A stretch of 64,000 nt of DNA from Gilvimarinus gilvus (GTDB lineage Bacteria > Pseudomonadota > Gammaproteobacteria > Pseudomonadales > Cellvibrionaceae). Position numbers and translations under genes: made by a program. The stretch covers positions 248,001 to 312,000 of the forward strand of contig NZ_JAULRU010000418.1 of NCBI RefSeq assembly GCF_030518155.1, read 5' to 3'. The number at the start of each line of letters is the position of its first letter. Within the stretch, counting starts at the first letter, position 1. Positions 1 to 64,000 of the stretch are shown here, piece by piece. The notes below the pieces were generated by a model. That model made no database searches, had not been told where the DNA came from, and saw nothing but the letters and a program-made list of their open reading frames with translations.

Positions 1-1
1 G

Positions 2-1681
2 CTCACGGCGGCAACCCACAGAGGCGACACCATTGCACAAATGGACCTAGAGGGCGCCCTTAAAAATCTTAGAAAAAAAGTAGAGTCTGCCGATTTTGTA
101 AAAACTCGAGTAAGACACTTACTGGTGGACAATACCCACCGCGCTACCCTAACTTTGCGCCCAGACGCTCATATGGCTGAGCGAGCACATAAGGCGGAAG
201 TCGCTCGGTTAGCCGATTTGAAAGCGACACTCACCGATACTGACTGCCAAAAAATTATCGAACAGGCTGAAGCACTCGATGCACGCCAGCAACAAAAGGA
301 CGACGAGAGTATTTTACCCAAGGTAGAGCTATCAGATGTCCCTACAAGCATGGCATACAGCTCAGGCAGTCAAGAGCTGGTTGGCAACTACCCGCTGCGC
401 TGCTATGGCGCGGGAACCAATGGCCTAGTTTACCATCAATTGGTGATTCGCCTGCCCAACCTAACCTCGGAACAGCTGCAAACGCTATCCATGTACTGTT
501 TGTGTCTCACTGAGGTTGGTCACGGCGAACTCGACTATTTAGCGGCGCAGCAGCGCCAGGCTAAAACCGTAGGTTCACTATCGGCTCGCATGAGCATTCG
601 CAGTAATGGCGAAGACGCCCAGTTTACCGACGGCTACCTTATTATCTCCGCCAAAGCCCTGGCCAGAAACTCCCAGGCCAGTGTTGAGCTTATGCGCGAC
701 ACCTTTGAGACCGCCCGGTTTGACGAGCTTTCCCGCATTAAGGAGTTAATTTCACAGTATCGGGCGCGCCGCGAGCAATCAGTCACAGGCAACGGTCATG
801 CACTGGCTATGTCAGCCGCCAGTGCCGGGATATCTCCCACGGCCAGGGTCAGCCATATGCTGGGCGGCCTGGCCGGTATAGAGCGCACCATTGTGTTAGA
901 TAACGCCAATCAGTCGCAGGATCAGCTGGCAGCTTTTGCCAACAATTTGCGGGAACTTCACGAATTACTGTGCAGAGCCCCCCGTCAATTACTGCTCGTG
1001 GGCGAGCAGGATTATTTAACCGAATACAAGGAGCATCTCGCTCAGTATTGGCAAGGTGAAAGTTACTCCGGTGCCGCAAAACTCTTACTTGAGCCCGTCA
1101 ACGAGCGTATTCAGGAGGGTTGGCTCACCAACACCCAAGTGAACTTCTGCGCCAAAGTGTTTCCAACGGTCGTGTCTGATCACCCCGACGCCGCCCCCCT
1201 GACCGTTCTGGGCGGAGTTTTACGCAATGGTTTCCTCCACAGAACTATTCGCGAGCAAGGTGGGGCCTATGGCGGTGGCGCCAGTCAGGACAATAATATT
1301 GGCGCCTTTCGCTTTTATTCCTACCGAGACCCGCGACTTGCTGAGACCTTGGATGATTTTGATGCCGCAATTGAGTGGCTGTTAGCCACCGAGCTCGAGC
1401 TCAGTGAAATCGAGGAGGCCATACTCGGGGTAGTGAGTAGCATTGATAAACCCGCCTCGCCCGCTGGCGAAGCCAAACAAACGTTTCAGGCAGAACTGTT
1501 TGGGCGCAGTAGGGAAAAACGCGAGCAGTTTCGGCGCCGGGTGCTCGAGGTGACCGACAAGGACCTCAAGCGCGTTACCCAACATTATTTGCAAAACGCC
1601 AAGCCGAGTATCGCTGTTGTTGCACCCAAAACGGCAAGGGAGACGCTTGAGCAGCTAGGGCTAGAAGTGAAAACCCTGTAA
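2..1681 (+). CDS. PreP-like M16 family zinc metalloprotease, C-terminal part (5' end outside window)
   Basis: The reading frame is open to the left edge of the window and has no start there, so this is the last 560 or so residues of a larger protein. Presequence-protease-type (M16C, PreP/Cym1) enzymes are near 970 residues, so roughly the second half is present. These enzymes degrade free peptides in a closed chamber made of two M16 halves. The zinc-binding HxxEH motif belongs to the missing N-terminal half. The visible part carries the family's C-terminal signature around REQGGAYGGGAS (about residues 418-430 counting from the first internal Met at 41), which precedes the FRFYSYRDPR segment. 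An internal ATG at 41 exists but is unlikely to be the true start. It ends 137 bp before the PP2C gene. Confidence 0.85.
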   Translation, partial: LTAATHRGDTIAQMDLEGALKNLRKKVESADFVKTRVRHLLVDNTHRATLTLRPDAHMAERAHKAEVARLADLKATLTDTDCQKIIEQAEALDARQQQKDDESILPKVELSDVPTSMAYSSGSQELVGNYPLRCYGAGTNGLVYHQLVIRLPNLTSEQLQTLSMYCLCLTEVGHGELDYLAAQQRQAKTVGSLSARMSIRSNGEDAQFTDGYLIISAKALARNSQASVELMRDTFETARFDELSRIKELISQYRARREQSVTGNGHALAMSAASAGISPTARVSHMLGGLAGIERTIVLDNANQSQDQLAAFANNLRELHELLCRAPRQLLLVGEQDYLTEYKEHLAQYWQGESYSGAAKLLLEPVNERIQEGWLTNTQVNFCAKVFPTVVSDHPDAAPLTVLGGVLRNGFLHRTIREQGGAYGGGASQDNNIGAFRFYSYRDPRLAETLDDFDAAIEWLLATELELSEIEEAILGVVSSIDKPASPAGEAKQTFQAELFGRSREKREQFRRRVLEVTDKDLKRVTQHYLQNAKPSIAVVAPKTARETLEQLGLEVKTL

Positions 1682-1818
1682 ACTGTCAAAAAAAAGCGTT
1701 GGGGCATGCTAATCTATAAAAAAATGGTATATCCACTCGCGCTTTGGCCAGTGGATCGACAGGGTTTGGCGCCCCTAAGGCGTACTGGCCAACAGAACCA
1801 TCAGGACGGAAGCCATAC

Positions 1819-2655
1819 ATGCAGGGTTTGGAATCGAGCTCTCTGACCAATCCAGGGCGTAAACGTAGCAACAATGAAGACTGCTTTCTAAGTCTGCCAA
1901 GCCACGACCTGTGGATGGTCGCTGACGGTATGGGCGGCCACGAGGCGGGCGAAGTCGCCAGCGATATTGTCCGCACGACTTTGCGAGAAGACAGCGGTGA
2001 TTCTCTGCCAGCCACCATCCAGCGCGCTCACAAACAAGTGTTATCCGCGGCCGACAACGGTATCGGGGCCGAGGGTATGGGCTCTACCGTAGTCGCCTTA
2101 AAAAACCTTGGAGACCGCTTCGAAATCGCCTGGGTTGGCGACAGCAGGGCGTACTCTTTCTTACCCAGCGGCGAATTGGAACAGCTCACCACCGACCACT
2201 CCTACGTACAAATGTTACTTGAGAGCGGCGCGATAGAGCCGGCCGAAGCACATTCCCACCCAGACAAGAACATTATTACCCAATGTCTGGGCTCACAAGA
2301 GCTGGAAGAGGTGAAGGTCGACACCCTCACTCAGCCGTGGCAAGACGGACAGTGGATCATTCTTTGCAGTGACGGTCTCACCGATGAACTCGAATTCAAC
2401 GAAATGAGCCGAATACTCCAGCAGTGCCAGGATGTAGAAAGTGCGACCAAAGAGCTGGTTAGGGCTGCCCTGCAGGCCGGCGGGCGGGACAATGTCACCG
2501 TTCAAGTCATTGCAGCTCCCACCGCCGCAAGACCTCTACTGCCGACGTTATCACAGTGGATTCCGGTGTTCACTCACAGCCGAAAAGTCGATGCGGCCAT
2601 ATACGCATCTGCGGTGCTGCTATTGGTCGCCCTACTTTATTGGATATTTAACTAA
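1819..2655 (+). CDS. PP2C-family Ser/Thr protein phosphatase with C-terminal membrane anchor
   Basis: Predicted metal-dependent phosphatase that removes phosphate from Ser/Thr and probably counteracts the kinase encoded directly downstream. PP2C motifs are in order: RKRSNNEDCF (about 14-23), ADGMGGHEAGE (about 35-45), a GDSRAY motif, SDGLTDE, and GGRDNVTVQVI near the end, supplying the aspartates that bind Mn/Mg. A hydrophobic segment near residues 258-275 (ASAVLLLVALLYWIF) should tether it to the inner membrane. I chose the ATG at 1819 because AGGACGGA lies 8 bases upstream and the conserved fold begins just after it; the frame is open further upstream to 1744 without family similarity. The kinase starts only 8 bp after the stop, so the two are very likely co-transcribed. 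Confidence 0.9.
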   Translation: MQGLESSSLTNPGRKRSNNEDCFLSLPSHDLWMVADGMGGHEAGEVASDIVRTTLREDSGDSLPATIQRAHKQVLSAADNGIGAEGMGSTVVALKNLGDRFEIAWVGDSRAYSFLPSGELEQLTTDHSYVQMLLESGAIEPAEAHSHPDKNIITQCLGSQELEEVKVDTLTQPWQDGQWIILCSDGLTDELEFNEMSRILQQCQDVESATKELVRAALQAGGRDNVTVQVIAAPTAARPLLPTLSQWIPVFTHSRKVDAAIYASAVLLLVALLYWIFN

Positions 2656-2663
2656 GCCATCCT

Positions 2664-5258
2664 ATGCACATCCCCGGCTATCGATTTATAAGAAAAATTA
2701 ACCACGGTGGTATGTCCACTGTGTACTTGGCTATACAGGAGAGTGTTGGGCGTGTTGTAGCTCTTAAGGTCATGTCGCCCGCCCTCAATAGTGACCCGAG
2801 TTACAGCGAAAGATTTCAGCGCGAAGCGAATATTGTAGGGCAACTATCGCATCCGCACATTGTGTCAATTTATGACATAGGGCGTCACGAAAACTTTAAC
2901 TACATCGCCATGGATTACCTTCCCGGCGGTTCAATACACGACATGATGCTCGAGGGCATTGATGCCCCTCAAGCCTTAAAAATACTTAAAGAGATTGGCT
3001 CCGCGCTCGATCACGCTCACGAAAGGGGCTACATACACCGGGACATAAAACCGGAAAACATTCTGTTCCGTGACGACGGCTCTGCAGTATTAACCGACTT
3101 TGGCGTCGCCCGGGCACAAGCGATCGGATCACGGGCAACTCATGCCGGCACTGTGGTGGGCACCCCCCACTATATGAGCCCAGAGCAAACTCGCGGAAAA
3201 ACCCTGGATGGCCGCTCAGATCTGTACAGTTTAGGCATTGTGTTCTACGAAATGCTTACCGGTTCTTTACCCTACCAAGGTGAAGAGGCGGTCGCGATCG
3301 CGTTAAAACACCTGGCTTCGCCACTGCCTACCCTACCCGCGCAATACATTCGCTTTCAGCCTATTTTAGATAGACTGCTCGATAAAGAAGCCAGCAAGCG
3401 TTATCAAAGTGGTCGTGAATTAGTCAGTGACATTGAATTACTGCAACTGCAAATGCGCGAGCAAGGCGACGACTACCTCTCGAGCGGTAATAGCCTAAGC
3501 CGGCAATTTGTGAGTCTTTTTAATGTCCTGTTGCGCAAAACCCGATCAGTTATTAGGGAAAAGTCGGCTCAAAGCTGGCAGTATCTTCGCTCGCTACGCT
3601 ACTCTAAAGAACGTGGAGTTTATCGCGAGACTTCGAGTAAACACGATCTTAGCGAGCAACTTACTCAGCAAAATACTCTGGTCGCGACACGAGTTAATCG
3701 ACAAATTAACGGCGGTGGCTGGCTCTACAACTGGCAACAAATTCCCGCCAACTATCGCATGATACTGACAGGTGCAAGTTTGGTGTTTGTGCTGGCCTTA
3801 TTGCTGCTGTTTTTACAGTCATCTGACCCTGCAGCGGTAAAGAAAACGGAAATATCGGCAGACCTGTCATCTGCAAGTTCATCACTCAGTAGCTCGGCGG
3901 TCGTGGACACACCCGAGGGCGTCGAACCCCTGTCGCGAGACATTGAGCGGCATAACGCCGTACCAAATACCGCGCAACAACAAGCCGGTGAGCCAGAAAC
4001 TAACTCGCCTAAAATTGACGCGACGAGTGCCCCCAAAACGCTGACAAGCATGACCGAGTCTCAGACGACGGCAACCGTTGCTGCGACCGCCGCCGACAAT
4101 GTACCGGCCCCAGATACGGTAAGTTCGACCGCGCTTGCGCAACAGAGCTTGAGTACAGAGCATACAGATACCGCTCCACAGGAGCGCGCCGACTCGAGCG
4201 AGGCTATAACCCAAGCCGCCAGCGAGTCCAGCAATGCCAGTGCTTCAGTCAGGGCGCCGGAAGCACAAACACCAAGGGAGAAGGTCTCGCCCCCAAGCAA
4301 ACCAACTCTATACGCACTGTCTGTCGTTACCGAGCCTGTCACCGCACGCGTTCGTATTATGAACATTAAAGAAAAGTATAGAGACGGAATAACGCTCGCA
4401 CCGGGACGCTACCATATAGAGGCATCCGCTCCAGGGTATAAAAAATACTTAAAGTGGGTTTCGCTAGAAGATGCAGATTTAGTGCACCGAATTGCACTGA
4501 GCCCCCAGCGTAACGACGGTAGCGAGTTTTCCGACCGCCTCAGCGCGGGAGGAGAAGCTCCACTTATGGTCGTAATACCAGCAGGCTCTTTTAAGCTAGG
4601 CGGCCCCGATGCAAACAGCCAGCCCTATACCGACGTGACTTTCAATAAACCGTTTGCCATGAGTAAGCACGAGGTTACTTTTGCGCAGTACGAGAAATTT
4701 GCACAACGCGAGTCCCTCCCCCTGCCGGGAGACAACAAATGGGGCCGGGGTGACCGGCCGGTTATTAATGTAAGCTGGGAAGAAGCCTCGGAGTACGCGC
4801 GCTGGTTGAGTCAACAGACCGGAGCAACATACCGAATTCCGACCGAGGCCGAATGGGAGTACGTTGCCAAGTCTGCAAGTAACAACGCTTTTTGGTGGGG
4901 TAACGACGTTCGCAGTGCCAGTAAAAAAGCGAACTGCCGGCGCCATTGTGACAGTGATTTCACAGGGATATTCAAAAGCCAAACCGCACCGGTGGGGAGC
5001 TTCACCGCCAGCCCATTAGGCGTGCATGACCTCGCCGGCAACGTCGCAGAATGGACCGCTGACTGCTACAAAGACAACTACCAAGGCGCGTCAAATTCCG
5101 GCCAAGCATACGATCAGGAAAACTGCCCTGCCCGCGTAATCCGGGGCGGGTCAATGAAAGACAACGCAGAAGAAATAACGGCCTTCCAGCGTCGCTATCA
5201 ACCACAGCATACCCTTCATGAAGATGTAGGCATACGATTAGTACGCGAACTAAACTAA
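2664..5258 (+). CDS. Transmembrane Ser/Thr protein kinase with PEGA-like and FGE-sulfatase-like domains
   Basis: Eukaryotic-type kinase. The cytoplasmic kinase domain spans about residues 6-265: a glycine-rich loop (NHGGMSTVYLA), K35 in VALK, catalytic HRDIKPEN (125-132), DFG (145-147) and an activation segment ending GTPHYMSPEQ. A membrane span at about 365-386 (MILTGASLVFVLALLLLFLQ) separates it from a long Ala/Ser/Thr/Glu-rich linker (about 390-545), a PEGA-like beta segment (about 548-605) and an FGE-sulfatase/SUMF1-type domain (about 632-864) containing VINVSWEEASEYARWLS and VIRGGSM. The C-terminal half should lie in the periplasm and may sense a ligand. The usual final GFR of the FGE fold reads GIR, and I see no cysteine at the expected catalytic place, so a binding role is more likely than oxidation. 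Kinase/phosphatase pairs of this kind also occur in type VI secretion clusters, but no such genes are here. Confidence 0.88.
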   Translation: MHIPGYRFIRKINHGGMSTVYLAIQESVGRVVALKVMSPALNSDPSYSERFQREANIVGQLSHPHIVSIYDIGRHENFNYIAMDYLPGGSIHDMMLEGIDAPQALKILKEIGSALDHAHERGYIHRDIKPENILFRDDGSAVLTDFGVARAQAIGSRATHAGTVVGTPHYMSPEQTRGKTLDGRSDLYSLGIVFYEMLTGSLPYQGEEAVAIALKHLASPLPTLPAQYIRFQPILDRLLDKEASKRYQSGRELVSDIELLQLQMREQGDDYLSSGNSLSRQFVSLFNVLLRKTRSVIREKSAQSWQYLRSLRYSKERGVYRETSSKHDLSEQLTQQNTLVATRVNRQINGGGWLYNWQQIPANYRMILTGASLVFVLALLLLFLQSSDPAAVKKTEISADLSSASSSLSSSAVVDTPEGVEPLSRDIERHNAVPNTAQQQAGEPETNSPKIDATSAPKTLTSMTESQTTATVAATAADNVPAPDTVSSTALAQQSLSTEHTDTAPQERADSSEAITQAASESSNASASVRAPEAQTPREKVSPPSKPTLYALSVVTEPVTARVRIMNIKEKYRDGITLAPGRYHIEASAPGYKKYLKWVSLEDADLVHRIALSPQRNDGSEFSDRLSAGGEAPLMVVIPAGSFKLGGPDANSQPYTDVTFNKPFAMSKHEVTFAQYEKFAQRESLPLPGDNKWGRGDRPVINVSWEEASEYARWLSQQTGATYRIPTEAEWEYVAKSASNNAFWWGNDVRSASKKANCRRHCDSDFTGIFKSQTAPVGSFTASPLGVHDLAGNVAEWTADCYKDNYQGASNSGQAYDQENCPARVIRGGSMKDNAEEITAFQRRYQPQHTLHEDVGIRLVRELN

Positions 5259-5285
5259 ATCAGTCAGCCGCTATTTTGAATAGAA

Positions 5286-7289
5286 CTAAATCGCTGTTTG
5301 CTTTAAACGGTTAATTTGATCGCGAATAGCGGCGGCTTTTTCAAACTCAAGATCTTTCGCTGCCTTCATCATTTCAGTTTCCAATAGTTCAACCTGCTTA
5401 AACACATCGCCACCAATAGGCAGCTCAATGACATCGACATCGTTGCTGCGCGCTCCCTTGCGCTTAGAGCGACCACCGGCGCCTGGAACTTGTGCGCCCT
5501 CCAGGATATCCGCAATATTTTTCTTTATGCCCTTAGGCGTAATACCGTGTTTTTCGTTATGCTCTACTTGCTTGATTCGGCGACGCTCGGTTTCATCTAT
5601 GGCGCGCTCCATAGAGCCTGTCATGCGATCTGCGTATAAAATCGCCCTACCGTTTACGTTACGTGCAGCCCGCCCAATGGTCTGAATCAAAGAGCGTTCA
5701 GAACGCAAAAAACCTTCCTTATCCGCGTCAAAAATGGCGACTAAGGAAACCTCAGGCATATCCAGCCCTTCACGCAATAGGTTAATACCCACCAGCACAT
5801 CAAATTCACCCAAGCGTAAATCACGAATAATTTCGACACGCTCTACCGTATCGATATCAGAGTGCAAATAGCGTACACGGACCCCCTGCTCTGACAGAAA
5901 ATCTGTTAGATCTTCCGCCATACGTTTGGTGAGCACCGTGATAAGAATTCTTTCTTCTACCTCAACCCGCTTATGTATTTCCGACAACACATCGTCCACT
6001 TGCGTTGAGGCAGGACGAATTTCAATCTCAGGATCCACCAGCCCAGTAGGCCGAACCACCTGCTCCACCACCTGCCCTGCATGCTCGTGCTCATAGGGGC
6101 CTGGCGTGGCCGATACAAAAATCATTTGCGGGGCGCGGCGCTCCCACTCATCAAAACGCATAGGTCGGTTGTCGAGCGCTGAAGGCAACCGAAAACCGTA
6201 CTCCACCAATGTTTCTTTGCGCGACCGGTCTCCTTTGTACATAGCGCCAATTTGCGGAATCGTTACGTGAGACTCGTCAATAACCAGCAGCGCTTCGGCG
6301 GGCAAATAATCGAATAAGGTTGGCGGTGCTTCGCCAGGGTCGCGACCTGAGAGGTATCGCGAATAGTTTTCAATGCCATTGCAGTAGCCAAGCTCCTGCA
6401 TCATTTCTAAATCGTAGCGGGTGCGCTGCTCTAGCCGCTGCGCTTCTACCAGTTTTTCATTATCGCGCAGTTGTTTAAGGCGCTCCTCCAACTCCACTTT
6501 GATGTGGTCAATGGCTTCCAGAATCTTTTCTCTGGGGGTGACATAGTGCGATTTGGGGTAAATGGTCATCCGCGGGACCTTGTTAAGCACTTCTCCTGTC
6601 AGGGGGTCAAAAATGGATAACTGTTCAATTTCATCGTCAAACAGCTCAATGCGAACAGCCTCGAATTCCGAGTCGGCGGGAAATACATCGATAACATCGC
6701 CGCGTACACGGTAGGTCGCCCGGTGAAAGTCGGCGTCATTGCGGGTGTACTGCAGCTCGGCAAGGCGGCGCAATATTTTGCGCTGGTCGATTCTATCGCC
6801 CCGCACTAGGTGCAAAATCATTTTTAAGTAAGAGTCAGGATCACCCAAGCCATAAATGGCCGATACCGTTGCCACGACAATGGCGTCTTTGCGCTCCATA
6901 AGCGCTTTGGTCGCCGACAAGCGCATTTGCTCAATGTGTTCATTGACCGAGGCATCTTTCTCGATAAAGGTATCGGACGACGGCACGTAGGCTTCAGGCT
7001 GGTAGTAATCGTAGTAAGAGACAAAATATTCTACTGAATTACCCGGAAAGAACTCTTTAAACTCACCGTACAACTGCGCCGCCAAGGTTTTGTTGTGCGC
7101 CATTACTAAGGTGGGTCGCTGCGTCTGAGCGATTACATGGGCAATAGAGAAGGTTTTACCAGAGCCTGTAACTCCCAGCAGCGTCTGATGCGCCAAGCCA
7201 GACTCAATACCGTCAACTAGCCCAGCAATTGCGGTTGGCTGATCCCCCGCGGGTGAATAATTGCTGACTACTTCAAATTCTTCGCTCAT
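5286..7289 (-). CDS. uvrB: UvrABC excinuclease subunit B
   Basis: Damage-verifying helicase-like subunit of nucleotide excision repair. It receives DNA from UvrA and recruits UvrC for incision. The 667-residue product matches the family's length. It shows Walker A GVTGSGKT near residue 40, the beta-hairpin region with [12 protein letters not shown], the DEXH-type box [12 protein letters not shown], helicase motif VI region QTIGRAARN, and the C-terminal UVR motif (about the last 35 residues, [21 protein letters not shown]) that contacts UvrC. The ATG at 7289 has AGGT 6 bases upstream and is preferred over a TTG nine codons earlier. A TACAAT -10-like hexamer lies upstream at 7324-7329 on the minus strand. 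I saw no LexA-type CTGT-N8-ACAG box. It converges with the kinase gene 27 bp away. Confidence 0.97.
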
Positions 7290-7396
7290 CGCGTACCTAG
7301 CTTGTATAACGTGCAAACCGTGTATTGTAGCCCATTCGATGGGTCAGTCTCGACGGCTTTAACCCGACTTGCCGATAACACCCCGGCAGCCCTCAT

Positions 7397-7467
7397 CTAG
7401 CAGCAACTGTGTTCTAGATTATAATGGGCTTATATGGCTCCCCCGATCTGCACACAGTTGCTGCTAG
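7397..7467. repeat. 71-bp palindromic insert with 16-bp perfect inverted repeats
   Basis: The arms 7397-7412 and 7452-7467 are exact reverse complements (CTAGCAGCAACTGTGT and its complement), separated by 39 bp. The right arm contains the TAG stop codon of the LysR gene (7464-7466). The spacer is AT-rich in its first half. There is no U-tract directly after the right arm on the minus strand, so it is not a classical terminator. The CTAGCAG end resembles the outer end of the larger element at 31528-31797, which suggests a small mobile-element relic. The function is unknown. Confidence 0.6.
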
Positions 7468-8360
7468 TCCCTTATGTTACGTCGCAATATTTCAGCCAAC
7501 GCCCTGGTGGCCGGCCCGGCAATATCCTGGTCAGACAACACCAGATAGAGCGGCACTTTACGCTCTCCGCCCTCGGCAATGGGCAGTCGCTTGAGTTCAC
7601 CGCGAGCCAGGGCTTGCCCAATGTAACCCTCTGGCATCCAGGCAAAACCAAGCCCTTGCTTTACCGCGAGCAAGGAGGTTGTTAGGTGAGCGAACGTCCA
7701 GCGCTGCTCCGCCTCAAGCCAGCCGGCGTTGTAGCGGCGGTGAACACCCGTGTCCCGAACTATCAGTTGCCGATGATGGCGCAAATCCTCCTGAGTCACG
7801 CATCGGCCCAGATGGTGCAGTGGATGCTGGGGAGCCGCGACGCCAAACATGGAAACAGAGCATAGATAGTCGCCCATAAAACCTGCGGGAACACGGGCCG
7901 TAATGGCCAAATCAACTTGTTTTTGCACCAGAGCATCTTCGGTGCCGCTCAATGCGGATTCCAAAACGTCTACCCGGGTAGCCGGGAAAGCCTTGGCAAA
8001 TTCATCGAGACATTGCAACCACTGCATGGACGGCACCAACAAATCGGCGGCAAGACCAATTTCCGGTTCAATTTTGTCCCCCAGTCTTTGCGCGGCCCCC
8101 TCCAAAGACCCAGCCTCAGCCAATAGGTGCTTAGCTCTTTGATACAGCGCTTTACCCGCAGCCGTCGCGTTGGCCTTTCTTCCTTCAAGCCTAAATACCG
8201 CAACGTTAAGAGCCTGTTCTAACTGACTGACAGCATAGGAAACCGTAGATTGACTCTTTCCCAAAGCCTCCGCCGCTTTCGCATAACCACCGTGCTCAAT
8301 CACCGCAATCAACGCTCGCCACTGATCCAACGTAACCTTGATTTCCTTCCCCATAAGCAT
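7464..8360 (-). CDS. LysR-type transcriptional regulator
   Basis: LysR regulator of about 298 residues, the usual family length. The N-terminal winged helix-turn-helix covers roughly residues 8-65 (VTLDQWRALIAVIEHGGYAKAAEALGKSQSTVSYAVSQLE), followed by a substrate-binding-type effector domain. I chose the ATG at 8360; a second ATG two codons in (8354) is also possible, and the frame extends to a TTG at 8393. It is divergent from an azoreductase-pirin pair across a 114-bp region holding a T-N11-A palindrome, so the likely target is that pair. Its architecture is like YhaJ, which responds to quinone or nitroaromatic compounds, but the effector here cannot be read from the sequence. The stop codon lies inside the 71-bp inverted repeat. 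Confidence 0.9.
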   Translation of the reverse strand: MLMGKEIKVTLDQWRALIAVIEHGGYAKAAEALGKSQSTVSYAVSQLEQALNVAVFRLEGRKANATAAGKALYQRAKHLLAEAGSLEGAAQRLGDKIEPEIGLAADLLVPSMQWLQCLDEFAKAFPATRVDVLESALSGTEDALVQKQVDLAITARVPAGFMGDYLCSVSMFGVAAPQHPLHHLGRCVTQEDLRHHRQLIVRDTGVHRRYNAGWLEAEQRWTFAHLTTSLLAVKQGLGFAWMPEGYIGQALARGELKRLPIAEGGERKVPLYLVLSDQDIAGPATRALAEILRRNIRD

Positions 8361-8417
8361 ATTCCGACCCGAGAATTCGATATTTTCGATCAATTAGAGC
8401 TAATTTAGGGGATTTAT

Positions 8418-8434
8418 TATCTGATTGCCAGATA
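8418..8434. promoter_or_regulatory. Candidate LysR operator (T-N11-A palindrome)
   Basis: The sequence TATCTG-ATTGC-CAGATA is a perfect 6-5-6 inverted repeat containing a T-N11-A core, the classical LysR-family recognition pattern. It sits between the LysR gene and azoR, 40 bp before the azoR start. A weaker TCGA-N5-TCGA repeat lies near 8378-8390 on the LysR side. Assignment to this regulator is an inference from position. Confidence 0.5.
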
Positions 8435-8474
8435 TTTAAATAGACCCATAGACAAACACCTTAGGAGAAGAGCC

Positions 8475-9080
8475 ATGAAAACCCTGCTACAAATCAAAAG
8501 CAGCCTAAACGGCGACAACGGGCAGTCGTCATTTCTTAGCAACCAGTTCGCCAACAAGTGGCTGGCCGAAAACCCCGACGGCCGGATTATTGAAAGAGAC
8601 TTGTCGACCACGCCTGTGCCACACCTCGACGGTGAACGTTTTAATGCGTTTTTGACCAGTCCCGACAAACGCACGCCGAGGGAGCAAGCCATCGTCGATT
8701 TTTCTGATGAGCTAATCAACGAAATTAAATCAGCAACGGTTGTCTCTATTGGCTTGCCTATGTACAACTTTGGCATTCCCTCGACTTTAAAAGCCTACTT
8801 TGACCATATTGCCCGATCAGGCATTACCTTTCGCTACACTTCCGAAGGACCAGTAGGGTTAATTGAAGATAAGCCGGTACACATTCTTGCGGCGCGCGGC
8901 GGTCACTATGCAGGCACTCAGGCCGACTCACAAACAGGCTACATGAATGCATTTTTAGGTTTTATCGGTCTGCACGATGTCAATTTCATCTATGCTGAGG
9001 GCTTGGCCACCGGCGGCGACGAACGCGAATTGGCACTCAATAAAGCGCAGGATCAAATCACCAAAGCGGTAGCGGCATAA
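8475..9080 (+). CDS. azoR: FMN-dependent NADH-azoreductase (AzoR family)
   Basis: Flavodoxin-like NAD(P)H:quinone/azo oxidoreductase of 201 residues, equal to the E. coli enzyme in size. It is expected to reduce quinones and azo compounds by two-electron transfer in the cytoplasm. Family features are the N-terminal strand ending in a Ser-rich phosphate loop (LLQIKSSLNGDNGQSS, about 4-19), the flavin-contacting SIGLPMYNFGIPSTLKAYFDHI (about 92-113), and the ARGGHY segment (about 140-146). The start has AGGAGAAG 6 bases upstream. The pirin gene follows after 32 bp on the same strand, and the LysR gene is divergent, giving a small redox-stress unit. Confidence 0.93.
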   Translation: MKTLLQIKSSLNGDNGQSSFLSNQFANKWLAENPDGRIIERDLSTTPVPHLDGERFNAFLTSPDKRTPREQAIVDFSDELINEIKSATVVSIGLPMYNFGIPSTLKAYFDHIARSGITFRYTSEGPVGLIEDKPVHILAARGGHYAGTQADSQTGYMNAFLGFIGLHDVNFIYAEGLATGGDERELALNKAQDQITKAVAA

Positions 9081-9112
9081 CCTGAGGGGCGTCGCAACGT
9101 CAGGAGAAAACT

Positions 9113-9967
9113 ATGACAAGTAACCGGCAGTTACGCCAAGTCATTCCCGCAGTTGCTACCAGCGACGGCGCCGGCGTTAAGATAAAACGTAGCCTTGGCC
9201 AATCTGCAGGCGCGAGGCTCGATCCAATTTTAATGCTGGATGAATTTAATTCAGAAGAAGCATCAGATTATATAGCGGGCTTTCCATCGCATCCTCACCG
9301 TGGATTCGAAACGGTGACCTATATGCTGGACGGTCACATGCTGCACGAAGACCATATGGGCAACCGAGGCGATTTGCGCTCCGGCGATGTACAGTGGATG
9401 ACAGCAGGGCGCGGTATCATCCACTCTGAGATGCCACAACAACTCGAAGGGAGAATGCGAGGCTTTCAGCTCTGGATCAATTTACCAGCAGCAGAAAAAT
9501 TAAAACCTGCCGCCTATCGCGATATTGCCGCGCAGGATATCCCAGGTGTGGCATTAAGCAGCGGGGGGTACATCAAAGTAATCGCCGGCAGTGTGGAGCG
9601 TGCCGGTATAAAAACTATGAGCGCCATTAACGGAGTTTCCACCGAGCCCTTGTACTGGGATATATCGCTACCGGCGGGCAAACAGGAACGCTTCCATGTG
9701 CCACTGGGGCACCAACTTTTTGTGTACCCGTATCAAGGCAGCATTTGGGTAGGGGATGAACCACGCCGGTTAGAGAACTCGCAAGCCGGCGTACTCAGTG
9801 ATGGAGAATTACTCGACATAAAAGCAGAGTCAGAAGCGAGGCTGCTGGTTATTGGTGGCAAACCGATTGGCGAGCCTATTGCGCAATATGGTCCATTTGT
9901 TATGAACACTGCAGATGAGATCGAGCAGGCTATTAATGACTATCGTAGTGGTCAGCTTACCGCCTAA
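9113..9967 (+). CDS. Pirin family protein
   Basis: Bicupin of the pirin family, 284 residues. The N-terminal cupin holds the metal-ligand pattern HPHRGFETVTYMLDGHMLHEDHMG (around residues 61-84), where histidines and a glutamate bind Fe(II) or similar, followed by the GDVQWMTAGRGIIHSE segment typical of pirins. Some family members are quercetin 2,3-dioxygenases and others bind regulators, so the exact activity is open. GGAG lies 7 bases before the ATG. It is probably in one operon with azoR under the divergent LysR regulator, as pirins often travel with quinone or aromatic stress genes. Confidence 0.9.
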   Translation: MTSNRQLRQVIPAVATSDGAGVKIKRSLGQSAGARLDPILMLDEFNSEEASDYIAGFPSHPHRGFETVTYMLDGHMLHEDHMGNRGDLRSGDVQWMTAGRGIIHSEMPQQLEGRMRGFQLWINLPAAEKLKPAAYRDIAAQDIPGVALSSGGYIKVIAGSVERAGIKTMSAINGVSTEPLYWDISLPAGKQERFHVPLGHQLFVYPYQGSIWVGDEPRRLENSQAGVLSDGELLDIKAESEARLLVIGGKPIGEPIAQYGPFVMNTADEIEQAINDYRSGQLTA

Positions 9968-10049
9968 AACTTGCGCGGAAATTTTCAAGCAGCGGTGAAA
10001 CAGACGCGGCCATCAACCATGGAGGTGAGGGCCGCATCGGGCTCCAGAC

Positions 10050-10580
10050 CTACTTAGGCGCTTGCATGTATTTACCCATAAACTGGGACACTTTATCCCA
10101 GTTACTTTCAACTAAGGCTACGTCGGCGGGGTTAGCATTCACCGGCCCAGACATTTCCTCCATCATTTGGCGTTGCTCAGCCGGTAAACTTTTCATCATT
10201 TGGTCGCGCATGCGTGCAGCTATTGCCATGCCAATTCGCGAACTTACCCGCATATATTCGCCGGCACTCGGCCATTCATATTCGTTTAGTACAGCGTAGA
10301 TTTGATCGTAGGCGCCCTGCTCTTTAAGCATGTCATCCATGACCTCATCCTGCTTTTCTATACTCAACGCTTTGAACTCTTCCTCTGTGTACTCATCAGC
10401 GATTGTCGAGCCTTGCCCCATTTTCTCGAAAACATCCTGCATCGGCATCAACTGTTCGGTAGTCGCCAACCAGGCGTCAACGTCACCTGCGTTAAGTTCT
10501 CGTTCCGCCATAACAATACTCGACAGCAATGCCAAAACCACAATGGTCATCCCTTTTACCCATAACAGACTGAACTTCAT
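10050..10580 (-). CDS. Secreted protein of unknown function
   Basis: I do not recognise this family. The 176-residue product starts with a cleavable signal peptide (MKFSLLWVKGMTIVVLALLSSIVMA, cleavage probably after A25 before ERELN), so it should be exported to the periplasm. The mature part is rich in Met, Glu and Asp, mostly helical by eye, with MRDQMMKSLPAEQRQMMEEM near residues 125-145. No cysteine is apparent in the mature part. I chose the ATG at 10580 because AGGAG lies 7 bases upstream; the frame also opens at 10598. It lies 31 bp downstream of the four-span membrane protein gene, probably in one transcript. Confidence 0.7.
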   Translation of the reverse strand: MKFSLLWVKGMTIVVLALLSSIVMAERELNAGDVDAWLATTEQLMPMQDVFEKMGQGSTIADEYTEEEFKALSIEKQDEVMDDMLKEQGAYDQIYAVLNEYEWPSAGEYMRVSSRIGMAIAARMRDQMMKSLPAEQRQMMEEMSGPVNANPADVALVESNWDKVSQFMGKYMQAPK

Positions 10581-10611
10581 AACATGACTCCTAATCAAAA
10601 AATGTTCGTAT

Positions 10612-11001
10612 TCAAATTAAGCGCGATATGGCTACGGCGATTAACGCCCAACACCAAAACACGGAAAACACAATCAGTGGCGTTACAATACCAAGTGATA
10701 AACCGGCGAATCCATACCCAGTCATTACCGGATAAATGATCAAAAGCTGCACCAAAGTAGGCACTAACGCAATAATAACCGACCGCATCAACCACCGACC
10801 TGCGGCTAAAGGCAGTAACAGTAGCCACCCCGCTACACCGCCCCAAACCAACTTGGGGTACAAACCCCTGGCGCCAATCGAGGGAGCAAAATCCGCACCT
10901 AGTTCGTAGCTAAATCCATAGCGGGCGAGCACCCAATGCAATACCGCCGCAATGAGGGCAGCAGCACTACCTACACCGTACATCAATAACCATTTTTTCA
11001 T
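10612..11001 (-). CDS. Small integral membrane protein, four predicted spans
   Basis: Unrecognised 129-residue protein that is almost entirely hydrophobic. Four membrane segments are visible: about 4-26, 50-72, 74-97 and 101-125. A short loop with SYELGADFAPSIGARGLYPK separates the first two. There are no catalytic motifs I can name. It is followed by the secreted protein gene and is divergent from the ABC exporter gene, 164 bp away. A joint envelope role for the pair is possible, but nothing in the sequence shows it. Confidence 0.65.
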   Translation of the reverse strand: MKKWLLMYGVGSAAALIAAVLHWVLARYGFSYELGADFAPSIGARGLYPKLVWGGVAGWLLLLPLAAGRWLMRSVIIALVPTLVQLLIIYPVMTGYGFAGLSLGIVTPLIVFSVFWCWALIAVAISRLI

Positions 11002-11165
11002 TGTTTAACACATGCCATTGTTTGAATTTGCTACAATCTTTGCCCACTTCACTAGCTGAGTCGTTTGTTTTGCCTGCCTGCCGTACGGCGCAGCCCGGAA
11101 AACTCAACGCTCGTCGAGCCTATCGCTCGGCTACTATAGACAGGTTAAAAGGTTAACGAAAGCCC

Positions 11166-12995
11166 ATGTTCAGCTTTTTCGAACGACTTCTCAAACCCTT
11201 CCCAAACGAAGGTGTAGAGCAACCCCCTGCCACATTGCTGGCCTTTTGCCTTTACTACGCGAAAGGTGCGAAACGCTATTTGCTGCTGATGGCGTTAATA
11301 TCCGCCACAATCGCAATAGTCGAGGTTACGTTGTTTGGCGCTTTGGGTAGCCTCGTCGACTGGCTTAACGCTACCACGCCTGATCGCTTGTGGCTGGATC
11401 ACGGCACAAAATTAATGGCCATCGGCCTCATGCTATTGGTAGGGCTGCCCGTTATAATTGCCGTTCATTCAATGCTGATACACCAAACTATGTTGGGCAA
11501 CTTTCCAATGGCAATACGCTGGAAGGCTCACCGTTACCTGCTTCAGCAAAGCGTGGGCTTTTTTCAGGACGAATTTTCAGGTCGGCTAGCAACCCGCTTA
11601 ATGCAGACTTCGCTAGCGGTACGCGAAACCGTTATGAAATTGCTTGATGTGGCCGTCTATATTTGCGTGTACTTTGGCAGCATGATTGTGCTGATGGCGA
11701 CGCTGGATGCACGCCTGGCGGTTCCTATGCTCTTTTGGGTAGCGGGCTACGTTGCTATTCTCAGCTATTTTTTACCTAAACTTCGCAGTATATCCTCCAG
11801 ACAAGCAGACGCGCGAGCTGAAATGACGGGCCGGATTGTCGACACTTATACCAATATTCACACAGTAAAGCTCTTCTCTCACGCCGGACGCGAAGAGAAT
11901 TATGCACGCGATGGAATGGATCAATTCCTCAAAACTGTTCACCCGCAAATGCGTCTGGCAACCGCACTCAACATTTCGGTGTGGACACTCAATGCAATAT
12001 TAATATTCTCACTTGCTTCTTTGGGCATCTTGCTGTGGATACAGGGGGCTATCAGTACCGGAGCAATCGCAGCAGCTCTCGCCATGGTGCTTCGCATTAA
12101 CGGTATGTCGCAATGGATTATGTGGGAGATCTCCGCACTCTTTGAGAACATCGGTACCGCCCAAGACGGAGCCAATACCTTATCAAAAACACTTAGTGTT
12201 ACCGATGCAGCAGGAGCAGAACCACTGAGCGTTGCCCGTGGCGAAATTGACTTTCATAAGGTGTCTTTTGACTATGGCAAAGAGAAAAATGTTATAGATA
12301 ACTTCTCATTGCATATTAAACCCGGGGAAAAAATTGGCTTAGTGGGTCGTTCCGGCGCAGGAAAATCCACTTTGGTAAATTTACTGCTGCGCTTCTACGA
12401 TATAGAAAACGGCAAACTTACGATTGACCAACAAAATATTTGTGAGGTCACGCAACAGAGCCTGCGTCAACACATTGGCATGGTCACTCAAGACACCTCC
12501 CTCCTACACCGATCGATACGAGACAACTTGCTGTATGGCAGGCCAAAAGCAACCGAACAGGAAATGCTAGCGGCAGCGCAAAAAGCGCAGGCACACGAGT
12601 TCATCCTGGGCCTGCAAGACAGCGAGGGGCGAACTGGATACGACGCCCATGTTGGTGAGCGCGGGGTTAAACTATCCGGCGGGCAACGCCAGCGTATAGC
12701 CATTGCCCGCGTACTGCTTAAAGATGCCCCAATTTTAATTCTGGATGAAGCCACCTCAGCGCTTGACTCGGAGGTTGAGTCAATAATTCAGAGTAATCTT
12801 TCGCACTTAATGGCCGACAAAACTGTTATTGCGATTGCCCATAGACTTTCTACAATTGCAGCACTTGATCGCCTAATTGTTTTAGAGCAAGGTAAAATAG
12901 CCGAGCAAGGCACACATTCCGAGCTTATAAACAAAGGCGGGATTTATGCACAGTTATGGCAGCATCAATCTGGCGGATTTTTGGGAGAAAGTTAA
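11166..12995 (+). CDS. ABC-type exporter half-transporter (fused membrane and ATPase domains)
   Basis: Type IV ABC exporter of 609 residues, working as a dimer in the inner membrane. Six membrane spans occupy about residues 35-320. The nucleotide-binding domain has Walker A GRSGAGKST (about 394-402), the signature LSGGQRQR (about 503-510), Walker B ILILDEATSALD and the H-loop AIAHRLSTI. The substrate cannot be inferred; the family includes lipid, peptide and multidrug exporters such as MsbA and MdlB. The Shine-Dalgarno is weak. The TAA stop overlaps the TAA of the convergent small membrane protein gene in a shared TTAA. Confidence 0.92.
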   Translation: MFSFFERLLKPFPNEGVEQPPATLLAFCLYYAKGAKRYLLLMALISATIAIVEVTLFGALGSLVDWLNATTPDRLWLDHGTKLMAIGLMLLVGLPVIIAVHSMLIHQTMLGNFPMAIRWKAHRYLLQQSVGFFQDEFSGRLATRLMQTSLAVRETVMKLLDVAVYICVYFGSMIVLMATLDARLAVPMLFWVAGYVAILSYFLPKLRSISSRQADARAEMTGRIVDTYTNIHTVKLFSHAGREENYARDGMDQFLKTVHPQMRLATALNISVWTLNAILIFSLASLGILLWIQGAISTGAIAAALAMVLRINGMSQWIMWEISALFENIGTAQDGANTLSKTLSVTDAAGAEPLSVARGEIDFHKVSFDYGKEKNVIDNFSLHIKPGEKIGLVGRSGAGKSTLVNLLLRFYDIENGKLTIDQQNICEVTQQSLRQHIGMVTQDTSLLHRSIRDNLLYGRPKATEQEMLAAAQKAQAHEFILGLQDSEGRTGYDAHVGERGVKLSGGQRQRIAIARVLLKDAPILILDEATSALDSEVESIIQSNLSHLMADKTVIAIAHRLSTIAALDRLIVLEQGKIAEQGTHSELINKGGIYAQLWQHQSGGFLGES

Positions 12996-13264
12996 TGGCG
13001 ACTATAGTGCTCAATTAGTAGACCGGTCAACCCTACTACAAACCCCAAATTGGCGAAAACGGCGCCAAATGAAAATACATAGTAGCAAAAACTTGGGACC
13101 AAAACCTGCGGCAGAAAGACCCTATAAATTAGCAATGGAATGCTGACGGCAATAAGTAAAATTAGACTAAGCGCTATTAGCTTAATTCCCCAGTGTGCTT
13201 TAGCATAAACAACCCGAGTAATCGGATTGTGCTTCCAGGCCCAATTCAACCATCGATTTATCAT
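12992..13264 (-). CDS. Small membrane protein, two predicted spans
   Basis: Unrecognised protein of about 90 residues from the ATG at 13264. Two hydrophobic helices are seen: IKLIALSLILLIAVSIPLLI and YYVFSFGAVFANLGFVVGLT. The start is uncertain. An in-frame GTG at 13297 directly abuts the rlmKL stop codon, while a good GGAGGTGAGG stretch lies about 20 bases before the ATG, which is rather far. It follows rlmKL on the same strand and is probably read through from it. It converges with the ABC exporter gene and shares its stop region. Confidence 0.6.
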   Translation of the reverse strand: MINRWLNWAWKHNPITRVVYAKAHWGIKLIALSLILLIAVSIPLLIYRVFLPQVLVPSFCYYVFSFGAVFANLGFVVGLTGLLIEHYSRH

Positions 13265-13297
13265 ATTAAACGATCTACTTGCCTCACCTCCGACCAC

Positions 13298-15526
13298 CTA
13301 AAGGCAGTGTCGTATTTCCCAACAGTGATGAATCTTCCTATTGCGAGAAAAGTCTTCGTCAATCGTGCTTTTGGTAATATTCTCAACCGAAAAGCTGGCA
13401 AACAAACTTTGATCGATTTCGAAGCCGCGCAGGTTATTTGAAAAGTACAATACGCCGTCGTTCGTCAATAACGCCATAGCCTGCTGAATCAACTTAACGT
13501 GATCGCGCTGTACATCGAGTACATCAAGCATACGTTTGGAGTTCGAAAAGGTGGGTGGATCTAGCATTATAATATCGTACTCACCTTTAGCCGTTTCTAG
13601 CCACTTCACACAATCTGCTTGTTCCAAACGGTTTTTAGATTCAGACAAGCCATTAAGGGCCAGGTTGCTTCGGGCCCAGTTGAGATAAGTTTGCGACATA
13701 TCAACGCTGGTAGTGAATTTGGCACCTGCAACAGCGGCCTGTACACTGGCCGTCGCGGTATAGCAAAAGAGGTTCAAAAACCGCTTACCTCGTACCTGCT
13801 CCGCAATTTTTAGGCGTAACGGCCTGTGATCGAGAAAAATGCCGGTATCCAGATAAGGCCAGGGATTGACAAGCAGCTTCGCCTGCCCTTCGGTCAGCAC
13901 GATTGACTCGCCAGTTTCCCTGTCGGTTTGCTTTTCGTACTGGTCACTGCCTTTGTTACGCCGCCGCTGCTTGTAACACACCTGTGAAACTGGAACATCC
14001 AAAGCCACCGGCACCGCCGCCTGGACCTCCTGGAATCGCTGAGCAGCCCTGTCTTCATCCACCGACTTCGGTGCCTGGTATTCTTGCACATGAACAAGCC
14101 GCAACGGTTTTCCGGTACTTTGACTGACACCTTCGTAGATATCTATGGCACAGGCATACTCTGGCATGTCAGCATCGTAAAGCCGGTAACCGGACGCTTT
14201 AGTTCGCTGTAAAAAACGCTTTAATGCTTTCTGGTTTTTCTTAATTCGATTGACCAACATTTGCGCACCATTACTTAATGGTTGTACGTCAGCGCCGCCC
14301 TCTGATTCAGTCTTTACGGCTGACTCAATAGAATCTGAATTAGACGTTTCTCTAAAAAATTGCTCGCTGGCAATATCAAACAAAAGTAGTTCACTGGCAA
14401 TGGAGCCATTAAAAAACTTGTACTTTCGAGAGGAGCGCATACCCAGCTTTTTACCGAGCTCTGGATTGCCGGTAAATATCCCAGCGCGCCATCCGTTAAA
14501 TTCAACTCGCAGACGCTCACCTAGGTGTGCATAGAGTATTTTCATGGACTCAACCTCACCCAAACGCTCGCCGTAAGGTGGATTTGTCACAACAAGTCCG
14601 GAGCTCAACTCTTTATGCGTTGGGCGCTTGAGTTCACGCAATTCTTTTCGGCTGACACGCAACCAATCGTCCAGCCCTGCTCTAATAATATTTTGTTCTG
14701 CGGCACGAATCACCTGAAGGTTCGCGTCATAGCCGCGAATTTCCGGCAAATCCGCTCGCGCCAAACCGGACAGGCGACGTGAGCGAGCATCTTCGAGAAG
14801 CATCTGCCATGCTTCGGCATCGTGCCCAAGCCAATTTTCAAATGAATAGCGAGAGCGAGTAAGACCGGGCGCAATATCGGCGGCGATCATCGCCGCCTCA
14901 ATCAAAAACGTACCCGAGCCACACATAGGATCAATGAGTGCCACCTCCGCTTCGTCCTGACACCATCCGGTTCGCAATAAAATGGCGGCGGCAAGATTTT
15001 CTTTCAGAGGCGCCTGACCTTGTTGCTGACGATAGCCGCGGCGGTGCAGGCTTTCTCCACACAAGTCCAGACTGACCACAAGCTTGCCTTTGCTCAGACG
15101 AGCATTGACACGTATATCAGGCTGTACTTTATCAACCGATGGGCGAGAACCACTGTGTTGGCGCAATTTATCGACAATTGCATCTTTAATTTTTACAGCG
15201 CCAAACTGGGTATTGCGTATTGTTCTACTCTGACCGCTAAAATCAACCAACAAAGTGCCGTCAGACTTTAAGTGATCTTCCCAGGGCAGAGTAAATACCA
15301 ACTCGTAAAGGTCTTCTGCGCTATCAATCGTGCCCGATGCAAGAGGAAGCAATACTTTGTTCGCAAGGCGGCTCCACAAGCAGACACGGTAAGCATCGCT
15401 CAACTCACCATCAAAATACACACCCGCTACCGTCTCGCGGCAATCTACTGCACCCAAGGACTCTATTTCAGTTTTTAGAAGCCCTTCCAGCCCTTTGGGA
15501 CAGGTGGCAAAAAATTGCTTTGTCAT
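13298..15526 (-). CDS. rlmL: Bifunctional 23S rRNA m2G2445 / m7G2069 methyltransferase RlmKL
   Basis: Two SAM-dependent methyltransferases in one 742-residue chain, modifying G2445 (N2) and G2069 (N7) of 23S rRNA during assembly of the large subunit. An N-terminal THUMP domain (about 45-155) precedes the RlmL half, with DPMCGSGTFLIEAAM (about 200) and catalytic NPPYGERLGE (about 315). The RlmK half in the last 200 residues has FLNLFCYTATASVQAAVAGA and LDPPTFSNSKRM. The length matches full bifunctional RlmKL. rmf lies divergently upstream, as in other gammaproteobacteria where ribosome genes cluster here. Confidence 0.96.
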   Translation of the reverse strand: MTKQFFATCPKGLEGLLKTEIESLGAVDCRETVAGVYFDGELSDAYRVCLWSRLANKVLLPLASGTIDSAEDLYELVFTLPWEDHLKSDGTLLVDFSGQSRTIRNTQFGAVKIKDAIVDKLRQHSGSRPSVDKVQPDIRVNARLSKGKLVVSLDLCGESLHRRGYRQQQGQAPLKENLAAAILLRTGWCQDEAEVALIDPMCGSGTFLIEAAMIAADIAPGLTRSRYSFENWLGHDAEAWQMLLEDARSRRLSGLARADLPEIRGYDANLQVIRAAEQNIIRAGLDDWLRVSRKELRELKRPTHKELSSGLVVTNPPYGERLGEVESMKILYAHLGERLRVEFNGWRAGIFTGNPELGKKLGMRSSRKYKFFNGSIASELLLFDIASEQFFRETSNSDSIESAVKTESEGGADVQPLSNGAQMLVNRIKKNQKALKRFLQRTKASGYRLYDADMPEYACAIDIYEGVSQSTGKPLRLVHVQEYQAPKSVDEDRAAQRFQEVQAAVPVALDVPVSQVCYKQRRRNKGSDQYEKQTDRETGESIVLTEGQAKLLVNPWPYLDTGIFLDHRPLRLKIAEQVRGKRFLNLFCYTATASVQAAVAGAKFTTSVDMSQTYLNWARSNLALNGLSESKNRLEQADCVKWLETAKGEYDIIMLDPPTFSNSKRMLDVLDVQRDHVKLIQQAMALLTNDGVLYFSNNLRGFEIDQSLFASFSVENITKSTIDEDFSRNRKIHHCWEIRHCL

Positions 15527-15967
15527 ATCTACACAACCCGAGCAAACTCAATAAATACTTAAATATCAGTATATTAGAGCAAAACTACTCAATTATTGAT
15601 CAATTTTAAGAGCCTGCTGATCTATTAGGCAGTCTCGCTATAAGAATAAATTCGTTCACAGAGCCACTACAATTTGGTGTACTGAATGTCCCCGCTAAAC
15701 AAATTGTACAGTGCGCCGGAAAAAATTACTCGGCCTTCTGCGGGGTTATCAAAAGTAAGTCAGTGGCCCATTGGCCAGCTACGGGATACCTACATCTAGG
15801 TAAACTGCGGCTTTGTTCGCTCTGAATTTGGCACAAGCTGACCATCGCAAACAAACCAATGGAGGCAAAGCTTTACGCAATCTCGGTGAAAAGTGGTGCT
15901 GGTAAGTCACCTACAAATCGGTTGGCTTACCGCACAAGTTAACGTCAATATAGAGGTATTGCTAAGC
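15527..15967. other. Intergenic region between rlmKL and rmf
   Basis: This 441-bp divergent gap shows no convincing gene. It should carry the rlmKL and rmf promoters. On the minus strand a TATACT hexamer (15569-15574 as AGTATA on plus) could be an rlmKL -10, but no good -35 is seen. A 10-bp palindrome ATTGATCAAT occurs near 15596. Upstream of rmf, GGTAAG (15901-15906) pairs with CTTACC (15926-15931), a possible leader hairpin ending 36 bases before the rmf start. Confidence 0.5.
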
Positions 15968-16189
15968 ATGAAACGCCAAAAACGTGATCAATCTGAAAGA
16001 GCTTATGGTAAAGGGTACCAAGCCGGTATCGACGGACGTTCGAGAAGTTTATGTCCCCACGAAACTGGTAAAGTCCGGGAACAGTGGCTTAGCGGCTGGC
16101 GCGAAGCGCGAACCGACCACTGGGACGGCTTCAATCGAATGGCACAGGTGCAAAAGCTCAGCAACCTTTCCTACGGAGGTATGCATTAA
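15968..16189 (+). CDS. rmf: Ribosome modulation factor
   Basis: Small basic protein of 73 residues that drives 70S ribosomes into inactive 100S dimers in stationary phase or starvation. It begins MKRQKRDQSERAYGKGYQAG, nearly the same as E. coli RMF, and keeps GRSRSLCP and QWLSGWREAR. It is longer at the C terminus (DHWDGFNRMAQVQKL...) than the 55-residue E. coli protein, as I recall for Pseudomonas RMF. The ATG at 15968 is chosen by this alignment; GAGGT lies about 10 bases upstream. The open frame reaches 15893 without similarity. A strong terminator follows at 16320. Confidence 0.93.
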   Translation: MKRQKRDQSERAYGKGYQAGIDGRSRSLCPHETGKVREQWLSGWREARTDHWDGFNRMAQVQKLSNLSYGGMH

Positions 16190-16202
16190 ACAAACAGTGG
16201 GC

Positions 16203-16228
16203 AAACACCGCCTTTACATTTAGGTGTT
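16203..16228 (+). other. Hairpin after the rmf stop codon
   Basis: AAACACC (16203-16209) pairs with GGTGTTT (16222-16228) around a 13-base loop, beginning 14 bases after the rmf stop. It has no U-tract, so it is more likely a stability or processing element in the rmf 3' UTR than a terminator. The role is inferred from position only. Confidence 0.35.
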
Positions 16229-16319
16229 TCTCATTGCAAGTGTTTAATAGTTAACAGTTATATTTTTACGAGTATCGTATTAGTTTTTACCACACCATGA
16301 CCTGCCACCCGCAGGCCCG

Positions 16320-16341
16320 GCCCGCTAACAGCGGGCTTTTT
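16320..16341 (+). terminator. Intrinsic terminator downstream of rmf
   Basis: GCCCGCT (16320-16326) and AGCGGGC (16330-16336) form a 7-bp GC-rich stem with a three-base loop, followed directly by TTTTT (16337-16341). It is 130 bases after the rmf stop and ends the rmf transcript before the dispersed element begins. Confidence 0.85.
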
Positions 16342-16351
16342 ACTAACTGGC

Positions 16352-16605
16352 CTAGCAGGCTGTTGACAAACCCCAAGCGTACTCAGGCTTTCAGGCTGGT
16401 TCGTAATCTAGGTGGCCTTTTGACCGTGTGTGTCCACTCATCGAAAAAGGGCAACGACGAGTGGGGCCAGCCTGAAAGCCCCGGAGGGCGTGGCCTGAAG
16501 CGCACATCTACTGCGCCTTGCCTCTAGCAAAGGGAACCACCCTGTCCGTCGAGACAAGGCACAACATCTGCACACTTCAGGCTACGCTGAGCATGCATGG
16601 GGGTT
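16352..16605 (-). repeat. Dispersed structured element, copy 1 (MITE-like, right end lost)
   Basis: About 254 bp are closely similar (roughly 15-20 mismatches by eye over about 225 bp) to 31528-31797, in the same orientation. The left end reads CTAGCAGGCTGTTGACAAAC, matching the terminal repeat of copy 2. The right terminal repeat is not recognisable, the similarity fading at about 16605, only 15 bp before the pyrD stop. Internal stems are GGCTTTCAGGCTGG (16386-16399) with a perfect complement at 16467-16480, GCCTGAAG (16493-16500) with CTTCAGGC (16575-16582), and GCCTTG (16515-16520) with CAAGGC (16555-16560) nested inside. Short open frames across it look accidental. The strand given is the one on which both copies keep pairing. 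Confidence 0.8.
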
Positions 16606-16619
16606 AGTATCTCAGCTCG

Positions 16620-17639
16620 TCATCCCAACTCTGCTAACACATCGGCACATTCTTTAACCAGACTTGGGCCGCGATAGATAAACCCCGAATAGACTTGTAT
16701 CAGACTGGCGCCGGCATCGATTTTTTCCATAGCGGCGGCACCGCTATCAATTCCACCCACGCCGATAATAGGAAGCCGGCCCTGTAAAACCTCGGCAAGT
16801 TGCTTAATTACCTGGGTGCTTTTATCCCGCACTGGAGATCCACTCAAGCCTCCAGCTTCTTCGTGCTGCGCATCGGCCTCAACGCCTTCTCGTCCGATGG
16901 TTGTATTGGTTGCGATAACACCATCCAAACCTATAGCAACCAGTGTTTCAGCTACCTCCTTGATGGCATTTTCATCCATGTCGGGAGCAATTTTCACCAC
17001 AACCGGCACGTATTTACCATGCATCTCAGCGAGGTCTTTCTGTTGTTTTTTTATACCGCTTAACAGAGCGGTTAAACTTTCGCCAAATTGTAGGTTACGC
17101 AACCCAGGAGTGTTGGGCGAAGACACATTGACGGTAATGTAATCGGCGTACAAGTACACCTTTTGCATACAGATACGGTAATCTTCCAGGGCGTTCTCGA
17201 CCGGCGTTTTAGCATTTTTACCAATATTAATCCCCAAAATACCGTTGTAGGTGCGTTTTTTAACCTGTTCGACAAGATGCTCCACGCCTTTATTATTAAA
17301 TCCCATGCGGTTAATGATGGCATTATGCCCCTCCAAGCGAAAAAGGCGCGGCTTTGGATTACCCGGCTGTGCGACCGGTGTGATTGTGCCTATTTCTACG
17401 AACCCAAACCCCAGCGAGCCCAGCGCGTTAAAATAGTCACCGTTCTTATCGAGACCAGCCGCCAACCCCACCGGGTTGGGAAACTTCAAACCCATTACCT
17501 CCACCGGATTATCTTGTACCGACTTAGCCAATAAGCCGGTCACTTTCAATCTGTGCGCGGCCCCCAGACATTCAAGACTGATCTCATGAGAGGATTCAGG
17601 GTTTAGGGCAAACAGTACTTTTCTTATGGCTGAATACAT
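16620..17639 (-). CDS. pyrD: Dihydroorotate dehydrogenase (quinone), class 2
   Basis: Fourth step of de novo pyrimidine synthesis: oxidises dihydroorotate to orotate with FMN and passes electrons to membrane quinone. Class 2 is shown by the N-terminal amphipathic region (MYSAIRKVLFALNPESSHE) that binds the membrane, the GLAAGLDKNGD and EIGTITPVAQPGNPKPR segments, the catalytic-serine region NVSSPNTPGLRNLQ, and the C-terminal phosphate-binding GVGGIDSG and IQVYSGFIYRGP. The ATG at 17639 fits the E. coli N terminus; an in-frame TTG five codons upstream lacks a ribosome site. The product is 339 residues. The dispersed element lies just beyond the stop. Confidence 0.96.
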   Translation of the reverse strand: MYSAIRKVLFALNPESSHEISLECLGAAHRLKVTGLLAKSVQDNPVEVMGLKFPNPVGLAAGLDKNGDYFNALGSLGFGFVEIGTITPVAQPGNPKPRLFRLEGHNAIINRMGFNNKGVEHLVEQVKKRTYNGILGINIGKNAKTPVENALEDYRICMQKVYLYADYITVNVSSPNTPGLRNLQFGESLTALLSGIKKQQKDLAEMHGKYVPVVVKIAPDMDENAIKEVAETLVAIGLDGVIATNTTIGREGVEADAQHEEAGGLSGSPVRDKSTQVIKQLAEVLQGRLPIIGVGGIDSGAAAMEKIDAGASLIQVYSGFIYRGPSLVKECADVLAELG

Positions 17640-17696
17640 AAATTGGCTCAACAATGGGAGATAAATAATCAGCCGTAAAGGATACTGAAAATAGCG

Positions 17697-17921
17697 TTAA
17701 AGGTCGATCCGATCAATACGGCAAAAGCGATTCTCGTCGTCGAATAGGATGCGAAAACGTCCCTTTATACCTGTGCGACTCACATAGGGTCTCAGTATGC
17801 TGGCGGGAAAGCGAACTCTACGGCCATCTATGGTCTGCGCTATCACGTTAGCAGCACTACCCTGATACCAAAGCTCAAATTTGTCCGCTGCAATGGTTAA
17901 ATCGACAATAACCGCTTTCAA
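17697..17921 (-). CDS. DUF2835 family protein
   Basis: A 74-residue protein that matches my memory of the small gammaproteobacterial family DUF2835, including the typical segment YQGSAANVIAQTIDGRRVRFPASILRPYV split here over residues 19-47 and the following RFRILFDDENRFCRIDRI. Its function is unknown. No signal peptide or membrane span is seen, so it is presumably cytoplasmic. It lies 57 bp upstream of the pyrD start on the same strand and may share its transcript. Confidence 0.75.
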   Translation of the reverse strand: MKAVIVDLTIAADKFELWYQGSAANVIAQTIDGRRVRFPASILRPYVSRTGIKGRFRILFDDENRFCRIDRIDL

Positions 17922-17984
17922 CGTAATTACCTTGATGTAACGAATCTAAAGGCAATATATCAAAAATACTTTGCCAACAGGCTG

Positions 17985-19442
17985 TCATTGACTGTGGCAT
18001 ATGTACTTGATTGCCTGGTATTCGGCTATGCCCTGACGACCACCCTCCCGACCAAAGCCAGAGTGACCTATACCCCCAAACGGTGCCATCGCATTGGAAA
18101 TAGCGCCTTCGTTCACACCGACCATGCCAGCGCGCAAGGCCTTACTCACTCTCAACACCCGACTGGCGTCAGTGCTGTAGAAATAACTGGCAAGACCGTA
18201 TGCCGTATTATTTGCAAGCTCGATTGCCTCCGCCTCTGAGTCAAAGGTCTTGATCGCCACAAATGGCCCAAAGGTTTCTTCCTGCCAGCACTTCATGTCC
18301 GTTGAAATACCCGTAACTATGACCGGCGCAACCCGGTTGTCTGCTAAGCATCCTGGTCGCTCTCCAAGCACACACTGACCACCTTTTTGCAGAGCATCAT
18401 CGAAGTGCTGCCGAACCTTCGCTACTGCGTTATCGTTAATCAAAGAGCAAAGCTGTACACCTTCAGCGAACCCATCTCCTATTTTTAACCTATTCAATGC
18501 CTCACTTAACAAATCGGCAAACTTATTATGGACACCAGATTGGATTAGAAATCGATTAGGGCAAATACACGTTTGCCCTGCGTTGCGAAACTTAGAAGCA
18601 ATGGCGCCCTCTACGGCTTTTTGCAAATCCGCATCATCAAAGACGATAAAAGGGGCGTTACCGCCCAGCTCTAGTGAAAGCTTTTGCAAGTTTGCACTAC
18701 ACTGCGCCATAAGCTTACGCCCAACACCCGTTGAGCCGGTAAAACTGAGTTTTTTCACCAGTGGAGAACCGGCTACGGCCTCACCTATCATGGAGGAATC
18801 CCCAGTAATGACACTAAAAACTCCACTCGGCACTCCCGCTTGCTGTGCGAGCACACCGAGTGCAAGCGCACTAAACGGCGTTAAGCCGGACGGTTTAACA
18901 ACCATCGAGCAGCCAGCTGCTAAGGCCGCACCGGCTTTACGCGTAATCATGGCCGCTGGAAAGTTCCAGGGAGTGATTGCAACACTGACACCAACAGGCT
19001 CCGGAACTGCCAGCAACTGCTGATGCTGACGCTGCGCGGGTATAACTTCGCCGTGACAGCGGCGGGCTTCTTCCGAGAACCATGCGACAAACGAAGCCGC
19101 ATAATCGACCTCAGCGCGCGCCTCAGCCAGTGGCTTTCCCTGCTCTAAGGTCATAATCGTGGCCAGATCTTCCTTATTAGCCAACATCAAATCATACCAA
19201 CGGCGCAAAATTGAGGATCTTTCATCTGGAGAACGCAAACGCCAATCCTCAAAGCCCGCCTGAGCACCGATCAACGCAGCCTCAACTTGCTCTGGCTCTA
19301 ATGATGGAACGCTTCCAACAACATCCCCGGTGGCGGGGTTATGAACAATAATTGTATTTTCACCTGACACGCCAACCCAGCGACCAGACAATAAACATTT
19401 ATCAGTCCACAAGGTAGGATTTTTCAAATTGATCTTTCGCAT
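17985..19442 (-). CDS. gabD: NAD(P)-dependent succinate-semialdehyde dehydrogenase
   Basis: Aldehyde dehydrogenase of 485 residues, the GabD length. It oxidises succinate semialdehyde to succinate, the last step of GABA breakdown. Catalytic residues are in place: N160 in TPWNFP, E258 in LELGGNAP and C292 in AGQTCICPNR. The cofactor loop FTGSTGVGRKL (about 234-244) is present. GabD is the best fit because of the CICPNR context and overall sequence, though other semialdehydes are possible substrates. It begins 30 bp after the glutamate dehydrogenase stop on the same strand, which suggests a shared transcript for glutamate and GABA catabolism. Confidence 0.88.
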   Translation of the reverse strand: MRKINLKNPTLWTDKCLLSGRWVGVSGENTIIVHNPATGDVVGSVPSLEPEQVEAALIGAQAGFEDWRLRSPDERSSILRRWYDLMLANKEDLATIMTLEQGKPLAEARAEVDYAASFVAWFSEEARRCHGEVIPAQRQHQQLLAVPEPVGVSVAITPWNFPAAMITRKAGAALAAGCSMVVKPSGLTPFSALALGVLAQQAGVPSGVFSVITGDSSMIGEAVAGSPLVKKLSFTGSTGVGRKLMAQCSANLQKLSLELGGNAPFIVFDDADLQKAVEGAIASKFRNAGQTCICPNRFLIQSGVHNKFADLLSEALNRLKIGDGFAEGVQLCSLINDNAVAKVRQHFDDALQKGGQCVLGERPGCLADNRVAPVIVTGISTDMKCWQEETFGPFVAIKTFDSEAEAIELANNTAYGLASYFYSTDASRVLRVSKALRAGMVGVNEGAISNAMAPFGGIGHSGFGREGGRQGIAEYQAIKYICHSQ

Positions 19443-19472
19443 AAAAAACCTGACAATCCGAACAGTTAATCT

Positions 19473-22400
19473 CTATGAGGTTACTTGAGCATGGCGGGTT
19501 ACCTGCGCGAGATCGAGCAGTTCTCGCAACGCAACCGAAAACATTGCGTAGTCGGTCGTGGTCGTCGTCTGAGCCTGATTCACCATACTTAACCAGCGGT
19601 TCAGCAGCAGTGACTGCTCTTGCGCCCATGTTTCGATCGTATCATCTATTGTCTTCGACACGAGACCTGCGCTCAAAGATTGAGTAATACTGCGCACCTG
19701 CGACTCCAGATCATCCATATACGCCTCGCGAGCCATCGCCTGCCAATAGTTTTCAACGCGGGCATCACTCAGTTGCACAGCGAACCCGCTTAAGTTCAGG
19801 CGGTTCACGAGACCTGCGTATAGCTTTGCCACGGTCATGACAGAGACTCCGGTCTGTACCGACACATCAACTACTCCTAAACCTGAATATAGGTACCCAG
19901 GAGAAACAACTTTTTGACAAAGCTGTTCCGGCACGCCCTGCTCGACGAACACCTGCAAATGACTGTGCCAATCTTGCACACTTTGACCACTTAAATTTTC
20001 CGCGAATACTTGCTGAATATCCTCAAGAGGCTCGCAAAATCGATTTAACTCGAGGGACAAATCAAGCTCTCCCCGTCTGTTTCGCAAAAACCACCGCGTC
20101 ATCCTCCGCACCCGCCGCATAAGATGCTGCATTAATTCTTGCTGAAGACCTTCTTCGACTGAAAAACTAAGGGCCTCGATAGCCGACCAAAGCGAAGCGA
20201 TATTCCCGACTCGCTTTGCCAAATAATACGCCTTTGCGACAGTAACCACACTGACGCCGGCAGCGTCTTGCATACGCTGCACAAAAGTACAGCCCTGTGT
20301 GTTTACAATATCGTTTGCCAGTTGAGTAGCAATTATTTCTTTGCGTAACGCATGCTTGCGCAAAACATCGGGGTAGCGCGCGCGCATTGTTTCTGGAAAT
20401 GCCAGCAAGCACAGCTCAGACAGCTCGACATCGCCACTGATCTCCTCTTTCGCCAGGTCCTCTTTCAAACCTACCTTTGCATAGGACAGAAGAACGGAAA
20501 GCTCTGGCCTGGTCAGCCCTGTGCCTTGCACCTGCCGTTCAAGAATTTGTTCGTCATCCGGCAAAAACTCCAGTGTTCGATTTAAGCGACCGGAAGACTC
20601 CAGTGAATGAATAAACCGCAACGTTTCCGCAATACGTAGGTGATTATCCCGGCTGGCTAGGCTCAGTGCCTGGGACTGCCGGTAGTTATTGTGTAAAACG
20701 TCAGCAGATACTTCGTCTGTCATTTCCACCAGTAAAGCATTGCGCTGATCAGCGGTTAACTCTTCATTTTTCACCAACTGAGATAATGCAATTTTGACAT
20801 TCACCTCGTGATCTGAGCAGTCGACTCCTGCCGAGTTATCAATAAAGTCCGTGTTACATGCCCCACCATTCAAACAAAATTCTACGCGCCCCATCTGGGT
20901 CATGCCGAGGTTGCCGCCTTCTCCAAACACTTTACAACGTAAATCTTGGCCATTGACGCGAAGCATATCATTGGCCTTATCGCCTACTTGGGCATGATTT
21001 TCAGTACTGGCTTTAACGTAAGTGCCAATACCTCCATTCCAAATCAAATCAACCGGCGCCATAAGCAGAAGGTGGATCAGCTCAGCCGGAGCAAGTTTGG
21101 TCTCATTAATACCTAAGGCAGATTTTGCTTCAGAAGACAAGGTAATAGATTTGGCTGAGCGCTCGTACACCCCTCCCCCCTGGCTGATCAAACCGGCGCT
21201 GTAGTCACTCCACTGCGCACCGGGCGTAGAGAACAGGCGTTTGCGCTCTGCGAAACTCTTCGCTTGATCGGGATTCGGGTCAATAAATATGTGCAGATGA
21301 TTAAACGCAGCCACGAGCTTAATTGACTCCGAACAAAGCATGCCATTACCAAAAACGTCGCCCGCCATATCACCCACACCGACAACAGTAATCGGATCAT
21401 TTTGTACATCTATGCCCTGCTCTTTAAAATGCCTTTGCACACAAACCCAGGCACCTTTTGCCGTAATACCCATGGCTTTATGATCGTAACCCTGACTACC
21501 GCCGGACGCGAAAGCATCCCCCAACCAAAACCCAGCCTTGAGAGCAACATCGTTGGCAATATCCGAAAAAGTTGCCGTACCCTTGTCGGCAGCGACCACA
21601 AGGTACGGATCATTGTCGTCTTTGCTAAGGACATGGACAGGGGACACGATCTCATCGTTTTCAACGTTATCCGCAACTGACAAAAGCGCATCGATAAACA
21701 GGCGGTAACATTGTTTACCTTCGGCAAACTTCTCCTCCCGCGACAAGTTAGCCGCTTGCTTACACACAAACCCACCTTTAGCACCATTGGGCACGATGAC
21801 GGCATTTTTTACTTGCTGAGCTTTGACCAGCCCCAGCACTTCGGTGCGATAGTCCTGTGGTCTATCTGACCACCGAAGTCCACCTCGGGCCACCTTACCA
21901 CCGCGAAGGTGCACACCTTCGAAGCGGTTAGAATACACATACATTTCAAACATTGGCTTAGGCTCGGGAATGCCAGATAGTGACCGAGGCATTAACTTCA
22001 GGGCTAAATATTCGTTAATATCCGCTTTAAAATAGTTTGTGCGAACTGTTGCCTTCATCAAGTTCAAATACTGTCTAATTATTTTATCTTCGCTCAAGCT
22101 TTGAACCGACTCCAATTCGCCTTCTATATCCTTTATGCACTGAGATTCTAAAACTTGATTCGCCTTTTCAGGCGAAAACCGAAGATGAAACAGTTCGACA
22201 AGCTTTTGCGCAAGATGCGATTGATTGATTAGCGCTTCGGCGACATACTCAAACGAATACCCAAACAGTATTTGTTGCATATAGTTAGCGTAGGCTCGCA
22301 GCGTTATCACATCGCGCCAACCAATTCCGGCAGATAGCGTCAACCGGCCAAAAATATCACTTTCTGAATACCCCTCCCAAATGGCAAAAAATGCCTGTTT

Positions 22401-24275
22401 GAGCGCATCCTGAACATCGTCATTCGGCAGGTCATCGAGCATCGCTGGCTGCAGTATAAAATCGTGCAACCAAACTACCTCATCATTTTTACTGATCAGC
22501 TTGTAGGGGTACTCAGACAGCACTCGCAAACCAAAATTTTCAAGCAGCGGGATAATATCTGACAACGCTAAGGGTTCCGCAAGGTTATAAAGCTTTAAGC
22601 GTAAACGACCCGACGTTTGATCTACAGATATATCCATCCATAGTGGTGTCTTGCTCATTTGCTCCAGAATGGCGATGTCCTTGCATGCATCGATTTCACT
22701 AAAGGATTCCTGATACGCCGGGCCGAACGTATCCGCATAGGAGTTCACAAGGTGACGCGACTGCTCCTCATCATACTCGCGACGCAATTCAACCAACAAT
22801 TTATCTTGCCAGCTTCGCACCATCGCCTCTACTTCGCGCTCAAGAAAAACAGGCTCTACGTCTGACGGAACATTGACACCAACCCGGAAAACGAAATGAA
22901 CTCTAGCCAACAGGGATTCGGAAAAGAAGGTATTAAATTCCTCATCCAGCGCACCCACCTGCTTGCCGATATACGTCTGCATACGTTGGCGCACTTGCGT
23001 CGAAAACAGTTCCCTCGGCACGTATACCAAACAACTTACAAATTTCCCAAATCGATCTTTGCGCAGGAACAGCCGAACTTTATAGCGCTCATTGATCTCT
23101 AGTATGCCGCGAACCACATCATACAGTTCTGCTGCACTGGACTGGAAAAGCTCGTCGCGCGGAAAGGTCTCGACGACCTGCTCCATCGCTTTACCTTCGT
23201 GGCTCCAGGGCGTCAGCCCCATCCTCTCATACAGGTAGGCGACCTTTTCGCGAATCAGAGGAATACTCGCTGGCGATTCACTGTACACCGATGACGTATA
23301 AAGACCTAAAAATCGACACTCCCCAATAACTTTACCTGCATCATCATATCGTTTCACCACAACATAGTCGGGGTATGCACTGCGGTGAATTCTGGAGCGC
23401 TGAGGCGACTTCGAAAAGGCGACTGACGATGGTGACAAATAAAACCGGGCGACCCCTGGATGCGCATCATCGAGCACTTTTATTTTGATTTTTCCACCGC
23501 TGTCAAACAATCCCAGCCGCTTGTCTCTGTTTTCGACCAAGACTTCTTTTCCCTGACGACTTTCCAGATTAAATTCCGAATAACCAAGAAACGTAAAATG
23601 ATCGTCAGCTAACCAGTTCAGAAACTCTCTGGCTTCATCGACATCAATGCACTCCACGCTGCTTTTCGTCGAGCCTAGCCTCTGTGCGCAATCAAGCATG
23701 GCTTGCCTTAGTGCGGGAAAGCCTGTGACCACCTTATCGATTTGCTCCAGAACTTCGGTCAGCGCCAGACTTATTTCCCGCAACTTGCGCGCGTCTCCTA
23801 ACCTGCCGACCTCCATGTAGATCAGAGCCTCCGCATGATTATTACGCTTGGAGATACCCTCAATGGAAACCAGATCTCCGTCTTTGCGCACCGGAAGGTA
23901 AGGCGTACTCTTAATACTGTATATTGGAATATTACGATTAGCCAGCTCAATACGAATGGAATCGACCAAAAAAGGCATATCAGCCTGTCGCACAGCAATG
24001 ACCGTAAAGGGACTTGACCACCCCAGACTGTCAACCCCGGGATTGACGACCTGCACTAATGGCAGATGTTGAGTGTTGTCCTTAATCATCCCCCACAGCC
24101 AACGCAGGCAGCCTGCAATGTCGCCCAACGGGCGGTCCACCAAATCCTCAAAGGGGAAGTGATGAAAAAATAACCTGACAAACTCTTCACTCAACGGGGC
24201 GTCTGAGCTGGGTTCTGCGGCAGCCACTTGCTCTGCGATGTAGTCGACGTCCAGTTTAAACACGGGCTTTTCCAT
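19473..24275 (-). CDS. gdhB: NAD-specific glutamate dehydrogenase, large 180-kDa class
   Basis: Very large GDH of 1600 residues, converting glutamate to 2-oxoglutarate and ammonia with NAD+; in Pseudomonas this class is allosterically activated by arginine. The catalytic domain lies in the centre: GGKVARGGLRWSDRPQDYRTEV (split at about 785-806), the VPNGAKGGFV lysine segment at about 830, and the nucleotide-binding VGVGDMAGDVFGNGML at about 970. The long N-terminal part carries ACT-like regulatory regions and the C-terminal part is helical. GGAG lies close before the ATG. The divergent moxR gene starts 177 bp away. gabD follows after 30 bp. Confidence 0.96.
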   Translation of the reverse strand: MEKPVFKLDVDYIAEQVAAAEPSSDAPLSEEFVRLFFHHFPFEDLVDRPLGDIAGCLRWLWGMIKDNTQHLPLVQVVNPGVDSLGWSSPFTVIAVRQADMPFLVDSIRIELANRNIPIYSIKSTPYLPVRKDGDLVSIEGISKRNNHAEALIYMEVGRLGDARKLREISLALTEVLEQIDKVVTGFPALRQAMLDCAQRLGSTKSSVECIDVDEAREFLNWLADDHFTFLGYSEFNLESRQGKEVLVENRDKRLGLFDSGGKIKIKVLDDAHPGVARFYLSPSSVAFSKSPQRSRIHRSAYPDYVVVKRYDDAGKVIGECRFLGLYTSSVYSESPASIPLIREKVAYLYERMGLTPWSHEGKAMEQVVETFPRDELFQSSAAELYDVVRGILEINERYKVRLFLRKDRFGKFVSCLVYVPRELFSTQVRQRMQTYIGKQVGALDEEFNTFFSESLLARVHFVFRVGVNVPSDVEPVFLEREVEAMVRSWQDKLLVELRREYDEEQSRHLVNSYADTFGPAYQESFSEIDACKDIAILEQMSKTPLWMDISVDQTSGRLRLKLYNLAEPLALSDIIPLLENFGLRVLSEYPYKLISKNDEVVWLHDFILQPAMLDDLPNDDVQDALKQAFFAIWEGYSESDIFGRLTLSAGIGWRDVITLRAYANYMQQILFGYSFEYVAEALINQSHLAQKLVELFHLRFSPEKANQVLESQCIKDIEGELESVQSLSEDKIIRQYLNLMKATVRTNYFKADINEYLALKLMPRSLSGIPEPKPMFEMYVYSNRFEGVHLRGGKVARGGLRWSDRPQDYRTEVLGLVKAQQVKNAVIVPNGAKGGFVCKQAANLSREEKFAEGKQCYRLFIDALLSVADNVENDEIVSPVHVLSKDDNDPYLVVAADKGTATFSDIANDVALKAGFWLGDAFASGGSQGYDHKAMGITAKGAWVCVQRHFKEQGIDVQNDPITVVGVGDMAGDVFGNGMLCSESIKLVAAFNHLHIFIDPNPDQAKSFAERKRLFSTPGAQWSDYSAGLISQGGGVYERSAKSITLSSEAKSALGINETKLAPAELIHLLLMAPVDLIWNGGIGTYVKASTENHAQVGDKANDMLRVNGQDLRCKVFGEGGNLGMTQMGRVEFCLNGGACNTDFIDNSAGVDCSDHEVNVKIALSQLVKNEELTADQRNALLVEMTDEVSADVLHNNYRQSQALSLASRDNHLRIAETLRFIHSLESSGRLNRTLEFLPDDEQILERQVQGTGLTRPELSVLLSYAKVGLKEDLAKEEISGDVELSELCLLAFPETMRARYPDVLRKHALRKEIIATQLANDIVNTQGCTFVQRMQDAAGVSVVTVAKAYYLAKRVGNIASLWSAIEALSFSVEEGLQQELMQHLMRRVRRMTRWFLRNRRGELDLSLELNRFCEPLEDIQQVFAENLSGQSVQDWHSHLQVFVEQGVPEQLCQKVVSPGYLYSGLGVVDVSVQTGVSVMTVAKLYAGLVNRLNLSGFAVQLSDARVENYWQAMAREAYMDDLESQVRSITQSLSAGLVSKTIDDTIETWAQEQSLLLNRWLSMVNQAQTTTTTDYAMFSVALRELLDLAQVTRHAQVTS

Positions 24276-24452
24276 TTCTCGCTCCAGTTACACTTACTAC
24301 TTAACACTAGGAAAATCTTATAAGCCACTGTAAGCCTAGACGAATTTTGTTAAAACCGTTGAAATTCGGGGAACTGCCTCCACATCGTCAGTGTCAGAAT
24401 CCGCGTTACGTTTACGGCTAAGATCGAACAAAAAACAACCAAGAGGCAACCA

Positions 24453-25412
24453 ATGCAATTACAGGAGCAATTTCAGTCACTTAGCGCTTGGCTGAACAAT
24501 CAGATTATTGGCCAGGAACACCTCGTACAACGCTTATTGATCACACTGCTCGCGGACGGACACCTCTTGGTGGAAGGCGCTCCCGGGCTTGCCAAGACAA
24601 AAGCCATTAAGACGTTGGCTGACGCCATTGAGGGCGACTACAATCGAATCCAGTTCACCCCCGACCTACTGCCCGCAGATGTGACAGGCACCGATATCTA
24701 TCGCCCCGAACAGGGCGTGTTTGAGTTTCAGCCTGGGCCAGTTTTTCACAACCTAGTCCTGGCCGACGAAATCAACAGAGCGCCCGCGAAAGTCCAATCG
24801 GCACTGCTAGAAGCCATGGCCGAAAGACAGGTGAGTGTCGGCAACTCGACTTACCCTCTGCCGCCCCTGTTTATGGTCATGGCGACACAGAACCCAATTG
24901 AGCAGGAAGGCACCTATCCTCTACCCGAGGCTCAGCTGGACCGGTTTTTGATGCACGTCAATGTCGATTACCCAAGTGTGGAAGCGGAACGACGGATTCT
25001 GGCACTGGTTCGCGCAGAAGCGAAACAGGAAGCGGCCGATCAAGTGCCGCCATTGACCCAAACGGCCCTTTTCGAGGCGCGCAAAGAGATTCTCGGCCTT
25101 CACATGAGTGATGCCGTTGAAGAGTATATTGTCCAACTGATCAATGCCACACGCCGCCCGGGGCTATACAGCGAAAGTCTTGCCGGTTTACTAGAATACG
25201 GCGCCAGCCCCCGAGGCACCATTGCGTTAGAGCGCTGTGCCCGCGCGCACGCTTGGTTAAACGGCAAAGACTTTGTCAGCCCAGACGATGTCGCCGCGGT
25301 CATACACGACTGCTTGCGTCATCGCCTAATACTCAGCTTTGAAGCCGAAGCCGACGGCACGACTCGCGACCAGACCATCGACCAACTACTGAAGACGGTA
25401 GCCATAGCGTAA
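24453..25412 (+). CDS. MoxR family AAA+ ATPase
   Basis: MoxR ATPase of 319 residues, thought to act as a chaperone for assembling or activating partner complexes with the von Willebrand factor A proteins encoded downstream. Walker A is GAPGLAKT (42-49), Walker B VLADEINRAP (about 104-113), and sensor 1 MATQNPIEQEGTYPLPEAQLDRF (split over about 150-170), typical for MoxR. AGAGG lies before the ATG. Its TAA shares one base with the ATG of the DUF58 gene (TAATG), so the two are translationally coupled. First gene of a six-gene operon. Confidence 0.94.
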   Translation: MQLQEQFQSLSAWLNNQIIGQEHLVQRLLITLLADGHLLVEGAPGLAKTKAIKTLADAIEGDYNRIQFTPDLLPADVTGTDIYRPEQGVFEFQPGPVFHNLVLADEINRAPAKVQSALLEAMAERQVSVGNSTYPLPPLFMVMATQNPIEQEGTYPLPEAQLDRFLMHVNVDYPSVEAERRILALVRAEAKQEAADQVPPLTQTALFEARKEILGLHMSDAVEEYIVQLINATRRPGLYSESLAGLLEYGASPRGTIALERCARAHAWLNGKDFVSPDDVAAVIHDCLRHRLILSFEAEADGTTRDQTIDQLLKTVAIA

Positions 25413-26368
25413 TGTCTATCAACCAGGCTAACCAAAACGGCCACGGTGCTTATTGCTCAGTCAGTGGATTACTGCGCGAGCGATTTAACAGTCGCGACCT
25501 AAAACTGTTTGCCCCTCACCCCGTTAGAAGTGCGCAAACTGGGAGATTTAGAACGCGCTTTCGCGGCCGAGGCGTCGACTTTGAAGAGGTTAGGCTCTAT
25601 CAGGCGGGAGATGATATCCGTTCTATCGACTGGCGTGTTACGGCACGAACCCAAGTACCCCACACCAAACTCTACAGTGAAGAACGTGAGCGTCCGGTGT
25701 ACCTATTGTGCGATCAACGCTCTTGTCAATTCTTCGGCAGCGTTCAACATTTTAAGTCAACGCTTGCCTGCCACATTGCCAGCTGTATCGGCTGGGCGGC
25801 ACTATCGTCCGGGGACCGGGTTGGCTCACTGGTGTTTGGGGACCACGATTTTCACGACAGTAGACCGAAGCGGAGTAAACATGCCGTTTTACAAATGATC
25901 CATCTACTGGAGCAATACAACCGAGCGTTGACCTCGCCAATCTCAGATGCACAATCCGTCTCCTTGGCCCAGATATTGAGCGACGGCAGGCGGATTGCCA
26001 AGCCGGGCTCCGCTTTGTTTGTCATCAGCGATTTCAGTGATTTAGACAGCGCCGCTGAAAAAGAGCTTTTTCACATGAGTCGGCACCTCGACGTTACACT
26101 CATTCAGGTGTTCGATCCACTTGAACGCCAGTTGGCAAGCCGAACCGCTCTTGCTATTAGCGACGGCGATCAACGCAAACTACTGCCCGTGCATCAAAAA
26201 AATTTCCAGCAGGCGTTCGAATCGTTGGCGCAACGCAAGCAACAACAACTCACTGACGTTTGCACCCGCCTACAAATTGAGCTACTGCCTATTTCAACGG
26301 CCGATGACTATGTAAAATTATTGCGTCAACGCTTTACCGCCTCGCCACGCATGGCAAGGAGGCGCTAA
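25412..26368 (+). CDS. DUF58 domain protein
   Basis: Protein of 318 residues with the DUF58 signature SIDWRVTARTQVPHTKLYSEERE (split; about residues 71-93) followed by a von Willebrand A-like fold (VYLLCDQRSCQFFGS, then FVISDFSDLD). These proteins almost always sit beside MoxR and are believed to be partners or substrates in the complex. No membrane span is seen, unlike many DUF58 relatives. It overlaps the moxR stop by one base and is followed 3 bp later by the DUF4381 gene. Confidence 0.88.
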   Translation: MSINQANQNGHGAYCSVSGLLRERFNSRDLKLFAPHPVRSAQTGRFRTRFRGRGVDFEEVRLYQAGDDIRSIDWRVTARTQVPHTKLYSEERERPVYLLCDQRSCQFFGSVQHFKSTLACHIASCIGWAALSSGDRVGSLVFGDHDFHDSRPKRSKHAVLQMIHLLEQYNRALTSPISDAQSVSLAQILSDGRRIAKPGSALFVISDFSDLDSAAEKELFHMSRHLDVTLIQVFDPLERQLASRTALAISDGDQRKLLPVHQKNFQQAFESLAQRKQQQLTDVCTRLQIELLPISTADDYVKLLRQRFTASPRMARRR

Positions 26369-26371
26369 AGT

Positions 26372-26848
26372 ATGGATCCACTCGCTCAACTCAATGACAT
26401 TCATATCCCCGAACCTGTCAGCTGGTGGCCACTGGCGCCTTTGTGGTGGGTTATTATCACTGTGATTGTCGGTTTATGTGTTCTGGCTGCGTGGTTAGCG
26501 TTGCGACTCTATCGACGCAACGCCTATCGTCGTCAAGCATTACAGCAACTCAACCAGTTGGCAGGCGAATCAGTCACCCCAGGCGATATCAACCGAATAT
26601 TGAAATCCGTCGCTATCACCGCGTATGGTAAGCGCGCCTGCGCCAGCCTGTACGGCCAAGCGTGGTTGGATTTTTTAGTCAGTAAAGCGCCCAGAATACA
26701 ACCTCATCTGGCAACTCCAGCGGGTCAGGTTTTGGGAGGGGACAGCTACCGAGCCCATCCCCATTGCGACCCGCAGGTGTTACTTATCGCGGCCAGACTT
26801 TGGATTAAACAGCATAAATCATCCACCTCGGAGTTAGCCTATGTTTGA
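26372..26848 (+). CDS. DUF4381 family membrane protein
   Basis: Protein of 158 residues with one N-terminal membrane span (about 20-46, WWPLAPLWWVIITVIVGLCV and beyond) and a cytoplasmic C-terminal region. The opening PLAQLNDIHIPEPVSWWPLAPLWW is the recognisable hallmark of DUF4381, a family nearly confined to moxR-bat operons. The function is unknown; it may anchor the complex. It overlaps the next gene by 8 bp, indicating coupling. Confidence 0.85.
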   Translation: MDPLAQLNDIHIPEPVSWWPLAPLWWVIITVIVGLCVLAAWLALRLYRRNAYRRQALQQLNQLAGESVTPGDINRILKSVAITAYGKRACASLYGQAWLDFLVSKAPRIQPHLATPAGQVLGGDSYRAHPHCDPQVLLIAARLWIKQHKSSTSELAYV

Positions 26849-27863
26849 GCTAGCTTACCCCTGGTTACTGTTGTTACTGCCTGTCCCTCTCGCAATGCGT
26901 TGGATAAAGCCCGCAGCATCGGCCATCAGCGCGATTAAAGTACCCTTTTTTCAACAGCTCAGCCAATTGCCAATAGCAAAGCAGACTGGGCATAAATCGA
27001 ACGCTACATTAGGCGTATTATGGTGTCTTTGGGCGTTGCTCGTAATCGCCGCCAGTGATCCTCTTTGGGTGGGCAAACCCACCGGAGTGCCATACTCAGG
27101 GCGTGATATGGTCTTGGCCGTCGACCTATCGCAAAGCATGCTGACGCCAGATATGCAGCCACCGGGCGTGGTCACGATGCAGTTTCAAAACAGCGAAAAC
27201 TACAACCGGCTCGACGCGGTCAAAGCCGTTGTCGGCGATTTCATCGAACGCCGCACCGGCGACCGCATGGGGCTTATTCTGTTTGCCGACCAAGCGTACT
27301 TGCAGGCCCCCCTCAGTCACGACATGGTCACTGTTAATCAACTGCTACAGGAGGCTGAAGTAGGTTTTGCTGGCAGAGCCACAGCCATTGGCGATGCGCT
27401 GGGCCTTGCGATTAAGCGCTTGCAGGAACGCCCCGAAGGCAGTCGGCGTATAATTTTGCTCAGCGATGGCGCCAACACGGCCGGCGAAACTAACCCATTA
27501 GACGCGGCTAGCGTCGCCGCCAACATGGGCGTTAAAATCTATACCATCGCTTTCGGCTCAACCGAAAATATTCGCGGCACGACACGGCAAAGAGTTACCA
27601 ATGAAGTTGACACCGAGACCCTGCAGCGTATTGCCAGTACCACCGATGGTGAATTTTTTCGCGCCGAATCTACCAAGGAGCTGGAACAGGTACATGAGCA
27701 ACTCGATCAGCTAGAACCACTGGAGCTAGACGAACTAACCGTGCGCCCCGTTTTGCGTTTATTCTTTTGGCCGCTGGGCTTGGCACTTATATTATCGTGG
27801 GGCCTAGCCCTTAGCAAAATACATTGGCAAAGCCTCTTGGAACGAAAGGAGAAAGAAGTTTGA
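26841..27863 (+). CDS. batA: Von Willebrand factor A membrane protein, BatA-like
   Basis: 340 residues with a VWA domain (about 85-290) between membrane segments near residues 1-20, 50-72 and 305-325. The metal-ion adhesion site is intact: DLSQS (DxSxS), a threonine in GRATAIGDAL, and the aspartate in LLSDGANT. BatA-type proteins are tied to aerotolerance and envelope stress from work in Bacteroides, although the mechanism is unsettled. It overlaps the gene before (8 bp), and its TGA stop overlaps the likely TTG start of the next gene. Confidence 0.87.
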   Translation: MFELAYPWLLLLLPVPLAMRWIKPAASAISAIKVPFFQQLSQLPIAKQTGHKSNATLGVLWCLWALLVIAASDPLWVGKPTGVPYSGRDMVLAVDLSQSMLTPDMQPPGVVTMQFQNSENYNRLDAVKAVVGDFIERRTGDRMGLILFADQAYLQAPLSHDMVTVNQLLQEAEVGFAGRATAIGDALGLAIKRLQERPEGSRRIILLSDGANTAGETNPLDAASVAANMGVKIYTIAFGSTENIRGTTRQRVTNEVDTETLQRIASTTDGEFFRAESTKELEQVHEQLDQLEPLELDELTVRPVLRLFFWPLGLALILSWGLALSKIHWQSLLERKEKEV

Positions 27864-29791
27864 ACCTTCTCGCTGACTTTCACTTGCTGCGTCCCTTGGC
27901 ATTGCTCGCCCTGTTACCGCTGCTTTTGGCATTTATTGGTGTCTGGCTCAGTAAGCGTACAGGAAGTGGCTGGCAGCATTTCATTGCGGCCAACCTTTTA
28001 CCTTATTTAAGCGAAAACAAAATCAATACAGGCTCCCGGGTGATGTTGTCTAGCCTGGGACTATTTTGGCTGTTGGGCTGTATCGCGTTAGCCGGGCCAA
28101 CATGGCAACAAGCACCCAGTGAGGTCCACCAGAACACGGACGCGCTCGTGGTAATGCTCGATTTATCCCCCTCCATGGTAGGCAATGATGTAAAACCTTC
28201 GCGGCTCATACGAGCGCGGTTAAAAATTGCGGAACTGTTGAAACAACGCAACGAAGGAGATACTGCGCTCATAGCCTATGCCGACCAGGCACATGTCGTT
28301 ACGCCGCTTACCGAGGACACAGAAACGATTGCTGCACTGTTACCGGCCCTGCACCCCCGAATGATGCCGGCAGCAGGCAGCCGGGTTGAAACAGCGATAG
28401 ACCGCGCCGTAAAAATGCTTAGCGATGCCGGCTACAGCGCGGGCAGCTTACTACTGATTACCGATGGAGTTGCGCAGACAGCCGAAACGGCTATAACCAA
28501 TTCTCTGGCAAACGAAAACTACCGTCTGTCCATTCTCGGCATCGGCTCCGATAAACCCGTGCCGATTCCGGCGGGCAACGGTGGTTTCATGCGGGACAGC
28601 CAAGGCAATGTCATTACTACATCGCTACACAGTGGTCGCTTACAACGCTTAGCACGAACCACAGGCGGCCGCTATGCAACGGCAACCTTTAACACCTCGG
28701 ACCTGGAATACTTGCTTGCACCCAAACTGGATTTATCACTCGATCAGCACCGGCTCTCCGACAATAAAATGGATACCTGGCTCGACCGAGGACCGTGGTT
28801 AGTTTTGGCCATGTTACCTCTGGCTTTGTTGGCATTTCGTAGGGGTGTTCTGGTTTTGCTGCTGATTACAACGACCTGTTTGCTCGAGGTCCCGACCGTA
28901 CAGGCGGCCCCTTCTCTGGCCGACAATTTATTGTTAACCCCAAACCAGCGGGGCGCAAAAGCTTTGGCCAACGATCAGGCAGAACGAGCTGCGCAAGAGT
29001 TTACTGACCCGGCTTGGCGCGGAACCGCACAGTATCGAGCCGGCCAGTACGAACAAGCAGCACAAACCTTTGCCACGCTCGATACCGCCCAAGCGCACTA
29101 CAACCGGGGCAACGCTTTAGCACAACAAGGCAAGCTCGACGAGGCATCTGCCGCGTACGATAAAGCACTGCAATTGCAACCCGATATGCAAGACGCGGCC
29201 GCGAACAAAGCACTTGTCGAGCAACTCAAACAGCAGCAACAGCAGCAGAATAACCAAGAGTCTTCCGAACAGAACGACAGTGATCAGGCAGATCAAGATA
29301 AAAAACAGCAACAAAACCAGCCGTCAACCGGCCAGAGCTCTAGCGGCAATGAGGAGACGGAAAACAATCAGAATCAGGGGCAACAAAACAGCAGCAGTGC
29401 TGCTGGCAACCAGCCACAAGATGACAACCAGCCCAGCGCCAGCCAGCAAGAACAAGGACAAAGTTCTAGCAGCTCGGGAAACCAACAAGAGCGAGCCCAG
29501 GCAAGCGACGCGTCATCGAGCGAGGCACAAACCGCCGAGCAACAACAGGCTTCGCTTGACAGAGAAAAAGAAAACGATCAAACCCAAGAGCAGCAGCTCG
29601 CTGAGCTCGAGCAACCAATGACAGCAGAAGAACAAGAAAAGCGTCAAGCACAAGAACAATGGTTGAGAAAAATCCCCGACGACCCCTCTGGGTTACTGCG
29701 CAATAAATTTCAACATGAATACCGAAAAAACCGCATTGAGCGTCAATTTCAAGGGCTTAATGATTTTGGCAATGAGGAACAACGCTGGTAA
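27860..29791 (+). CDS. batB: VWA-TPR membrane protein (BatB-BatC fusion) with Gln/Ser/Asn-rich tail
   Basis: About 643 residues. The N-terminal BatB part has membrane segments, a VWA domain with DLSPS (DxSxS) and ITDGVAQT, and a hydrophobic segment near residues 300-345. The BatC part has TPR repeats (AHYNRGNALAQQGKLDEASAAYDKAL..., about 410-460), followed by a tail of about 170 residues dominated by Q, N, S, E and D. I chose TTG at 27860 because AAGGAG lies 8 bases upstream and it overlaps the batA TGA (TTGA). An earlier in-frame TTG at 27824 lacks a ribosome site. BatB and BatC are separate genes in some bacteria and fused here. Confidence 0.87.
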   Translation: MNLLADFHLLRPLALLALLPLLLAFIGVWLSKRTGSGWQHFIAANLLPYLSENKINTGSRVMLSSLGLFWLLGCIALAGPTWQQAPSEVHQNTDALVVMLDLSPSMVGNDVKPSRLIRARLKIAELLKQRNEGDTALIAYADQAHVVTPLTEDTETIAALLPALHPRMMPAAGSRVETAIDRAVKMLSDAGYSAGSLLLITDGVAQTAETAITNSLANENYRLSILGIGSDKPVPIPAGNGGFMRDSQGNVITTSLHSGRLQRLARTTGGRYATATFNTSDLEYLLAPKLDLSLDQHRLSDNKMDTWLDRGPWLVLAMLPLALLAFRRGVLVLLLITTTCLLEVPTVQAAPSLADNLLLTPNQRGAKALANDQAERAAQEFTDPAWRGTAQYRAGQYEQAAQTFATLDTAQAHYNRGNALAQQGKLDEASAAYDKALQLQPDMQDAAANKALVEQLKQQQQQQNNQESSEQNDSDQADQDKKQQQNQPSTGQSSSGNEETENNQNQGQQNSSSAAGNQPQDDNQPSASQQEQGQSSSSSGNQQERAQASDASSSEAQTAEQQQASLDREKENDQTQEQQLAELEQPMTAEEQEKRQAQEQWLRKIPDDPSGLLRNKFQHEYRKNRIERQFQGLNDFGNEEQRW

Positions 29792-29795
29792 GGCT

Positions 29796-31508
29796 ATGAT
29801 AAAACAAGAGCTAATCACATGGGCACGGGCCTTTATTCGACTCGCAGGTTGTGGACTGGCAGGGTTGACGCTTGTACTTTTTGCCGCAACAGCACATTCG
29901 GCGAACTTTACCGCTGAAGCCGCCCGTACCAACATAAATATCAATGACCAACTGGAAGTCACCTTTCGGCTTGAAAATGGCCCTGTCGATTCTGGCATCG
30001 ATTTATCACCTGCACAGTCTGACTTTGAAATTTTAAACATTGAACGTCATGTCGAATCCTACACAGTAAACTGGGAAAAGAGTACATTTGTCGTCTGGCG
30101 CGCCACCTTGGCACCGAAGCGTTTAGGTCAGCTAACAATACCCGCTATAAATGTAGCAGGACAGCAATCAAACCCCATTACAATTAATGTGGCTGAACCA
30201 CCTACGTCGGCAGCAGACCCCAACGCGGAAACTTTTCTCGAAGTAACAGCGGACAAAACAAGTGTTTATGTACAACAACAAATTTTACTGACCGCCAGGC
30301 TCTATTCGAAATACGCCTGGACGGGCAAAGAAATTAAAGATTTTGCACTCAATAATGCTTTAATTGAAGCGGTCAGTGAAGACGAATATATTACGGAGCT
30401 AGACGGAACCAAGCATCTGGTGTACGAAGTGACTTTCGCGCTCTATCCACAATCAAGCGGCACATTTGAAATACCAGGCTTTGACTACGCAGTCCAGCTT
30501 CGCTCCGGTTCATCACGCAGCTTGCTGAACCTTAACAATGGGCCTATTCGCCGGGGTAAAAGCCAACCGCTTTCTATTGAGGTAAAAAGTATTCCCGCCA
30601 GTAACGGCACTGGCGCATGGCTCCCTGCCAGCAAGGTTGAACTGAGCCAACACTTCAGTCGTTCGCCTGACGACTTAGTTGCGGGTGAGCCCGTTACCCG
30701 CCGCATAACCATTAACGCCCAAGGACTACACCCGACACAAATACCCCCCATTGAATTTGACGATATAGAAGGTTTTAGTGTCTACCGTGACAAAGCCCAG
30801 ACCGACGAAACAAGAAGCGGTAGCGGTATTAATGCCAGCCGTATTGAAACTCTCGCCATGGTTCCCAATCAAGCGGGTAGATCTCGCCTGCCACCACTCA
30901 CCTTGCGCTGGTACAACACATTAACCAACAGCTATGAGACAGCGACTTTGCCCGCCGTAGACGTTGTCGCAACGGCCCCCACAGGGAGTACGGCCACCTC
31001 AAACGACATAGCTGCGCCACCGCCTCAGCAAATTATAGATGCAGCAGGTAGCAAGGTTCGAATTGAGGAGAAAATCCCACTTTGGCTCATAGTCAGCCAA
31101 GTCTGCACACTCTTACTGGTCGCCGTTCTTTTACCATTGGCCTTACGCAAAAACTCACCGAAAGCGAACACCCAGGTAAGCGCTGACTCGGCGACAACCA
31201 AAGCGACATGGCAGACGCTAAAATCCGCCGCTACGCAAGATGATTTACGAGCACTGAGACAGGCAATTATCGCTTGGGCAAATGAAAAATTGCAGCATCC
31301 GATTAATAGCTTGAGTGGTATAAAACCCTATTTGTCCACCACTGAAGCCGAAGATCAACTAGACCTTCTTGAGCGCGCCTTATACAGCAAACAAACAACC
31401 AAGGTCGATACCACACTGTTGCTTAGGGATTTAAAGGCGTTACCAGACAAGGGCGCCACATCAAAGAATCTGAGCGGTTTACAAACTCTATACCCTAAAG
31501 AAAGCTAA
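29796..31508 (+). CDS. batD: BatD-like protein
   Basis: About 570 residues: signal peptide (hydrophobic stretch LAGCGLAGLTLVLFAATAHSA), a long beta-rich extracytoplasmic region beginning NFTAEAARTNININDQLEVTF, and a membrane span near residues 450-470 (LWLIVSQVCTLLLVAVLLPLAL) with a cytoplasmic tail of about 100 residues. This order is typical of BatD. ATG 29796 is preferred because it gives a compact signal peptide; ATGs at 29760 and 29772 are also in frame but would overlap the previous gene. Last gene of the moxR-bat operon; copy 2 of the dispersed element begins 20 bp after the stop. Confidence 0.85.
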   Translation: MIKQELITWARAFIRLAGCGLAGLTLVLFAATAHSANFTAEAARTNININDQLEVTFRLENGPVDSGIDLSPAQSDFEILNIERHVESYTVNWEKSTFVVWRATLAPKRLGQLTIPAINVAGQQSNPITINVAEPPTSAADPNAETFLEVTADKTSVYVQQQILLTARLYSKYAWTGKEIKDFALNNALIEAVSEDEYITELDGTKHLVYEVTFALYPQSSGTFEIPGFDYAVQLRSGSSRSLLNLNNGPIRRGKSQPLSIEVKSIPASNGTGAWLPASKVELSQHFSRSPDDLVAGEPVTRRITINAQGLHPTQIPPIEFDDIEGFSVYRDKAQTDETRSGSGINASRIETLAMVPNQAGRSRLPPLTLRWYNTLTNSYETATLPAVDVVATAPTGSTATSNDIAAPPPQQIIDAAGSKVRIEEKIPLWLIVSQVCTLLLVAVLLPLALRKNSPKANTQVSADSATTKATWQTLKSAATQDDLRALRQAIIAWANEKLQHPINSLSGIKPYLSTTEAEDQLDLLERALYSKQTTKVDTTLLLRDLKALPDKGATSKNLSGLQTLYPKES

Positions 31509-31527
31509 GGAATCTCTGATTAGGTCT

Positions 31528-31797
31528 CTAGCTGGCTGTTGAAAAACCCTTACGTACTCAGACTCTCAGGCTGGTTCGTAATCTAGGCGTCCTTTTGACC
31601 GTGTGTGTCCACCCATCGAAAAAGGGCAACGACGAGTACGGGCCAGCCTGAAAGTCCCGCAGGGCGTGGCCTGATACGCACATCTGCTGCGCCTTGCCTC
31701 TAGCAAAGGGAACCACCCTGTCCGTCGAGACAAGACACAACATCTGCACGCTTCAGACTACGCTGAGCATGCATGGGGTTTTTCAACAGACTGCTAG
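31528..31797 (-). repeat. Dispersed structured element, copy 2 (complete, MITE-like)
   Basis: A 270-bp element with 22-bp imperfect terminal inverted repeats at 31528-31549 and 31776-31797 (20 of 22 positions match; core CTGTTGAAAAACCC). Both ends start with CTAG, which may be part of the element or a duplicated target. Internal stems are 31561-31574 with 31643-31656 (14 bp, one imperfect pair), GCCTGA (31669-31674) with TCAGAC (31753-31758), and GCCTTG (31691-31696) with CAAGAC (31731-31736). It encodes no convincing protein. It lies between the converging ends of batD and the AsmA-like gene. Confidence 0.82.
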
Positions 31798-31859
31798 GGG
31801 GAGATTGGGCCGTGCCCGCCCAGCGGGGTTTACAGAGGCCGCTGGAGACTTGATCTGAG

Positions 31860-31901
31860 GTTCCTAAAACCCCTAATGCCGAACAAGCAAGCATTAGGGG
31901 T
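31860..31901 (-). terminator. Intrinsic terminator of the AsmA-like gene
   Basis: Read on the minus strand, ACCCCTAATGC (31901-31891) and GCATTAGGGGT (31879-31869) form a perfect 11-bp stem with an 11-base loop, followed by TTTT (31868-31865). It begins 12 bases after the stop of the AsmA-like gene. The stem could also act in the other direction, but there is no U-tract on the plus strand. Confidence 0.75.
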
Positions 31902-31912
31902 GAACTTCACAG

Positions 31913-32668
31913 CTATTGTCGCTCTAACAGTTGTTGAACATCTTTCAACTGTTCCGCGTCTTCTTCTGATAGGTTATCTTGCAACAAATTGTTTATTTCG
32001 CTACCCGCTTTTTCGCGCAGCAAGTTCGTCACGTGATCCGCAACAGGCTGGAATATCTCAGCGGCGAGCTCTTTAGCCGTCACCCCACCTTCTCGATCGC
32101 CCAGGTTCTCCCGAACAATATCGTTCAGCTGATAGGTCTTTTGCTCCATCAGAGGAGAAATGATTTCGGTGGTAACATTAGTAAACGCCAAACGTCGAAT
32201 AACGAATTTTGGCTCAGCGCCAGCGCCTTGCGCAGGTTCGGTACTGTTTGCGCCATCAACTTTATGCACAGCCAAACGTTCATGCAACTCCTGCAAATTG
32301 GTATGGCCATCGGCCAACTGCTCCATGGTCAGTTGTAGTCCGTCAATCAAGATTTCATCGAATACGATGATGTTTGATTCAAGGCTCGAGGGGTCAATAT
32401 CGACCGCCACTTGATTCAAAGTGAAAAGCGTAGGCTCGCTAAACCCAGAAAAATTCTCAATGCTAAAGCCGTGTAATTCCGCCCTTGCTTCACTCAGGGT
32501 GAAGTTAGCGCTGTCTAGTGTAACTGGCGTTTGTAACAGTTCAGTCCCGACAGATTCAATGGTTGTTGCTACAAAGCCGTCTATATTCTTGTAAACCCAG
32601 TAAGAACAGCCACCGATTATTAAAACCAGCACTAATAATATAATCAGTAAAACCTTTAGTACCTTCAT
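31913..32668 (-). CDS. AsmA-like envelope protein, short
   Basis: 251 residues with an N-terminal membrane anchor (MKVLKVLLIILLVLVLIIGG, about 1-25) followed by a region that resembles AsmA/DUF748 proteins: GTELLQTPVTLDSANFTLSEARAELHGFSIENFSGF and then VDIDPSSL and LIDGLQLTMEQ. Family members are large inner-membrane-anchored proteins linked to phospholipid or outer-membrane homeostasis; this one is much shorter. The C-terminal 60 residues are acidic and helical. It is probably periplasmic. The family call is by eye and moderate. Confidence 0.6.
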   Translation of the reverse strand: MKVLKVLLIILLVLVLIIGGCSYWVYKNIDGFVATTIESVGTELLQTPVTLDSANFTLSEARAELHGFSIENFSGFSEPTLFTLNQVAVDIDPSSLESNIIVFDEILIDGLQLTMEQLADGHTNLQELHERLAVHKVDGANSTEPAQGAGAEPKFVIRRLAFTNVTTEIISPLMEQKTYQLNDIVRENLGDREGGVTAKELAAEIFQPVADHVTNLLREKAGSEINNLLQDNLSEEDAEQLKDVQQLLERQ

Positions 32669-32744
32669 CTTATAACTCCATGTTTAAACAAAGTTTTTGA
32701 CGCTACGTGCCAACTCGCATCCAGGCCGATTAATCCGTGAGAAT

Positions 32745-33068
32745 TTATTGCTTTGCTTCAGTATCTTCATTAAGGTCCTTTAACGCATGGCGGGCTTTCT
32801 CAAGCTCCGATTCCACCGATGTGGCGATTGCATCCCAGCCTTCAACGATAACCGCATTGGCCTTCTTGACCATTGCTCCGACGGAATCTTCCTCGAGTGA
32901 GGCGATTAGCTCGTTTTGCACAGCCAACTGTTGCTGCAGCTGAATTATCTGATTTTGCTGTGAAACCAGCTGCCCTTGCATAACCTTTTGTCGCTCATAC
33001 CCCAGATACAGAGCCCCGGCCTCGGCAAACAACAGAACCAGCATAACAAACACTAACAGTTTACCCAT
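32745..33068 (-). CDS. Small membrane-anchored coiled-coil protein
   Basis: Unrecognised 107-residue protein. One N-terminal membrane segment (LLVFVMLVLLFAEAGALYLGY, about 4-24) is followed by a Gln-rich coiled coil (QKVMQGQLVSQQNQIIQLQQQL, split; about 27-60) and an acidic helical tail. It would face the periplasm or cytoplasm from a single span. The ATG at 33068 is divergent from the glutamate-synthase-like gene. The AsmA-like gene follows 76 bp later on the same strand. Confidence 0.6.
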   Translation of the reverse strand: MGKLLVFVMLVLLFAEAGALYLGYERQKVMQGQLVSQQNQIIQLQQQLAVQNELIASLEEDSVGAMVKKANAVIVEGWDAIATSVESELEKARHALKDLNEDTEAKQ

Positions 33069-33156
33069 GATTCAAATGCCCCCAGTACATGCTTTTCAAT
33101 CCAAAAACGCCTATCATAGCGTGACAATCGACAACGCACTACCGGCGCTACGTTTT

Positions 33157-34707
33157 ATGGATAACAGCATCACCTTGCAAATTCTCAGCTTTTTCGCTCT
33201 CATCCTTACTCTAGCAATTCTGGGCCTTATTGTTACGGTTATTGTGCTTTACTTTATCGATATTAATCAAAGCACCCACACAATTCGACGTAACTACCCT
33301 GTTATTGGCCGGTTTCGGTACCTATTTGAGCACTTAGGCGAATTCTTCCGCCAATATTTCTTTGCTATGGATCGTGAGGAGATGCCCTTCAATCGAGCTG
33401 AACGCTCGTGGGTATACCGCTCGGCTAAAAATATCGACGCCAACATCGCATTCGGCTCTACCCGCGACCTTTCTTCCGCCGGTACGGTTATGTTTCTGAA
33501 CGCTGCATTCCCCACCCTGGAAAAAGACGCGGCATTACCTGCCGAGGTCACCATAGGGCCTTATTGCCGCCAGCCTTACACCACTAAATCCCTTTTTAAC
33601 ATTAGCGCCATGAGTTATGGCGCGCTATCGGCACCTGCCGTACGCGCTCTTTCCGCTGGAGCCAAACAGGCTGGCTGCTGGCTGAACACCGGCGAAGGTG
33701 GGTTATCTCCTTTCCACCTGGAAGGTGGCTGCGACCTGGTGTTTCAGGTTGGTACGGCCAAATATGGCGTGCGCAATCAAGAGGGCAAGCTAAGCGATGA
33801 CAAGCTGCGTAACATCGCCAATCGCGATCAGGTCAAAATGTTCGAGGTAAAACTGAGCCAGGGAGCGAAGCCCGGTAAAGGTGGCATACTGCCGGCCGAA
33901 AAAGTCTCTAAAGAAATTGCAGAAATTCGCGGCATTACTGAAGGTCATGCTTCCATCAGCCCCAATGGGCACCCAGATATTCGTTCAGTCGATGAACTGC
34001 TCGACTTGCTGGAGCATATTCGCGAGATAACCGGCAAGCCGGTTGGTTTTAAATCAGTCATCGGCGACCGTCAATGGTTAACCGACCTCGTTAACGCTAT
34101 AAAGGTGCGCGGAATTGACCGGGCACCGGACTTTATTACCATTGACAGCTGTGACGGTGGCACAGGTGCTGCACCGCAACCGCTTATGGATTATGTTGGT
34201 CTGCCGCTCAAGGAAAGCTTGCCCTGGGTTTGTGATCTATTGACCCAAAACGGCCTGCGTGAACGTATCCGGGTCATTGCTTCTGGCAAGTTGATCACTC
34301 CGTCAAAAGTGGCTTGGGCAATCGCTTGTGGTGCCGACTTTACCGTCAGTGCTCGCGGTTTTATGTTTGCATTGGGCTGCATACAAGCCATGCAGTGCCA
34401 CAAAAATACCTGCCCAACTGGGGTAACCACTCACGACCCAAAACTCCAACGCGGCCTTGTCCCCACAGACAAAGCGAAGCGCGTGGCCCATTATCAGCAA
34501 AATATGACTTATGGCGTTGGCATGCTAGCCCATGCCTGCGGAGTAGCTGAGCCGAGGCAGCTCAAACGCCAACACGTACACATCGTAACCCAGAGCGGAA
34601 TGTCGGCCCCTATGAGTCAAATCCACCCGGAGCCGGTACGCCTCATTGACGACGCCAAGGAATCAACCGCCATTCTCGATAATTCGATGGAAATCAACAA
34701 TGAATAG
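33157..34707 (+). CDS. Membrane-anchored FMN-binding glutamate-synthase-like protein
   Basis: About 516 residues. An N-terminal membrane span (ITLQILSFFALILTLAILGL..., about 4-34) precedes a domain like the FMN/synthase part of the glutamate synthase large subunit: MSYGALSAPAVRALS, NTGEGGLSPFH, QGAKPGKGG, FITIDSCDGGTGAAP. The three cysteines of the 3Fe-4S site are kept as C-x5-C-x4-C (CIQAMQCHKNTC). There is no glutaminase domain, so ammonia is not made here and the real substrate is unknown. I chose the ATG at 33157; the frame opens earlier at 33067, where it would overlap the divergent gene's start. Its stop overlaps the next gene by 8 bp. Confidence 0.82.
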   Translation: MDNSITLQILSFFALILTLAILGLIVTVIVLYFIDINQSTHTIRRNYPVIGRFRYLFEHLGEFFRQYFFAMDREEMPFNRAERSWVYRSAKNIDANIAFGSTRDLSSAGTVMFLNAAFPTLEKDAALPAEVTIGPYCRQPYTTKSLFNISAMSYGALSAPAVRALSAGAKQAGCWLNTGEGGLSPFHLEGGCDLVFQVGTAKYGVRNQEGKLSDDKLRNIANRDQVKMFEVKLSQGAKPGKGGILPAEKVSKEIAEIRGITEGHASISPNGHPDIRSVDELLDLLEHIREITGKPVGFKSVIGDRQWLTDLVNAIKVRGIDRAPDFITIDSCDGGTGAAPQPLMDYVGLPLKESLPWVCDLLTQNGLRERIRVIASGKLITPSKVAWAIACGADFTVSARGFMFALGCIQAMQCHKNTCPTGVTTHDPKLQRGLVPTDKAKRVAHYQQNMTYGVGMLAHACGVAEPRQLKRQHVHIVTQSGMSAPMSQIHPEPVRLIDDAKESTAILDNSMEINNE

Positions 34708-35233
34708 ATACATGACCACTGCATTATTGGCCCTTGTTCTACTGCCCTCTATCCTGAGCGCTCAACCACCGCAAGGGGCCAGCCCAATCATTCGCGACCT
34801 AAGCTGGACCGATGAAAGTTTTCTCAATACCCAGCGCAAACGCATAACCCGCATTGCCAGTGAACAAATTGGCGTACCCATACGGGGCACCAGTGAAGAT
34901 TTGGCGACACTGCAACGTATCATTGACCGGGAGTTAATAAGCCAAGATGACATATCCATGCAACAAGCACTTGGCGTCGTTATGGGCGATGCGATGCTGG
35001 CCGCCGAATCACAGTTGCGCTGGAAAGTATATGAAGACAACAGAGGCAACTCGCGCGCCCTGTGCGCCGCAAGCGTTAACGAATGCCTATTCCCTGTCAC
35101 TATGCTGTCCCGACGCATGCGAGTGGGCTTAAAGCCTGATGTTAAAAAAATCTATTTAGATGCACTCTATTTAATCGCTGAAGATCTGCCACAACTACCC
35201 TATGGCGGTAAGCGCGAATACTCAATCTACTAG
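34700..35233 (+). CDS. Secreted DUF3806-like protein
   Basis: 177 residues with a signal peptide (MNRYMTTALLALVLLPSILSA, cleavage probably near residue 21). The body, with DLATLQRIIDRELISQDD, then QALGVVMGDAMLAAESQLRWKVYEDNRGNSRALC, resembles DUF3806 proteins, whose function is unknown. Two cysteines (in ALCAASVNECLF) could form a disulphide in the periplasm. The ATG overlaps the end of the glutamate-synthase-like gene (ATGAATAG), which suggests coupled translation. The family assignment is by memory and moderate. Confidence 0.6.
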   Translation: MNRYMTTALLALVLLPSILSAQPPQGASPIIRDLSWTDESFLNTQRKRITRIASEQIGVPIRGTSEDLATLQRIIDRELISQDDISMQQALGVVMGDAMLAAESQLRWKVYEDNRGNSRALCAASVNECLFPVTMLSRRMRVGLKPDVKKIYLDALYLIAEDLPQLPYGGKREYSIY

Positions 35234-35252
35234 TTTAGCCGGTTTCAGGTTT

Positions 35253-35825
35253 ATGGAAGCACTGTTTAACTCTACACTCGCCGTAACCATTGCAGAGATT
35301 GGCGACAAAACGCAATTACTGGCGCTGCTGCTTGTGGGGCGATTTGGCAAACCTTTAACCGTTTGTGTCGGCGTTTTCGTAGCGACTATTATCAACCATG
35401 GCATTAGCGCCTATTTAGGCGCGGAATTATCGCATTGGATTCCCAACAACTGGCTGCCCTGGATCATTGGCACCGGTTTTGCGGCTGTCGCAATCTGGAC
35501 ATTGATACCTGACAGTGTCGATGATGAAACGCCGCGCTATGACAAACTTGGCGCCTTCGGCGCAACCTGCCTACTGTTTTTTATCGCAGAAATTGGTGAT
35601 AAAACTCAGATAGCGACGGTGGTATTAGCAGCGCATTATTCTGACGCTATTGTTGCGGTGGTGCTAGGCACCACGCTCGGGATGTTGTTGGCAAACATAC
35701 CAGCCATTTACGGTGGCGCCTGGCTTTTAAAACGCATACCGATCACGATTATTCATCGTATTGCATTTGTTATATTTGCCAGTTTCGCTTTGCTCAGTTT
35801 CTACCAGGGCTATACGGCACTCTAA
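35253..35825 (+). CDS. GDT1/TMEM165 (UPF0016) family cation transporter
   Basis: 190 residues, six membrane helices in two similar halves, each carrying the family motif E-x-G-D-K-T (AEIGDKTQLL near residue 11 and AEIGDKTQIA near 108). Bacterial relatives export Mn2+ (MneA) and eukaryotic ones move Mn2+/Ca2+ for H+; manganese export is the likely role. The ATG at 35253 fits the family's N terminus; the frame also opens at 35202, inside the previous gene. It lies 19 bp after the DUF3806-like gene. No manganese riboswitch is seen in front of it. Confidence 0.9.
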   Translation: MEALFNSTLAVTIAEIGDKTQLLALLLVGRFGKPLTVCVGVFVATIINHGISAYLGAELSHWIPNNWLPWIIGTGFAAVAIWTLIPDSVDDETPRYDKLGAFGATCLLFFIAEIGDKTQIATVVLAAHYSDAIVAVVLGTTLGMLLANIPAIYGGAWLLKRIPITIIHRIAFVIFASFALLSFYQGYTAL

Positions 35826-35909
35826 ATACTGTCTTTTGCATCGGCAAATTTTTACAACGAGCGCCTTGTCGCAACATCCATGCTGCACCGCTGATACCAC
35901 GGTAGAACA

Positions 35910-36299
35910 TTATAGGTGAGCTCGGATGGCCTCAGCCTGCCTCGCCAACTCGTCACCATCAGTGGCTGTCACATTGGCGAAATCCAACTCTTGCATCTCG
36001 TCCATTGGCACCAAGTGAAGATGCGTATGCGGCACCTCAAGGCCCGCAATAATGACCGCCACTCTGGTCGCCGGAAAAGCTTTTTGCAAAGCTCTTGCAA
36101 CCTTCTGACTAACGACGGTCAAATGTGCCATGGTGGCTTCGGGTAAATCGTACCAGTGATCGACTTCCTCTTTGGGAATCACCAATACATGACCAGGCTT
36201 AAGCGGCCCTATTGTCATAATCGCCACAGCCAGTTCGTCTTCGTAAACAAAATGTCCCGGTATTTCTCTGGCAATAATCTTTGAGAATATACTCGACAT
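35910..36299 (-). CDS. HIT family protein
   Basis: 129-residue histidine-triad protein with the catalytic motif HTHLHLV (near residue 90) and the N-terminal IFSKIIAREIPGHFVYEDE signature of the Hint/Fhit-like branch. These proteins hydrolyse or transfer nucleotidyl groups, for example from AMP-linked amines; the substrate is not evident. The ATG at 36299 has GAGGTG 5 bases upstream. It follows the nuclease-like gene by 55 bp on the same strand and may be in its transcript. Confidence 0.9.
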   Translation of the reverse strand: MSSIFSKIIAREIPGHFVYEDELAVAIMTIGPLKPGHVLVIPKEEVDHWYDLPEATMAHLTVVSQKVARALQKAFPATRVAVIIAGLEVPHTHLHLVPMDEMQELDFANVTATDGDELARQAEAIRAHL

Positions 36300-36354
36300 A
36301 ATCACCTCTTCACCTGAAATCAATGAATTAAATCTTAAATGCTTCGAACCGCCC

Positions 36355-37197
36355 TTAATACACCGCCACACCAATCTTCATAAATGCTTTGGTCAATACA
36401 TCATCGAGTTCTTCGAGCTGATGCTGTTCAATTTCTATAATTGAGCAATGTAAGTGTTTTAATTGTTCGCGCCGTGACAAATTAGCAGCGAGCTCTGCGG
36501 GACGTGGCGACTGCGGCCAAAACACAATGGCAACATCGATGCCCGGCAGATAAAAATCAACTTGCACAGGATTCTCCGCGCCACTTTCGCCGTTGGCCGT
36601 AAAAGAATAGCCTACCGCATGCACTAACCCCACACTGTACAGCCAATTATCAATCTGCGCCAAGCCGCCAACATGACAGACATGCCCATCCAAACACTGT
36701 TTAGCGTCGGGCTTCAGTGCTGCAACCGCTTGCTGCAAGCAAAGATTTTCCAATAGAGATTCCGGCCAGGTCGCGAATGGAATCGCTGTCGACTCACTTT
36801 CATGCTGCTGGCCCCCAACTTCAAGCCCGCGCTGAGTTACCTGCCAGCCATGTACATAGGGCTTCAGCCAGCCGAGAGTTGCCAGTAGACGATTCACTAA
36901 GCGTGCCGACAAGCCCAATTTTTGCGCAAGGTTGCGTGCTGTTAACGGAGCATCGGGCAGTAACCCCATCACACGATGGTGGCTTAGAGTCTCGGGCCAA
37001 ACAATGTACTCTCCGTATTTGGGGTGACTGGCATAAGTGCCCCCCTCAAAACGGCCTTTAGCCGTGAGATGCCACTGGCCTTCCACTTTGACGATCCAAC
37101 CACTCCTCGCCAATAAAACAAATAGCTCCTTACTCTCCTTGCCGATTGTTCTAGCCAAAGCCGTTGTCGAAAGGTGCTTAGGGTGATTGTCCGTCAT
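36355..37197 (-). CDS. Protein with duplicated winged-helix-like repeats and a degenerate PD-(D/E)XK nuclease-like domain
   Basis: 280 residues. Two consecutive units are alike: about residues 9-70 (LSTTALARTIGKESKELFVLL...WPE) and about 85-148 (LTARNLAQKLGLSARLVNRLL...WPE), each a helix-turn-helix-like segment followed by a short wing. The C-terminal part from about 160 (LDGHVCHVGGLAQIDNWLYSVGLVHAV, later VQVDFYLPG) has the layout of small PD-(D/E)XK endonuclease-like domains, ending in LDDVLTKAFMKIGV. The expected acidic residue in the IEFWG-like strand reads AIVFWP, so nuclease activity is doubtful. Relatives are often named glycerol kinase in databases, which nothing here supports. A DNA-binding role is inferred. 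Confidence 0.65.
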   Translation of the reverse strand: MTDNHPKHLSTTALARTIGKESKELFVLLARSGWIVKVEGQWHLTAKGRFEGGTYASHPKYGEYIVWPETLSHHRVMGLLPDAPLTARNLAQKLGLSARLVNRLLATLGWLKPYVHGWQVTQRGLEVGGQQHESESTAIPFATWPESLLENLCLQQAVAALKPDAKQCLDGHVCHVGGLAQIDNWLYSVGLVHAVGYSFTANGESGAENPVQVDFYLPGIDVAIVFWPQSPRPAELAANLSRREQLKHLHCSIIEIEQHQLEELDDVLTKAFMKIGVAVY

Positions 37198-37567
37198 CTT
37201 ATTCCTCGCTTGAATGGGGCCAGATTACCATAAAGGTGAAAATATAGCTGGTCAAACCCTAACCAATACCTTATACTCCGCCCCCTTCAGTAAAGCCTCA
37301 CCATCGTTCGGCCATAGCGCCGCTCCCTGTGAAGATCGCATCCTGCGACTTGAGTAGTGTAACGAGGTACTACTGATTGGAGAAAGAAGCTCCAGGATGT
37401 CTACCTTGAGATGTACTTACAGTCCATCCGGCAGGTAATACCTGCATCTGTTATGTGCGAAGGCGTTTGCCTTCAGGAATGACACGCAAGGCGCCCTCGC
37501 TCCGTAACATGCCCATTAGCGGCTGATTCACTAATACTGGCTCTCTCTGCCAGACTGGAACTATTGA
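37198..37567 (+). other. Long structured leader upstream of the DEAD-box helicase
   Basis: 370 bp without a gene, consistent with a promoter near 37249-37277 and a 5' UTR of about 280 nt. At least six short stems follow one another: TCGCA/TGCGA (37336-37348), AGTAGT/ACTACT (37353-37374), TGGAG/CTCCA (37378-37394), GGATG/CATCC (37395-37429), GCAGGT/ACCTGC (37431-37445), GAAGGC/GCCTTC (37459-37474), and CTGGC/GCCAG (37537-37553) near the start codon. Cold-induced DEAD-box helicase genes often have long regulatory leaders; whether this one is autoregulated or cold-responsive is an inference. Confidence 0.65.
37249..37277 (+). promoter_or_regulatory. Candidate sigma-70 promoter of the DEAD-box helicase
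   Basis: TGGTCA (37249-37254, four of six to consensus) is followed by a 17-bp spacer and TATACT (37272-37277, five of six), then a GC-rich discriminator CCGCCCCC. Transcription would start near 37284, giving a leader of about 280 nt. Confidence 0.5.
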
Positions 37568-39289
37568 ATGCAAAATGAAAATGTAACATTTGCCGATTTG
37601 GGTTTAACTCAATCGGTGCTCGAAGCCGTGCAAAAAATTGGCTACGAAACCCCCTCTCCTATTCAAGCACAAGCGATCCCTGCACTCTTATCTGGCCAAG
37701 ATATTGTTGGCCTGGCGCAAACCGGCACAGGTAAAACCGCCGCTTTTGCTCTGCCTATGCTGTGTCAAATTGACCCGACCAACAAAAGCACACAAGCTCT
37801 TGTATTGGCGCCAACCCGCGAGCTCGCCATTCAGGTGGCCGAAGCTTTAACCAGTTACGCCAAGGGCCTCAATGGCTTCCAGGTATTGCCCCTGTACGGC
37901 GGCCAGGACATGCGCGGACAACTGCGCCAGCTTAAACGCGGCGCTCAAGTCGTGGTGGGCACGCCAGGACGTGTGATGGATCACCTGCGTCGCGGTAGCC
38001 TCGACTTGTCCGGCCTGCGCAATCTGGTTCTGGATGAAGCCGATGAAATGCTGCGTATGGGTTTTATCGACGATGTATCGTGGATTCTGGAGCACACACC
38101 TGACACTCGCCAAACGGCACTTTTCTCAGCCACAATGCCAAAAGAAATTCGCCGTGTCGCCAGCACTTACTTGAAAGATCCACAAGAGATCAAGGTAGCC
38201 CGTGAAAGCAGTACCGGCTCCAATATTAATCAATCTTATTGGACAGTGAGCGGCACCAATAAACTGGACGCTCTAACCCGCATCCTCGAAGTTGAAGAGT
38301 TTGACGGCGTCATTATTTTCGTTCGCACCAAAACCGCAACGGTAGAACTGGCCGAAAAACTAGAGGCTCGAGGCTACAGCGCGGCAGCTATTAATGGTGA
38401 TATGAATCAAGCCCTACGAGAGCGAGCCATCGACCGCCTCAAAACCAATAAGTTGGATATTCTGATTGCAACCGACGTGGCCGCGCGCGGCATTGATGTT
38501 GATCGCGTCAGTCACGTTGTAAACTACGACATTCCCTATGACAGTGAGGCTTACGTACACCGTATTGGCCGCACCGGTCGCGCCGGCCGCTCGGGCAAAG
38601 CAATCCTGTTCGTAGCCCCACGCGAAAAGCGCCTGCTGTACGCCATTGAAAAAATGACTGGCCAGCGCATTGAGCCTATGACTCTACCCAGTGGTAGTGC
38701 CGTCACCGACGCGCGCACCGGCCAGTTTATGCAAAAGATTACCGATGTATTGCAAGGTGAAGAAGACCTGACCTTTATCGACGAGCTACTGGCAAACTAC
38801 TCTAACGAAACAGGAGAAAGCCCAGAGCGCATCGCAACAGCTTTAGCCTACATGCTGCAAAAAGATCGCCCACTGCAGGTTAAGTTTGCCGATATTAAAC
38901 CATCGCGCGAGCGCGAAGGTGGCCAGCGCGGTGATCGTGGTGAACGAGGCGCTGACCGTGGTGGCGAACGTCGTCGTCGCAGTTCAGCTCCGGAAGAAGG
39001 CATGAAGCGCTTTCGCATTGAGGTTGGCCGTACTCACGGTGCACGCCCTGGCGATATTGTTGGCGCCATTGCTAACGAAGCGGGTTTAAGCAGCAAACAG
39101 ATTGGCCAGATCAAGTTGTTCGACAACTTCTCGACGCTGGATTTACCGTCGGATCTGTCAGGTTCACAAGAGCAAAAAATTGCCCGTATCCATGTGCGCG
39201 GCCAAGTGTTGTCACTGAGTGCCGACCGGGGCCCAGGTGCCCCACGCAAAGGCAAACCGAAGTTCAAAGGCAAGAAAAAACAAGCGTAA
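37568..39289 (+). CDS. deaD: ATP-dependent DEAD-box RNA helicase, DeaD/CsdA type
   Basis: 573-residue helicase that unwinds RNA in ribosome assembly and mRNA turnover, especially in the cold. Motifs in order: Q motif (FADLGLTQSVLEAVQKIGYETPSPIQ, split; 8-33), AQTGTGKT (about 50-57), PTRELA, TPGR, DEAD (about 157), SAT, the C-terminal RecA motifs RGIDV and HRIGRTGRAGR, then an Arg/Gly-rich basic segment (about 445-475) and a DbpA-type RNA-binding domain (MKRFRIEVGRTHGARPGDIVGAI..., about 478-550) and a Lys-rich tail. This domain order identifies the DeaD/CsdA branch rather than RhlE. It is preceded by a long leader and followed by a strong terminator. Confidence 0.94.
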   Translation: MQNENVTFADLGLTQSVLEAVQKIGYETPSPIQAQAIPALLSGQDIVGLAQTGTGKTAAFALPMLCQIDPTNKSTQALVLAPTRELAIQVAEALTSYAKGLNGFQVLPLYGGQDMRGQLRQLKRGAQVVVGTPGRVMDHLRRGSLDLSGLRNLVLDEADEMLRMGFIDDVSWILEHTPDTRQTALFSATMPKEIRRVASTYLKDPQEIKVARESSTGSNINQSYWTVSGTNKLDALTRILEVEEFDGVIIFVRTKTATVELAEKLEARGYSAAAINGDMNQALRERAIDRLKTNKLDILIATDVAARGIDVDRVSHVVNYDIPYDSEAYVHRIGRTGRAGRSGKAILFVAPREKRLLYAIEKMTGQRIEPMTLPSGSAVTDARTGQFMQKITDVLQGEEDLTFIDELLANYSNETGESPERIATALAYMLQKDRPLQVKFADIKPSREREGGQRGDRGERGADRGGERRRRSSAPEEGMKRFRIEVGRTHGARPGDIVGAIANEAGLSSKQIGQIKLFDNFSTLDLPSDLSGSQEQKIARIHVRGQVLSLSADRGPGAPRKGKPKFKGKKKQA

Positions 39290-39304
39290 GCTCAATAACA
39301 AAAA

Positions 39305-39328
39305 GGCCCGGGATTCCCGGGCCTTTTT
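39305..39328 (+). terminator. Intrinsic terminator after deaD
   Basis: GGCCCGGG (39305-39312) and CCCGGGCC (39316-39323) form a perfect 8-bp stem with loop ATT, followed by TTTTT (39324-39328) and preceded by AAAA, so it could stop transcription from both sides. It sits between the converging deaD and dnaE genes. Confidence 0.9.
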
Positions 39329-39467
39329 CATTACAAAACATTTATACATTCAAGTCACTGCCAATCCGATTAACATCGTGCTAGCACACAGAACTTACTG
39401 ATTGACTCAACTCCAATGGCAACAATATTCGACTAACCGTAACCGACGCTTTAAGTTGCGTGATAAG

Positions 39468-42400
39468 TTAGGCGTATTGTAGCTTAACCGAACCCGCGCC
39501 AAAGTCATCTCGCAACCGCTGCAGCAACTCGTCTTCCGGGCGCACACTCCACTCGCCGCCCAATACGATCTGACACTTTGCATCTGAGCGATGATAATCA
39601 ATAATTATTGGACAACGCCCATCGCGATAAGGCTCTAAACACTGCTGCAAGGTTTGCCCCAGTGAGTTATTAAGGTCACCCGCGTTGAGGACAAGCTTTA
39701 ACGCCCTCGCCTTATCTTGCCGAACCTCAGCAAGAGGCTTAACCGAATCGGCTGACATCTTTAATGCATTGCTGTAATCATCGAATTTAGCCTGGCCTTC
39801 AATTACCAATAAGGCATCCTTCACCAATAGTTCGCGACATTCATTGAAAGTATCGGAGAACACGGCAATCTCAATACGACCGGTGCGATCGTCGAGTGTG
39901 ATAAATGCCATAGTGTCGCCGCGCTTGGTTTTCATGGTGCGCGTCGCCACCACCAATCCACCCACTCTCTGTGCGTTCTTATCGGCGGCAAGGTTGCTTA
40001 TTCTGGTTGAGACAAGGTGATTGATTTCCTGCTCGTACTCATCAATCGGGTGGCCTGTCAGGTAAAGTCCTAGAGTCTCGTTTTCTGCCTGTAGTCGCTC
40101 TTTCATCGACCAGGGACGCACACGGGTAAACTCGCTGTAAGTATCTTCCAGACTCTGAGAAGTCGGAATAACTTCACCGAACAAGTCGGTCATACCGGCA
40201 TTTGCATTAGCCGCGCTTTGCTCCGCTGTTTTTACCGCTTCGGTAATCGCTGCAAACATTACGGCGCGATCCTGATCAAGACCGCGTCCCGGCCCCAGGT
40301 TATCGGCCGCACCTGAACGTATCACAGCCTCAAGCGCACGCTTATTGACCTTGCGTGCATCCACTCTTGCACAAAAATCAAATAAATCTTTAAAAGGGCC
40401 ACCTTCACTACGCGCCGCAATAATGCTGTCCACCGGCCCTTCACCCAGCCCCTTAATTGCACCAAGCCCATAAATAATATTGTTGTCATCGTCGACGGTG
40501 AACTTGAGTTCGCCACGATTCACATCCGGCGGCAAGAGTGTCAGGCCCATATTGCGACACTCTTCAATAAAGGTAACCACCTTGTCGGTCTTATCCATAT
40601 CCGAACTCATGGTGGCCGCCATAAAATGAGCCGGGTAATGTGTTTTAAGCCACGCGGTCTGATAAGAGACCAGAGCATAGGCGGCCGAGTGAGATTTGTT
40701 AAAACCGTAGCCGGCAAACTTTTCAACCAGATCAAAGATCTTCATTGCCAGCGTTGCATCAATTCCCTTGGACTTGGCACCCTCTTCAAAGCTTACCCGC
40801 TGCTTTGCCATCTCTTCGGGTTTTTTCTTACCCATTGCACGACGCAACAAATCAGCGCCACCGAGACTGTAACCGGCAAGCTCCTGCGCGATCTGCATCA
40901 CCTGCTCTTGGTATACGATAACGCCATAGGTTGGCTTTAGTATTGGCTCTAAGAATTCATGCTGGTATTTCGCGTCGGGATAAGCCACCTCGGCCTTGCC
41001 GTGCTTGCGGTTCACAAAGTCGGTAACCATGCCCGAGTCGAGCGGACCTGGACGGAACAAGGCCACCAGGGCAATCATGTCTTCCAGGTTATCGGGCTTC
41101 AGCCGTTTAATCAGATCCTTCATGCCACGCGACTCAAGCTGAAACACCGCCGTGGTTTCCGCGCGCTTCAGTAATTTGAACGTCTCGGCGTCCTGTAAGT
41201 CAATTTCTTCAATGATTAGTGGGGGGAGGTCTTGTTTACCGCGCTGAGCATTAATCATCTCCATGGCCCAGTCGATAATCGTGAGTGTGCGCAGCCCCAA
41301 AAAGTCAAACTTTACAAGGCCAGCCTCTTCCACATCATTCTTATCGTACTGGGTGACCAACCCTTTACCGTTCTCATCACAGTACAGGGGGGAGAAGTCG
41401 GTCAACTTGTTAGGGGCAATCACTACACCCCCGGCGTGCTTACCCACGTTGCGGGTTAAGCCTTCAAGCTTAACCGCCATTTCCCAAATTTCCTGGGCGT
41501 CGGCATCGGTCTCTAGCATTTCACGAAGTTGTTCGACTTCTTCCAATGCGGCTTTCAGAGTCATGCCTGGTGTCGGGGGTATCAACTTGGAGAGCTTATC
41601 GGCCAAGCCGTAGGACTTACCCAATACCCGGGCGACATCGCGTACCACAGCCTTTGCCGCCATGGTGCCGAACGTAATAATCTGACTTACCGCCTCGCGC
41701 CCATACGCGTCCGCCACATAACTAATGACGCGATCGCGGTTCTCCATGCAAAAATCAACGTCGAAGTCAGGCATGGAAACCCGCTCAGGATTCAAAAAAC
41801 GCTCAAACAGCAAGTCGTATTGCAGTGGATCAAGATCGGTAATTTTCAGGGAGTAAGCGACCAGCGAGCCCGCACCAGAACCCCGGCCAGGCCCGACAGG
41901 AATGGCGTTATCTTTTGCCCACTGGATAAAATCCATTACGATTAGAAAGTACCCGGGAAACCCCATCTGTAGGATAATATCAAGCTCGAAACGCAAGCGG
42001 TCCAGATACAATGCCCGCTTACTGTCTCGCTCAGGATCATCGGCAGCAAGGATCTTTTCAAGCCGTGCCTCAAGGCCGTCGTGGCACACTTTTTCGAAGA
42101 ACTGGTTTTCCGTCAATCCTTCGGGAATCGGGTATTGTGGTAAAAAATACTCACCCAAATGAATATTGACGTTGCATCTTTTAGCGATCTCTACCGAGTT
42201 GGCCAGTGCTTCCGGTATATCACTGAACAGTTCCTGCATTTCTTCGCCACTTCGCAAGTACTGCTGATCACTGTAGCGCCGCTCACGACGTGGGTCATCA
42301 AGAGCTCGCCCCTCTGCAATGCATACGCGAGCCTCATGGACTTCAAAGTCATCCGCACTTAAAAACCGAACATCATTAGTCGCTACCACCGGGCACTGCA

Positions 42401-42971
42401 GATCAGTGGCTAACTCAACGGCCTGATGCAGATAATTTTCTTCGTACTCGCGGCCAGTTCGCTGCAGCTCGAGATAATAACGACCCGGGAATTCGGCCAT
42501 CCAGCGTTCAGCTGTGGCTTTGGCTTGAGCTTTGCGACCGGCTAACAGGTCCATACCCACATCACCGATACGGCCACCAGACAACACGATAACCCCTTCG
42601 CCATGCTCCGTTATCCATTCGCGCTGAACAAAAGCCTCCCCTTGTTGCTGACCTTTCTGATACGCCAAGGAAATAATTTTAATGATATTTTTGTAGCCTG
42701 CGTCATCCATTGCAAGCAGCGTAACTAAAGAAGCCTTAGCCTCACTATCGGCGCCCATTATAAAGAAGTCGCTTCCCACAATAGGCTTGATGCCGGCGCC
42801 CTGCATAGCCTTGTAGTACTTGATTAATCCGTAGAAATTGGTCTGGTCGGTAATAGCGCAAGCTGGCATAGCCTGCTCTTGCAAATGAGCGGCTAACGGC
42901 TTAATCCGAATAAGGCTATCGGACAGTGAATACTCTGTGTGCAGTCGAAGGTGAACAAATGGAGTCGTCAT
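39468..42971 (-). CDS. dnaE: DNA polymerase III alpha subunit
   Basis: Replicative polymerase catalytic subunit, 1167 residues. The N-terminal PHP domain (FVHLRLHTEYSLSDSLIRIKPL, about 5-26) leads into the polymerase core with the catalytic aspartates in PDFDVDF (about 400) and the GPGRGSGAGSLVAYSL segment; the helix-hairpin-helix, OB-fold (RVGGLVVATRTMKTKRGDTMAFITLDD, split) and C-terminal tau-binding region follow. It starts 8 bp after rnhB, the usual neighbour. In Pseudomonas accA follows dnaE; here dnaE ends the block and converges with deaD. Confidence 0.97.
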   Translation of the reverse strand: MTTPFVHLRLHTEYSLSDSLIRIKPLAAHLQEQAMPACAITDQTNFYGLIKYYKAMQGAGIKPIVGSDFFIMGADSEAKASLVTLLAMDDAGYKNIIKIISLAYQKGQQQGEAFVQREWITEHGEGVIVLSGGRIGDVGMDLLAGRKAQAKATAERWMAEFPGRYYLELQRTGREYEENYLHQAVELATDLQCPVVATNDVRFLSADDFEVHEARVCIAEGRALDDPRRERRYSDQQYLRSGEEMQELFSDIPEALANSVEIAKRCNVNIHLGEYFLPQYPIPEGLTENQFFEKVCHDGLEARLEKILAADDPERDSKRALYLDRLRFELDIILQMGFPGYFLIVMDFIQWAKDNAIPVGPGRGSGAGSLVAYSLKITDLDPLQYDLLFERFLNPERVSMPDFDVDFCMENRDRVISYVADAYGREAVSQIITFGTMAAKAVVRDVARVLGKSYGLADKLSKLIPPTPGMTLKAALEEVEQLREMLETDADAQEIWEMAVKLEGLTRNVGKHAGGVVIAPNKLTDFSPLYCDENGKGLVTQYDKNDVEEAGLVKFDFLGLRTLTIIDWAMEMINAQRGKQDLPPLIIEEIDLQDAETFKLLKRAETTAVFQLESRGMKDLIKRLKPDNLEDMIALVALFRPGPLDSGMVTDFVNRKHGKAEVAYPDAKYQHEFLEPILKPTYGVIVYQEQVMQIAQELAGYSLGGADLLRRAMGKKKPEEMAKQRVSFEEGAKSKGIDATLAMKIFDLVEKFAGYGFNKSHSAAYALVSYQTAWLKTHYPAHFMAATMSSDMDKTDKVVTFIEECRNMGLTLLPPDVNRGELKFTVDDDNNIIYGLGAIKGLGEGPVDSIIAARSEGGPFKDLFDFCARVDARKVNKRALEAVIRSGAADNLGPGRGLDQDRAVMFAAITEAVKTAEQSAANANAGMTDLFGEVIPTSQSLEDTYSEFTRVRPWSMKERLQAENETLGLYLTGHPIDEYEQEINHLVSTRISNLAADKNAQRVGGLVVATRTMKTKRGDTMAFITLDDRTGRIEIAVFSDTFNECRELLVKDALLVIEGQAKFDDYSNALKMSADSVKPLAEVRQDKARALKLVLNAGDLNNSLGQTLQQCLEPYRDGRCPIIIDYHRSDAKCQIVLGGEWSVRPEDELLQRLRDDFGAGSVKLQYA

Positions 42972-42979
42972 AAAATTCG

Positions 42980-43585
42980 CTAAAACATCTCTAGCTGCTC
43001 AATTAGCCGCTTTACCGGGCCAAAAGAAGTGCGGTGAGTCGGACACGGCCCAAGCTTTTCCAAGGCGGCCATATGCACTTTAGTAGGGTATCCCTTGTGG
43101 CCGGCAAAACCATAGCCTGGATACTCTGTGTCCATAGCAATCATTTCGCGGTCTCGCGTGACTTTAGCGAGTATTGAAGCTGCACCTATTGAACTGACTC
43201 GTGCATCGCCCTTTACCACACATTCAGCACTGAAAGCCCAGTTAGGAATTTTGTTGCCGTCCACTAATACATGCTTGGGCTTAATGGTCAATCCTTCAAC
43301 CGCCCGCTTCATTGCCAATAAGCTCGCCTGCAGTATATTAATACTATCAATTTCCTGTACGCTTGCCCGTGCTATACAGAAGCTCAGTGCTCTTTGCTGA
43401 ATAACATCGAACAACAGCTCGCGCTTTTTTTCTGTTAGCTTTTTAGAATCACCAAGCCCCTCAATGGGCCGTACAGGGTCAAGTATGACTGCAGCTGCGA
43501 CCACATCACCGGCCAATGGACCACGCCCTACTTCATCAACACCGGCGCACAAATCCCCGTTATAAGCGCTGACAAATGGCTCCAT
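42980..43585 (-). CDS. rnhB: Ribonuclease HII
   Basis: 201 residues; removes ribonucleotides from DNA and RNA-DNA hybrids. The active-site region [22 protein letters not shown] gives the D-E pair near residues 15-16, with a further Asp in LVDGNKIPN and in [17 protein letters not shown], and the C-terminal [16 protein letters not shown]. The ATG at 43585 shares one base with the lpxB TAA (TAATG) and has GAGGG 9 bases upstream. An upstream extension of the frame to 43645 runs inside lpxB and is not likely used. It forms part of the lpx-rnhB-dnaE transcript. Confidence 0.96.
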
Positions 43586-44733
43586 TAGGATTGTCCCTCG
43601 ATTAATTCCACTAGAGCTGATGCCGCGCTGGCATTCGCATCGCACTTGAGTGTGTGATGTTGCCGCTTAAACTCGTCGATAAGCTCACTGGTTAGTTCAG
43701 GCGCATCGAAATACCGCAAAACAGCCTCAGCCATTTGTTCCGGTGTTGCATCAGACTGCAACAATTCGGGTACAAGTTCGCGATCGGCCAATAGATTCGG
43801 CAAAGCGACAAATCGCACAAGCGCCATTGCTTTCATAATTTGAAAAGACAGCCACGCCATTTTGTAACTGACAACCATAGGCTTTTTTAGCAGCATGGCT
43901 TCGAGCGCTGTGGTACCCGAAGCGAGCAACACCACATCGGCTGCAGCCATAACCTCTTGCGACTGTCCCTGTACCAATTTTACCGGCAGTTCGCTGTGAG
44001 GCCCTAACATTTGATGCAACTGTTTATAGCGCTGACCGCTGGCCGCTGGCAATACAAACGTCAGGCCGTGACGCTGTTTGAGCATCAATTTAGCGGCCTG
44101 AAAAAAAAGTGGGCCGAGTCGCTCCACTTCACTATGGCGACTGCCGGGCATTAAAGCCACCACGGCCGACTGCTCATCCAACTGAAGCTGTTGGCGCGCG
44201 GATTTCTTATCAGGCTGCATAGCAATTTCGTCGGCTAAAGGATGACCTACAAATTTAACCGGCACTTGATGTTGCTGATAAATGACATTTTCAAAGGGCA
44301 AAATGGTCAGCATAAGGTCGACAGCGCGTTTTATTTTTTTGATACGCCCAGAGCGCCACGCCCATACTGATGGACTAACGTAATGCGCCGTTGTCACCCC
44401 GGCCTTACGCAGTTTTTCTTCAAGCGTTAAATTAAAATCTGGCGAGTCGATACCAAGAAATAAATCCGGTTTGTGCTCAGTGAAGTGTTCAAATAAAAAT
44501 CGACGGATTTTAAGTAGCTCAGGCAATCTCATTAAGGGGTCGACTAAGCCCATGACAGCCAAGCGATCTTGTGGAAAAAAAGAGTGAAAGCCTTGCTCGA
44601 GCATTTTGGGGCCGCCAATCCCTGAAAACTCGACATGCGGATAGTGATGCTTTAGCGCTTGTATTAAGCCAGCCCCAAGCAAGTCGCCAGAGGACTCTCC
44701 CGCGACTATAGCTATACGAACAGGTTCAGTCAT
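43585..44733 (-). CDS. lpxB: Lipid-A-disaccharide synthase
   Basis: 382-residue GT19 glycosyltransferase joining UDP-2,3-diacylglucosamine and lipid X into the lipid A disaccharide at the inner membrane. The start segment [20 protein letters not shown] (about 5-24), the FSGIGGPKM and [11 protein letters not shown] segments, [17 protein letters not shown], and [23 protein letters not shown] are family hallmarks. The ATG at 44733 lies 8 bp after the lpxA stop. An in-frame TTG at 44781 lies within lpxA and is not favoured. No clear ribosome site is present, consistent with coupling to lpxA. Confidence 0.96.
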
Positions 44734-44740
44734 AAAAATA

Positions 44741-45535
44741 TCAGCGGACAATACCGCGCTTAGATTGTTGCAGTGAATCAATCAACATTTGTACATCAGA
44801 GCACTCTTCGGCAAGTACTTGTAGTTGCGCCAAGGCTTCGTCAACCGTTAACCCACGCCGGTAAATGATCTTAAAGGCCCGATTAATGGCCATGATCTGC
44901 TCTTTGCTGTAGCCACGACGCTTCAGACCCTCAGAGTTTATACTCTTAGCACCAGCCGGCGCTCCATTGACCATAACAAACGCAGGCACATCTTTGCCTA
45001 TGGCACTTCCCATACCGGTGAAGCTGTGAGCTCCGATATTGCAATACTGATGAACAAGGGTAAAACCACTGAGAATGGCCCAATCACCGACATTCACATG
45101 ACCCGCCAATGCCGTATTGTTAACAAGGATACAGTGATCGCCCAAAACACTGTCATGACCGATATGGGCATATGCCATAATCAGGTTATTATTGCCGATT
45201 GTTGTCTCTGACCGATCCTGCACCGTGCCGCGATGAATAGTAACACCTTCACGGATAACGTTATTGTCGCCAATAACTAGCCGCGTAGGTTCACCGTCAT
45301 ACTTCAGATCGGGAGTGTCTTCACCAACGGACGAAAACTGAAAAATCTCATTGTCGCGGCCAATAATAGTCGGGCCTTTTATCACCACATGTGACGCAAT
45401 ACGGCAACCCGGCCCAATACTTACCCCGGCACCAATTGTCGTCCAGGGACCGACCTCGACATCATCGGCGACGTCGGCATCAGGGTGTATAATTGCTCTG
45501 GAATCAATCAAGGTGGAATTAAACCCCGCAACCAA
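44741..45535 (-). CDS. lpxA: Acyl-ACP--UDP-N-acetylglucosamine O-acyltransferase
   Basis: First enzyme of lipid A synthesis: transfers a hydroxyacyl chain from ACP to UDP-GlcNAc. It shows the left-handed beta-helix of hexapeptide repeats (VEVGPWTTIGAGVSIGPGC and onward), the catalytic His in MAYAHIGHDS, and the C-terminal helical domain from about residue 195. The sequence is strikingly close to Pseudomonas LpxA as I recall it. No ATG is available at the N terminus: in-frame TTG codons lie at 45535 and 45511 (LIDSRAIIHP, matching the family's usual start). The longer form is given; the true start is uncertain. Confidence 0.92.
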   Translation of the reverse strand: MVAGFNSTLIDSRAIIHPDADVADDVEVGPWTTIGAGVSIGPGCRIASHVVIKGPTIIGRDNEIFQFSSVGEDTPDLKYDGEPTRLVIGDNNVIREGVTIHRGTVQDRSETTIGNNNLIMAYAHIGHDSVLGDHCILVNNTALAGHVNVGDWAILSGFTLVHQYCNIGAHSFTGMGSAIGKDVPAFVMVNGAPAGAKSINSEGLKRRGYSKEQIMAINRAFKIIYRRGLTVDEALAQLQVLAEECSDVQMLIDSLQQSKRGIVR

Positions 45536-45541
45536 AGGTAG

Positions 45542-45979
45542 CTAGACCTTGCGGTCAGCACACAAAATAGTAGCCGATGCGGCCAATTCACCATCGACCG
45601 TAGCCTGGCAGGAAAACTTCCAAATGCCCCGCTTAGACGACACGACCTTCGATTCTAGTGTGAGTCGGTCACCAGGTATAACTTGTCGCTTGAAGCGAAC
45701 ATCATCAATACCTGCAAAAAGATATATAGAGCCGTCTTGTGGCTTCTTGTCCATCGTTTTGAAACCCAAAATTCCAGATGCTTGCGCCATAGCCTCAAGA
45801 ATCATGACTCCTGGGAAAACCGGAAAATCTGGAAAATGGCCGTTAAACACATCCTCATTTACGGTAATATTTTTATAGGCGACAATCGACTCGCCCTCCA
45901 CCAGCTCAACGACACGATCCACCAACAGAAATGGATAGCGGTGTGGTAGATACTGGCGAATTTCATTTACGTCCATCAT
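45542..45979 (-). CDS. fabZ: 3-hydroxyacyl-ACP dehydratase FabZ
   Basis: 145-residue hot-dog-fold dehydratase removing water from 3-hydroxyacyl-ACP in fatty acid elongation. It has [14 protein letters not shown] (about 10-23), the catalytic His in [15 protein letters not shown] (about 47-61) and the conserved Glu in EAMAQASG. It shares 3-hydroxyacyl-ACP with LpxA and LpxD, whose genes flank it. The second of two tandem ATGs is also a possible start. The 56-bp gap upstream contains two small palindromes. Confidence 0.97.
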
Positions 45980-45994
45980 TATCTTACGGCCTTT

Positions 45995-46032
45995 GCGCCA
46001 TTGGCGCTCTTCAATGACCGGATTTAACCGGT
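45995..46032 (-). other. Two adjacent palindromes between lpxD and fabZ
   Basis: GCGCCA-T-TGGCGC (45995-46007) and ACCGG-ATTTAA-CCGGT (46017-46032) lie in the 56-bp gap after the lpxD stop. Neither has a U-tract on the minus strand, so they are not terminators. They may be an RNA processing or regulatory element affecting fabZ translation; this is inference from position. Confidence 0.3.
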
Positions 46033-46035
46033 GGA

Positions 46036-47064
46036 TTAAGACTTTTCATTTTTGTTTTCCAGAGCCTTAACTCTGGAAGCCAGTTCATTCAACTGATTGA
46101 AGCGAACGGCATTTTTACGCCACTCTCTGGAAGGAGCGGCGCTGGTACCAGAGGAATAATTACCTGGCTCCAGTATTGATTTAGTCACCATCGTCATCCC
46201 TGTAATGTGCACATTGTCGGCGATTTCTATATGCCCTACAACGCCAACGGCACCGGCAAAGGTGCAGTTTTTTCCTACAACAGTGCTGCCAGCAAAACCA
46301 CAATTGCCTGCTATCGCGGTATTCTCGCCAATGACGACATTGTGAGCAATATGCACCTGATTATCGATAATGACACCATCACAGATTACCGTATCGTCCA
46401 ACGCACCGCGATCGATTGCCGTAGAAGAACCAATTTCTACCTGATTGCCGATCCTGACGGTGCCAAGTTGATGAATTTTGCGCCACCCACCTCGCTCCCG
46501 ATCAGGTGAAAATCCGAAACCATCGCCACCAATAACCGTATTGCTGTGGACAATGCAGTGCTCGCCTATTATGACATCATGGTAAACACTAACGTTGGCA
46601 AAAAGTCTCGTTCCTGCACCTATTTGTGCTCTATCGCCAACCACAACACCGGGCCCTATACTAGCGCCGGCACCGACAACCACGTCTTCGCCAATCACAG
46701 CGTTCGCACTAATCTCGGCACCTGCATCTATCCTCGCCGTTCCCGCAACAACCGCCGATGCGTGGATACCGGCACTCACGGTATAACTTGAGTCAAACAA
46801 CCGGGTTAATTTGGCGTAGGCGAGATACGGGTCCTCTACGATTAAGAGGTTGCCGGAAAACATATCCGCATCCTGCTCACGTAAGATAACAGCCCCGGCC
46901 TTACAGGTCGAAAGCTGTTGACGAAAACGTGATTGGGCGAGAAAACCAATTTGGTCATTTTTAGCGCGCCCCAAACCAGCAATGCCGGTTATGGTTAAAC
47001 CGGCATCTCCTCTTAACGTCGCGCCTACTGTTTCCGCAATATCGCGGAGCGTATAACAAGTCAC
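46036..47064 (-). CDS. lpxD: UDP-3-O-(3-hydroxyacyl)glucosamine N-acyltransferase
   Basis: 342-residue hexapeptide-repeat enzyme, third step of lipid A synthesis. An N-terminal uridine-binding domain (to about 100) is followed by the left-handed beta-helix ([21 protein letters not shown] and on) with catalytic His in [16 protein letters not shown], and a C-terminal helix. The start is the GTG at 47064 ([20 protein letters not shown]), which gives the family's length; the frame continues to 47163 inside skp but this has no similarity. It lies 19 bp after the skp stop. Confidence 0.95.
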
Positions 47065-47083
47065 TCGTTTTTCCAGTATTGTA

Positions 47084-47596
47084 TTACTCGGCGCTATTGA
47101 GACGCTCAACCAACTTAGCCGTAATATCGTGATCGGCGTCGGCGTGGAAAACAGACTGCGCATTGATAATCATGCCAATTTTTTCGTCTTTGATGAGCTG
47201 CTCGAGAATTGGAGGGATTTTTGGTGACAATTGTTGTTGAACACGCTGCAATACTTGTTGCTGTTCTGCTTGCATTTTTTTCTGCGCCAGCTCGTAATCG
47301 GCACGCAAGTACTCCACTTTTTTACGGTGCTCGGCCATTTTTTCTTCAGACCAAGTCATGCTGTCTTTTTCAGCTGTTTCCTGTAGCGCCTTCAGATCGG
47401 CAACTAGGCTCTCCACCTTGGCACGCAAAGCAGTGAACTCGGCATTTTTTTGCAGGCTCTCAACGGTATTTTTTGCCAAGTCACTGGCCATCATTGCGCG
47501 CTGCATATCCAGCGTAACCACTTTACCTTCAGCCAAAGCGCCAACACTTGCCGTCATAAGTGCCGTCGCCAGTAAAATTCGCTTAACTAAGTTCAC
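47084..47596 (-). CDS. skp: Periplasmic chaperone Skp/OmpH
   Basis: 170-residue chaperone holding unfolded outer-membrane proteins on the way to the BAM complex. Signal peptide MNLVKRILLATALMTASVGALA (cleavage after A22), then VVTLDMQRAMMASDLAKN and a long coiled coil (about 45-120) rich in Lys, Gln and Glu. The location between bamA and lpxD is the conserved one for OmpH. The trimeric tentacle structure is known for the family. Confidence 0.94.
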   Translation of the reverse strand: MNLVKRILLATALMTASVGALAEGKVVTLDMQRAMMASDLAKNTVESLQKNAEFTALRAKVESLVADLKALQETAEKDSMTWSEEKMAEHRKKVEYLRADYELAQKKMQAEQQQVLQRVQQQLSPKIPPILEQLIKDEKIGMIINAQSVFHADADHDITAKLVERLNSAE

Positions 47597-47650
47597 AGTA
47601 AATCCCCTTAAAATTTTCGTAAAAAATGAATTTAAACTTTTCGTATTACC

Positions 47651-50308
47651 CTAAAACGACCGGCCGAGCGTGAAGTTAAAGGATTTCTCATCGTCGAACT
47701 CGTTTTTCTGTAATGCTTCAGATAACGAGAAAGTCATGGGCCCGAACGTAGAGATCCAGGTCAGACCAATACCCGCTGATACGCTCATTTTCTCCATAGC
47801 AAAGTCGAAGCAGTTTACCTGAGTTGCGCCACAATTGGTGTCAAAAACATTACCTGCATCAACAAAAAATGCTGCCTGGAACGAACGTTGATCTTCAATA
47901 AACGGTAGCGGGAAAATAACTTCAGCACTGGTCTCGATCAAGAAATTCCCCCCAAAAGAGCGGGTTTGATCGGTAACAGTACCACTGCGGCGCGTAATTA
48001 ACTCGCCAGGTCGGCATGTAGTGCCGGCAAAGAAGCCTAAGGTCGGGTCCTCACACAAAACACCGTAATTGCCACTTTCCTCACCACTATCGACAAAGCC
48101 ATCACCGTTCCTGTCATCCCACAACATTTCAGGCAGGAAAGAGGTTTCAGCGTAGGTTCCGCGAGGCCCTAAACTATTTCGCTCAAAACCGCGAACCGAG
48201 CCAAAACCACCGGCATAGAAGTGCTCAAAAAAGGGCAACTCTTCAGTTTTGCCATAGGAATCCGCCCAACCTAAATTCGTTCTTAAGCGCAGCGTTAGGT
48301 GACGCGTTAGCGGTTTAAACCACTGTGCATCATAAGTGATTTTGTAATATTCAAGATCGCCACCAGGTAATGCGAGCTCAACACCTAAGCGCTGCGATGA
48401 ACCGCGTGTAGCAAGAATACCGCGGTTAAGTGTTGATTTAGCCCAAGCCAGGTTTGCCGTAAAGTCGTGGAATTCGGTACCGTGCACATCGAGGAAACCG
48501 GGCTCGCCACGAACACCGTCGACATCACTATCGAAGTCCGTCGGTATCGGCGAGGTATCGTAAACCATTTCCGGATTGTCGCTAACGTCCTGATTATCCA
48601 GCAACTCTATCCAATCGCTCTGTGAAATATACTCCAAGCCGGGCTGATACAAGGGCGTATTAATAATTTCCCGAACCGAGTAGGTGCTTGGCTTTACTTC
48701 AAGGTTGCGAAAGCCTACGTCAAAGCTTAACCGCTCGATATCGGAAATCGGATATCCAAACTGCACATTGCCACCGAAAACATCGGTACTGTAACCCGCC
48801 ACATTCACCCGAGCATAATCACTCGCCTGATAGAAAATACTGAACCCTCTACTCACCCCGTCGGGGGTAAAATACGGGTCGTTGTAATTAAAGTTGTAAC
48901 CCGTTTGGTACTGCGAGTGGCTCGCCGAAATACCCACCTGCTTACCCGTACCAAACCAGTTATTCTGCTGAATATTGCCTGACAGCAACAGTCCAGAATA
49001 CTCAGCATACCCCACCTGTAATCCCATACTGCCCGATGGCTGCTCTTCGACACTGAAATCCACATCCACCTGGTCGGGAACACCGGGTACCTCAACCGTA
49101 TCTACGTTGACCTCTTTGAAAAAACCTAAGCGCTCAAGGCGAACCTTGGAGTGTTCGATTTGCGCAGTGGAAGCCGATCCGCCCTCCATCTGCCGCATTT
49201 CGCGGCGCAACACATGGTCCTGTGTCGCGGTATTACCGCGGAAATTAATTCGTCTTACATAAGCTCGCTTTTTAGGATCGATAAAGAAGGTAACTTTTAC
49301 CGTCTTATCTTCGTCATTGGGCTCGGGAATACCCTCCACTTCGGCGAACGTATAACCTTCATTACCCAAGCGGTTAGTAATATATTCAGATGATGTGGTC
49401 ATGAGGGTCTGCGAAAAGGTTTGTCCTTCACGCATTAGAATCATGCGGCGAATGAAGCGCTCATCAATAGCCGGGTCCCCAGCCAAATCCACTTCGCTCA
49501 CTGTATATACATCGCCTTCGCGAATGTTGAGCGTCAAATAAACTTTAGATTTATCCGGACTCAGTGAAACCTGAGTGGAGTCAAGACTAAATGCCAAGTA
49601 TCCGCGATCGAGATAATAAGACTCTACCCGTTCAATATCACCGGTGAGTTTTTCTTTGTTGTATTTGTCATCGCCTGTAATCCAGGAAAACAAACCGGTT
49701 GTTTGCAACTCAAACAAATCGAGTAACTCTTCGTTGCTAAAATCGCTGTTACCAATTATGTTTATTTTTTTAATACGCGCGGTTTCACCTTCATCGATCG
49801 TCACCAGTACCTTTACCTGATTGCGCGGTAAATCTTCCACCTCCAGATCAACCGATGCGCCATAGCGGCCCTGACCAATATACTCGCGCTCAAGCGCCTG
49901 ACTGATCATGTTCAAGGTTGCGCTCTGGTAAATCTGCCCCTCGGACAAGCCGTTCTCAGTCAGGCTTTCCATGAGCTGCTCAGTCTTAATGACCTTATTA
50001 CCTTCGATGGTTATCTCATTGATTGCTGGTCTCTCTTTGACCATCAATACCAACACGTCGCCATCGCGACCAATCGATACGTCGGTAAACAGGCCGACCC
50101 GAAATAAATCTCGAATAGCGCGCTGAATATCGACATCGCTTAAGGTATCACCCACGCGGATAGGAAGTGCGCTAAATACGGTTCCTGCGGAAACCCGCTG
50201 CAACCCCTCTACCCTAATATCGTTAACCCGGAAGGTCTGCGCTTGAACGACCATAGAAAAGGCAACAACAGCGATAAGGCCGATCAATCGTGTAACAACT
50301 TGTGTCAT
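47651..50308 (-). CDS. bamA: Outer-membrane assembly factor BamA
   Basis: 885 residues, longer than the roughly 800 of E. coli or Pseudomonas BamA. Signal peptide to about residue 23 (ending VVQAQ), five POTRA domains (FRVNDIRVEGLQRVSAGTVF at the start; to about 420) and a C-terminal 16-strand barrel ending in F (FTLGRSF). The loop-6 motif VRGFERNSLGPR is near 704. Extra length comes from extracellular loops, including TDFDSDVDGV (about 590) and DDRNGDGFVDSGEE (about 731), both like Ca-binding loops, and four cysteines (VLCED/TTCRP and TNCGA/VNCFD). It inserts outer-membrane proteins. It is flanked by rseP and skp as usual. Confidence 0.96.
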   Translation of the reverse strand: MTQVVTRLIGLIAVVAFSMVVQAQTFRVNDIRVEGLQRVSAGTVFSALPIRVGDTLSDVDIQRAIRDLFRVGLFTDVSIGRDGDVLVLMVKERPAINEITIEGNKVIKTEQLMESLTENGLSEGQIYQSATLNMISQALEREYIGQGRYGASVDLEVEDLPRNQVKVLVTIDEGETARIKKINIIGNSDFSNEELLDLFELQTTGLFSWITGDDKYNKEKLTGDIERVESYYLDRGYLAFSLDSTQVSLSPDKSKVYLTLNIREGDVYTVSEVDLAGDPAIDERFIRRMILMREGQTFSQTLMTTSSEYITNRLGNEGYTFAEVEGIPEPNDEDKTVKVTFFIDPKKRAYVRRINFRGNTATQDHVLRREMRQMEGGSASTAQIEHSKVRLERLGFFKEVNVDTVEVPGVPDQVDVDFSVEEQPSGSMGLQVGYAEYSGLLLSGNIQQNNWFGTGKQVGISASHSQYQTGYNFNYNDPYFTPDGVSRGFSIFYQASDYARVNVAGYSTDVFGGNVQFGYPISDIERLSFDVGFRNLEVKPSTYSVREIINTPLYQPGLEYISQSDWIELLDNQDVSDNPEMVYDTSPIPTDFDSDVDGVRGEPGFLDVHGTEFHDFTANLAWAKSTLNRGILATRGSSQRLGVELALPGGDLEYYKITYDAQWFKPLTRHLTLRLRTNLGWADSYGKTEELPFFEHFYAGGFGSVRGFERNSLGPRGTYAETSFLPEMLWDDRNGDGFVDSGEESGNYGVLCEDPTLGFFAGTTCRPGELITRRSGTVTDQTRSFGGNFLIETSAEVIFPLPFIEDQRSFQAAFFVDAGNVFDTNCGATQVNCFDFAMEKMSVSAGIGLTWISTFGPMTFSLSEALQKNEFDDEKSFNFTLGRSF

Positions 50309-50403
50309 ATAATTCTTTCTATTTTTGAATTTCTTGTCTGCAGCAACACAGAGCCCAGGCCCACCGGCTTACTCGCTGGTGGCATCATGCTTTGTTTCCG
50401 GAG

Positions 50404-51759
50404 TTAGAGCCTCATAATGTCGTTATAAAGTGCTAACAGAGTCAAGCCCACGACCATAACCAGTCCAAGCTGGTATCCCACCACCTGCACCTTCTCTGAT
50501 ACCGGCTTTCCCTTAATCAACTCTGCGATGTAGTACATTAAATGACCACCATCCAACACAGGAATAGGGAGGAGGTTGAATACACCCAACATCACACTGA
50601 GCGCTGCTAGAAAGCGCAGAAAGCTGCGCCAGCCGTTTTCTGCTTCAGAACCCGCAACCTTAGCAATGGTGATGGCTCCACTCAAGTTTTTTGTGGAAAT
50701 CTCTCCGAAAATCAGCTTCTTAACAGACATCAGAACAAAGGCAGAAGTTTCCCAAGTTCGGTCAACAGCGGCAATAAAACCGTTAACCAAGCCGTACTCC
50801 CAATGGCGGATAAACTCTTCTGGCCACTCATAAGGCGCGAACCCCATACCGACTCGGCCAAAAGACTCACCATTTTCGCTGACTTGTTCCGGCGTCATCG
50901 TCAGGTTAGTCCGCACTCCAGCGCGCAGCACCTCAACGTCGAATGTCTGGCCGGGGCGTGCTTTGACGAAATCAATCCAGTCCTGAGCACTGCCAATGGG
51001 GGCAATACCAGCCCGGACAATTTGATCGCCTGACTCCAACCCGGCTTGTTCAGCGGGCGAACCGGCCAAAATTTGCCCCGCTATTGCCGGTACCTCAGGA
51101 ATATAAGGTTTGACACCCAAACCGGCCAGCGGTTGTGGATCTTCAGCGCCGCGCAGCCATTGGTCAAGCTGAACTTCAGACTGATATTGTAAATTTGAAC
51201 TGGGGTATTTAACGGTGAAGCTAATCGGCCCACTCTCACCCAGGCGGCGCAACAGCTGCTTTTGTACCTGTTGCCAAGACGGCGTGGCCATACCATCAAC
51301 CATCATCACTTCTTGCCCAACTTCCAGATTCGCCGCTTCAGCAACAGAGTTTGGGGTCACCTCACCGATGATAGGCGCCACTCCCCGCTCACCGCTCACC
51401 ACCAGCAACAACCAAAAAATTAGTACAGCCAATACCAAATTAGCCACAGGCCCGGCCAGTACCACCGCGATGCGCTGCCAAACGCTTTTGTTGTTAAACG
51501 CTAAATGCTTCTCGCCAGCGGCGACAACCCCCTCGCGCTCGTCGAGCATTTTGACATATCCGCCCAGGGGTATTGCAGAGAAAGCGAACTCGGTGCCATG
51601 CTTGTCGCGCCGACTGAACAACACCTTGCCAAAACCGACGGAAAATCGCAGCACCTTGACGCCACAGCGCCTGGCCACGTAGAAATGGCCGAACTCGTGT
51701 ATTGTCACCAAGACCATGATGGCAACAAAAAACCAAAAGACCATTTGTACTATGTTCAC
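50404..51759 (-). CDS. rseP: RseP-type site-2 protease
   Basis: 451-residue intramembrane zinc metalloprotease that cleaves anti-sigma-E factors (MucP in Pseudomonas). The zinc site is HEFGH (about 21-25) in the first membrane span, with the second metal motif LDGGH near the C terminus; two PDZ-like domains lie between (GVAPIIGEVTPNSVAEAANL and IAGQILAGSPAEQAGLESGD). I chose GTG 51759, which has AGGT 4 bases upstream and gives the family's spacing to HEFGH; GTG 51780 (overlapping the dxr end) and ATG 51744 are alternatives. bamA follows after 95 bp. Confidence 0.94.
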   Translation of the reverse strand: MNIVQMVFWFFVAIMVLVTIHEFGHFYVARRCGVKVLRFSVGFGKVLFSRRDKHGTEFAFSAIPLGGYVKMLDEREGVVAAGEKHLAFNNKSVWQRIAVVLAGPVANLVLAVLIFWLLLVVSGERGVAPIIGEVTPNSVAEAANLEVGQEVMMVDGMATPSWQQVQKQLLRRLGESGPISFTVKYPSSNLQYQSEVQLDQWLRGAEDPQPLAGLGVKPYIPEVPAIAGQILAGSPAEQAGLESGDQIVRAGIAPIGSAQDWIDFVKARPGQTFDVEVLRAGVRTNLTMTPEQVSENGESFGRVGMGFAPYEWPEEFIRHWEYGLVNGFIAAVDRTWETSAFVLMSVKKLIFGEISTKNLSGAITIAKVAGSEAENGWRSFLRFLAALSVMLGVFNLLPIPVLDGGHLMYYIAELIKGKPVSEKVQVVGYQLGLVMVVGLTLLALYNDIMRL

Positions 51760-51766
51760 GTCGACC

Positions 51767-52966
51767 TCATTGTTTGCCACCTAAATGCTCAATGACCTCT
51801 TGAGCTCGCCGGCGCGAGCAGGCGTCGGCGCTTTGGACAACAGCCAAATCCGCCGGTTCAGTTGAATCAAATTTCTCAAGCACCCTGGCAATTACCCGGG
51901 CTATATCGTTAAAACGCAACCTATTTGCCAAAAAGGCAGCGACGGCCTCTTCGTTGGCCGCATTTAATGCGGCGGGCATAGTGCCACCCGCTTGGGCTAC
52001 TTGCCTGGCCAAGGCCATACAGGGGAAACGCTCTTCATCCAGCGCCTCGAAATCAAGCCGGGCATTCGCCACAAGGTTGAGGCGCTCGACACCCGACACT
52101 AAGCGCTCGGGCATACCGAGAGCGTGAGCAATGGGCGTGCGCATATCTGGGTTGCCCAGCTGAGCCAAGACCGAGCCATCGACATATTCTACCATTGAGT
52201 GGATGACACTCTGTGGGTGAATCACTACCTCGACATCGCTCGCCGACGCGTTAAACAGCCAGCACGCCTCGATAAATTCCAGCCCTTTATTCATCATGGT
52301 CGCTGAATCAACCGATATTTTAGGCCCCATATCCCAGTTCGGGTGATTACAGGCCTGCTCTGGTGTTACCTGCCCCAACTGAGCAACCGGCAGATCCCGA
52401 AAAGGGCCACCGGACGCGGTCAGAATAATTTTACTCACGCCGAGCTGGGGCAACGCGATGCCCTGGCCCAGCGACACGGTCAAAGGCAAACACTGGAAAA
52501 TCGCGTTGTGCTCGCTGTCTATAGGTAAAACCTGCGCGCCAGAGCGTTTGGCTTCTGCCATAAACAAGTTGCCAGCCATTACCAGCACTTCTTTATTGGC
52601 CAGTAAAACTCGTTTGCCCGCCTTCACCGCGGCAAAGGTCGGCAACAACCCTGCAGCACCGACAATGGCCGCCATTACACAGTCGACCTCTGCACAAGCC
52701 GCCACCTGCTCTAACGCCGCCGGGCCGCTCAGAACTTCCACCGCCGAGTGAGCCTCGTGCAGAGCATGCCTGAGCTGTTCTGCAGCCCGTGGGTCAGACA
52801 TCACAGCATAGCGAGGCCCGTACTCCAGGCACTGATCACGCAGCGTCTGCCAGCGACTGGCCGCCGTTAGAGCAAACACCTCGAAGCGATCGCGATGGCG
52901 CGCCAGTACATCGAGCGTACTGACACCAATGGAACCGGTTGATCCGAGAATACTGACCCGCTGCAT
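51767..52966 (-). CDS. dxr: 1-deoxy-D-xylulose 5-phosphate reductoisomerase
   Basis: 399 residues, committed step of the MEP isoprenoid pathway: converts DXP to MEP with NADPH and Mn2+/Mg2+. The N-terminal Rossmann motif is [16 protein letters not shown] (5-20); metal and substrate residues lie in [14 protein letters not shown] and [35 protein letters not shown] appears in the C-terminal domain. It lies 4 bp from cdsA and next to rseP. Product supply supports UppS, encoded two genes upstream. Confidence 0.97.
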
Positions 52967-52970
52967 GGCG

Positions 52971-53816
52971 CTAACCTACCGTGTAATCAACGACGATCAG
53001 CGCCAAAGCGAATACCGGCGCGGCCGCAGTCAAACTGTCTACACGATCCAGTACACCGCCATGCCCGGGCAAGAGCGCACTGCTGTCTTTTATACCGCGC
53101 TCGCGCTTAATCATGCTCTCTAGCAAATCACCCAACACCGACACCAGCGAGGTTGGAATAACAAGCGCTACGATCGACAGTATTGCCTGCCCTGTCGTCA
53201 GCCAAATCACCAGCGCCAGACACAGATTGGCCGTCACGCCACCTAAAAAGCCTTCCCACGTTTTGCCGGGGCTTACACTGGGGGCCAACTTATGACGCCC
53301 CAACCGGCGGCCAACAAAATAGCCGCCTATATCGGCCGCCGCCACCACGGCGACAATCATAAGCACTAGCCATGCGCCCTGCTCTTGCAGCCGCACGAAG
53401 CTAAAAGCCGCCCAGGTGGGAACCAATACAAACAGCCCCATGACGGCTCGCACAGCGGTGTGACGCCACAACAGGGCGCTGCTCGGATACCCCTGCACCC
53501 AAAGCAGCGCTACCGCCCACCAGGTACACCCAATAATCAACAGATTGCGGTAGCGTTCCTCGGCCAGTGCACCTGTGGTGTCCACGGGTAAAGCACCGAC
53601 ATAATAGGCGGCAACAGCAATGACCACAGCCTGCAGAACCACATAGGCAGCCCGCCCCCACCAGGACCCAATCCCGCTTAGGTTCGCCCACTCCCACGCA
53701 CTGATCAGGACAATGGTGGCGACAAACGCCGGAAACAGTGCAACAGGTAAGAAGAACAATACGCCTAAAAATACAGCGGCCAGAAGAATGGCGGTAATAA
53801 CACGTTGTTTAAGCAT
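52971..53816 (-). CDS. cdsA: Phosphatidate cytidylyltransferase
   Basis: 281-residue integral membrane enzyme making CDP-diacylglycerol for phospholipid synthesis. It is hydrophobic throughout with about eight spans and has the C-terminal signature [13 protein letters not shown] then [26 protein letters not shown] (split; about 205-265), whose aspartates bind Mg2+. The start ATG overlaps the uppS end by 8 bp, indicating coupling. Confidence 0.97.
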
Positions 53817-54561
53817 GTTGACCGCCTTGTTTTAAAGGTTCAGCGCACTGTTCCTGAGTTTTACCGAAACGGCGCTGGCGCGAATAGAAATCGTCGGCCG
53901 CATTTTTTAGCGTCTCGCCACTGAAATCCGGCCACAATACGGGCGAAAAGTGCAGCTCGGCATAGGCCGCCTGCCAAAGGACAAAATTACTGATACGCTG
54001 CTCTCCTCCCGTTCGAACCAACAGGTCAATATCGGGTAAGTTGGCCAGAGCTGTGTGCTGGGTAAAAAGCATCTCATCGATATCTGCCGGCGCTATCTCG
54101 CCGGCAAGCGCTTTCTCTGCAAGCTTTGCCGCGGTATGGGCAATATCCCAACGCCCGCCGTAGTCGGCGGCAATCACCAAGGTGGTTTTAGCCTCGGCAA
54201 CGTTGGTCAATTGTTCAGCTTTCGCAATGGCAGTATTCAGCGCCGGACTAAACTGACTGCGGTTGCCCACAACTTGCAATTTAACGCCACGCTTTTTGAG
54301 ATCTTTAGCTTCACGCTTGAGGTAGACTTGAAAAAGTGACATCAAGGCATCTACTTCACGCTTGGGTCGCTTCCAGTTCTCGCTGCTAAACGCAAAAAGG
54401 GTTAGCACCTCAACATTCAGCTCCTGGCACGCCGACATCACCTCACGGATACGCTCAACACCTTCGCGGTGTCCCGCAACTCCCGAAAGCTTTCGCTGTT
54501 TTGCCCAGCGATTATTGCCATCCATGATTATGGCGATATGACGTAACTGACTGCCGGACAC
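53809..54561 (-). CDS. uppS: Undecaprenyl diphosphate synthase
   Basis: 250-residue cis-prenyltransferase building the C55 lipid carrier for peptidoglycan and other surface polymers. It has HIAIIMDGNNRWAKQRKLSG (8-27, catalytic Asp), GHREGVERI, LTLFAFSSENWKRP, and the C-terminal RTGGEQRISNFVLWQAAYAEL (split). The start is GTG with AGGAG 7 bases upstream. It joins frr (upstream, 84 bp gap) and cdsA (overlap) in the conserved order. Confidence 0.97.
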   Translation of the reverse strand: MSGSQLRHIAIIMDGNNRWAKQRKLSGVAGHREGVERIREVMSACQELNVEVLTLFAFSSENWKRPKREVDALMSLFQVYLKREAKDLKKRGVKLQVVGNRSQFSPALNTAIAKAEQLTNVAEAKTTLVIAADYGGRWDIAHTAAKLAEKALAGEIAPADIDEMLFTQHTALANLPDIDLLVRTGGEQRISNFVLWQAAYAELHFSPVLWPDFSGETLKNAADDFYSRQRRFGKTQEQCAEPLKQGGQHA

Positions 54562-54645
54562 AACTCGCTCCTGGGCTGGTGAATCTCGCCCATATTATTT
54601 TAAGAAAAGCCGGACCGGGCTAAGTCCAGCTCTGTTCGAATAACC

Positions 54646-55203
54646 TTAAACGGTCATCAGATCCTGTTCTTTTTGCGCCAGAACCTTATCAATTTCAGCA
54701 ATATATTTATCGGTAATCTTTTGCACTTCATCTTGAGTGCGACGATCTTCATCTTCGGTTATCTCTTTGTCTTTCAACAAAGACTTAACGTCAGACAACA
54801 CATCGCGGCGAACGTTGCGAATCGCAACCCGCCCATTTTCGGCCTCAGCGCGCGCCTGCTTGATGTAGCCCTTGCGGGTTTCTTCGGTGAGCGCTGGCAG
54901 CGGAAGTCGAATATTATCTCCCGAGGTGGACGGATTCAGCCCCAAATCCGACTTCATGATGGCCTTCTCAATTTCGGGCACCATCTGCTTTTCCCAAGGC
55001 TTAACTGAAAGTGTGCGGGCATCTTCTACCATCACGTTAGCCACTTGCGACAGCGGCGTGTCGACGCCGTAATAAGAGACAGTCATGCCATCGAGCAGAC
55101 TCGGGTGAGCCCGGCCGGTGCGAATCTTATTTAAGTTATTGCCCATTGCCACTACGGCTTTCTGCATGCGGTCTTCAGCGTCTTTTTTCAAATCATTCAA
55201 CAT
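54646..55203 (-). CDS. frr: Ribosome recycling factor
   Basis: 185 residues; with EF-G it splits post-termination ribosomes. It has the conserved opening [38 protein letters not shown] and the C-terminal [16 protein letters not shown]. The ATG at 55203 has GAGGGGG upstream and overlaps the pyrH stop by 11 bp, so it is translationally coupled. The frame extension to 55221 is not used. Confidence 0.97.
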
Positions 55204-55936
55204 GGGTTGCCCCCTCCTCAATCAAGGTGCCTTCGTTACTGCCCACCACAATGTTGAGCAGCGCACCACTTTTGTTCATGCGAAATACGCGAACTGGCAT
55301 ATCGTGCTCCCGGCACAGGCAGATCGCGGTTAAATCCATTACTCCGAGCTTGTCTTCGAGCACTTTGTCATAAGTGAGGCGGTCGTATTTAGTCGCGTCA
55401 GGCTCCTTCATGGGGTCAGCGCTGTACACGCCGTCTACCTTAGTTGCCTTCAAAACGATATCGGCCTCGACTTCGATACCGCGCAAGCACGCGGCAGAGT
55501 CTGTGGTAAAGAAAGGGTTGCCCGTGCCCGCCGCAAATATCACCACTTCACCCGCATTCAGGCAGCGAATGGCGTGTCGACGATCGTAGTGCTCGACGAT
55601 ACCGCTCATGGGGATAGCAGACATCACGCGTGAAGATATATTGGAGCGCTCCAACGCATCACGCATGGCCAGTGCATTCATCACGGTAGCCAGCATGCCC
55701 ATATGGTCTCCGGTGACCCGATCCAGGCCCGCCGCATTCAGTGCCGCACCGCGAAACAGGTTGCCGCCGCCAATGACCAAGCCCACCTGAACGCCAATTC
55801 CGACCAATTGGCCGATTTCCAACGCCATCTTGTCCAGCACCTTGGGGTCGATACCAAATCCCTCTGCCCCCATCAACTCTTCACCGCTGAGCTTCAGCAA
55901 TATCCGCTTATACTTTTTTTCACGAGAACTGGCCAT
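55193..55936 (-). CDS. pyrH: Uridylate kinase
   Basis: 247 residues; hexameric amino-acid-kinase-fold enzyme phosphorylating UMP to UDP, the hub of pyrimidine nucleotide supply. Motifs: [15 protein letters not shown] (9-23), [38 protein letters not shown]. The conserved place is between tsf and frr. A terminator hairpin lies between tsf and this gene at 55986-56020, so it probably has its own promoter in the 139-bp gap or relies on read-through. Confidence 0.97.
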
Positions 55937-55985
55937 GGGTGTGCTCCTGAGGAAGTGGTGACAAAAACGGGAGGCAGTTTACAAC

Positions 55986-56020
55986 AAAAGGAGGCCGGAT
56001 GGGTATCCGGCCTCCTTTTT
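55986..56020 (-). terminator. Intrinsic terminator between tsf and pyrH
   Basis: On the minus strand, GGAGGCCGGAT and ATCCGGCCTCC (plus arms 55990-56000 and 56005-56015) form a perfect 11-bp GC-rich stem with a four-base loop, followed by TTTT. It lies 56 bases past the tsf stop and 50 bases before the pyrH start, so it closes the rpsB-tsf unit. Confidence 0.85.
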
Positions 56021-56075
56021 GAGAGGCTTTATTCGAGTGATCGAACAAAGAAGCCGCTAGGCGGCGAAGATTTGA

Positions 56076-56945
56076 TCAACCTTTAGAGGCAGCTACCTGA
56101 GCGGCAACCTCAGCGGCGAAATCAGTCTCTTCTTTCTCAATGCCTTCGCCCACTTCCAGACGTATAAAGCTAGACACAGAGGCGCCGGCTTCAGCAGCAA
56201 GTTTACCCACAGTCACTTCCGGGTTCTTAACGAAAGCCTGCTCAATCAAGCTGCCCTCTTTCAAGAACTTGTTGATGCGACCCATCATCATCTTCTCAAC
56301 GATAGCCTCTGGCTTGCCTTCCATATCGGGCTGCGCCTTGATGATCTCTTTTTCTTTCTCGACGATCTCGGCAGGCATATCTTCCGGCTTAACAACCTGA
56401 GGGTTTACCGCAGTCACATGCATCGCAACATCACGCGCCAACTCAGAGTTACCGCCTTCCAGCTGAACGACAGCGGCAATACGGTTGTTGGAGTGAACGT
56501 AAGCGTCGACAACGCCACCCTCAACCACGTTTACACGACGGACATTGATGTTTTCGCCGATTTTCTGCACCAGAGTTTCACGGGCAGATTCCAACTCGCC
56601 CGCCATCAACGCGGCAACGTCAGACTGCTTGTCGGCAAAGGCCTTTTCCACAACGGTGTTAACAAACGCCAGGAAGCCTTCGTCGCGAGCAACAAAGTCA
56701 GTTTCACTGTTCACTTCAACCAGTACGGCATAGCTGTTGTCATCGGCCACTTTAGCGGCAACAACACCATCAGCTGCGGTGCGGCCGGCTTTCTTAGAGG
56801 CTTTCAAGCCGCTGGCTTTACGCAGGTTCTCAATCGCCAGATCGATATCACCTTCGGCTTCTTTCAGAGCTTTTTTACACTCCATCATGCCGAGGCCAGT
56901 GCGTTCACGCAGATCTTTTACCAATGAAGCAGAGATAGCTGCCAT
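56076..56945 (-). CDS. tsf: Elongation factor Ts
   Basis: 289 residues; exchanges GDP for GTP on EF-Tu. It has the N-terminal UBA-like domain [22 protein letters not shown] (split; about 9-30), the core [10 protein letters not shown] motif (about 80-89) that contacts EF-Tu, and the C-terminal dimerisation and coiled-coil region. The ATG at 56945 has GAGAGGAT 6 bases upstream; the frame extension to 56972 is unlikely. It follows rpsB across an attenuator hairpin. Confidence 0.97.
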
Positions 56946-56981
56946 GTATCTATCCTCTCTATATTTATCCAAATTCGTTTG

Positions 56982-57010
56982 AAAAAAGGGGTAAACCGCC
57001 GGTTTACCCC
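56982..57010 (-). terminator. Attenuator/terminator between rpsB and tsf
   Basis: On the minus strand GGGGTAAACC and GGTTTACCCC (plus arms 57001-57010 and 56988-56997) form a perfect 10-bp stem with a three-base loop, followed by six T residues (56982-56987). Partial termination here would lower tsf expression relative to rpsB, as known for the E. coli rpsB-tsf operon. Confidence 0.85.
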
Positions 57011-57053
57011 TTGAGCGTCAATCTAACCTGTAAAGATGACAGGCCAGTGGCGC

Positions 57054-57797
57054 TTACTGCGCGGCGGCTTCGCCGTCAGCAGCTACGTACTCATCTTTAT
57101 TCGGTACGCTTTGAGCCTGCGCTGCGCCTTCGGCACATGCATCGGCGATGGCAGTTACATACAGGCGGATGGCGCGGATGGCGTCATCGTTACCTGGAAT
57201 GATGTAATCAATACCGTCTGGGTTAGAGTTGGTATCAACCACACCAATAACCGGAATACCCAGCTTATTGGCTTCCTGAACCGCGATACGCTCGTGATCA
57301 ACGTCGATCACGAACAGCGCATCTGGCAGGCCGCCCATGTCTTTAATACCACCGATGGAGCGCTCTAGCTTCTCCATGTCGCGGGCGCGCATCAGCGCTT
57401 CTTTTTTGGTCAACTTTTCGAAAGTACCGTCGCGTGACTGCGCTTCCAGCTCGCGGTAGCGGCGGATAGAGGCACGAATGGTTTTGAAGTTGGTCAACAT
57501 ACCACCCAACCAGCGATGACTCACAAAGGGTTGGTTAGTGCGCTCGGCCTGCTCTTTGATGATTTTTTGAGCGGCGCGCTTGGTGCCAACAAACATGATT
57601 TTCTTCTTCTGCGACGCCAATTTCTGAACGTGCTCAAGAGTCTCATTGAATGCAGGTACGGTGTGCTCTAGGTTGATGATATGAATCTTGTTACGAGCGC
57701 CAAAAATAAAACGGTCCATTTTTGGGTTCCAGTAACGAGTTTGGTGACCAAAGTGGACACCGGCTTGCAGCATATCGCGCATGCTTACTGTAGGCAT
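57054..57797 (-). CDS. rpsB: 30S ribosomal protein S2
   Basis: 247 residues. Starts [20 protein letters not shown] with RYWNPKM following, and contains [41 protein letters not shown] and [18 protein letters not shown], all typical of S2. It binds late to the 30S head near S1 and acts as autogenous repressor in gammaproteobacteria. AGGAAA lies before the ATG. It begins the long minus-strand gene block. Confidence 0.98.
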
Positions 57798-57990
57798 AAT
57801 AAGTTTCCTGTAATCGGGTTAGGCCTCCATACACCCCGACAACCAACCCCGAAGGGCACCCAGGCTGAACGTGACGGTGCATGTGTGACGTTAAAGTTTA
57901 GTCTCTCGCACACCCCACTAAATGTCAGTGGCTCACCCCAAAAGGACGCAAATCCAGCCAGGCTTGCACGCAAGAGGCGCGCTTTATACC
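57798..57990 (-). promoter_or_regulatory. rpsB leader and candidate promoter
   Basis: On the minus strand a TATAAA hexamer (plus 57983-57988) followed by a GC-rich discriminator could be the -10 of a stringently controlled promoter; the -35 is weak. The following leader of about 175 nt contains CCC-TTCG-GGG (UUCG tetraloop hairpin), and a GGGTTGG segment that can pair with CCTAACCC just before the ribosome site. This resembles the S2-binding autoregulatory leader described for gammaproteobacterial rpsB; the match to that motif is by eye. Confidence 0.5.
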
Positions 57991-58137
57991 ACAGCAAAGA
58001 CACGGATTAAAGCTTTTTTACCCTTTTGTGGGTTTACCCGCGCCGCGCCGCGCCCTACTATAGCCCGCTAGACCCGAGGAGCCAGATACGGCCCCACCCA
58101 CACAACGACAAGCAAACAAGCCCATAAAGAGGAAGCC
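57991..58137. other. Gap between the rpsB promoter and uxuA
   Basis: Remainder of the 340-bp divergent region. It is GC-rich and holds no gene. No clear uxuA promoter is seen; the uxuA ribosome site AGAGGAAG ends just before the ATG at 58138. Confidence 0.5.
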
Positions 58138-59331
58138 ATGAAAGAGACCTGGCGCTGGTTCGGCCCCCAAGACACAGTAACACTCGCCAATATCCGCCAG
58201 GCAGGCGCGAGCGGCATTGTAACCTCCCTTCACCATATCGCTACCGGCGAAGTCTGGCCGCGCGAAGAGATTAAAGCCCGCAAACAATTGATAGAAGCGG
58301 CGGGCCTGGAGTGGAGCGTTATCGAAAGCATTCCCCTGCACAATGACATTAAAACCCGTACCGGCGACTACGAGCGCTATATCGCCAACTACCTGCAGTC
58401 GCTGCGCAACGTCGCCGCCGAGGGAGTTTTCGACGTCTGCTATAACTTTATGCCGGTAGTGGACTGGACCCGTACCAACCTATCCTACAATCTGCCCAAT
58501 CAGTCTCAGGCCTTGCGCTTTGAAATAAGCGACTTCGCCGCCTATGACGTCTACATTTTAGAGCGGCCCAACGCCGCAGCCGACTACGCGCCCGAGGTGC
58601 TCGATAAGGCCAAAGCGCGCCTCGATGCTATGAGCGGCCAGGAAAAAGATCTGCTGGAGAAAAACATCATCGCCGGCTTGCCCGGCGGCGAAGGCAGCTA
58701 CGACCGGGACGGCATTCGAGCCGCCATCGAGCAGTTTATTGCTCTGGGTGACGAAGGTATGCGAACCAACCTATTCGCTTTTTTACGCGCTGTGGTGCCG
58801 GTTGCCGAAGAGGTGGGTGTGCGACTGGCCATTCACCCGGATGACCCGCCTTTCTCCTTGTTCGGCTTACCCCGGGTCGTATCCACCCAGGATGACGCCC
58901 GCGCCCTATTGGCAGCGGTCAAAAGCCCCGCCAACGGACTAACCTTGTGCGCCGGCTCCTACGGCGCCCGTGGTGATAACGACCTGGTTGATATGGTTCG
59001 CGAGTTTGGCGACAACATCTACTTTGTTCACTTACGCAACATTAAACGCGAGGCCGACGGCTCGTTCTACGAGTCTGATCACCTCGATGGCGACAACGAC
59101 ATGGTGGGACTAATTGGCGCACTGATCGAAGAAGAGTCGCGACGCCGCCAAAACAACAGCGCATTGCCTGCAATCGCTATGCGCCCCGACCACGGCCACC
59201 TGATGGGTGATGAGATTGGCAAAGCAGGCATTAACCCAGGCTACTCCTACGCTGGGCGTATGCGTGGTCTCGCCGAGTTGCGCGGGGTGATTCACACCCT
59301 GGAAACACTCAACAGCCGCGCCGCACTGTAG
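58138..59331 (+). CDS. uxuA: Mannonate dehydratase
   Basis: 397 residues, the UxuA length; dehydrates D-mannonate to 2-keto-3-deoxygluconate in glucuronate breakdown, with Fe2+ or Mn2+. It starts MKETWRWFGPQDTVTLANIRQ, the family hallmark, with metal-binding residues in LAIHPDDPP (His), LTLCAGSYGARGDND (Cys), HLRNIKR and RPDHGHLMGDE. AGAGGAAG lies before the ATG. No other uronate genes (uxaC, uxuB, kdgK) are near. It lies between rpsB and map, which are normally direct divergent neighbours, so it has probably been inserted there. Confidence 0.95.
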   Translation: MKETWRWFGPQDTVTLANIRQAGASGIVTSLHHIATGEVWPREEIKARKQLIEAAGLEWSVIESIPLHNDIKTRTGDYERYIANYLQSLRNVAAEGVFDVCYNFMPVVDWTRTNLSYNLPNQSQALRFEISDFAAYDVYILERPNAAADYAPEVLDKAKARLDAMSGQEKDLLEKNIIAGLPGGEGSYDRDGIRAAIEQFIALGDEGMRTNLFAFLRAVVPVAEEVGVRLAIHPDDPPFSLFGLPRVVSTQDDARALLAAVKSPANGLTLCAGSYGARGDNDLVDMVREFGDNIYFVHLRNIKREADGSFYESDHLDGDNDMVGLIGALIEEESRRRQNNSALPAIAMRPDHGHLMGDEIGKAGINPGYSYAGRMRGLAELRGVIHTLETLNSRAAL

Positions 59332-59373
59332 TCATTTGGCGCGATACGTTAAACTATAGGTTTGCAGCCACAT

Positions 59374-59395
59374 GGGCGGCGCGTGGACGCCGCCC
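59374..59395 (+). other. GC-rich hairpin in the map leader
   Basis: GGGCGGCG (59374-59381) and CGCCGCCC (59388-59395) form a perfect 8-bp stem with a six-base loop, ending 15 bases before the map ATG. There is no U-tract after it. It could act as a weak uxuA terminator or affect map translation. Confidence 0.4.
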
Positions 59396-59410
59396 CCAAA
59401 GCGAGACATC

Positions 59411-60181
59411 ATGACCGTATCCATCAAAACACCGGAAGACATCGAAAAAATGCGCATCGCCGGCCGCATGGCCGCCGAAGTGCTGGAGATGATTGGCGAG
59501 CACGTCCAGCCGGGCATCAGCACCGCAGAGCTCGACAAGCTATGCCATGACCACATTGTCAATGAGCAAAAAGCGATCCCCGCCTGCCTGGGCTACCGCG
59601 GCTTTCCCAAGTCTATTTGCACATCTGTCAATCATGTGATTTGCCACGGCATTCCCTCTGAGAAAAAAATTCTCAAAAACGGCGACATCATCAACATCGA
59701 CGTCACCGTAATTTTCGACGGTTACCACGGCGACACCAGCAAGATGTACTTTGTGGGCGAAGCGGCGCCACACGCGAAACGCCTGGTAGAAGTCACCCAA
59801 GAGTGTCTCTACAAAGGCATCGAGCTGGTTAAACCCGGTTGTCGATTGGGTGATATCGGTGAAGTCATTCAAAAACACGCCGAAAAAAATTACTATTCAG
59901 TAGTGCGCGAATACTGCGGCCACGGCATTGGCACCGTGTTTCACGAAGAACCACAAATATTGCACTACGGTAAAGCCGGTAACGGTATGGAACTCAAAGA
60001 AGGCATGACCTTTACCATCGAGCCTATGATCAATGCCGGCAAAGCCCAAACCAAACTAAAACGCGACGGCTGGACAGTGGAAACCAAAGACGGCCGGCTG
60101 TCGGCGCAGTGGGAACACACCCTGGCGGTCACCGCCGACGGTGTTGAAGTGCTAACCGCCCGTACCGAGGAGTCTTTCTAA
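59411..60181 (+). CDS. map: Methionine aminopeptidase, type I
   Basis: 256 residues; removes the N-terminal Met from nascent proteins. Metal ligands are visible in IDVTVIFDGYHGDTSKMYFVG (two Asp), GHGIGTVFHEEP (His), TIEPM (Glu) and WEHTLAV (Glu); the type I opening is IKTPEDIEKMRIAGRMAAEVL. The ATG at 59411 is chosen from the family's N terminus; the open frame at 59372 has no similarity. glnD starts 3 bp after the stop, so the two are in one operon. Confidence 0.97.
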   Translation: MTVSIKTPEDIEKMRIAGRMAAEVLEMIGEHVQPGISTAELDKLCHDHIVNEQKAIPACLGYRGFPKSICTSVNHVICHGIPSEKKILKNGDIINIDVTVIFDGYHGDTSKMYFVGEAAPHAKRLVEVTQECLYKGIELVKPGCRLGDIGEVIQKHAEKNYYSVVREYCGHGIGTVFHEEPQILHYGKAGNGMELKEGMTFTIEPMINAGKAQTKLKRDGWTVETKDGRLSAQWEHTLAVTADGVEVLTARTEESF

Positions 60182-60184
60182 TTC

Positions 60185-62884
60185 ATGGCCGCTGAGAGCC
60201 TGCCCTACTTTACTCGCCCCCTCTTTTTCTTTGATCAAAGCCGATTCCGCAAGGCGCTTGCCAGCCAACCGGTGATTGGCGTTTTTAAAGACGCCATCAC
60301 TGCCGCCAACGCGCAGTTCGATGTACGCTTTAAAGAAGGCGAAGACATTCGAGCGCTGATTCACGAGCGCGCCCTTTTCGTCGATTGCATACTGCACTAC
60401 GCGTGGCATCAATTTGAATGGCCAGAAGGCATTAGCCTGGAAGCGGTAGGCGGTTACGGACGCTGCGAGCTGCACCCACATTCCGACATTGATCTACTCA
60501 TCCTGCTTGACGAAAAAATCGAAAGCCAGTGTAAAGATAACCTCGAACGGTTTCTTACCTTGCTGTGGGATATCGGCCTTGAAATTGGTCACAGTGTTCG
60601 CACTATTGCCCAGTGCCTTAAAATTGCCGAGGAAGATATTACCGTTGCCACAAACTTAATGGAATCGCGCACGCTGGTGGGCGACGCCAACATGCGAGTG
60701 GAATTGGAAACCATCAGCACCGAACGCAATTTATGGCCTGCTGATAAGTTTTTCATTGCCAAATTTGAAGAGCAAACCGCGCGCCACCAAAAGTATAAAA
60801 ACAGTGAATACAACCTGGAACCAAATATAAAAAATGCGCCCGGTGGCTTGCGCGACATTCAAATGATCGCCTGGGTTGCCAAACGTTATTTTGAGGTGCG
60901 CACACTGAAGCAACTCGACGGCAAAGGATTCTTCACCGAGGAAGAGTTTACCCTTTTACAAAATGGCGAAGAGTTTCTATGGCGCGTTCGCTACGGCCTA
61001 CACATGGTCGCGGGGCGCCCGGAAGAACGACTTTTGTTCGACCATCAGCGTCAGCTCGCCAGTTTATTTGGCTACAAAGACAACGACGAAAGCCTGGCGG
61101 TCGAGCAATTTATGCATAAGTATTACCGCTTGGTTATGTCCCTGCGTGAGCTCAACGATGTTCTTCTGCAATTTTTGTACGAAGCTATTTTGCAGCGCGG
61201 CGTCAAGAAAACGGTTACGCCGATAAACGAGCGTTTCCAGCGGCGCGACGACTACATTGAAGTCACGCACATTTATGTCTTTGAAGAGTCACCTTCAGCC
61301 CTGCTGGAAATTTTTGTGTTGATGGCACAACACCCAGAGATTAAAGGCGTGCGCGCCTCTACAATTCGTCTGATGCGCGAAGGCCGACATCTAATCGACA
61401 AGCGCTTTCGCAAAGACCCGGAAAACCAACAACTGTTCTTACAACTGTTCAGCTACCCCAGCGACTTGGTGGAAATACTCAAACGCATGACGCGCTACGG
61501 CGTTCTGGGTTTGTACCTACCCGAATTTGGCCGAGTCACCGGACAGATGCAACACGATCTTTTCCATATTTACACAGTGGATGCACACACATTACTGCTG
61601 GTGCAAAATCTCTGTAACTTTTTACAGCCGCAAGCCAAAGAAGACTACCCTGTAGCCTGGCATGTAATGCGCCGACTGCCCAAGGTAGAAACGGTATTAA
61701 TAGCCGGACTTTATCACGATATTGCCAAGGGCCGTGGCGGCGACCACTCGGAACTCGGCGCCGTTGACGCGCAAGATTTTGGCGAGCGCCATAACCTGTC
61801 GCCCCGGGAAACCCGACTTATAAGTTGGCTTGTTGAAAAGCATCTTTTAATGTCGGCGGTATCGCAAAAACAGGACATTTCCGACCCGGATGTTATTCAT
61901 AACTTTGCACTAATTGTCGGCGATCAAGTTCATTTGGATTACCTTTACGCGCTGACCGTTGCCGACATTAACGCCACTAACCCCGACCTCTGGAACACCT
62001 GGCGCGCCAGCCTAATGCGCACCTTGTACCTGGAAACCAAACGCGCCCTGCGCCGTGGCTTAGAAAACCCAATTGACAAACAAGACTGGATTGAAGAAAC
62101 CCAGGAAGGCGCCATTTCACGCCTGAGCCGGCACAACATCAACGCCCAGCAGTGTCGCTCGGTTTGGGAAGATGTCGATGAGGACTATTTCTTGCGCGAA
62201 AGCGTGCAGGACATTGCCTGGCATACCGAGGCCATTATTCAGCAAGAGGATTCCAGCAAGCCCTTGATTTTAATTCAGGAAACCTCGAGCCGCGAGCTCG
62301 AAGGCGCCACGCAAATCTTTGTTCGCGGTAAAGGCCGCGATAAAGTTTTTGTCACTATGGCCGCGGCGCTCGATCAATTGAACTTAAGCGTTCAGGATGC
62401 TCGCATTTACAGTTCGAAATCTGGGTTTACACTCGATACATTTTTTGTGTTAAACCAGGATGGCGAACCCCTAGGCACAGACCCGGCCGTACTGCAGCGC
62501 ATTCACAAAACACTGATGTCTGAACTGGCGCAAATGGACGACGAACAAAAAACCAACTCGCGCCGTACACCGCGCCGACTCAAACATTTCACCATGCCGA
62601 CACGGACGATTATCCGCAACGATATCGCCAGCGGCTACACACTGCTTGAAGTTATCAGTCCCGACCGACCCGGCCTACTCGCCTGCATCAGTCGAATCTT
62701 TATGGAGTTTGATCTGCACTTGCAAAACGCCAAAATTGCCACCTTAGGTGAGCGCGTCGAGGATATTTTTTACATTACCGACAACCAGGATCAACCGCTG
62801 GCGGACCCTGAATTGTGCCAGCGTTTGCAAAAAGAAATCTGTCGCCAACTGGATGATCGGGTTGATCAAACAGCGGGTTACTAA
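60185..62884 (+). CDS. glnD: Bifunctional [protein-PII] uridylyltransferase / uridylyl-removing enzyme
   Basis: 899-residue nitrogen sensor that adds UMP to PII at low glutamine and removes it at high glutamine. The nucleotidyltransferase motif is GGYGRCELHPHSDIDLLIL (split; about 87-105), the HD hydrolase has LYHDIAKGRGGDHSELG (near 510), and two ACT domains at the C terminus (FVTMAAALDQLNLSVQDARIY and LEVISPDRPGLLACISRIF, both abbreviated) bind glutamine. The length fits the family. It is tightly spaced after map and dapC follows after 27 bp, the Pseudomonas order. Confidence 0.97.
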   Translation: MAAESLPYFTRPLFFFDQSRFRKALASQPVIGVFKDAITAANAQFDVRFKEGEDIRALIHERALFVDCILHYAWHQFEWPEGISLEAVGGYGRCELHPHSDIDLLILLDEKIESQCKDNLERFLTLLWDIGLEIGHSVRTIAQCLKIAEEDITVATNLMESRTLVGDANMRVELETISTERNLWPADKFFIAKFEEQTARHQKYKNSEYNLEPNIKNAPGGLRDIQMIAWVAKRYFEVRTLKQLDGKGFFTEEEFTLLQNGEEFLWRVRYGLHMVAGRPEERLLFDHQRQLASLFGYKDNDESLAVEQFMHKYYRLVMSLRELNDVLLQFLYEAILQRGVKKTVTPINERFQRRDDYIEVTHIYVFEESPSALLEIFVLMAQHPEIKGVRASTIRLMREGRHLIDKRFRKDPENQQLFLQLFSYPSDLVEILKRMTRYGVLGLYLPEFGRVTGQMQHDLFHIYTVDAHTLLLVQNLCNFLQPQAKEDYPVAWHVMRRLPKVETVLIAGLYHDIAKGRGGDHSELGAVDAQDFGERHNLSPRETRLISWLVEKHLLMSAVSQKQDISDPDVIHNFALIVGDQVHLDYLYALTVADINATNPDLWNTWRASLMRTLYLETKRALRRGLENPIDKQDWIEETQEGAISRLSRHNINAQQCRSVWEDVDEDYFLRESVQDIAWHTEAIIQQEDSSKPLILIQETSSRELEGATQIFVRGKGRDKVFVTMAAALDQLNLSVQDARIYSSKSGFTLDTFFVLNQDGEPLGTDPAVLQRIHKTLMSELAQMDDEQKTNSRRTPRRLKHFTMPTRTIIRNDIASGYTLLEVISPDRPGLLACISRIFMEFDLHLQNAKIATLGERVEDIFYITDNQDQPLADPELCQRLQKEICRQLDDRVDQTAGY

Positions 62885-62911
62885 CCGACTTGAACAGTTG
62901 AAAGAAACACC

Positions 62912-64000
62912 ATGAACCCAGATTTACAGCAGTTGCACCCCTACCCCTTCGAAAAATTGGCGAAGCTAAAAGAGGGGGTTACACCACCGTCACAGCTCGA
63001 GCATATTGCCCTTTCTATTGGCGAGCCCAAACACGAGCCCCCAGCGTTTGTTTTGCAATCCTTTAAGGATAACCTGCAGCGCTTTGCCAACTACCCGGCC
63101 ACCAAAGGTATGCCGGAGTTACGCGAAGCTATAGCGCGCTGGGCCACAAAGCGCTTTGAACTGAGTATGCCTTTATGTGCCGAGCAGCAAGTTCTCCCGG
63201 TAAACGGTACCCGCGAGGCGCTGTTTGCTTTTGCGCAGGCTGTGGTCGATCGCACGCAAAACAATCCACTGGTGGTCAGTCCCAATCCGTTTTATCAAAT
63301 ATACGAAGGTGCCGCATTTTTGGCCGGCGCAAAACCTCACTTTTTAAACTGCACAGCGGACAATCAGTTTATTCCCGATTTCGACAGCGTTCCCGACAGC
63401 GTTTGGCGCGATTGTCAGTTGCTTTATATTTGCACTCCGGGCAATCCCACAGGCGCGGTGATTAGTACAGAGCAGTTTCAACAATTAATCCAACTCGCCG
63501 ATCAGTTTGATTTCGTTATTGCTTCAGACGAATGCTACAGCGAGCTGTACCAGAACGAGGATACGCCCCCGCCGGGCTTGTTACAGGCGGCAAAGGCCAT
63601 GGGAAGAAATGATTTTTCCCGCTGTGTGGTTTTCCACAGCCTGTCGAAACGATCTAACCTACCCGGATTGCGCTCTGGATTTGTCGCCGGCGACGCCAGC
63701 TTACTGAGTTCGTTTTTGCAGTACCGAACCTACCACGGATGCGCCATGCCAGTACCCAACCAATTGGCCAGTGTGGCGGCCTGGAATGACGAGGCGCATG
63801 TACTGGCAAACCGCGACGCCTATCGACGCAAGTTCGACGCGGTACTGAACGAGCTCAACGGCTGCCTTGAGGTCAGTAGACCCGAGGCCGGCTTCTACCT
63901 TTGGCCTAAACTGCCCATCAGTGGTGAAGCCTTTGCACAAAAACTTTTCGCCGACCAAAACGTGACCGTATTGCCAGGGGCTTATTTATCGCGCGAGGCA
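62912..64000 (+). CDS. dapC: Succinyldiaminopimelate transaminase DapC (3' end outside window)
   Basis: PLP-dependent class I/II aminotransferase of the lysine/diaminopimelate pathway, 363 codons visible with no stop before the window edge; family members are near 395-400 residues, so most is present. It begins MNPDLQQLHPYPFEKLAKLK, typical for DapC, with YICTPGNPTGAVIS (Asn of the PLP site), SDECYSEL (Asp and Tyr) and the PLP lysine in FHSLSKRSNLPGLRSGF. The glnD-dapC neighbourhood is known in Pseudomonas. It should make N-succinyl-LL-diaminopimelate for peptidoglycan and lysine. Confidence 0.9.
   Translation, partial: MNPDLQQLHPYPFEKLAKLKEGVTPPSQLEHIALSIGEPKHEPPAFVLQSFKDNLQRFANYPATKGMPELREAIARWATKRFELSMPLCAEQQVLPVNGTREALFAFAQAVVDRTQNNPLVVSPNPFYQIYEGAAFLAGAKPHFLNCTADNQFIPDFDSVPDSVWRDCQLLYICTPGNPTGAVISTEQFQQLIQLADQFDFVIASDECYSELYQNEDTPPPGLLQAAKAMGRNDFSRCVVFHSLSKRSNLPGLRSGFVAGDASLLSSFLQYRTYHGCAMPVPNQLASVAAWNDEAHVLANRDAYRRKFDAVLNELNGCLEVSRPEAGFYLWPKLPISGEAFAQKLFADQNVTVLPGAYLSREA

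Follow-up and report, generated by a model that had tools for sequence, protein, structure and literature searches.

The 64,000-nucleotide stretch of Gilvimarinus gilvus DNA analysed here (the window) carries two copies of an element of about 262 bp that is very probably a non-autonomous IS5-type transposable element (MITE). Our main reading, held with a probability of roughly 0.7, is that the copies are IS5-type MITEs whose interior hairpins act as folded single strands. The initial annotation had proposed a MITE-like element and, as an alternative, a structured RNA; the fold covaries across genera, and a structured nucleic acid thus holds in addition to the MITE rather than in its place. Beyond that annotation, the element family proved to be larger, and its interior contains two hairpins inverted relative to each other, a pair that recurs behind other ends.

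Two copies of the element in the window

As originally described, the two copies lie in a common orientation and are closely similar (92% identity over query positions 1-254); a covariance model of one hairpin (R1) matched both on the minus strand. In the interior, a short CCC-UNC-GGG hairpin is flanked by two hairpins of about 100 nt that have opposite orientations. Copy 2 is flanked by CTAG on the left (31528..31531) and on the right (31794..31797), and its left terminal inverted repeat, CTGGCTGTTGAAAAACCC (31532..31549, plus strand), is matched by a right one at 31776..31793 (minus strand). The 22-nt imperfect inverted arms, with CTAG as both outer ends, were borne out, being 91% complementary at a spacing of 226 nt. 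Between them lie hairpin B, whose own sense is the plus strand (31558..31653, boundaries by eye; motif AGGCG ... CAACG), a short core hairpin CCC-UGC-GGG (31656..31664, minus strand) and hairpin A (about 31666-31767, minus strand). The R1 match in copy 2 (31645..31767, minus strand, 127.8 bits) takes in hairpin A, the core hairpin and also the foot of hairpin B. In the Gilvimarinus lineage hairpin B is degenerate, and the inverted homology of A and B was demonstrated in other lineages.

Copy 1 keeps the left end (16352-16373), composed of CTAG (16352..16355) and the terminal inverted repeat CAGGCTGTTGACAAACCC (16356..16373, plus strand), and continues with hairpin B (16382..16477, plus strand, boundaries by eye), a core hairpin CCC-UCC-GGG (16480..16488, minus strand) and an R1 match covering hairpin A and the core (16469..16591, minus strand, 131.9 bits). 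Its right repeat is missing beyond about 16605, and no right end was detected in the remnant at 16592..16605 (minus strand).

Copies of the element differ through substitutions and small indels, as would those of a multi-copy degraded gene or gene fragment. Nevertheless, the open reading frame search detected no frame of at least 80 amino acids in either window copy, confirming the initial view that neither is convincingly coding, and the element has sharp inverted ends and stems that covary. A decayed gene can, therefore, be practically dismissed.

A mobile family with IS5-type ends

The genome-wide copy count for which the initial annotation had called scored 40 of 95 candidates and gave at least 40 matches that are 135 bases or longer, of which 8 lie at contig ends. 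A 16-base end pattern, allowing one mismatch at most, occurred 48 + 42 times genome-wide vs 1 + 0 times for the reversed control pattern. Most genome copies have inverted 18-bp ends, both within 4 mismatches in 28 of the 30 copies examined, together with CTAG-like 4-bp flanks, and measure 250-264 bp without the flanks. The flanking 4-mers were identical in only 12 of 28 cases, every one being the palindromic CTAG. By eye, direct 4-bp flank repeats were seen at two loci (CTAA at L200 and CTTG at L049), and the flanks TTAG/CTAA of a third (L050) fit an inverted repeat better than a direct one.

The movement of the element is well supported. One copy (L004) splits a gene that is uninterrupted in all seven congeners compared (7/7), an empty-site comparison that concerns this copy and not the two in the window, and a Pfam domain runs across the joined flanks in two further split genes. 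Stem-loop-replacing transposition, as presented for IS1272 in the text available (PMC5678879), was not adopted, because the uninterrupted gene fits plain insertion. Both window copies lie between converging genes, as first observed, but this does not hold as a rule: an ORF-based survey of 24 genome copies gave 12 tandem, 7 converging and 5 divergent contexts, and a general preference for converging genes was rejected. Orientation relative to tandem genes was even (6/12, counted by hand). End-only and single-hairpin forms of the element both occur, and the hairpins are therefore dispensable for its persistence.

The search for a complete insertion sequence with matching ends succeeded in relatives but not in the G. 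gilvus genome itself. IS5-type insertion sequences of relatives have ends like those of the element, with 0 and 2 mismatches in 18 positions at the closest locus (L163), and with 2 and 4 mismatches in 18 at two others (L160 and L159). Among 16 other genomes, 4 had fetched DUF772 loci whose ends resemble those of the local element, and in the remaining 12 no fetched locus of this kind had such ends. The own genome has two DDE_Tnp_1 genes, both of which were considered as movers: the ends of one (C464) differ, and the other (C160), the closest in its ends, is unlikely since its end has 3 mismatches in 16 and its flanks differ. A 1.17-kb stretch between matching ends (L087) was considered as an autonomous copy and rejected, since no intact transposase was seen in it; a RAYT-like remnant was noted there by eye. 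Also set aside were a pair of ends 5.7 kb apart (L088), which has other genes between, and a RAYT gene (L105) beside the end GGAACCTCTGA, a single stray end where the hairpin is absent. The dispersed copies, inverted ends, split gene and matching insertion-sequence ends in relatives, thus, identify the copies as IS5-type MITEs; together with the CTAG-like flanks, they uphold the MITE-like reading first proposed.

Covariation and strand sense of the hairpins

The minus strand of copy 2 is predicted to fold as RNA at -139.9 kcal/mol, against -90.0 +/- 5.3 for shuffled sequences, and the plus strand folds more weakly (-116.4 kcal/mol). Covariation of the fold was evaluated on 49 sequences (alignment A4) aligned by MAFFT without structure, of which 39 had been found with R1, a model that favours pairing; the 23 founder sequences (A2) came from BLAST or pattern searches. 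The 49 sequences scored 0.697, about six times the slid controls (0.087-0.119) and above the shuffled control (0.207), and 32 of the 38 pairs had changed on both sides. Letters of the internal loops were retained as well (median pairwise identity 0.55). Among the pairing exceptions, G-U exceeded A-C in the own sense of hairpin A (146:35) and in that of hairpin B (58:19, or 51:27 when B is taken by position). This excess in each hairpin's own sense argues for selection on a folded single strand, and it is highly likely that selection acts on the hairpin fold.

An ordinary MITE, with the interior as unselected filler and the fold as a by-product of the palindrome's inverted duplication, would account for part of these data. 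Recent Gilvimarinus copies drift without a strand bias (G-U:A-C 39:38), deletion forms with one hairpin or none persist, and the hairpin interior, absent in all 44 insertion-sequence loci scanned, is needed by none of them. The covariation test, however, has already weakened this explanation: paired changes on both sides, the retained loop letters and the G-U bias in hairpins A and B alike are unexpected of filler, as is a common interior enclosed by unrelated ends. We consider it unlikely.

A structured non-coding RNA or leader made from one fixed transcribed strand and repeated by chance would agree with the covarying fold, the better folding of the minus strand and the UNC loop seen in 34 of 49 core hairpins, although the model had partly determined their orientation. 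Hairpins A and B, however, have senses on opposite strands, and in 18 of 68 loci their matches lie on different strands. Besides, no promoter-like site was detected around copy 2 (31300-32000), and the inverted ends and gene-splitting copies show movement. Rfam covariance models gave no match to the own-genome element, and a search of 17 loci with E up to 1 returned two matches, both outside the elements. A minus-strand RNA of the whole element (RNAalifold -82.6 vs -60.8) was likewise set aside, because G-U was favoured by choice and the senses of A and B are opposite. An RNA of fixed strand is, thus, very improbable.

Distribution of the interior and comparison with known systems

Within the class, R1 matched 56 of 369 genomes, corresponding to 46 of 272 genera, and at the level of the phylum 29 of 398 genomes; 11 genomes with matches lie outside Gammaproteobacteria. 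One interior was found behind at least 8 kinds of ends, unrelated ones among them. The exact pattern was not matched in viral contigs, and no description of the element was found among the matches listed for open-licence PMC papers.

The inverted doublet of strand-specific hairpins, as seen in other lineages, resembles REPINs, described in the accessible text as inverted REP doublets moved by RAYTs and proposed to fold in single-stranded DNA or mRNA (PMC3116915). A RAYT-type (Y1/HUH) transposase that recognises the hairpins in single-stranded DNA, with the outer repeats incidental, would also suit the high copy number and the lack of BLAST matches to four elements in plasmids and to one element in phages. 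On the other hand, REP units are short (20-40 nt expected) and RAYT-linked in that account, whereas here units of about 100 nt with conserved internal loops stand between IS5-type ends and CTAG-like flanks. No RAYT link was seen: R1 had no match in the loci around the two Y1_Tnp matches of the own genome, where alone RAYT genes were sought by family, and a single RAYT query had none against 159 loci. We regard a REPIN-like element as improbable.

MITEPsy1 of Pseudomonas syringae is similarly short and non-coding, with IS5-type character, 18-nt ends (GGAAGGTCTGAAAAAGCC) and a 4-bp duplication at CTAG or YTAA; as far as the available text goes, it is probably moved by an IS5-family transposase, its transposition was observed, and it is well conserved within one P. 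syringae group only, with similar sequences elsewhere (PMC3189936). At 100 nt, unlike the Gilvimarinus element, it has no room for two hairpins of about 100 nt. The CGTC-1 REP dimers of Halothiobacillus neapolitanus, covered for one genome in one sentence of the text seen, lie inside 41-bp palindromes (PMC3733652); judged by this description, they share a hairpin dimer within an outer palindrome similar to IS5-type ends (GGGaaGCTT-GAAAaACC), but their REP stems are 8 bp and they were not recognised there as a transposon. QMITE1 and QMITE2 of Coxiella burnetii are likewise structured MITEs present in many copies, some of which give rise to small RNAs; in the portion available, they differ in size and have direct repeats, and QMITE1 reportedly lacks orthologues in other genomes (PMC5896051).

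Proposed mechanism and implications

Returning to an IS5-type MITE with hairpins acting as folded single strands, a DUF772/DDE transposase supplied in trans would cut and paste the element at YTAR sites, in the manner reported for MITEPsy1. The function of the hairpins we infer as follows. Each may be bound as a folded single strand by a putative partner that probably belongs to the host. With the two inverted relative to each other, any strand that is transcribed or becomes single-stranded would carry one sense hairpin; the pair would therefore work in either insertion orientation. Read-through RNA seems somewhat likelier than single-stranded DNA, and we give slightly under even odds that the acting form is RNA and not DNA.

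There is perhaps an even chance that the hairpin of about 100 nt is a functional nucleic-acid module that has so far escaped recognition, being widespread in Gammaproteobacteria and also found outside them, and that it has spread among many families of IS5-type MITEs whose ends differ. The inverted duplication of the hairpin would then ensure one working copy on the transcribed or single-stranded strand, and its conserved internal loops would bind a common host partner. Bacterial MITEs are usually regarded as species-limited remnants of insertion sequences. An interior fold that outlives the ends, its stems covarying and its internal loops conserved, is unexpected for a passive parasite, and the motif now defined, along with a covariance model and numerous loci, can be used to seek a host partner or a role at the RNA level.

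Copies, ends and mobility of the element

The stretches at 16352-16605 (copy 1) and 31528-31797 (copy 2) are copies of one element, as the initial annotation had proposed, being 92% alike across query positions 1-254, and the absence of a coding frame was borne out, since neither contains a frame of at least 80 aa. Inverted ends with CTAG on both sides had also been described for copy 2, which is indeed complete (CTAG, 18-bp terminal repeat, interior, inverted repeat, CTAG); in copy 1 the right terminal repeat is lost. The proposed genome-wide search was performed with copy 2 in the fragmented source assembly (4.78 Mb, 852 contigs). Scoring of 40 of the 95 first-look candidates gave at least 40 matches with a length of 135 bases or more, 8 of the 40 lying at contig ends where halves of one copy may be counted twice, together with 9 short single-end matches. 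At least 28 matches span at least 250 of the 270 query bases. The 16-base element end occurred 48 + 42 times in the genome with at most 1 mismatch, as against 1 + 0 for a control.

Thirty copies (24 from this genome and 6 from three congeners) were examined for their ends, and both ends were present with at most 4 mismatches in 28 of them; the exceptions were copy 1 (locus L012) and L023. The flanking 4-mers were identical in 12 of these 28 copies, in every case CTAG, which stood on the left side in 20 copies and on the right side in 16. Since CTAG is its own reverse complement, CTAG flanks fit a target duplication and a longer inverted repeat equally. The flanks of L050 (TTAG/CTAA) fit a longer inverted repeat rather than a target duplication, and direct 4-mer flanks were seen by eye in other end families (CTAA in L200, CTTG in L049). 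MITEPsy1, an IS5-type MITE with observed movement, duplicates CTAG or YTAA (PMC3189936).

The firmest evidence of mobility is copy L004, inserted in a DUF3465 gene whose two separated parts encode residues 1-107 and 102-158. This gene is uninterrupted across the insertion point in 7 of 7 congeners (12 of 58 genomes, this one included, had a match). When the element and one 4-mer were removed from L016 and from L033 of a congener, frames were obtained with a Pfam methyltransferase domain and a Pfam esterase domain, respectively, spanning the junction; in L016 a length divisible by three was removed, so the argument there lies in the domain and not in the frame. For copy 2, a search of the congeners with its flanks yielded distant matches but no empty site. 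With its copy number, inverted ends and the split gene, the element is a MITE, as suspected.

Shortened forms also occur in this genome. In three single-hairpin copies (L028, L095 and L098) the core hairpin is joined to a shortened end at the same point; they represent either a half-size subfamily that moves or the outcome of recurrent deletions at a TGAAA microhomology. L089 and L091 are end-only forms of ca. 44 bp, L089 with TTAA flanks on both sides. At the end of contig C264 (L069), an element end is followed by a tandem GGGTTAT repeat.

Candidate transposases

A full insertion sequence with the same ends, which the initial annotation had suggested looking for, was found in relatives but not in the genome itself. 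Of the two DDE_Tnp_1 matches in the genome, the C464 element was rejected as the mover because its ends are unlike those of the MITE, and the C160 element has an end, GAGACTGTAGAAAAAC (one end read), with 3 mismatches in 16 to the MITE end, flanked by GGCGTT and not CTAG. In another genus of the family, L163 is a 1283-bp insertion sequence with ends ctag|CAGGCTGTTGAAAAAACAC and ctag|CAGGCTGTTGAAAAACCCC. Its 282-aa frame matches an NCBIfam IS5-family transposase (182.7 bits, cut-off 140), only at positions 3-211 of 285, so the transposase may be incomplete. L160, in the genus of the genome studied here, matches the NCBIfam IS1182 family (486.6 bits, cut-off 270), and the ends of L160 and L159 have 2 and 4 mismatches of 18 to the MITE ends.

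A DUF772 gene was present in 16 of 40 other hairpin-bearing genomes, and in 4 of the 16 the fetched loci had ends like the local element: 16 of 16 bases at one end in G241, 14 of 16 in G288, and 13 of 16 at the ends of insertion sequences in G029 and G050; by our estimate an odd 13/16 match is expected by chance among ca. 30 loci. A 13/16 match in G351 was left out of the count, as no TA-type flank lay alongside; the loci fetched from 11 of the 16 genomes had no end resembling the local element. We take it that IS5-type transposases move the element, which matching ends support in some families and which we infer for the rest.

Other elements were seen in the fetched loci. In congener G005, L123, L124 and L128 are insertion sequences of the DDE type whose ends are GAGGCTGTAGAAAAAC-like, akin to the CAGGCTGTTGAAAAAC of the element, and whose flanks are GGCGTT and TAACG, not CTAG. 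In the genome studied here, on contig C257, a 1.17-kb stretch (L087, 1238-2424) is bounded by element-type ends and holds a RAYT-like remnant frame, judged by eye, and a further inverted repeat, GGGGACAGTTTACTTAA. On C157, a Y1_Tnp gene lies between inverted GGTCAGGCCTTACATTT repeats (L105, 1001-1940), unrelated to the MITE.

The interior and its spread behind different ends

On the minus strand, copy 2 carries hairpin A (ca. 100 nt), a small hairpin CCC-UNC-GGG and hairpin B; the paired ends are predicted to close this interior into a four-way junction. The same interior with other ends was first found with BLAST in members of the family and of the order; an exact-pattern search then revealed it in two named MAGs, one from an Alcanivorax and one from a Pseudomonadales bacterium. 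A covariance model of hairpin A, the core hairpin and the foot of hairpin B (R1; 23 sequences, 123 positions, 30 pairs) matched at E <= 1e-4 in 56 of 369 genomes and 46 of 272 genera of the class, and in 29 of 398 genomes of a phylum sample, including 11 from one family outside the class. Among the matches listed, most are full length. In 18 of 68 loci R1 matched both hairpins, which there lie on opposite strands at a distance of ca. 90 nt; hairpin B gave no R1 match in this genus because it is too degenerate there.

By eye, at least eight kinds of ends surround this interior: CAGGCTGTTGAAAAACCC, the GGAACCTCTG group, TACTCTTTCAAGG, GTGTACTGCGTCACTC, GTGTCCTGTCCCGTAG, TACCAATTCATATAA, GGAAGGTGCGAATAAGTCC and GCACTCTATCCATATG, of which GGAAGGTGCGAATAAGTCC is presumably similar to the end of IS5 itself. 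Many kinds, not all, have CTAG-like flanks.

Rfam had no match over the element (elsewhere in the window, 57818-57905 on the minus strand matches t44 RNA, RF00127, at 67.3 bits against a gathering threshold of 44), and no published description of it was found in open-licence papers. The nearest precedents found are MITEPsy1, REPINs and the Halothiobacillus CGTC-1 dimers, which one sentence places inside IS5-like palindromes (PMC3733652). REPINs (PMC3116915) resemble the interior in architecture; the element differs in unit size and showed no RAYT link in the loci tested.

Probable selection on the fold

Forty-nine hairpin-A sequences, 116-125 nt long and with a median pairwise identity of 0.55, were aligned with MAFFT (A4). 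In this alignment 93.9% of cells pair, and both sides have changed in 32 of 38 pairs. Double-change cells numbered 467 against 131.9 ± 9.0 in shuffles, and covariation reached 0.697, compared with 0.207 in shuffles and 0.087-0.119 in slid controls; as 39 of the 49 sequences were found with R1, which favours pairing, the argument is the effect size and not a p value.

Strand was assessed by picking pairs on Watson-Crick letters only, which is strand-blind, and then counting the exceptions. Hairpin A had 146 G-U against 35 A-C, with G-U in excess in 25 pairs and A-C in 6. In 18 model-found loci, the counts were 58 against 19 for hairpin B, taken in its own sense from the opposite strand, and 54 against 19 for hairpin A. 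When hairpin B was located by position only, there were 51 G-U to 27 A-C, with G-U in excess in 22 pairs and A-C in 6; this count covers 27 of 29 loci, as L040 and L226 lacked a start, and includes L210, which is cut short. An alignment mostly of copies of this genus (A2) showed no such bias (39 against 38), so recent copies drift. Our reading of these patterns is that the lineages that spread were probably selected as folded single strands, with hairpins A and B of opposite sense.

The G-U bias fits RNA and single-stranded DNA alike. The loop of the core hairpin is UNC in 34 of 49 sequences and the complement GNA in 8, which leans slightly towards RNA, although the orientation was partly chosen by R1. 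Of 12 copies flanked by tandem genes, 6 had the hairpin-A sense running along the genes in a hand count; this even orientation counts against an orientation-dependent RNA effect. The hairpin was absent from all 44 DUF772 loci scanned (sets of 7 and 37; 58 fetched), and the end-only and single-hairpin forms indicate that persistence is possible without the hairpins. The inverted pair would offer one sense hairpin on either strand, and such a strand-independent pair may suit an element that is transcribed or replicated in a direction dictated by its landing site.
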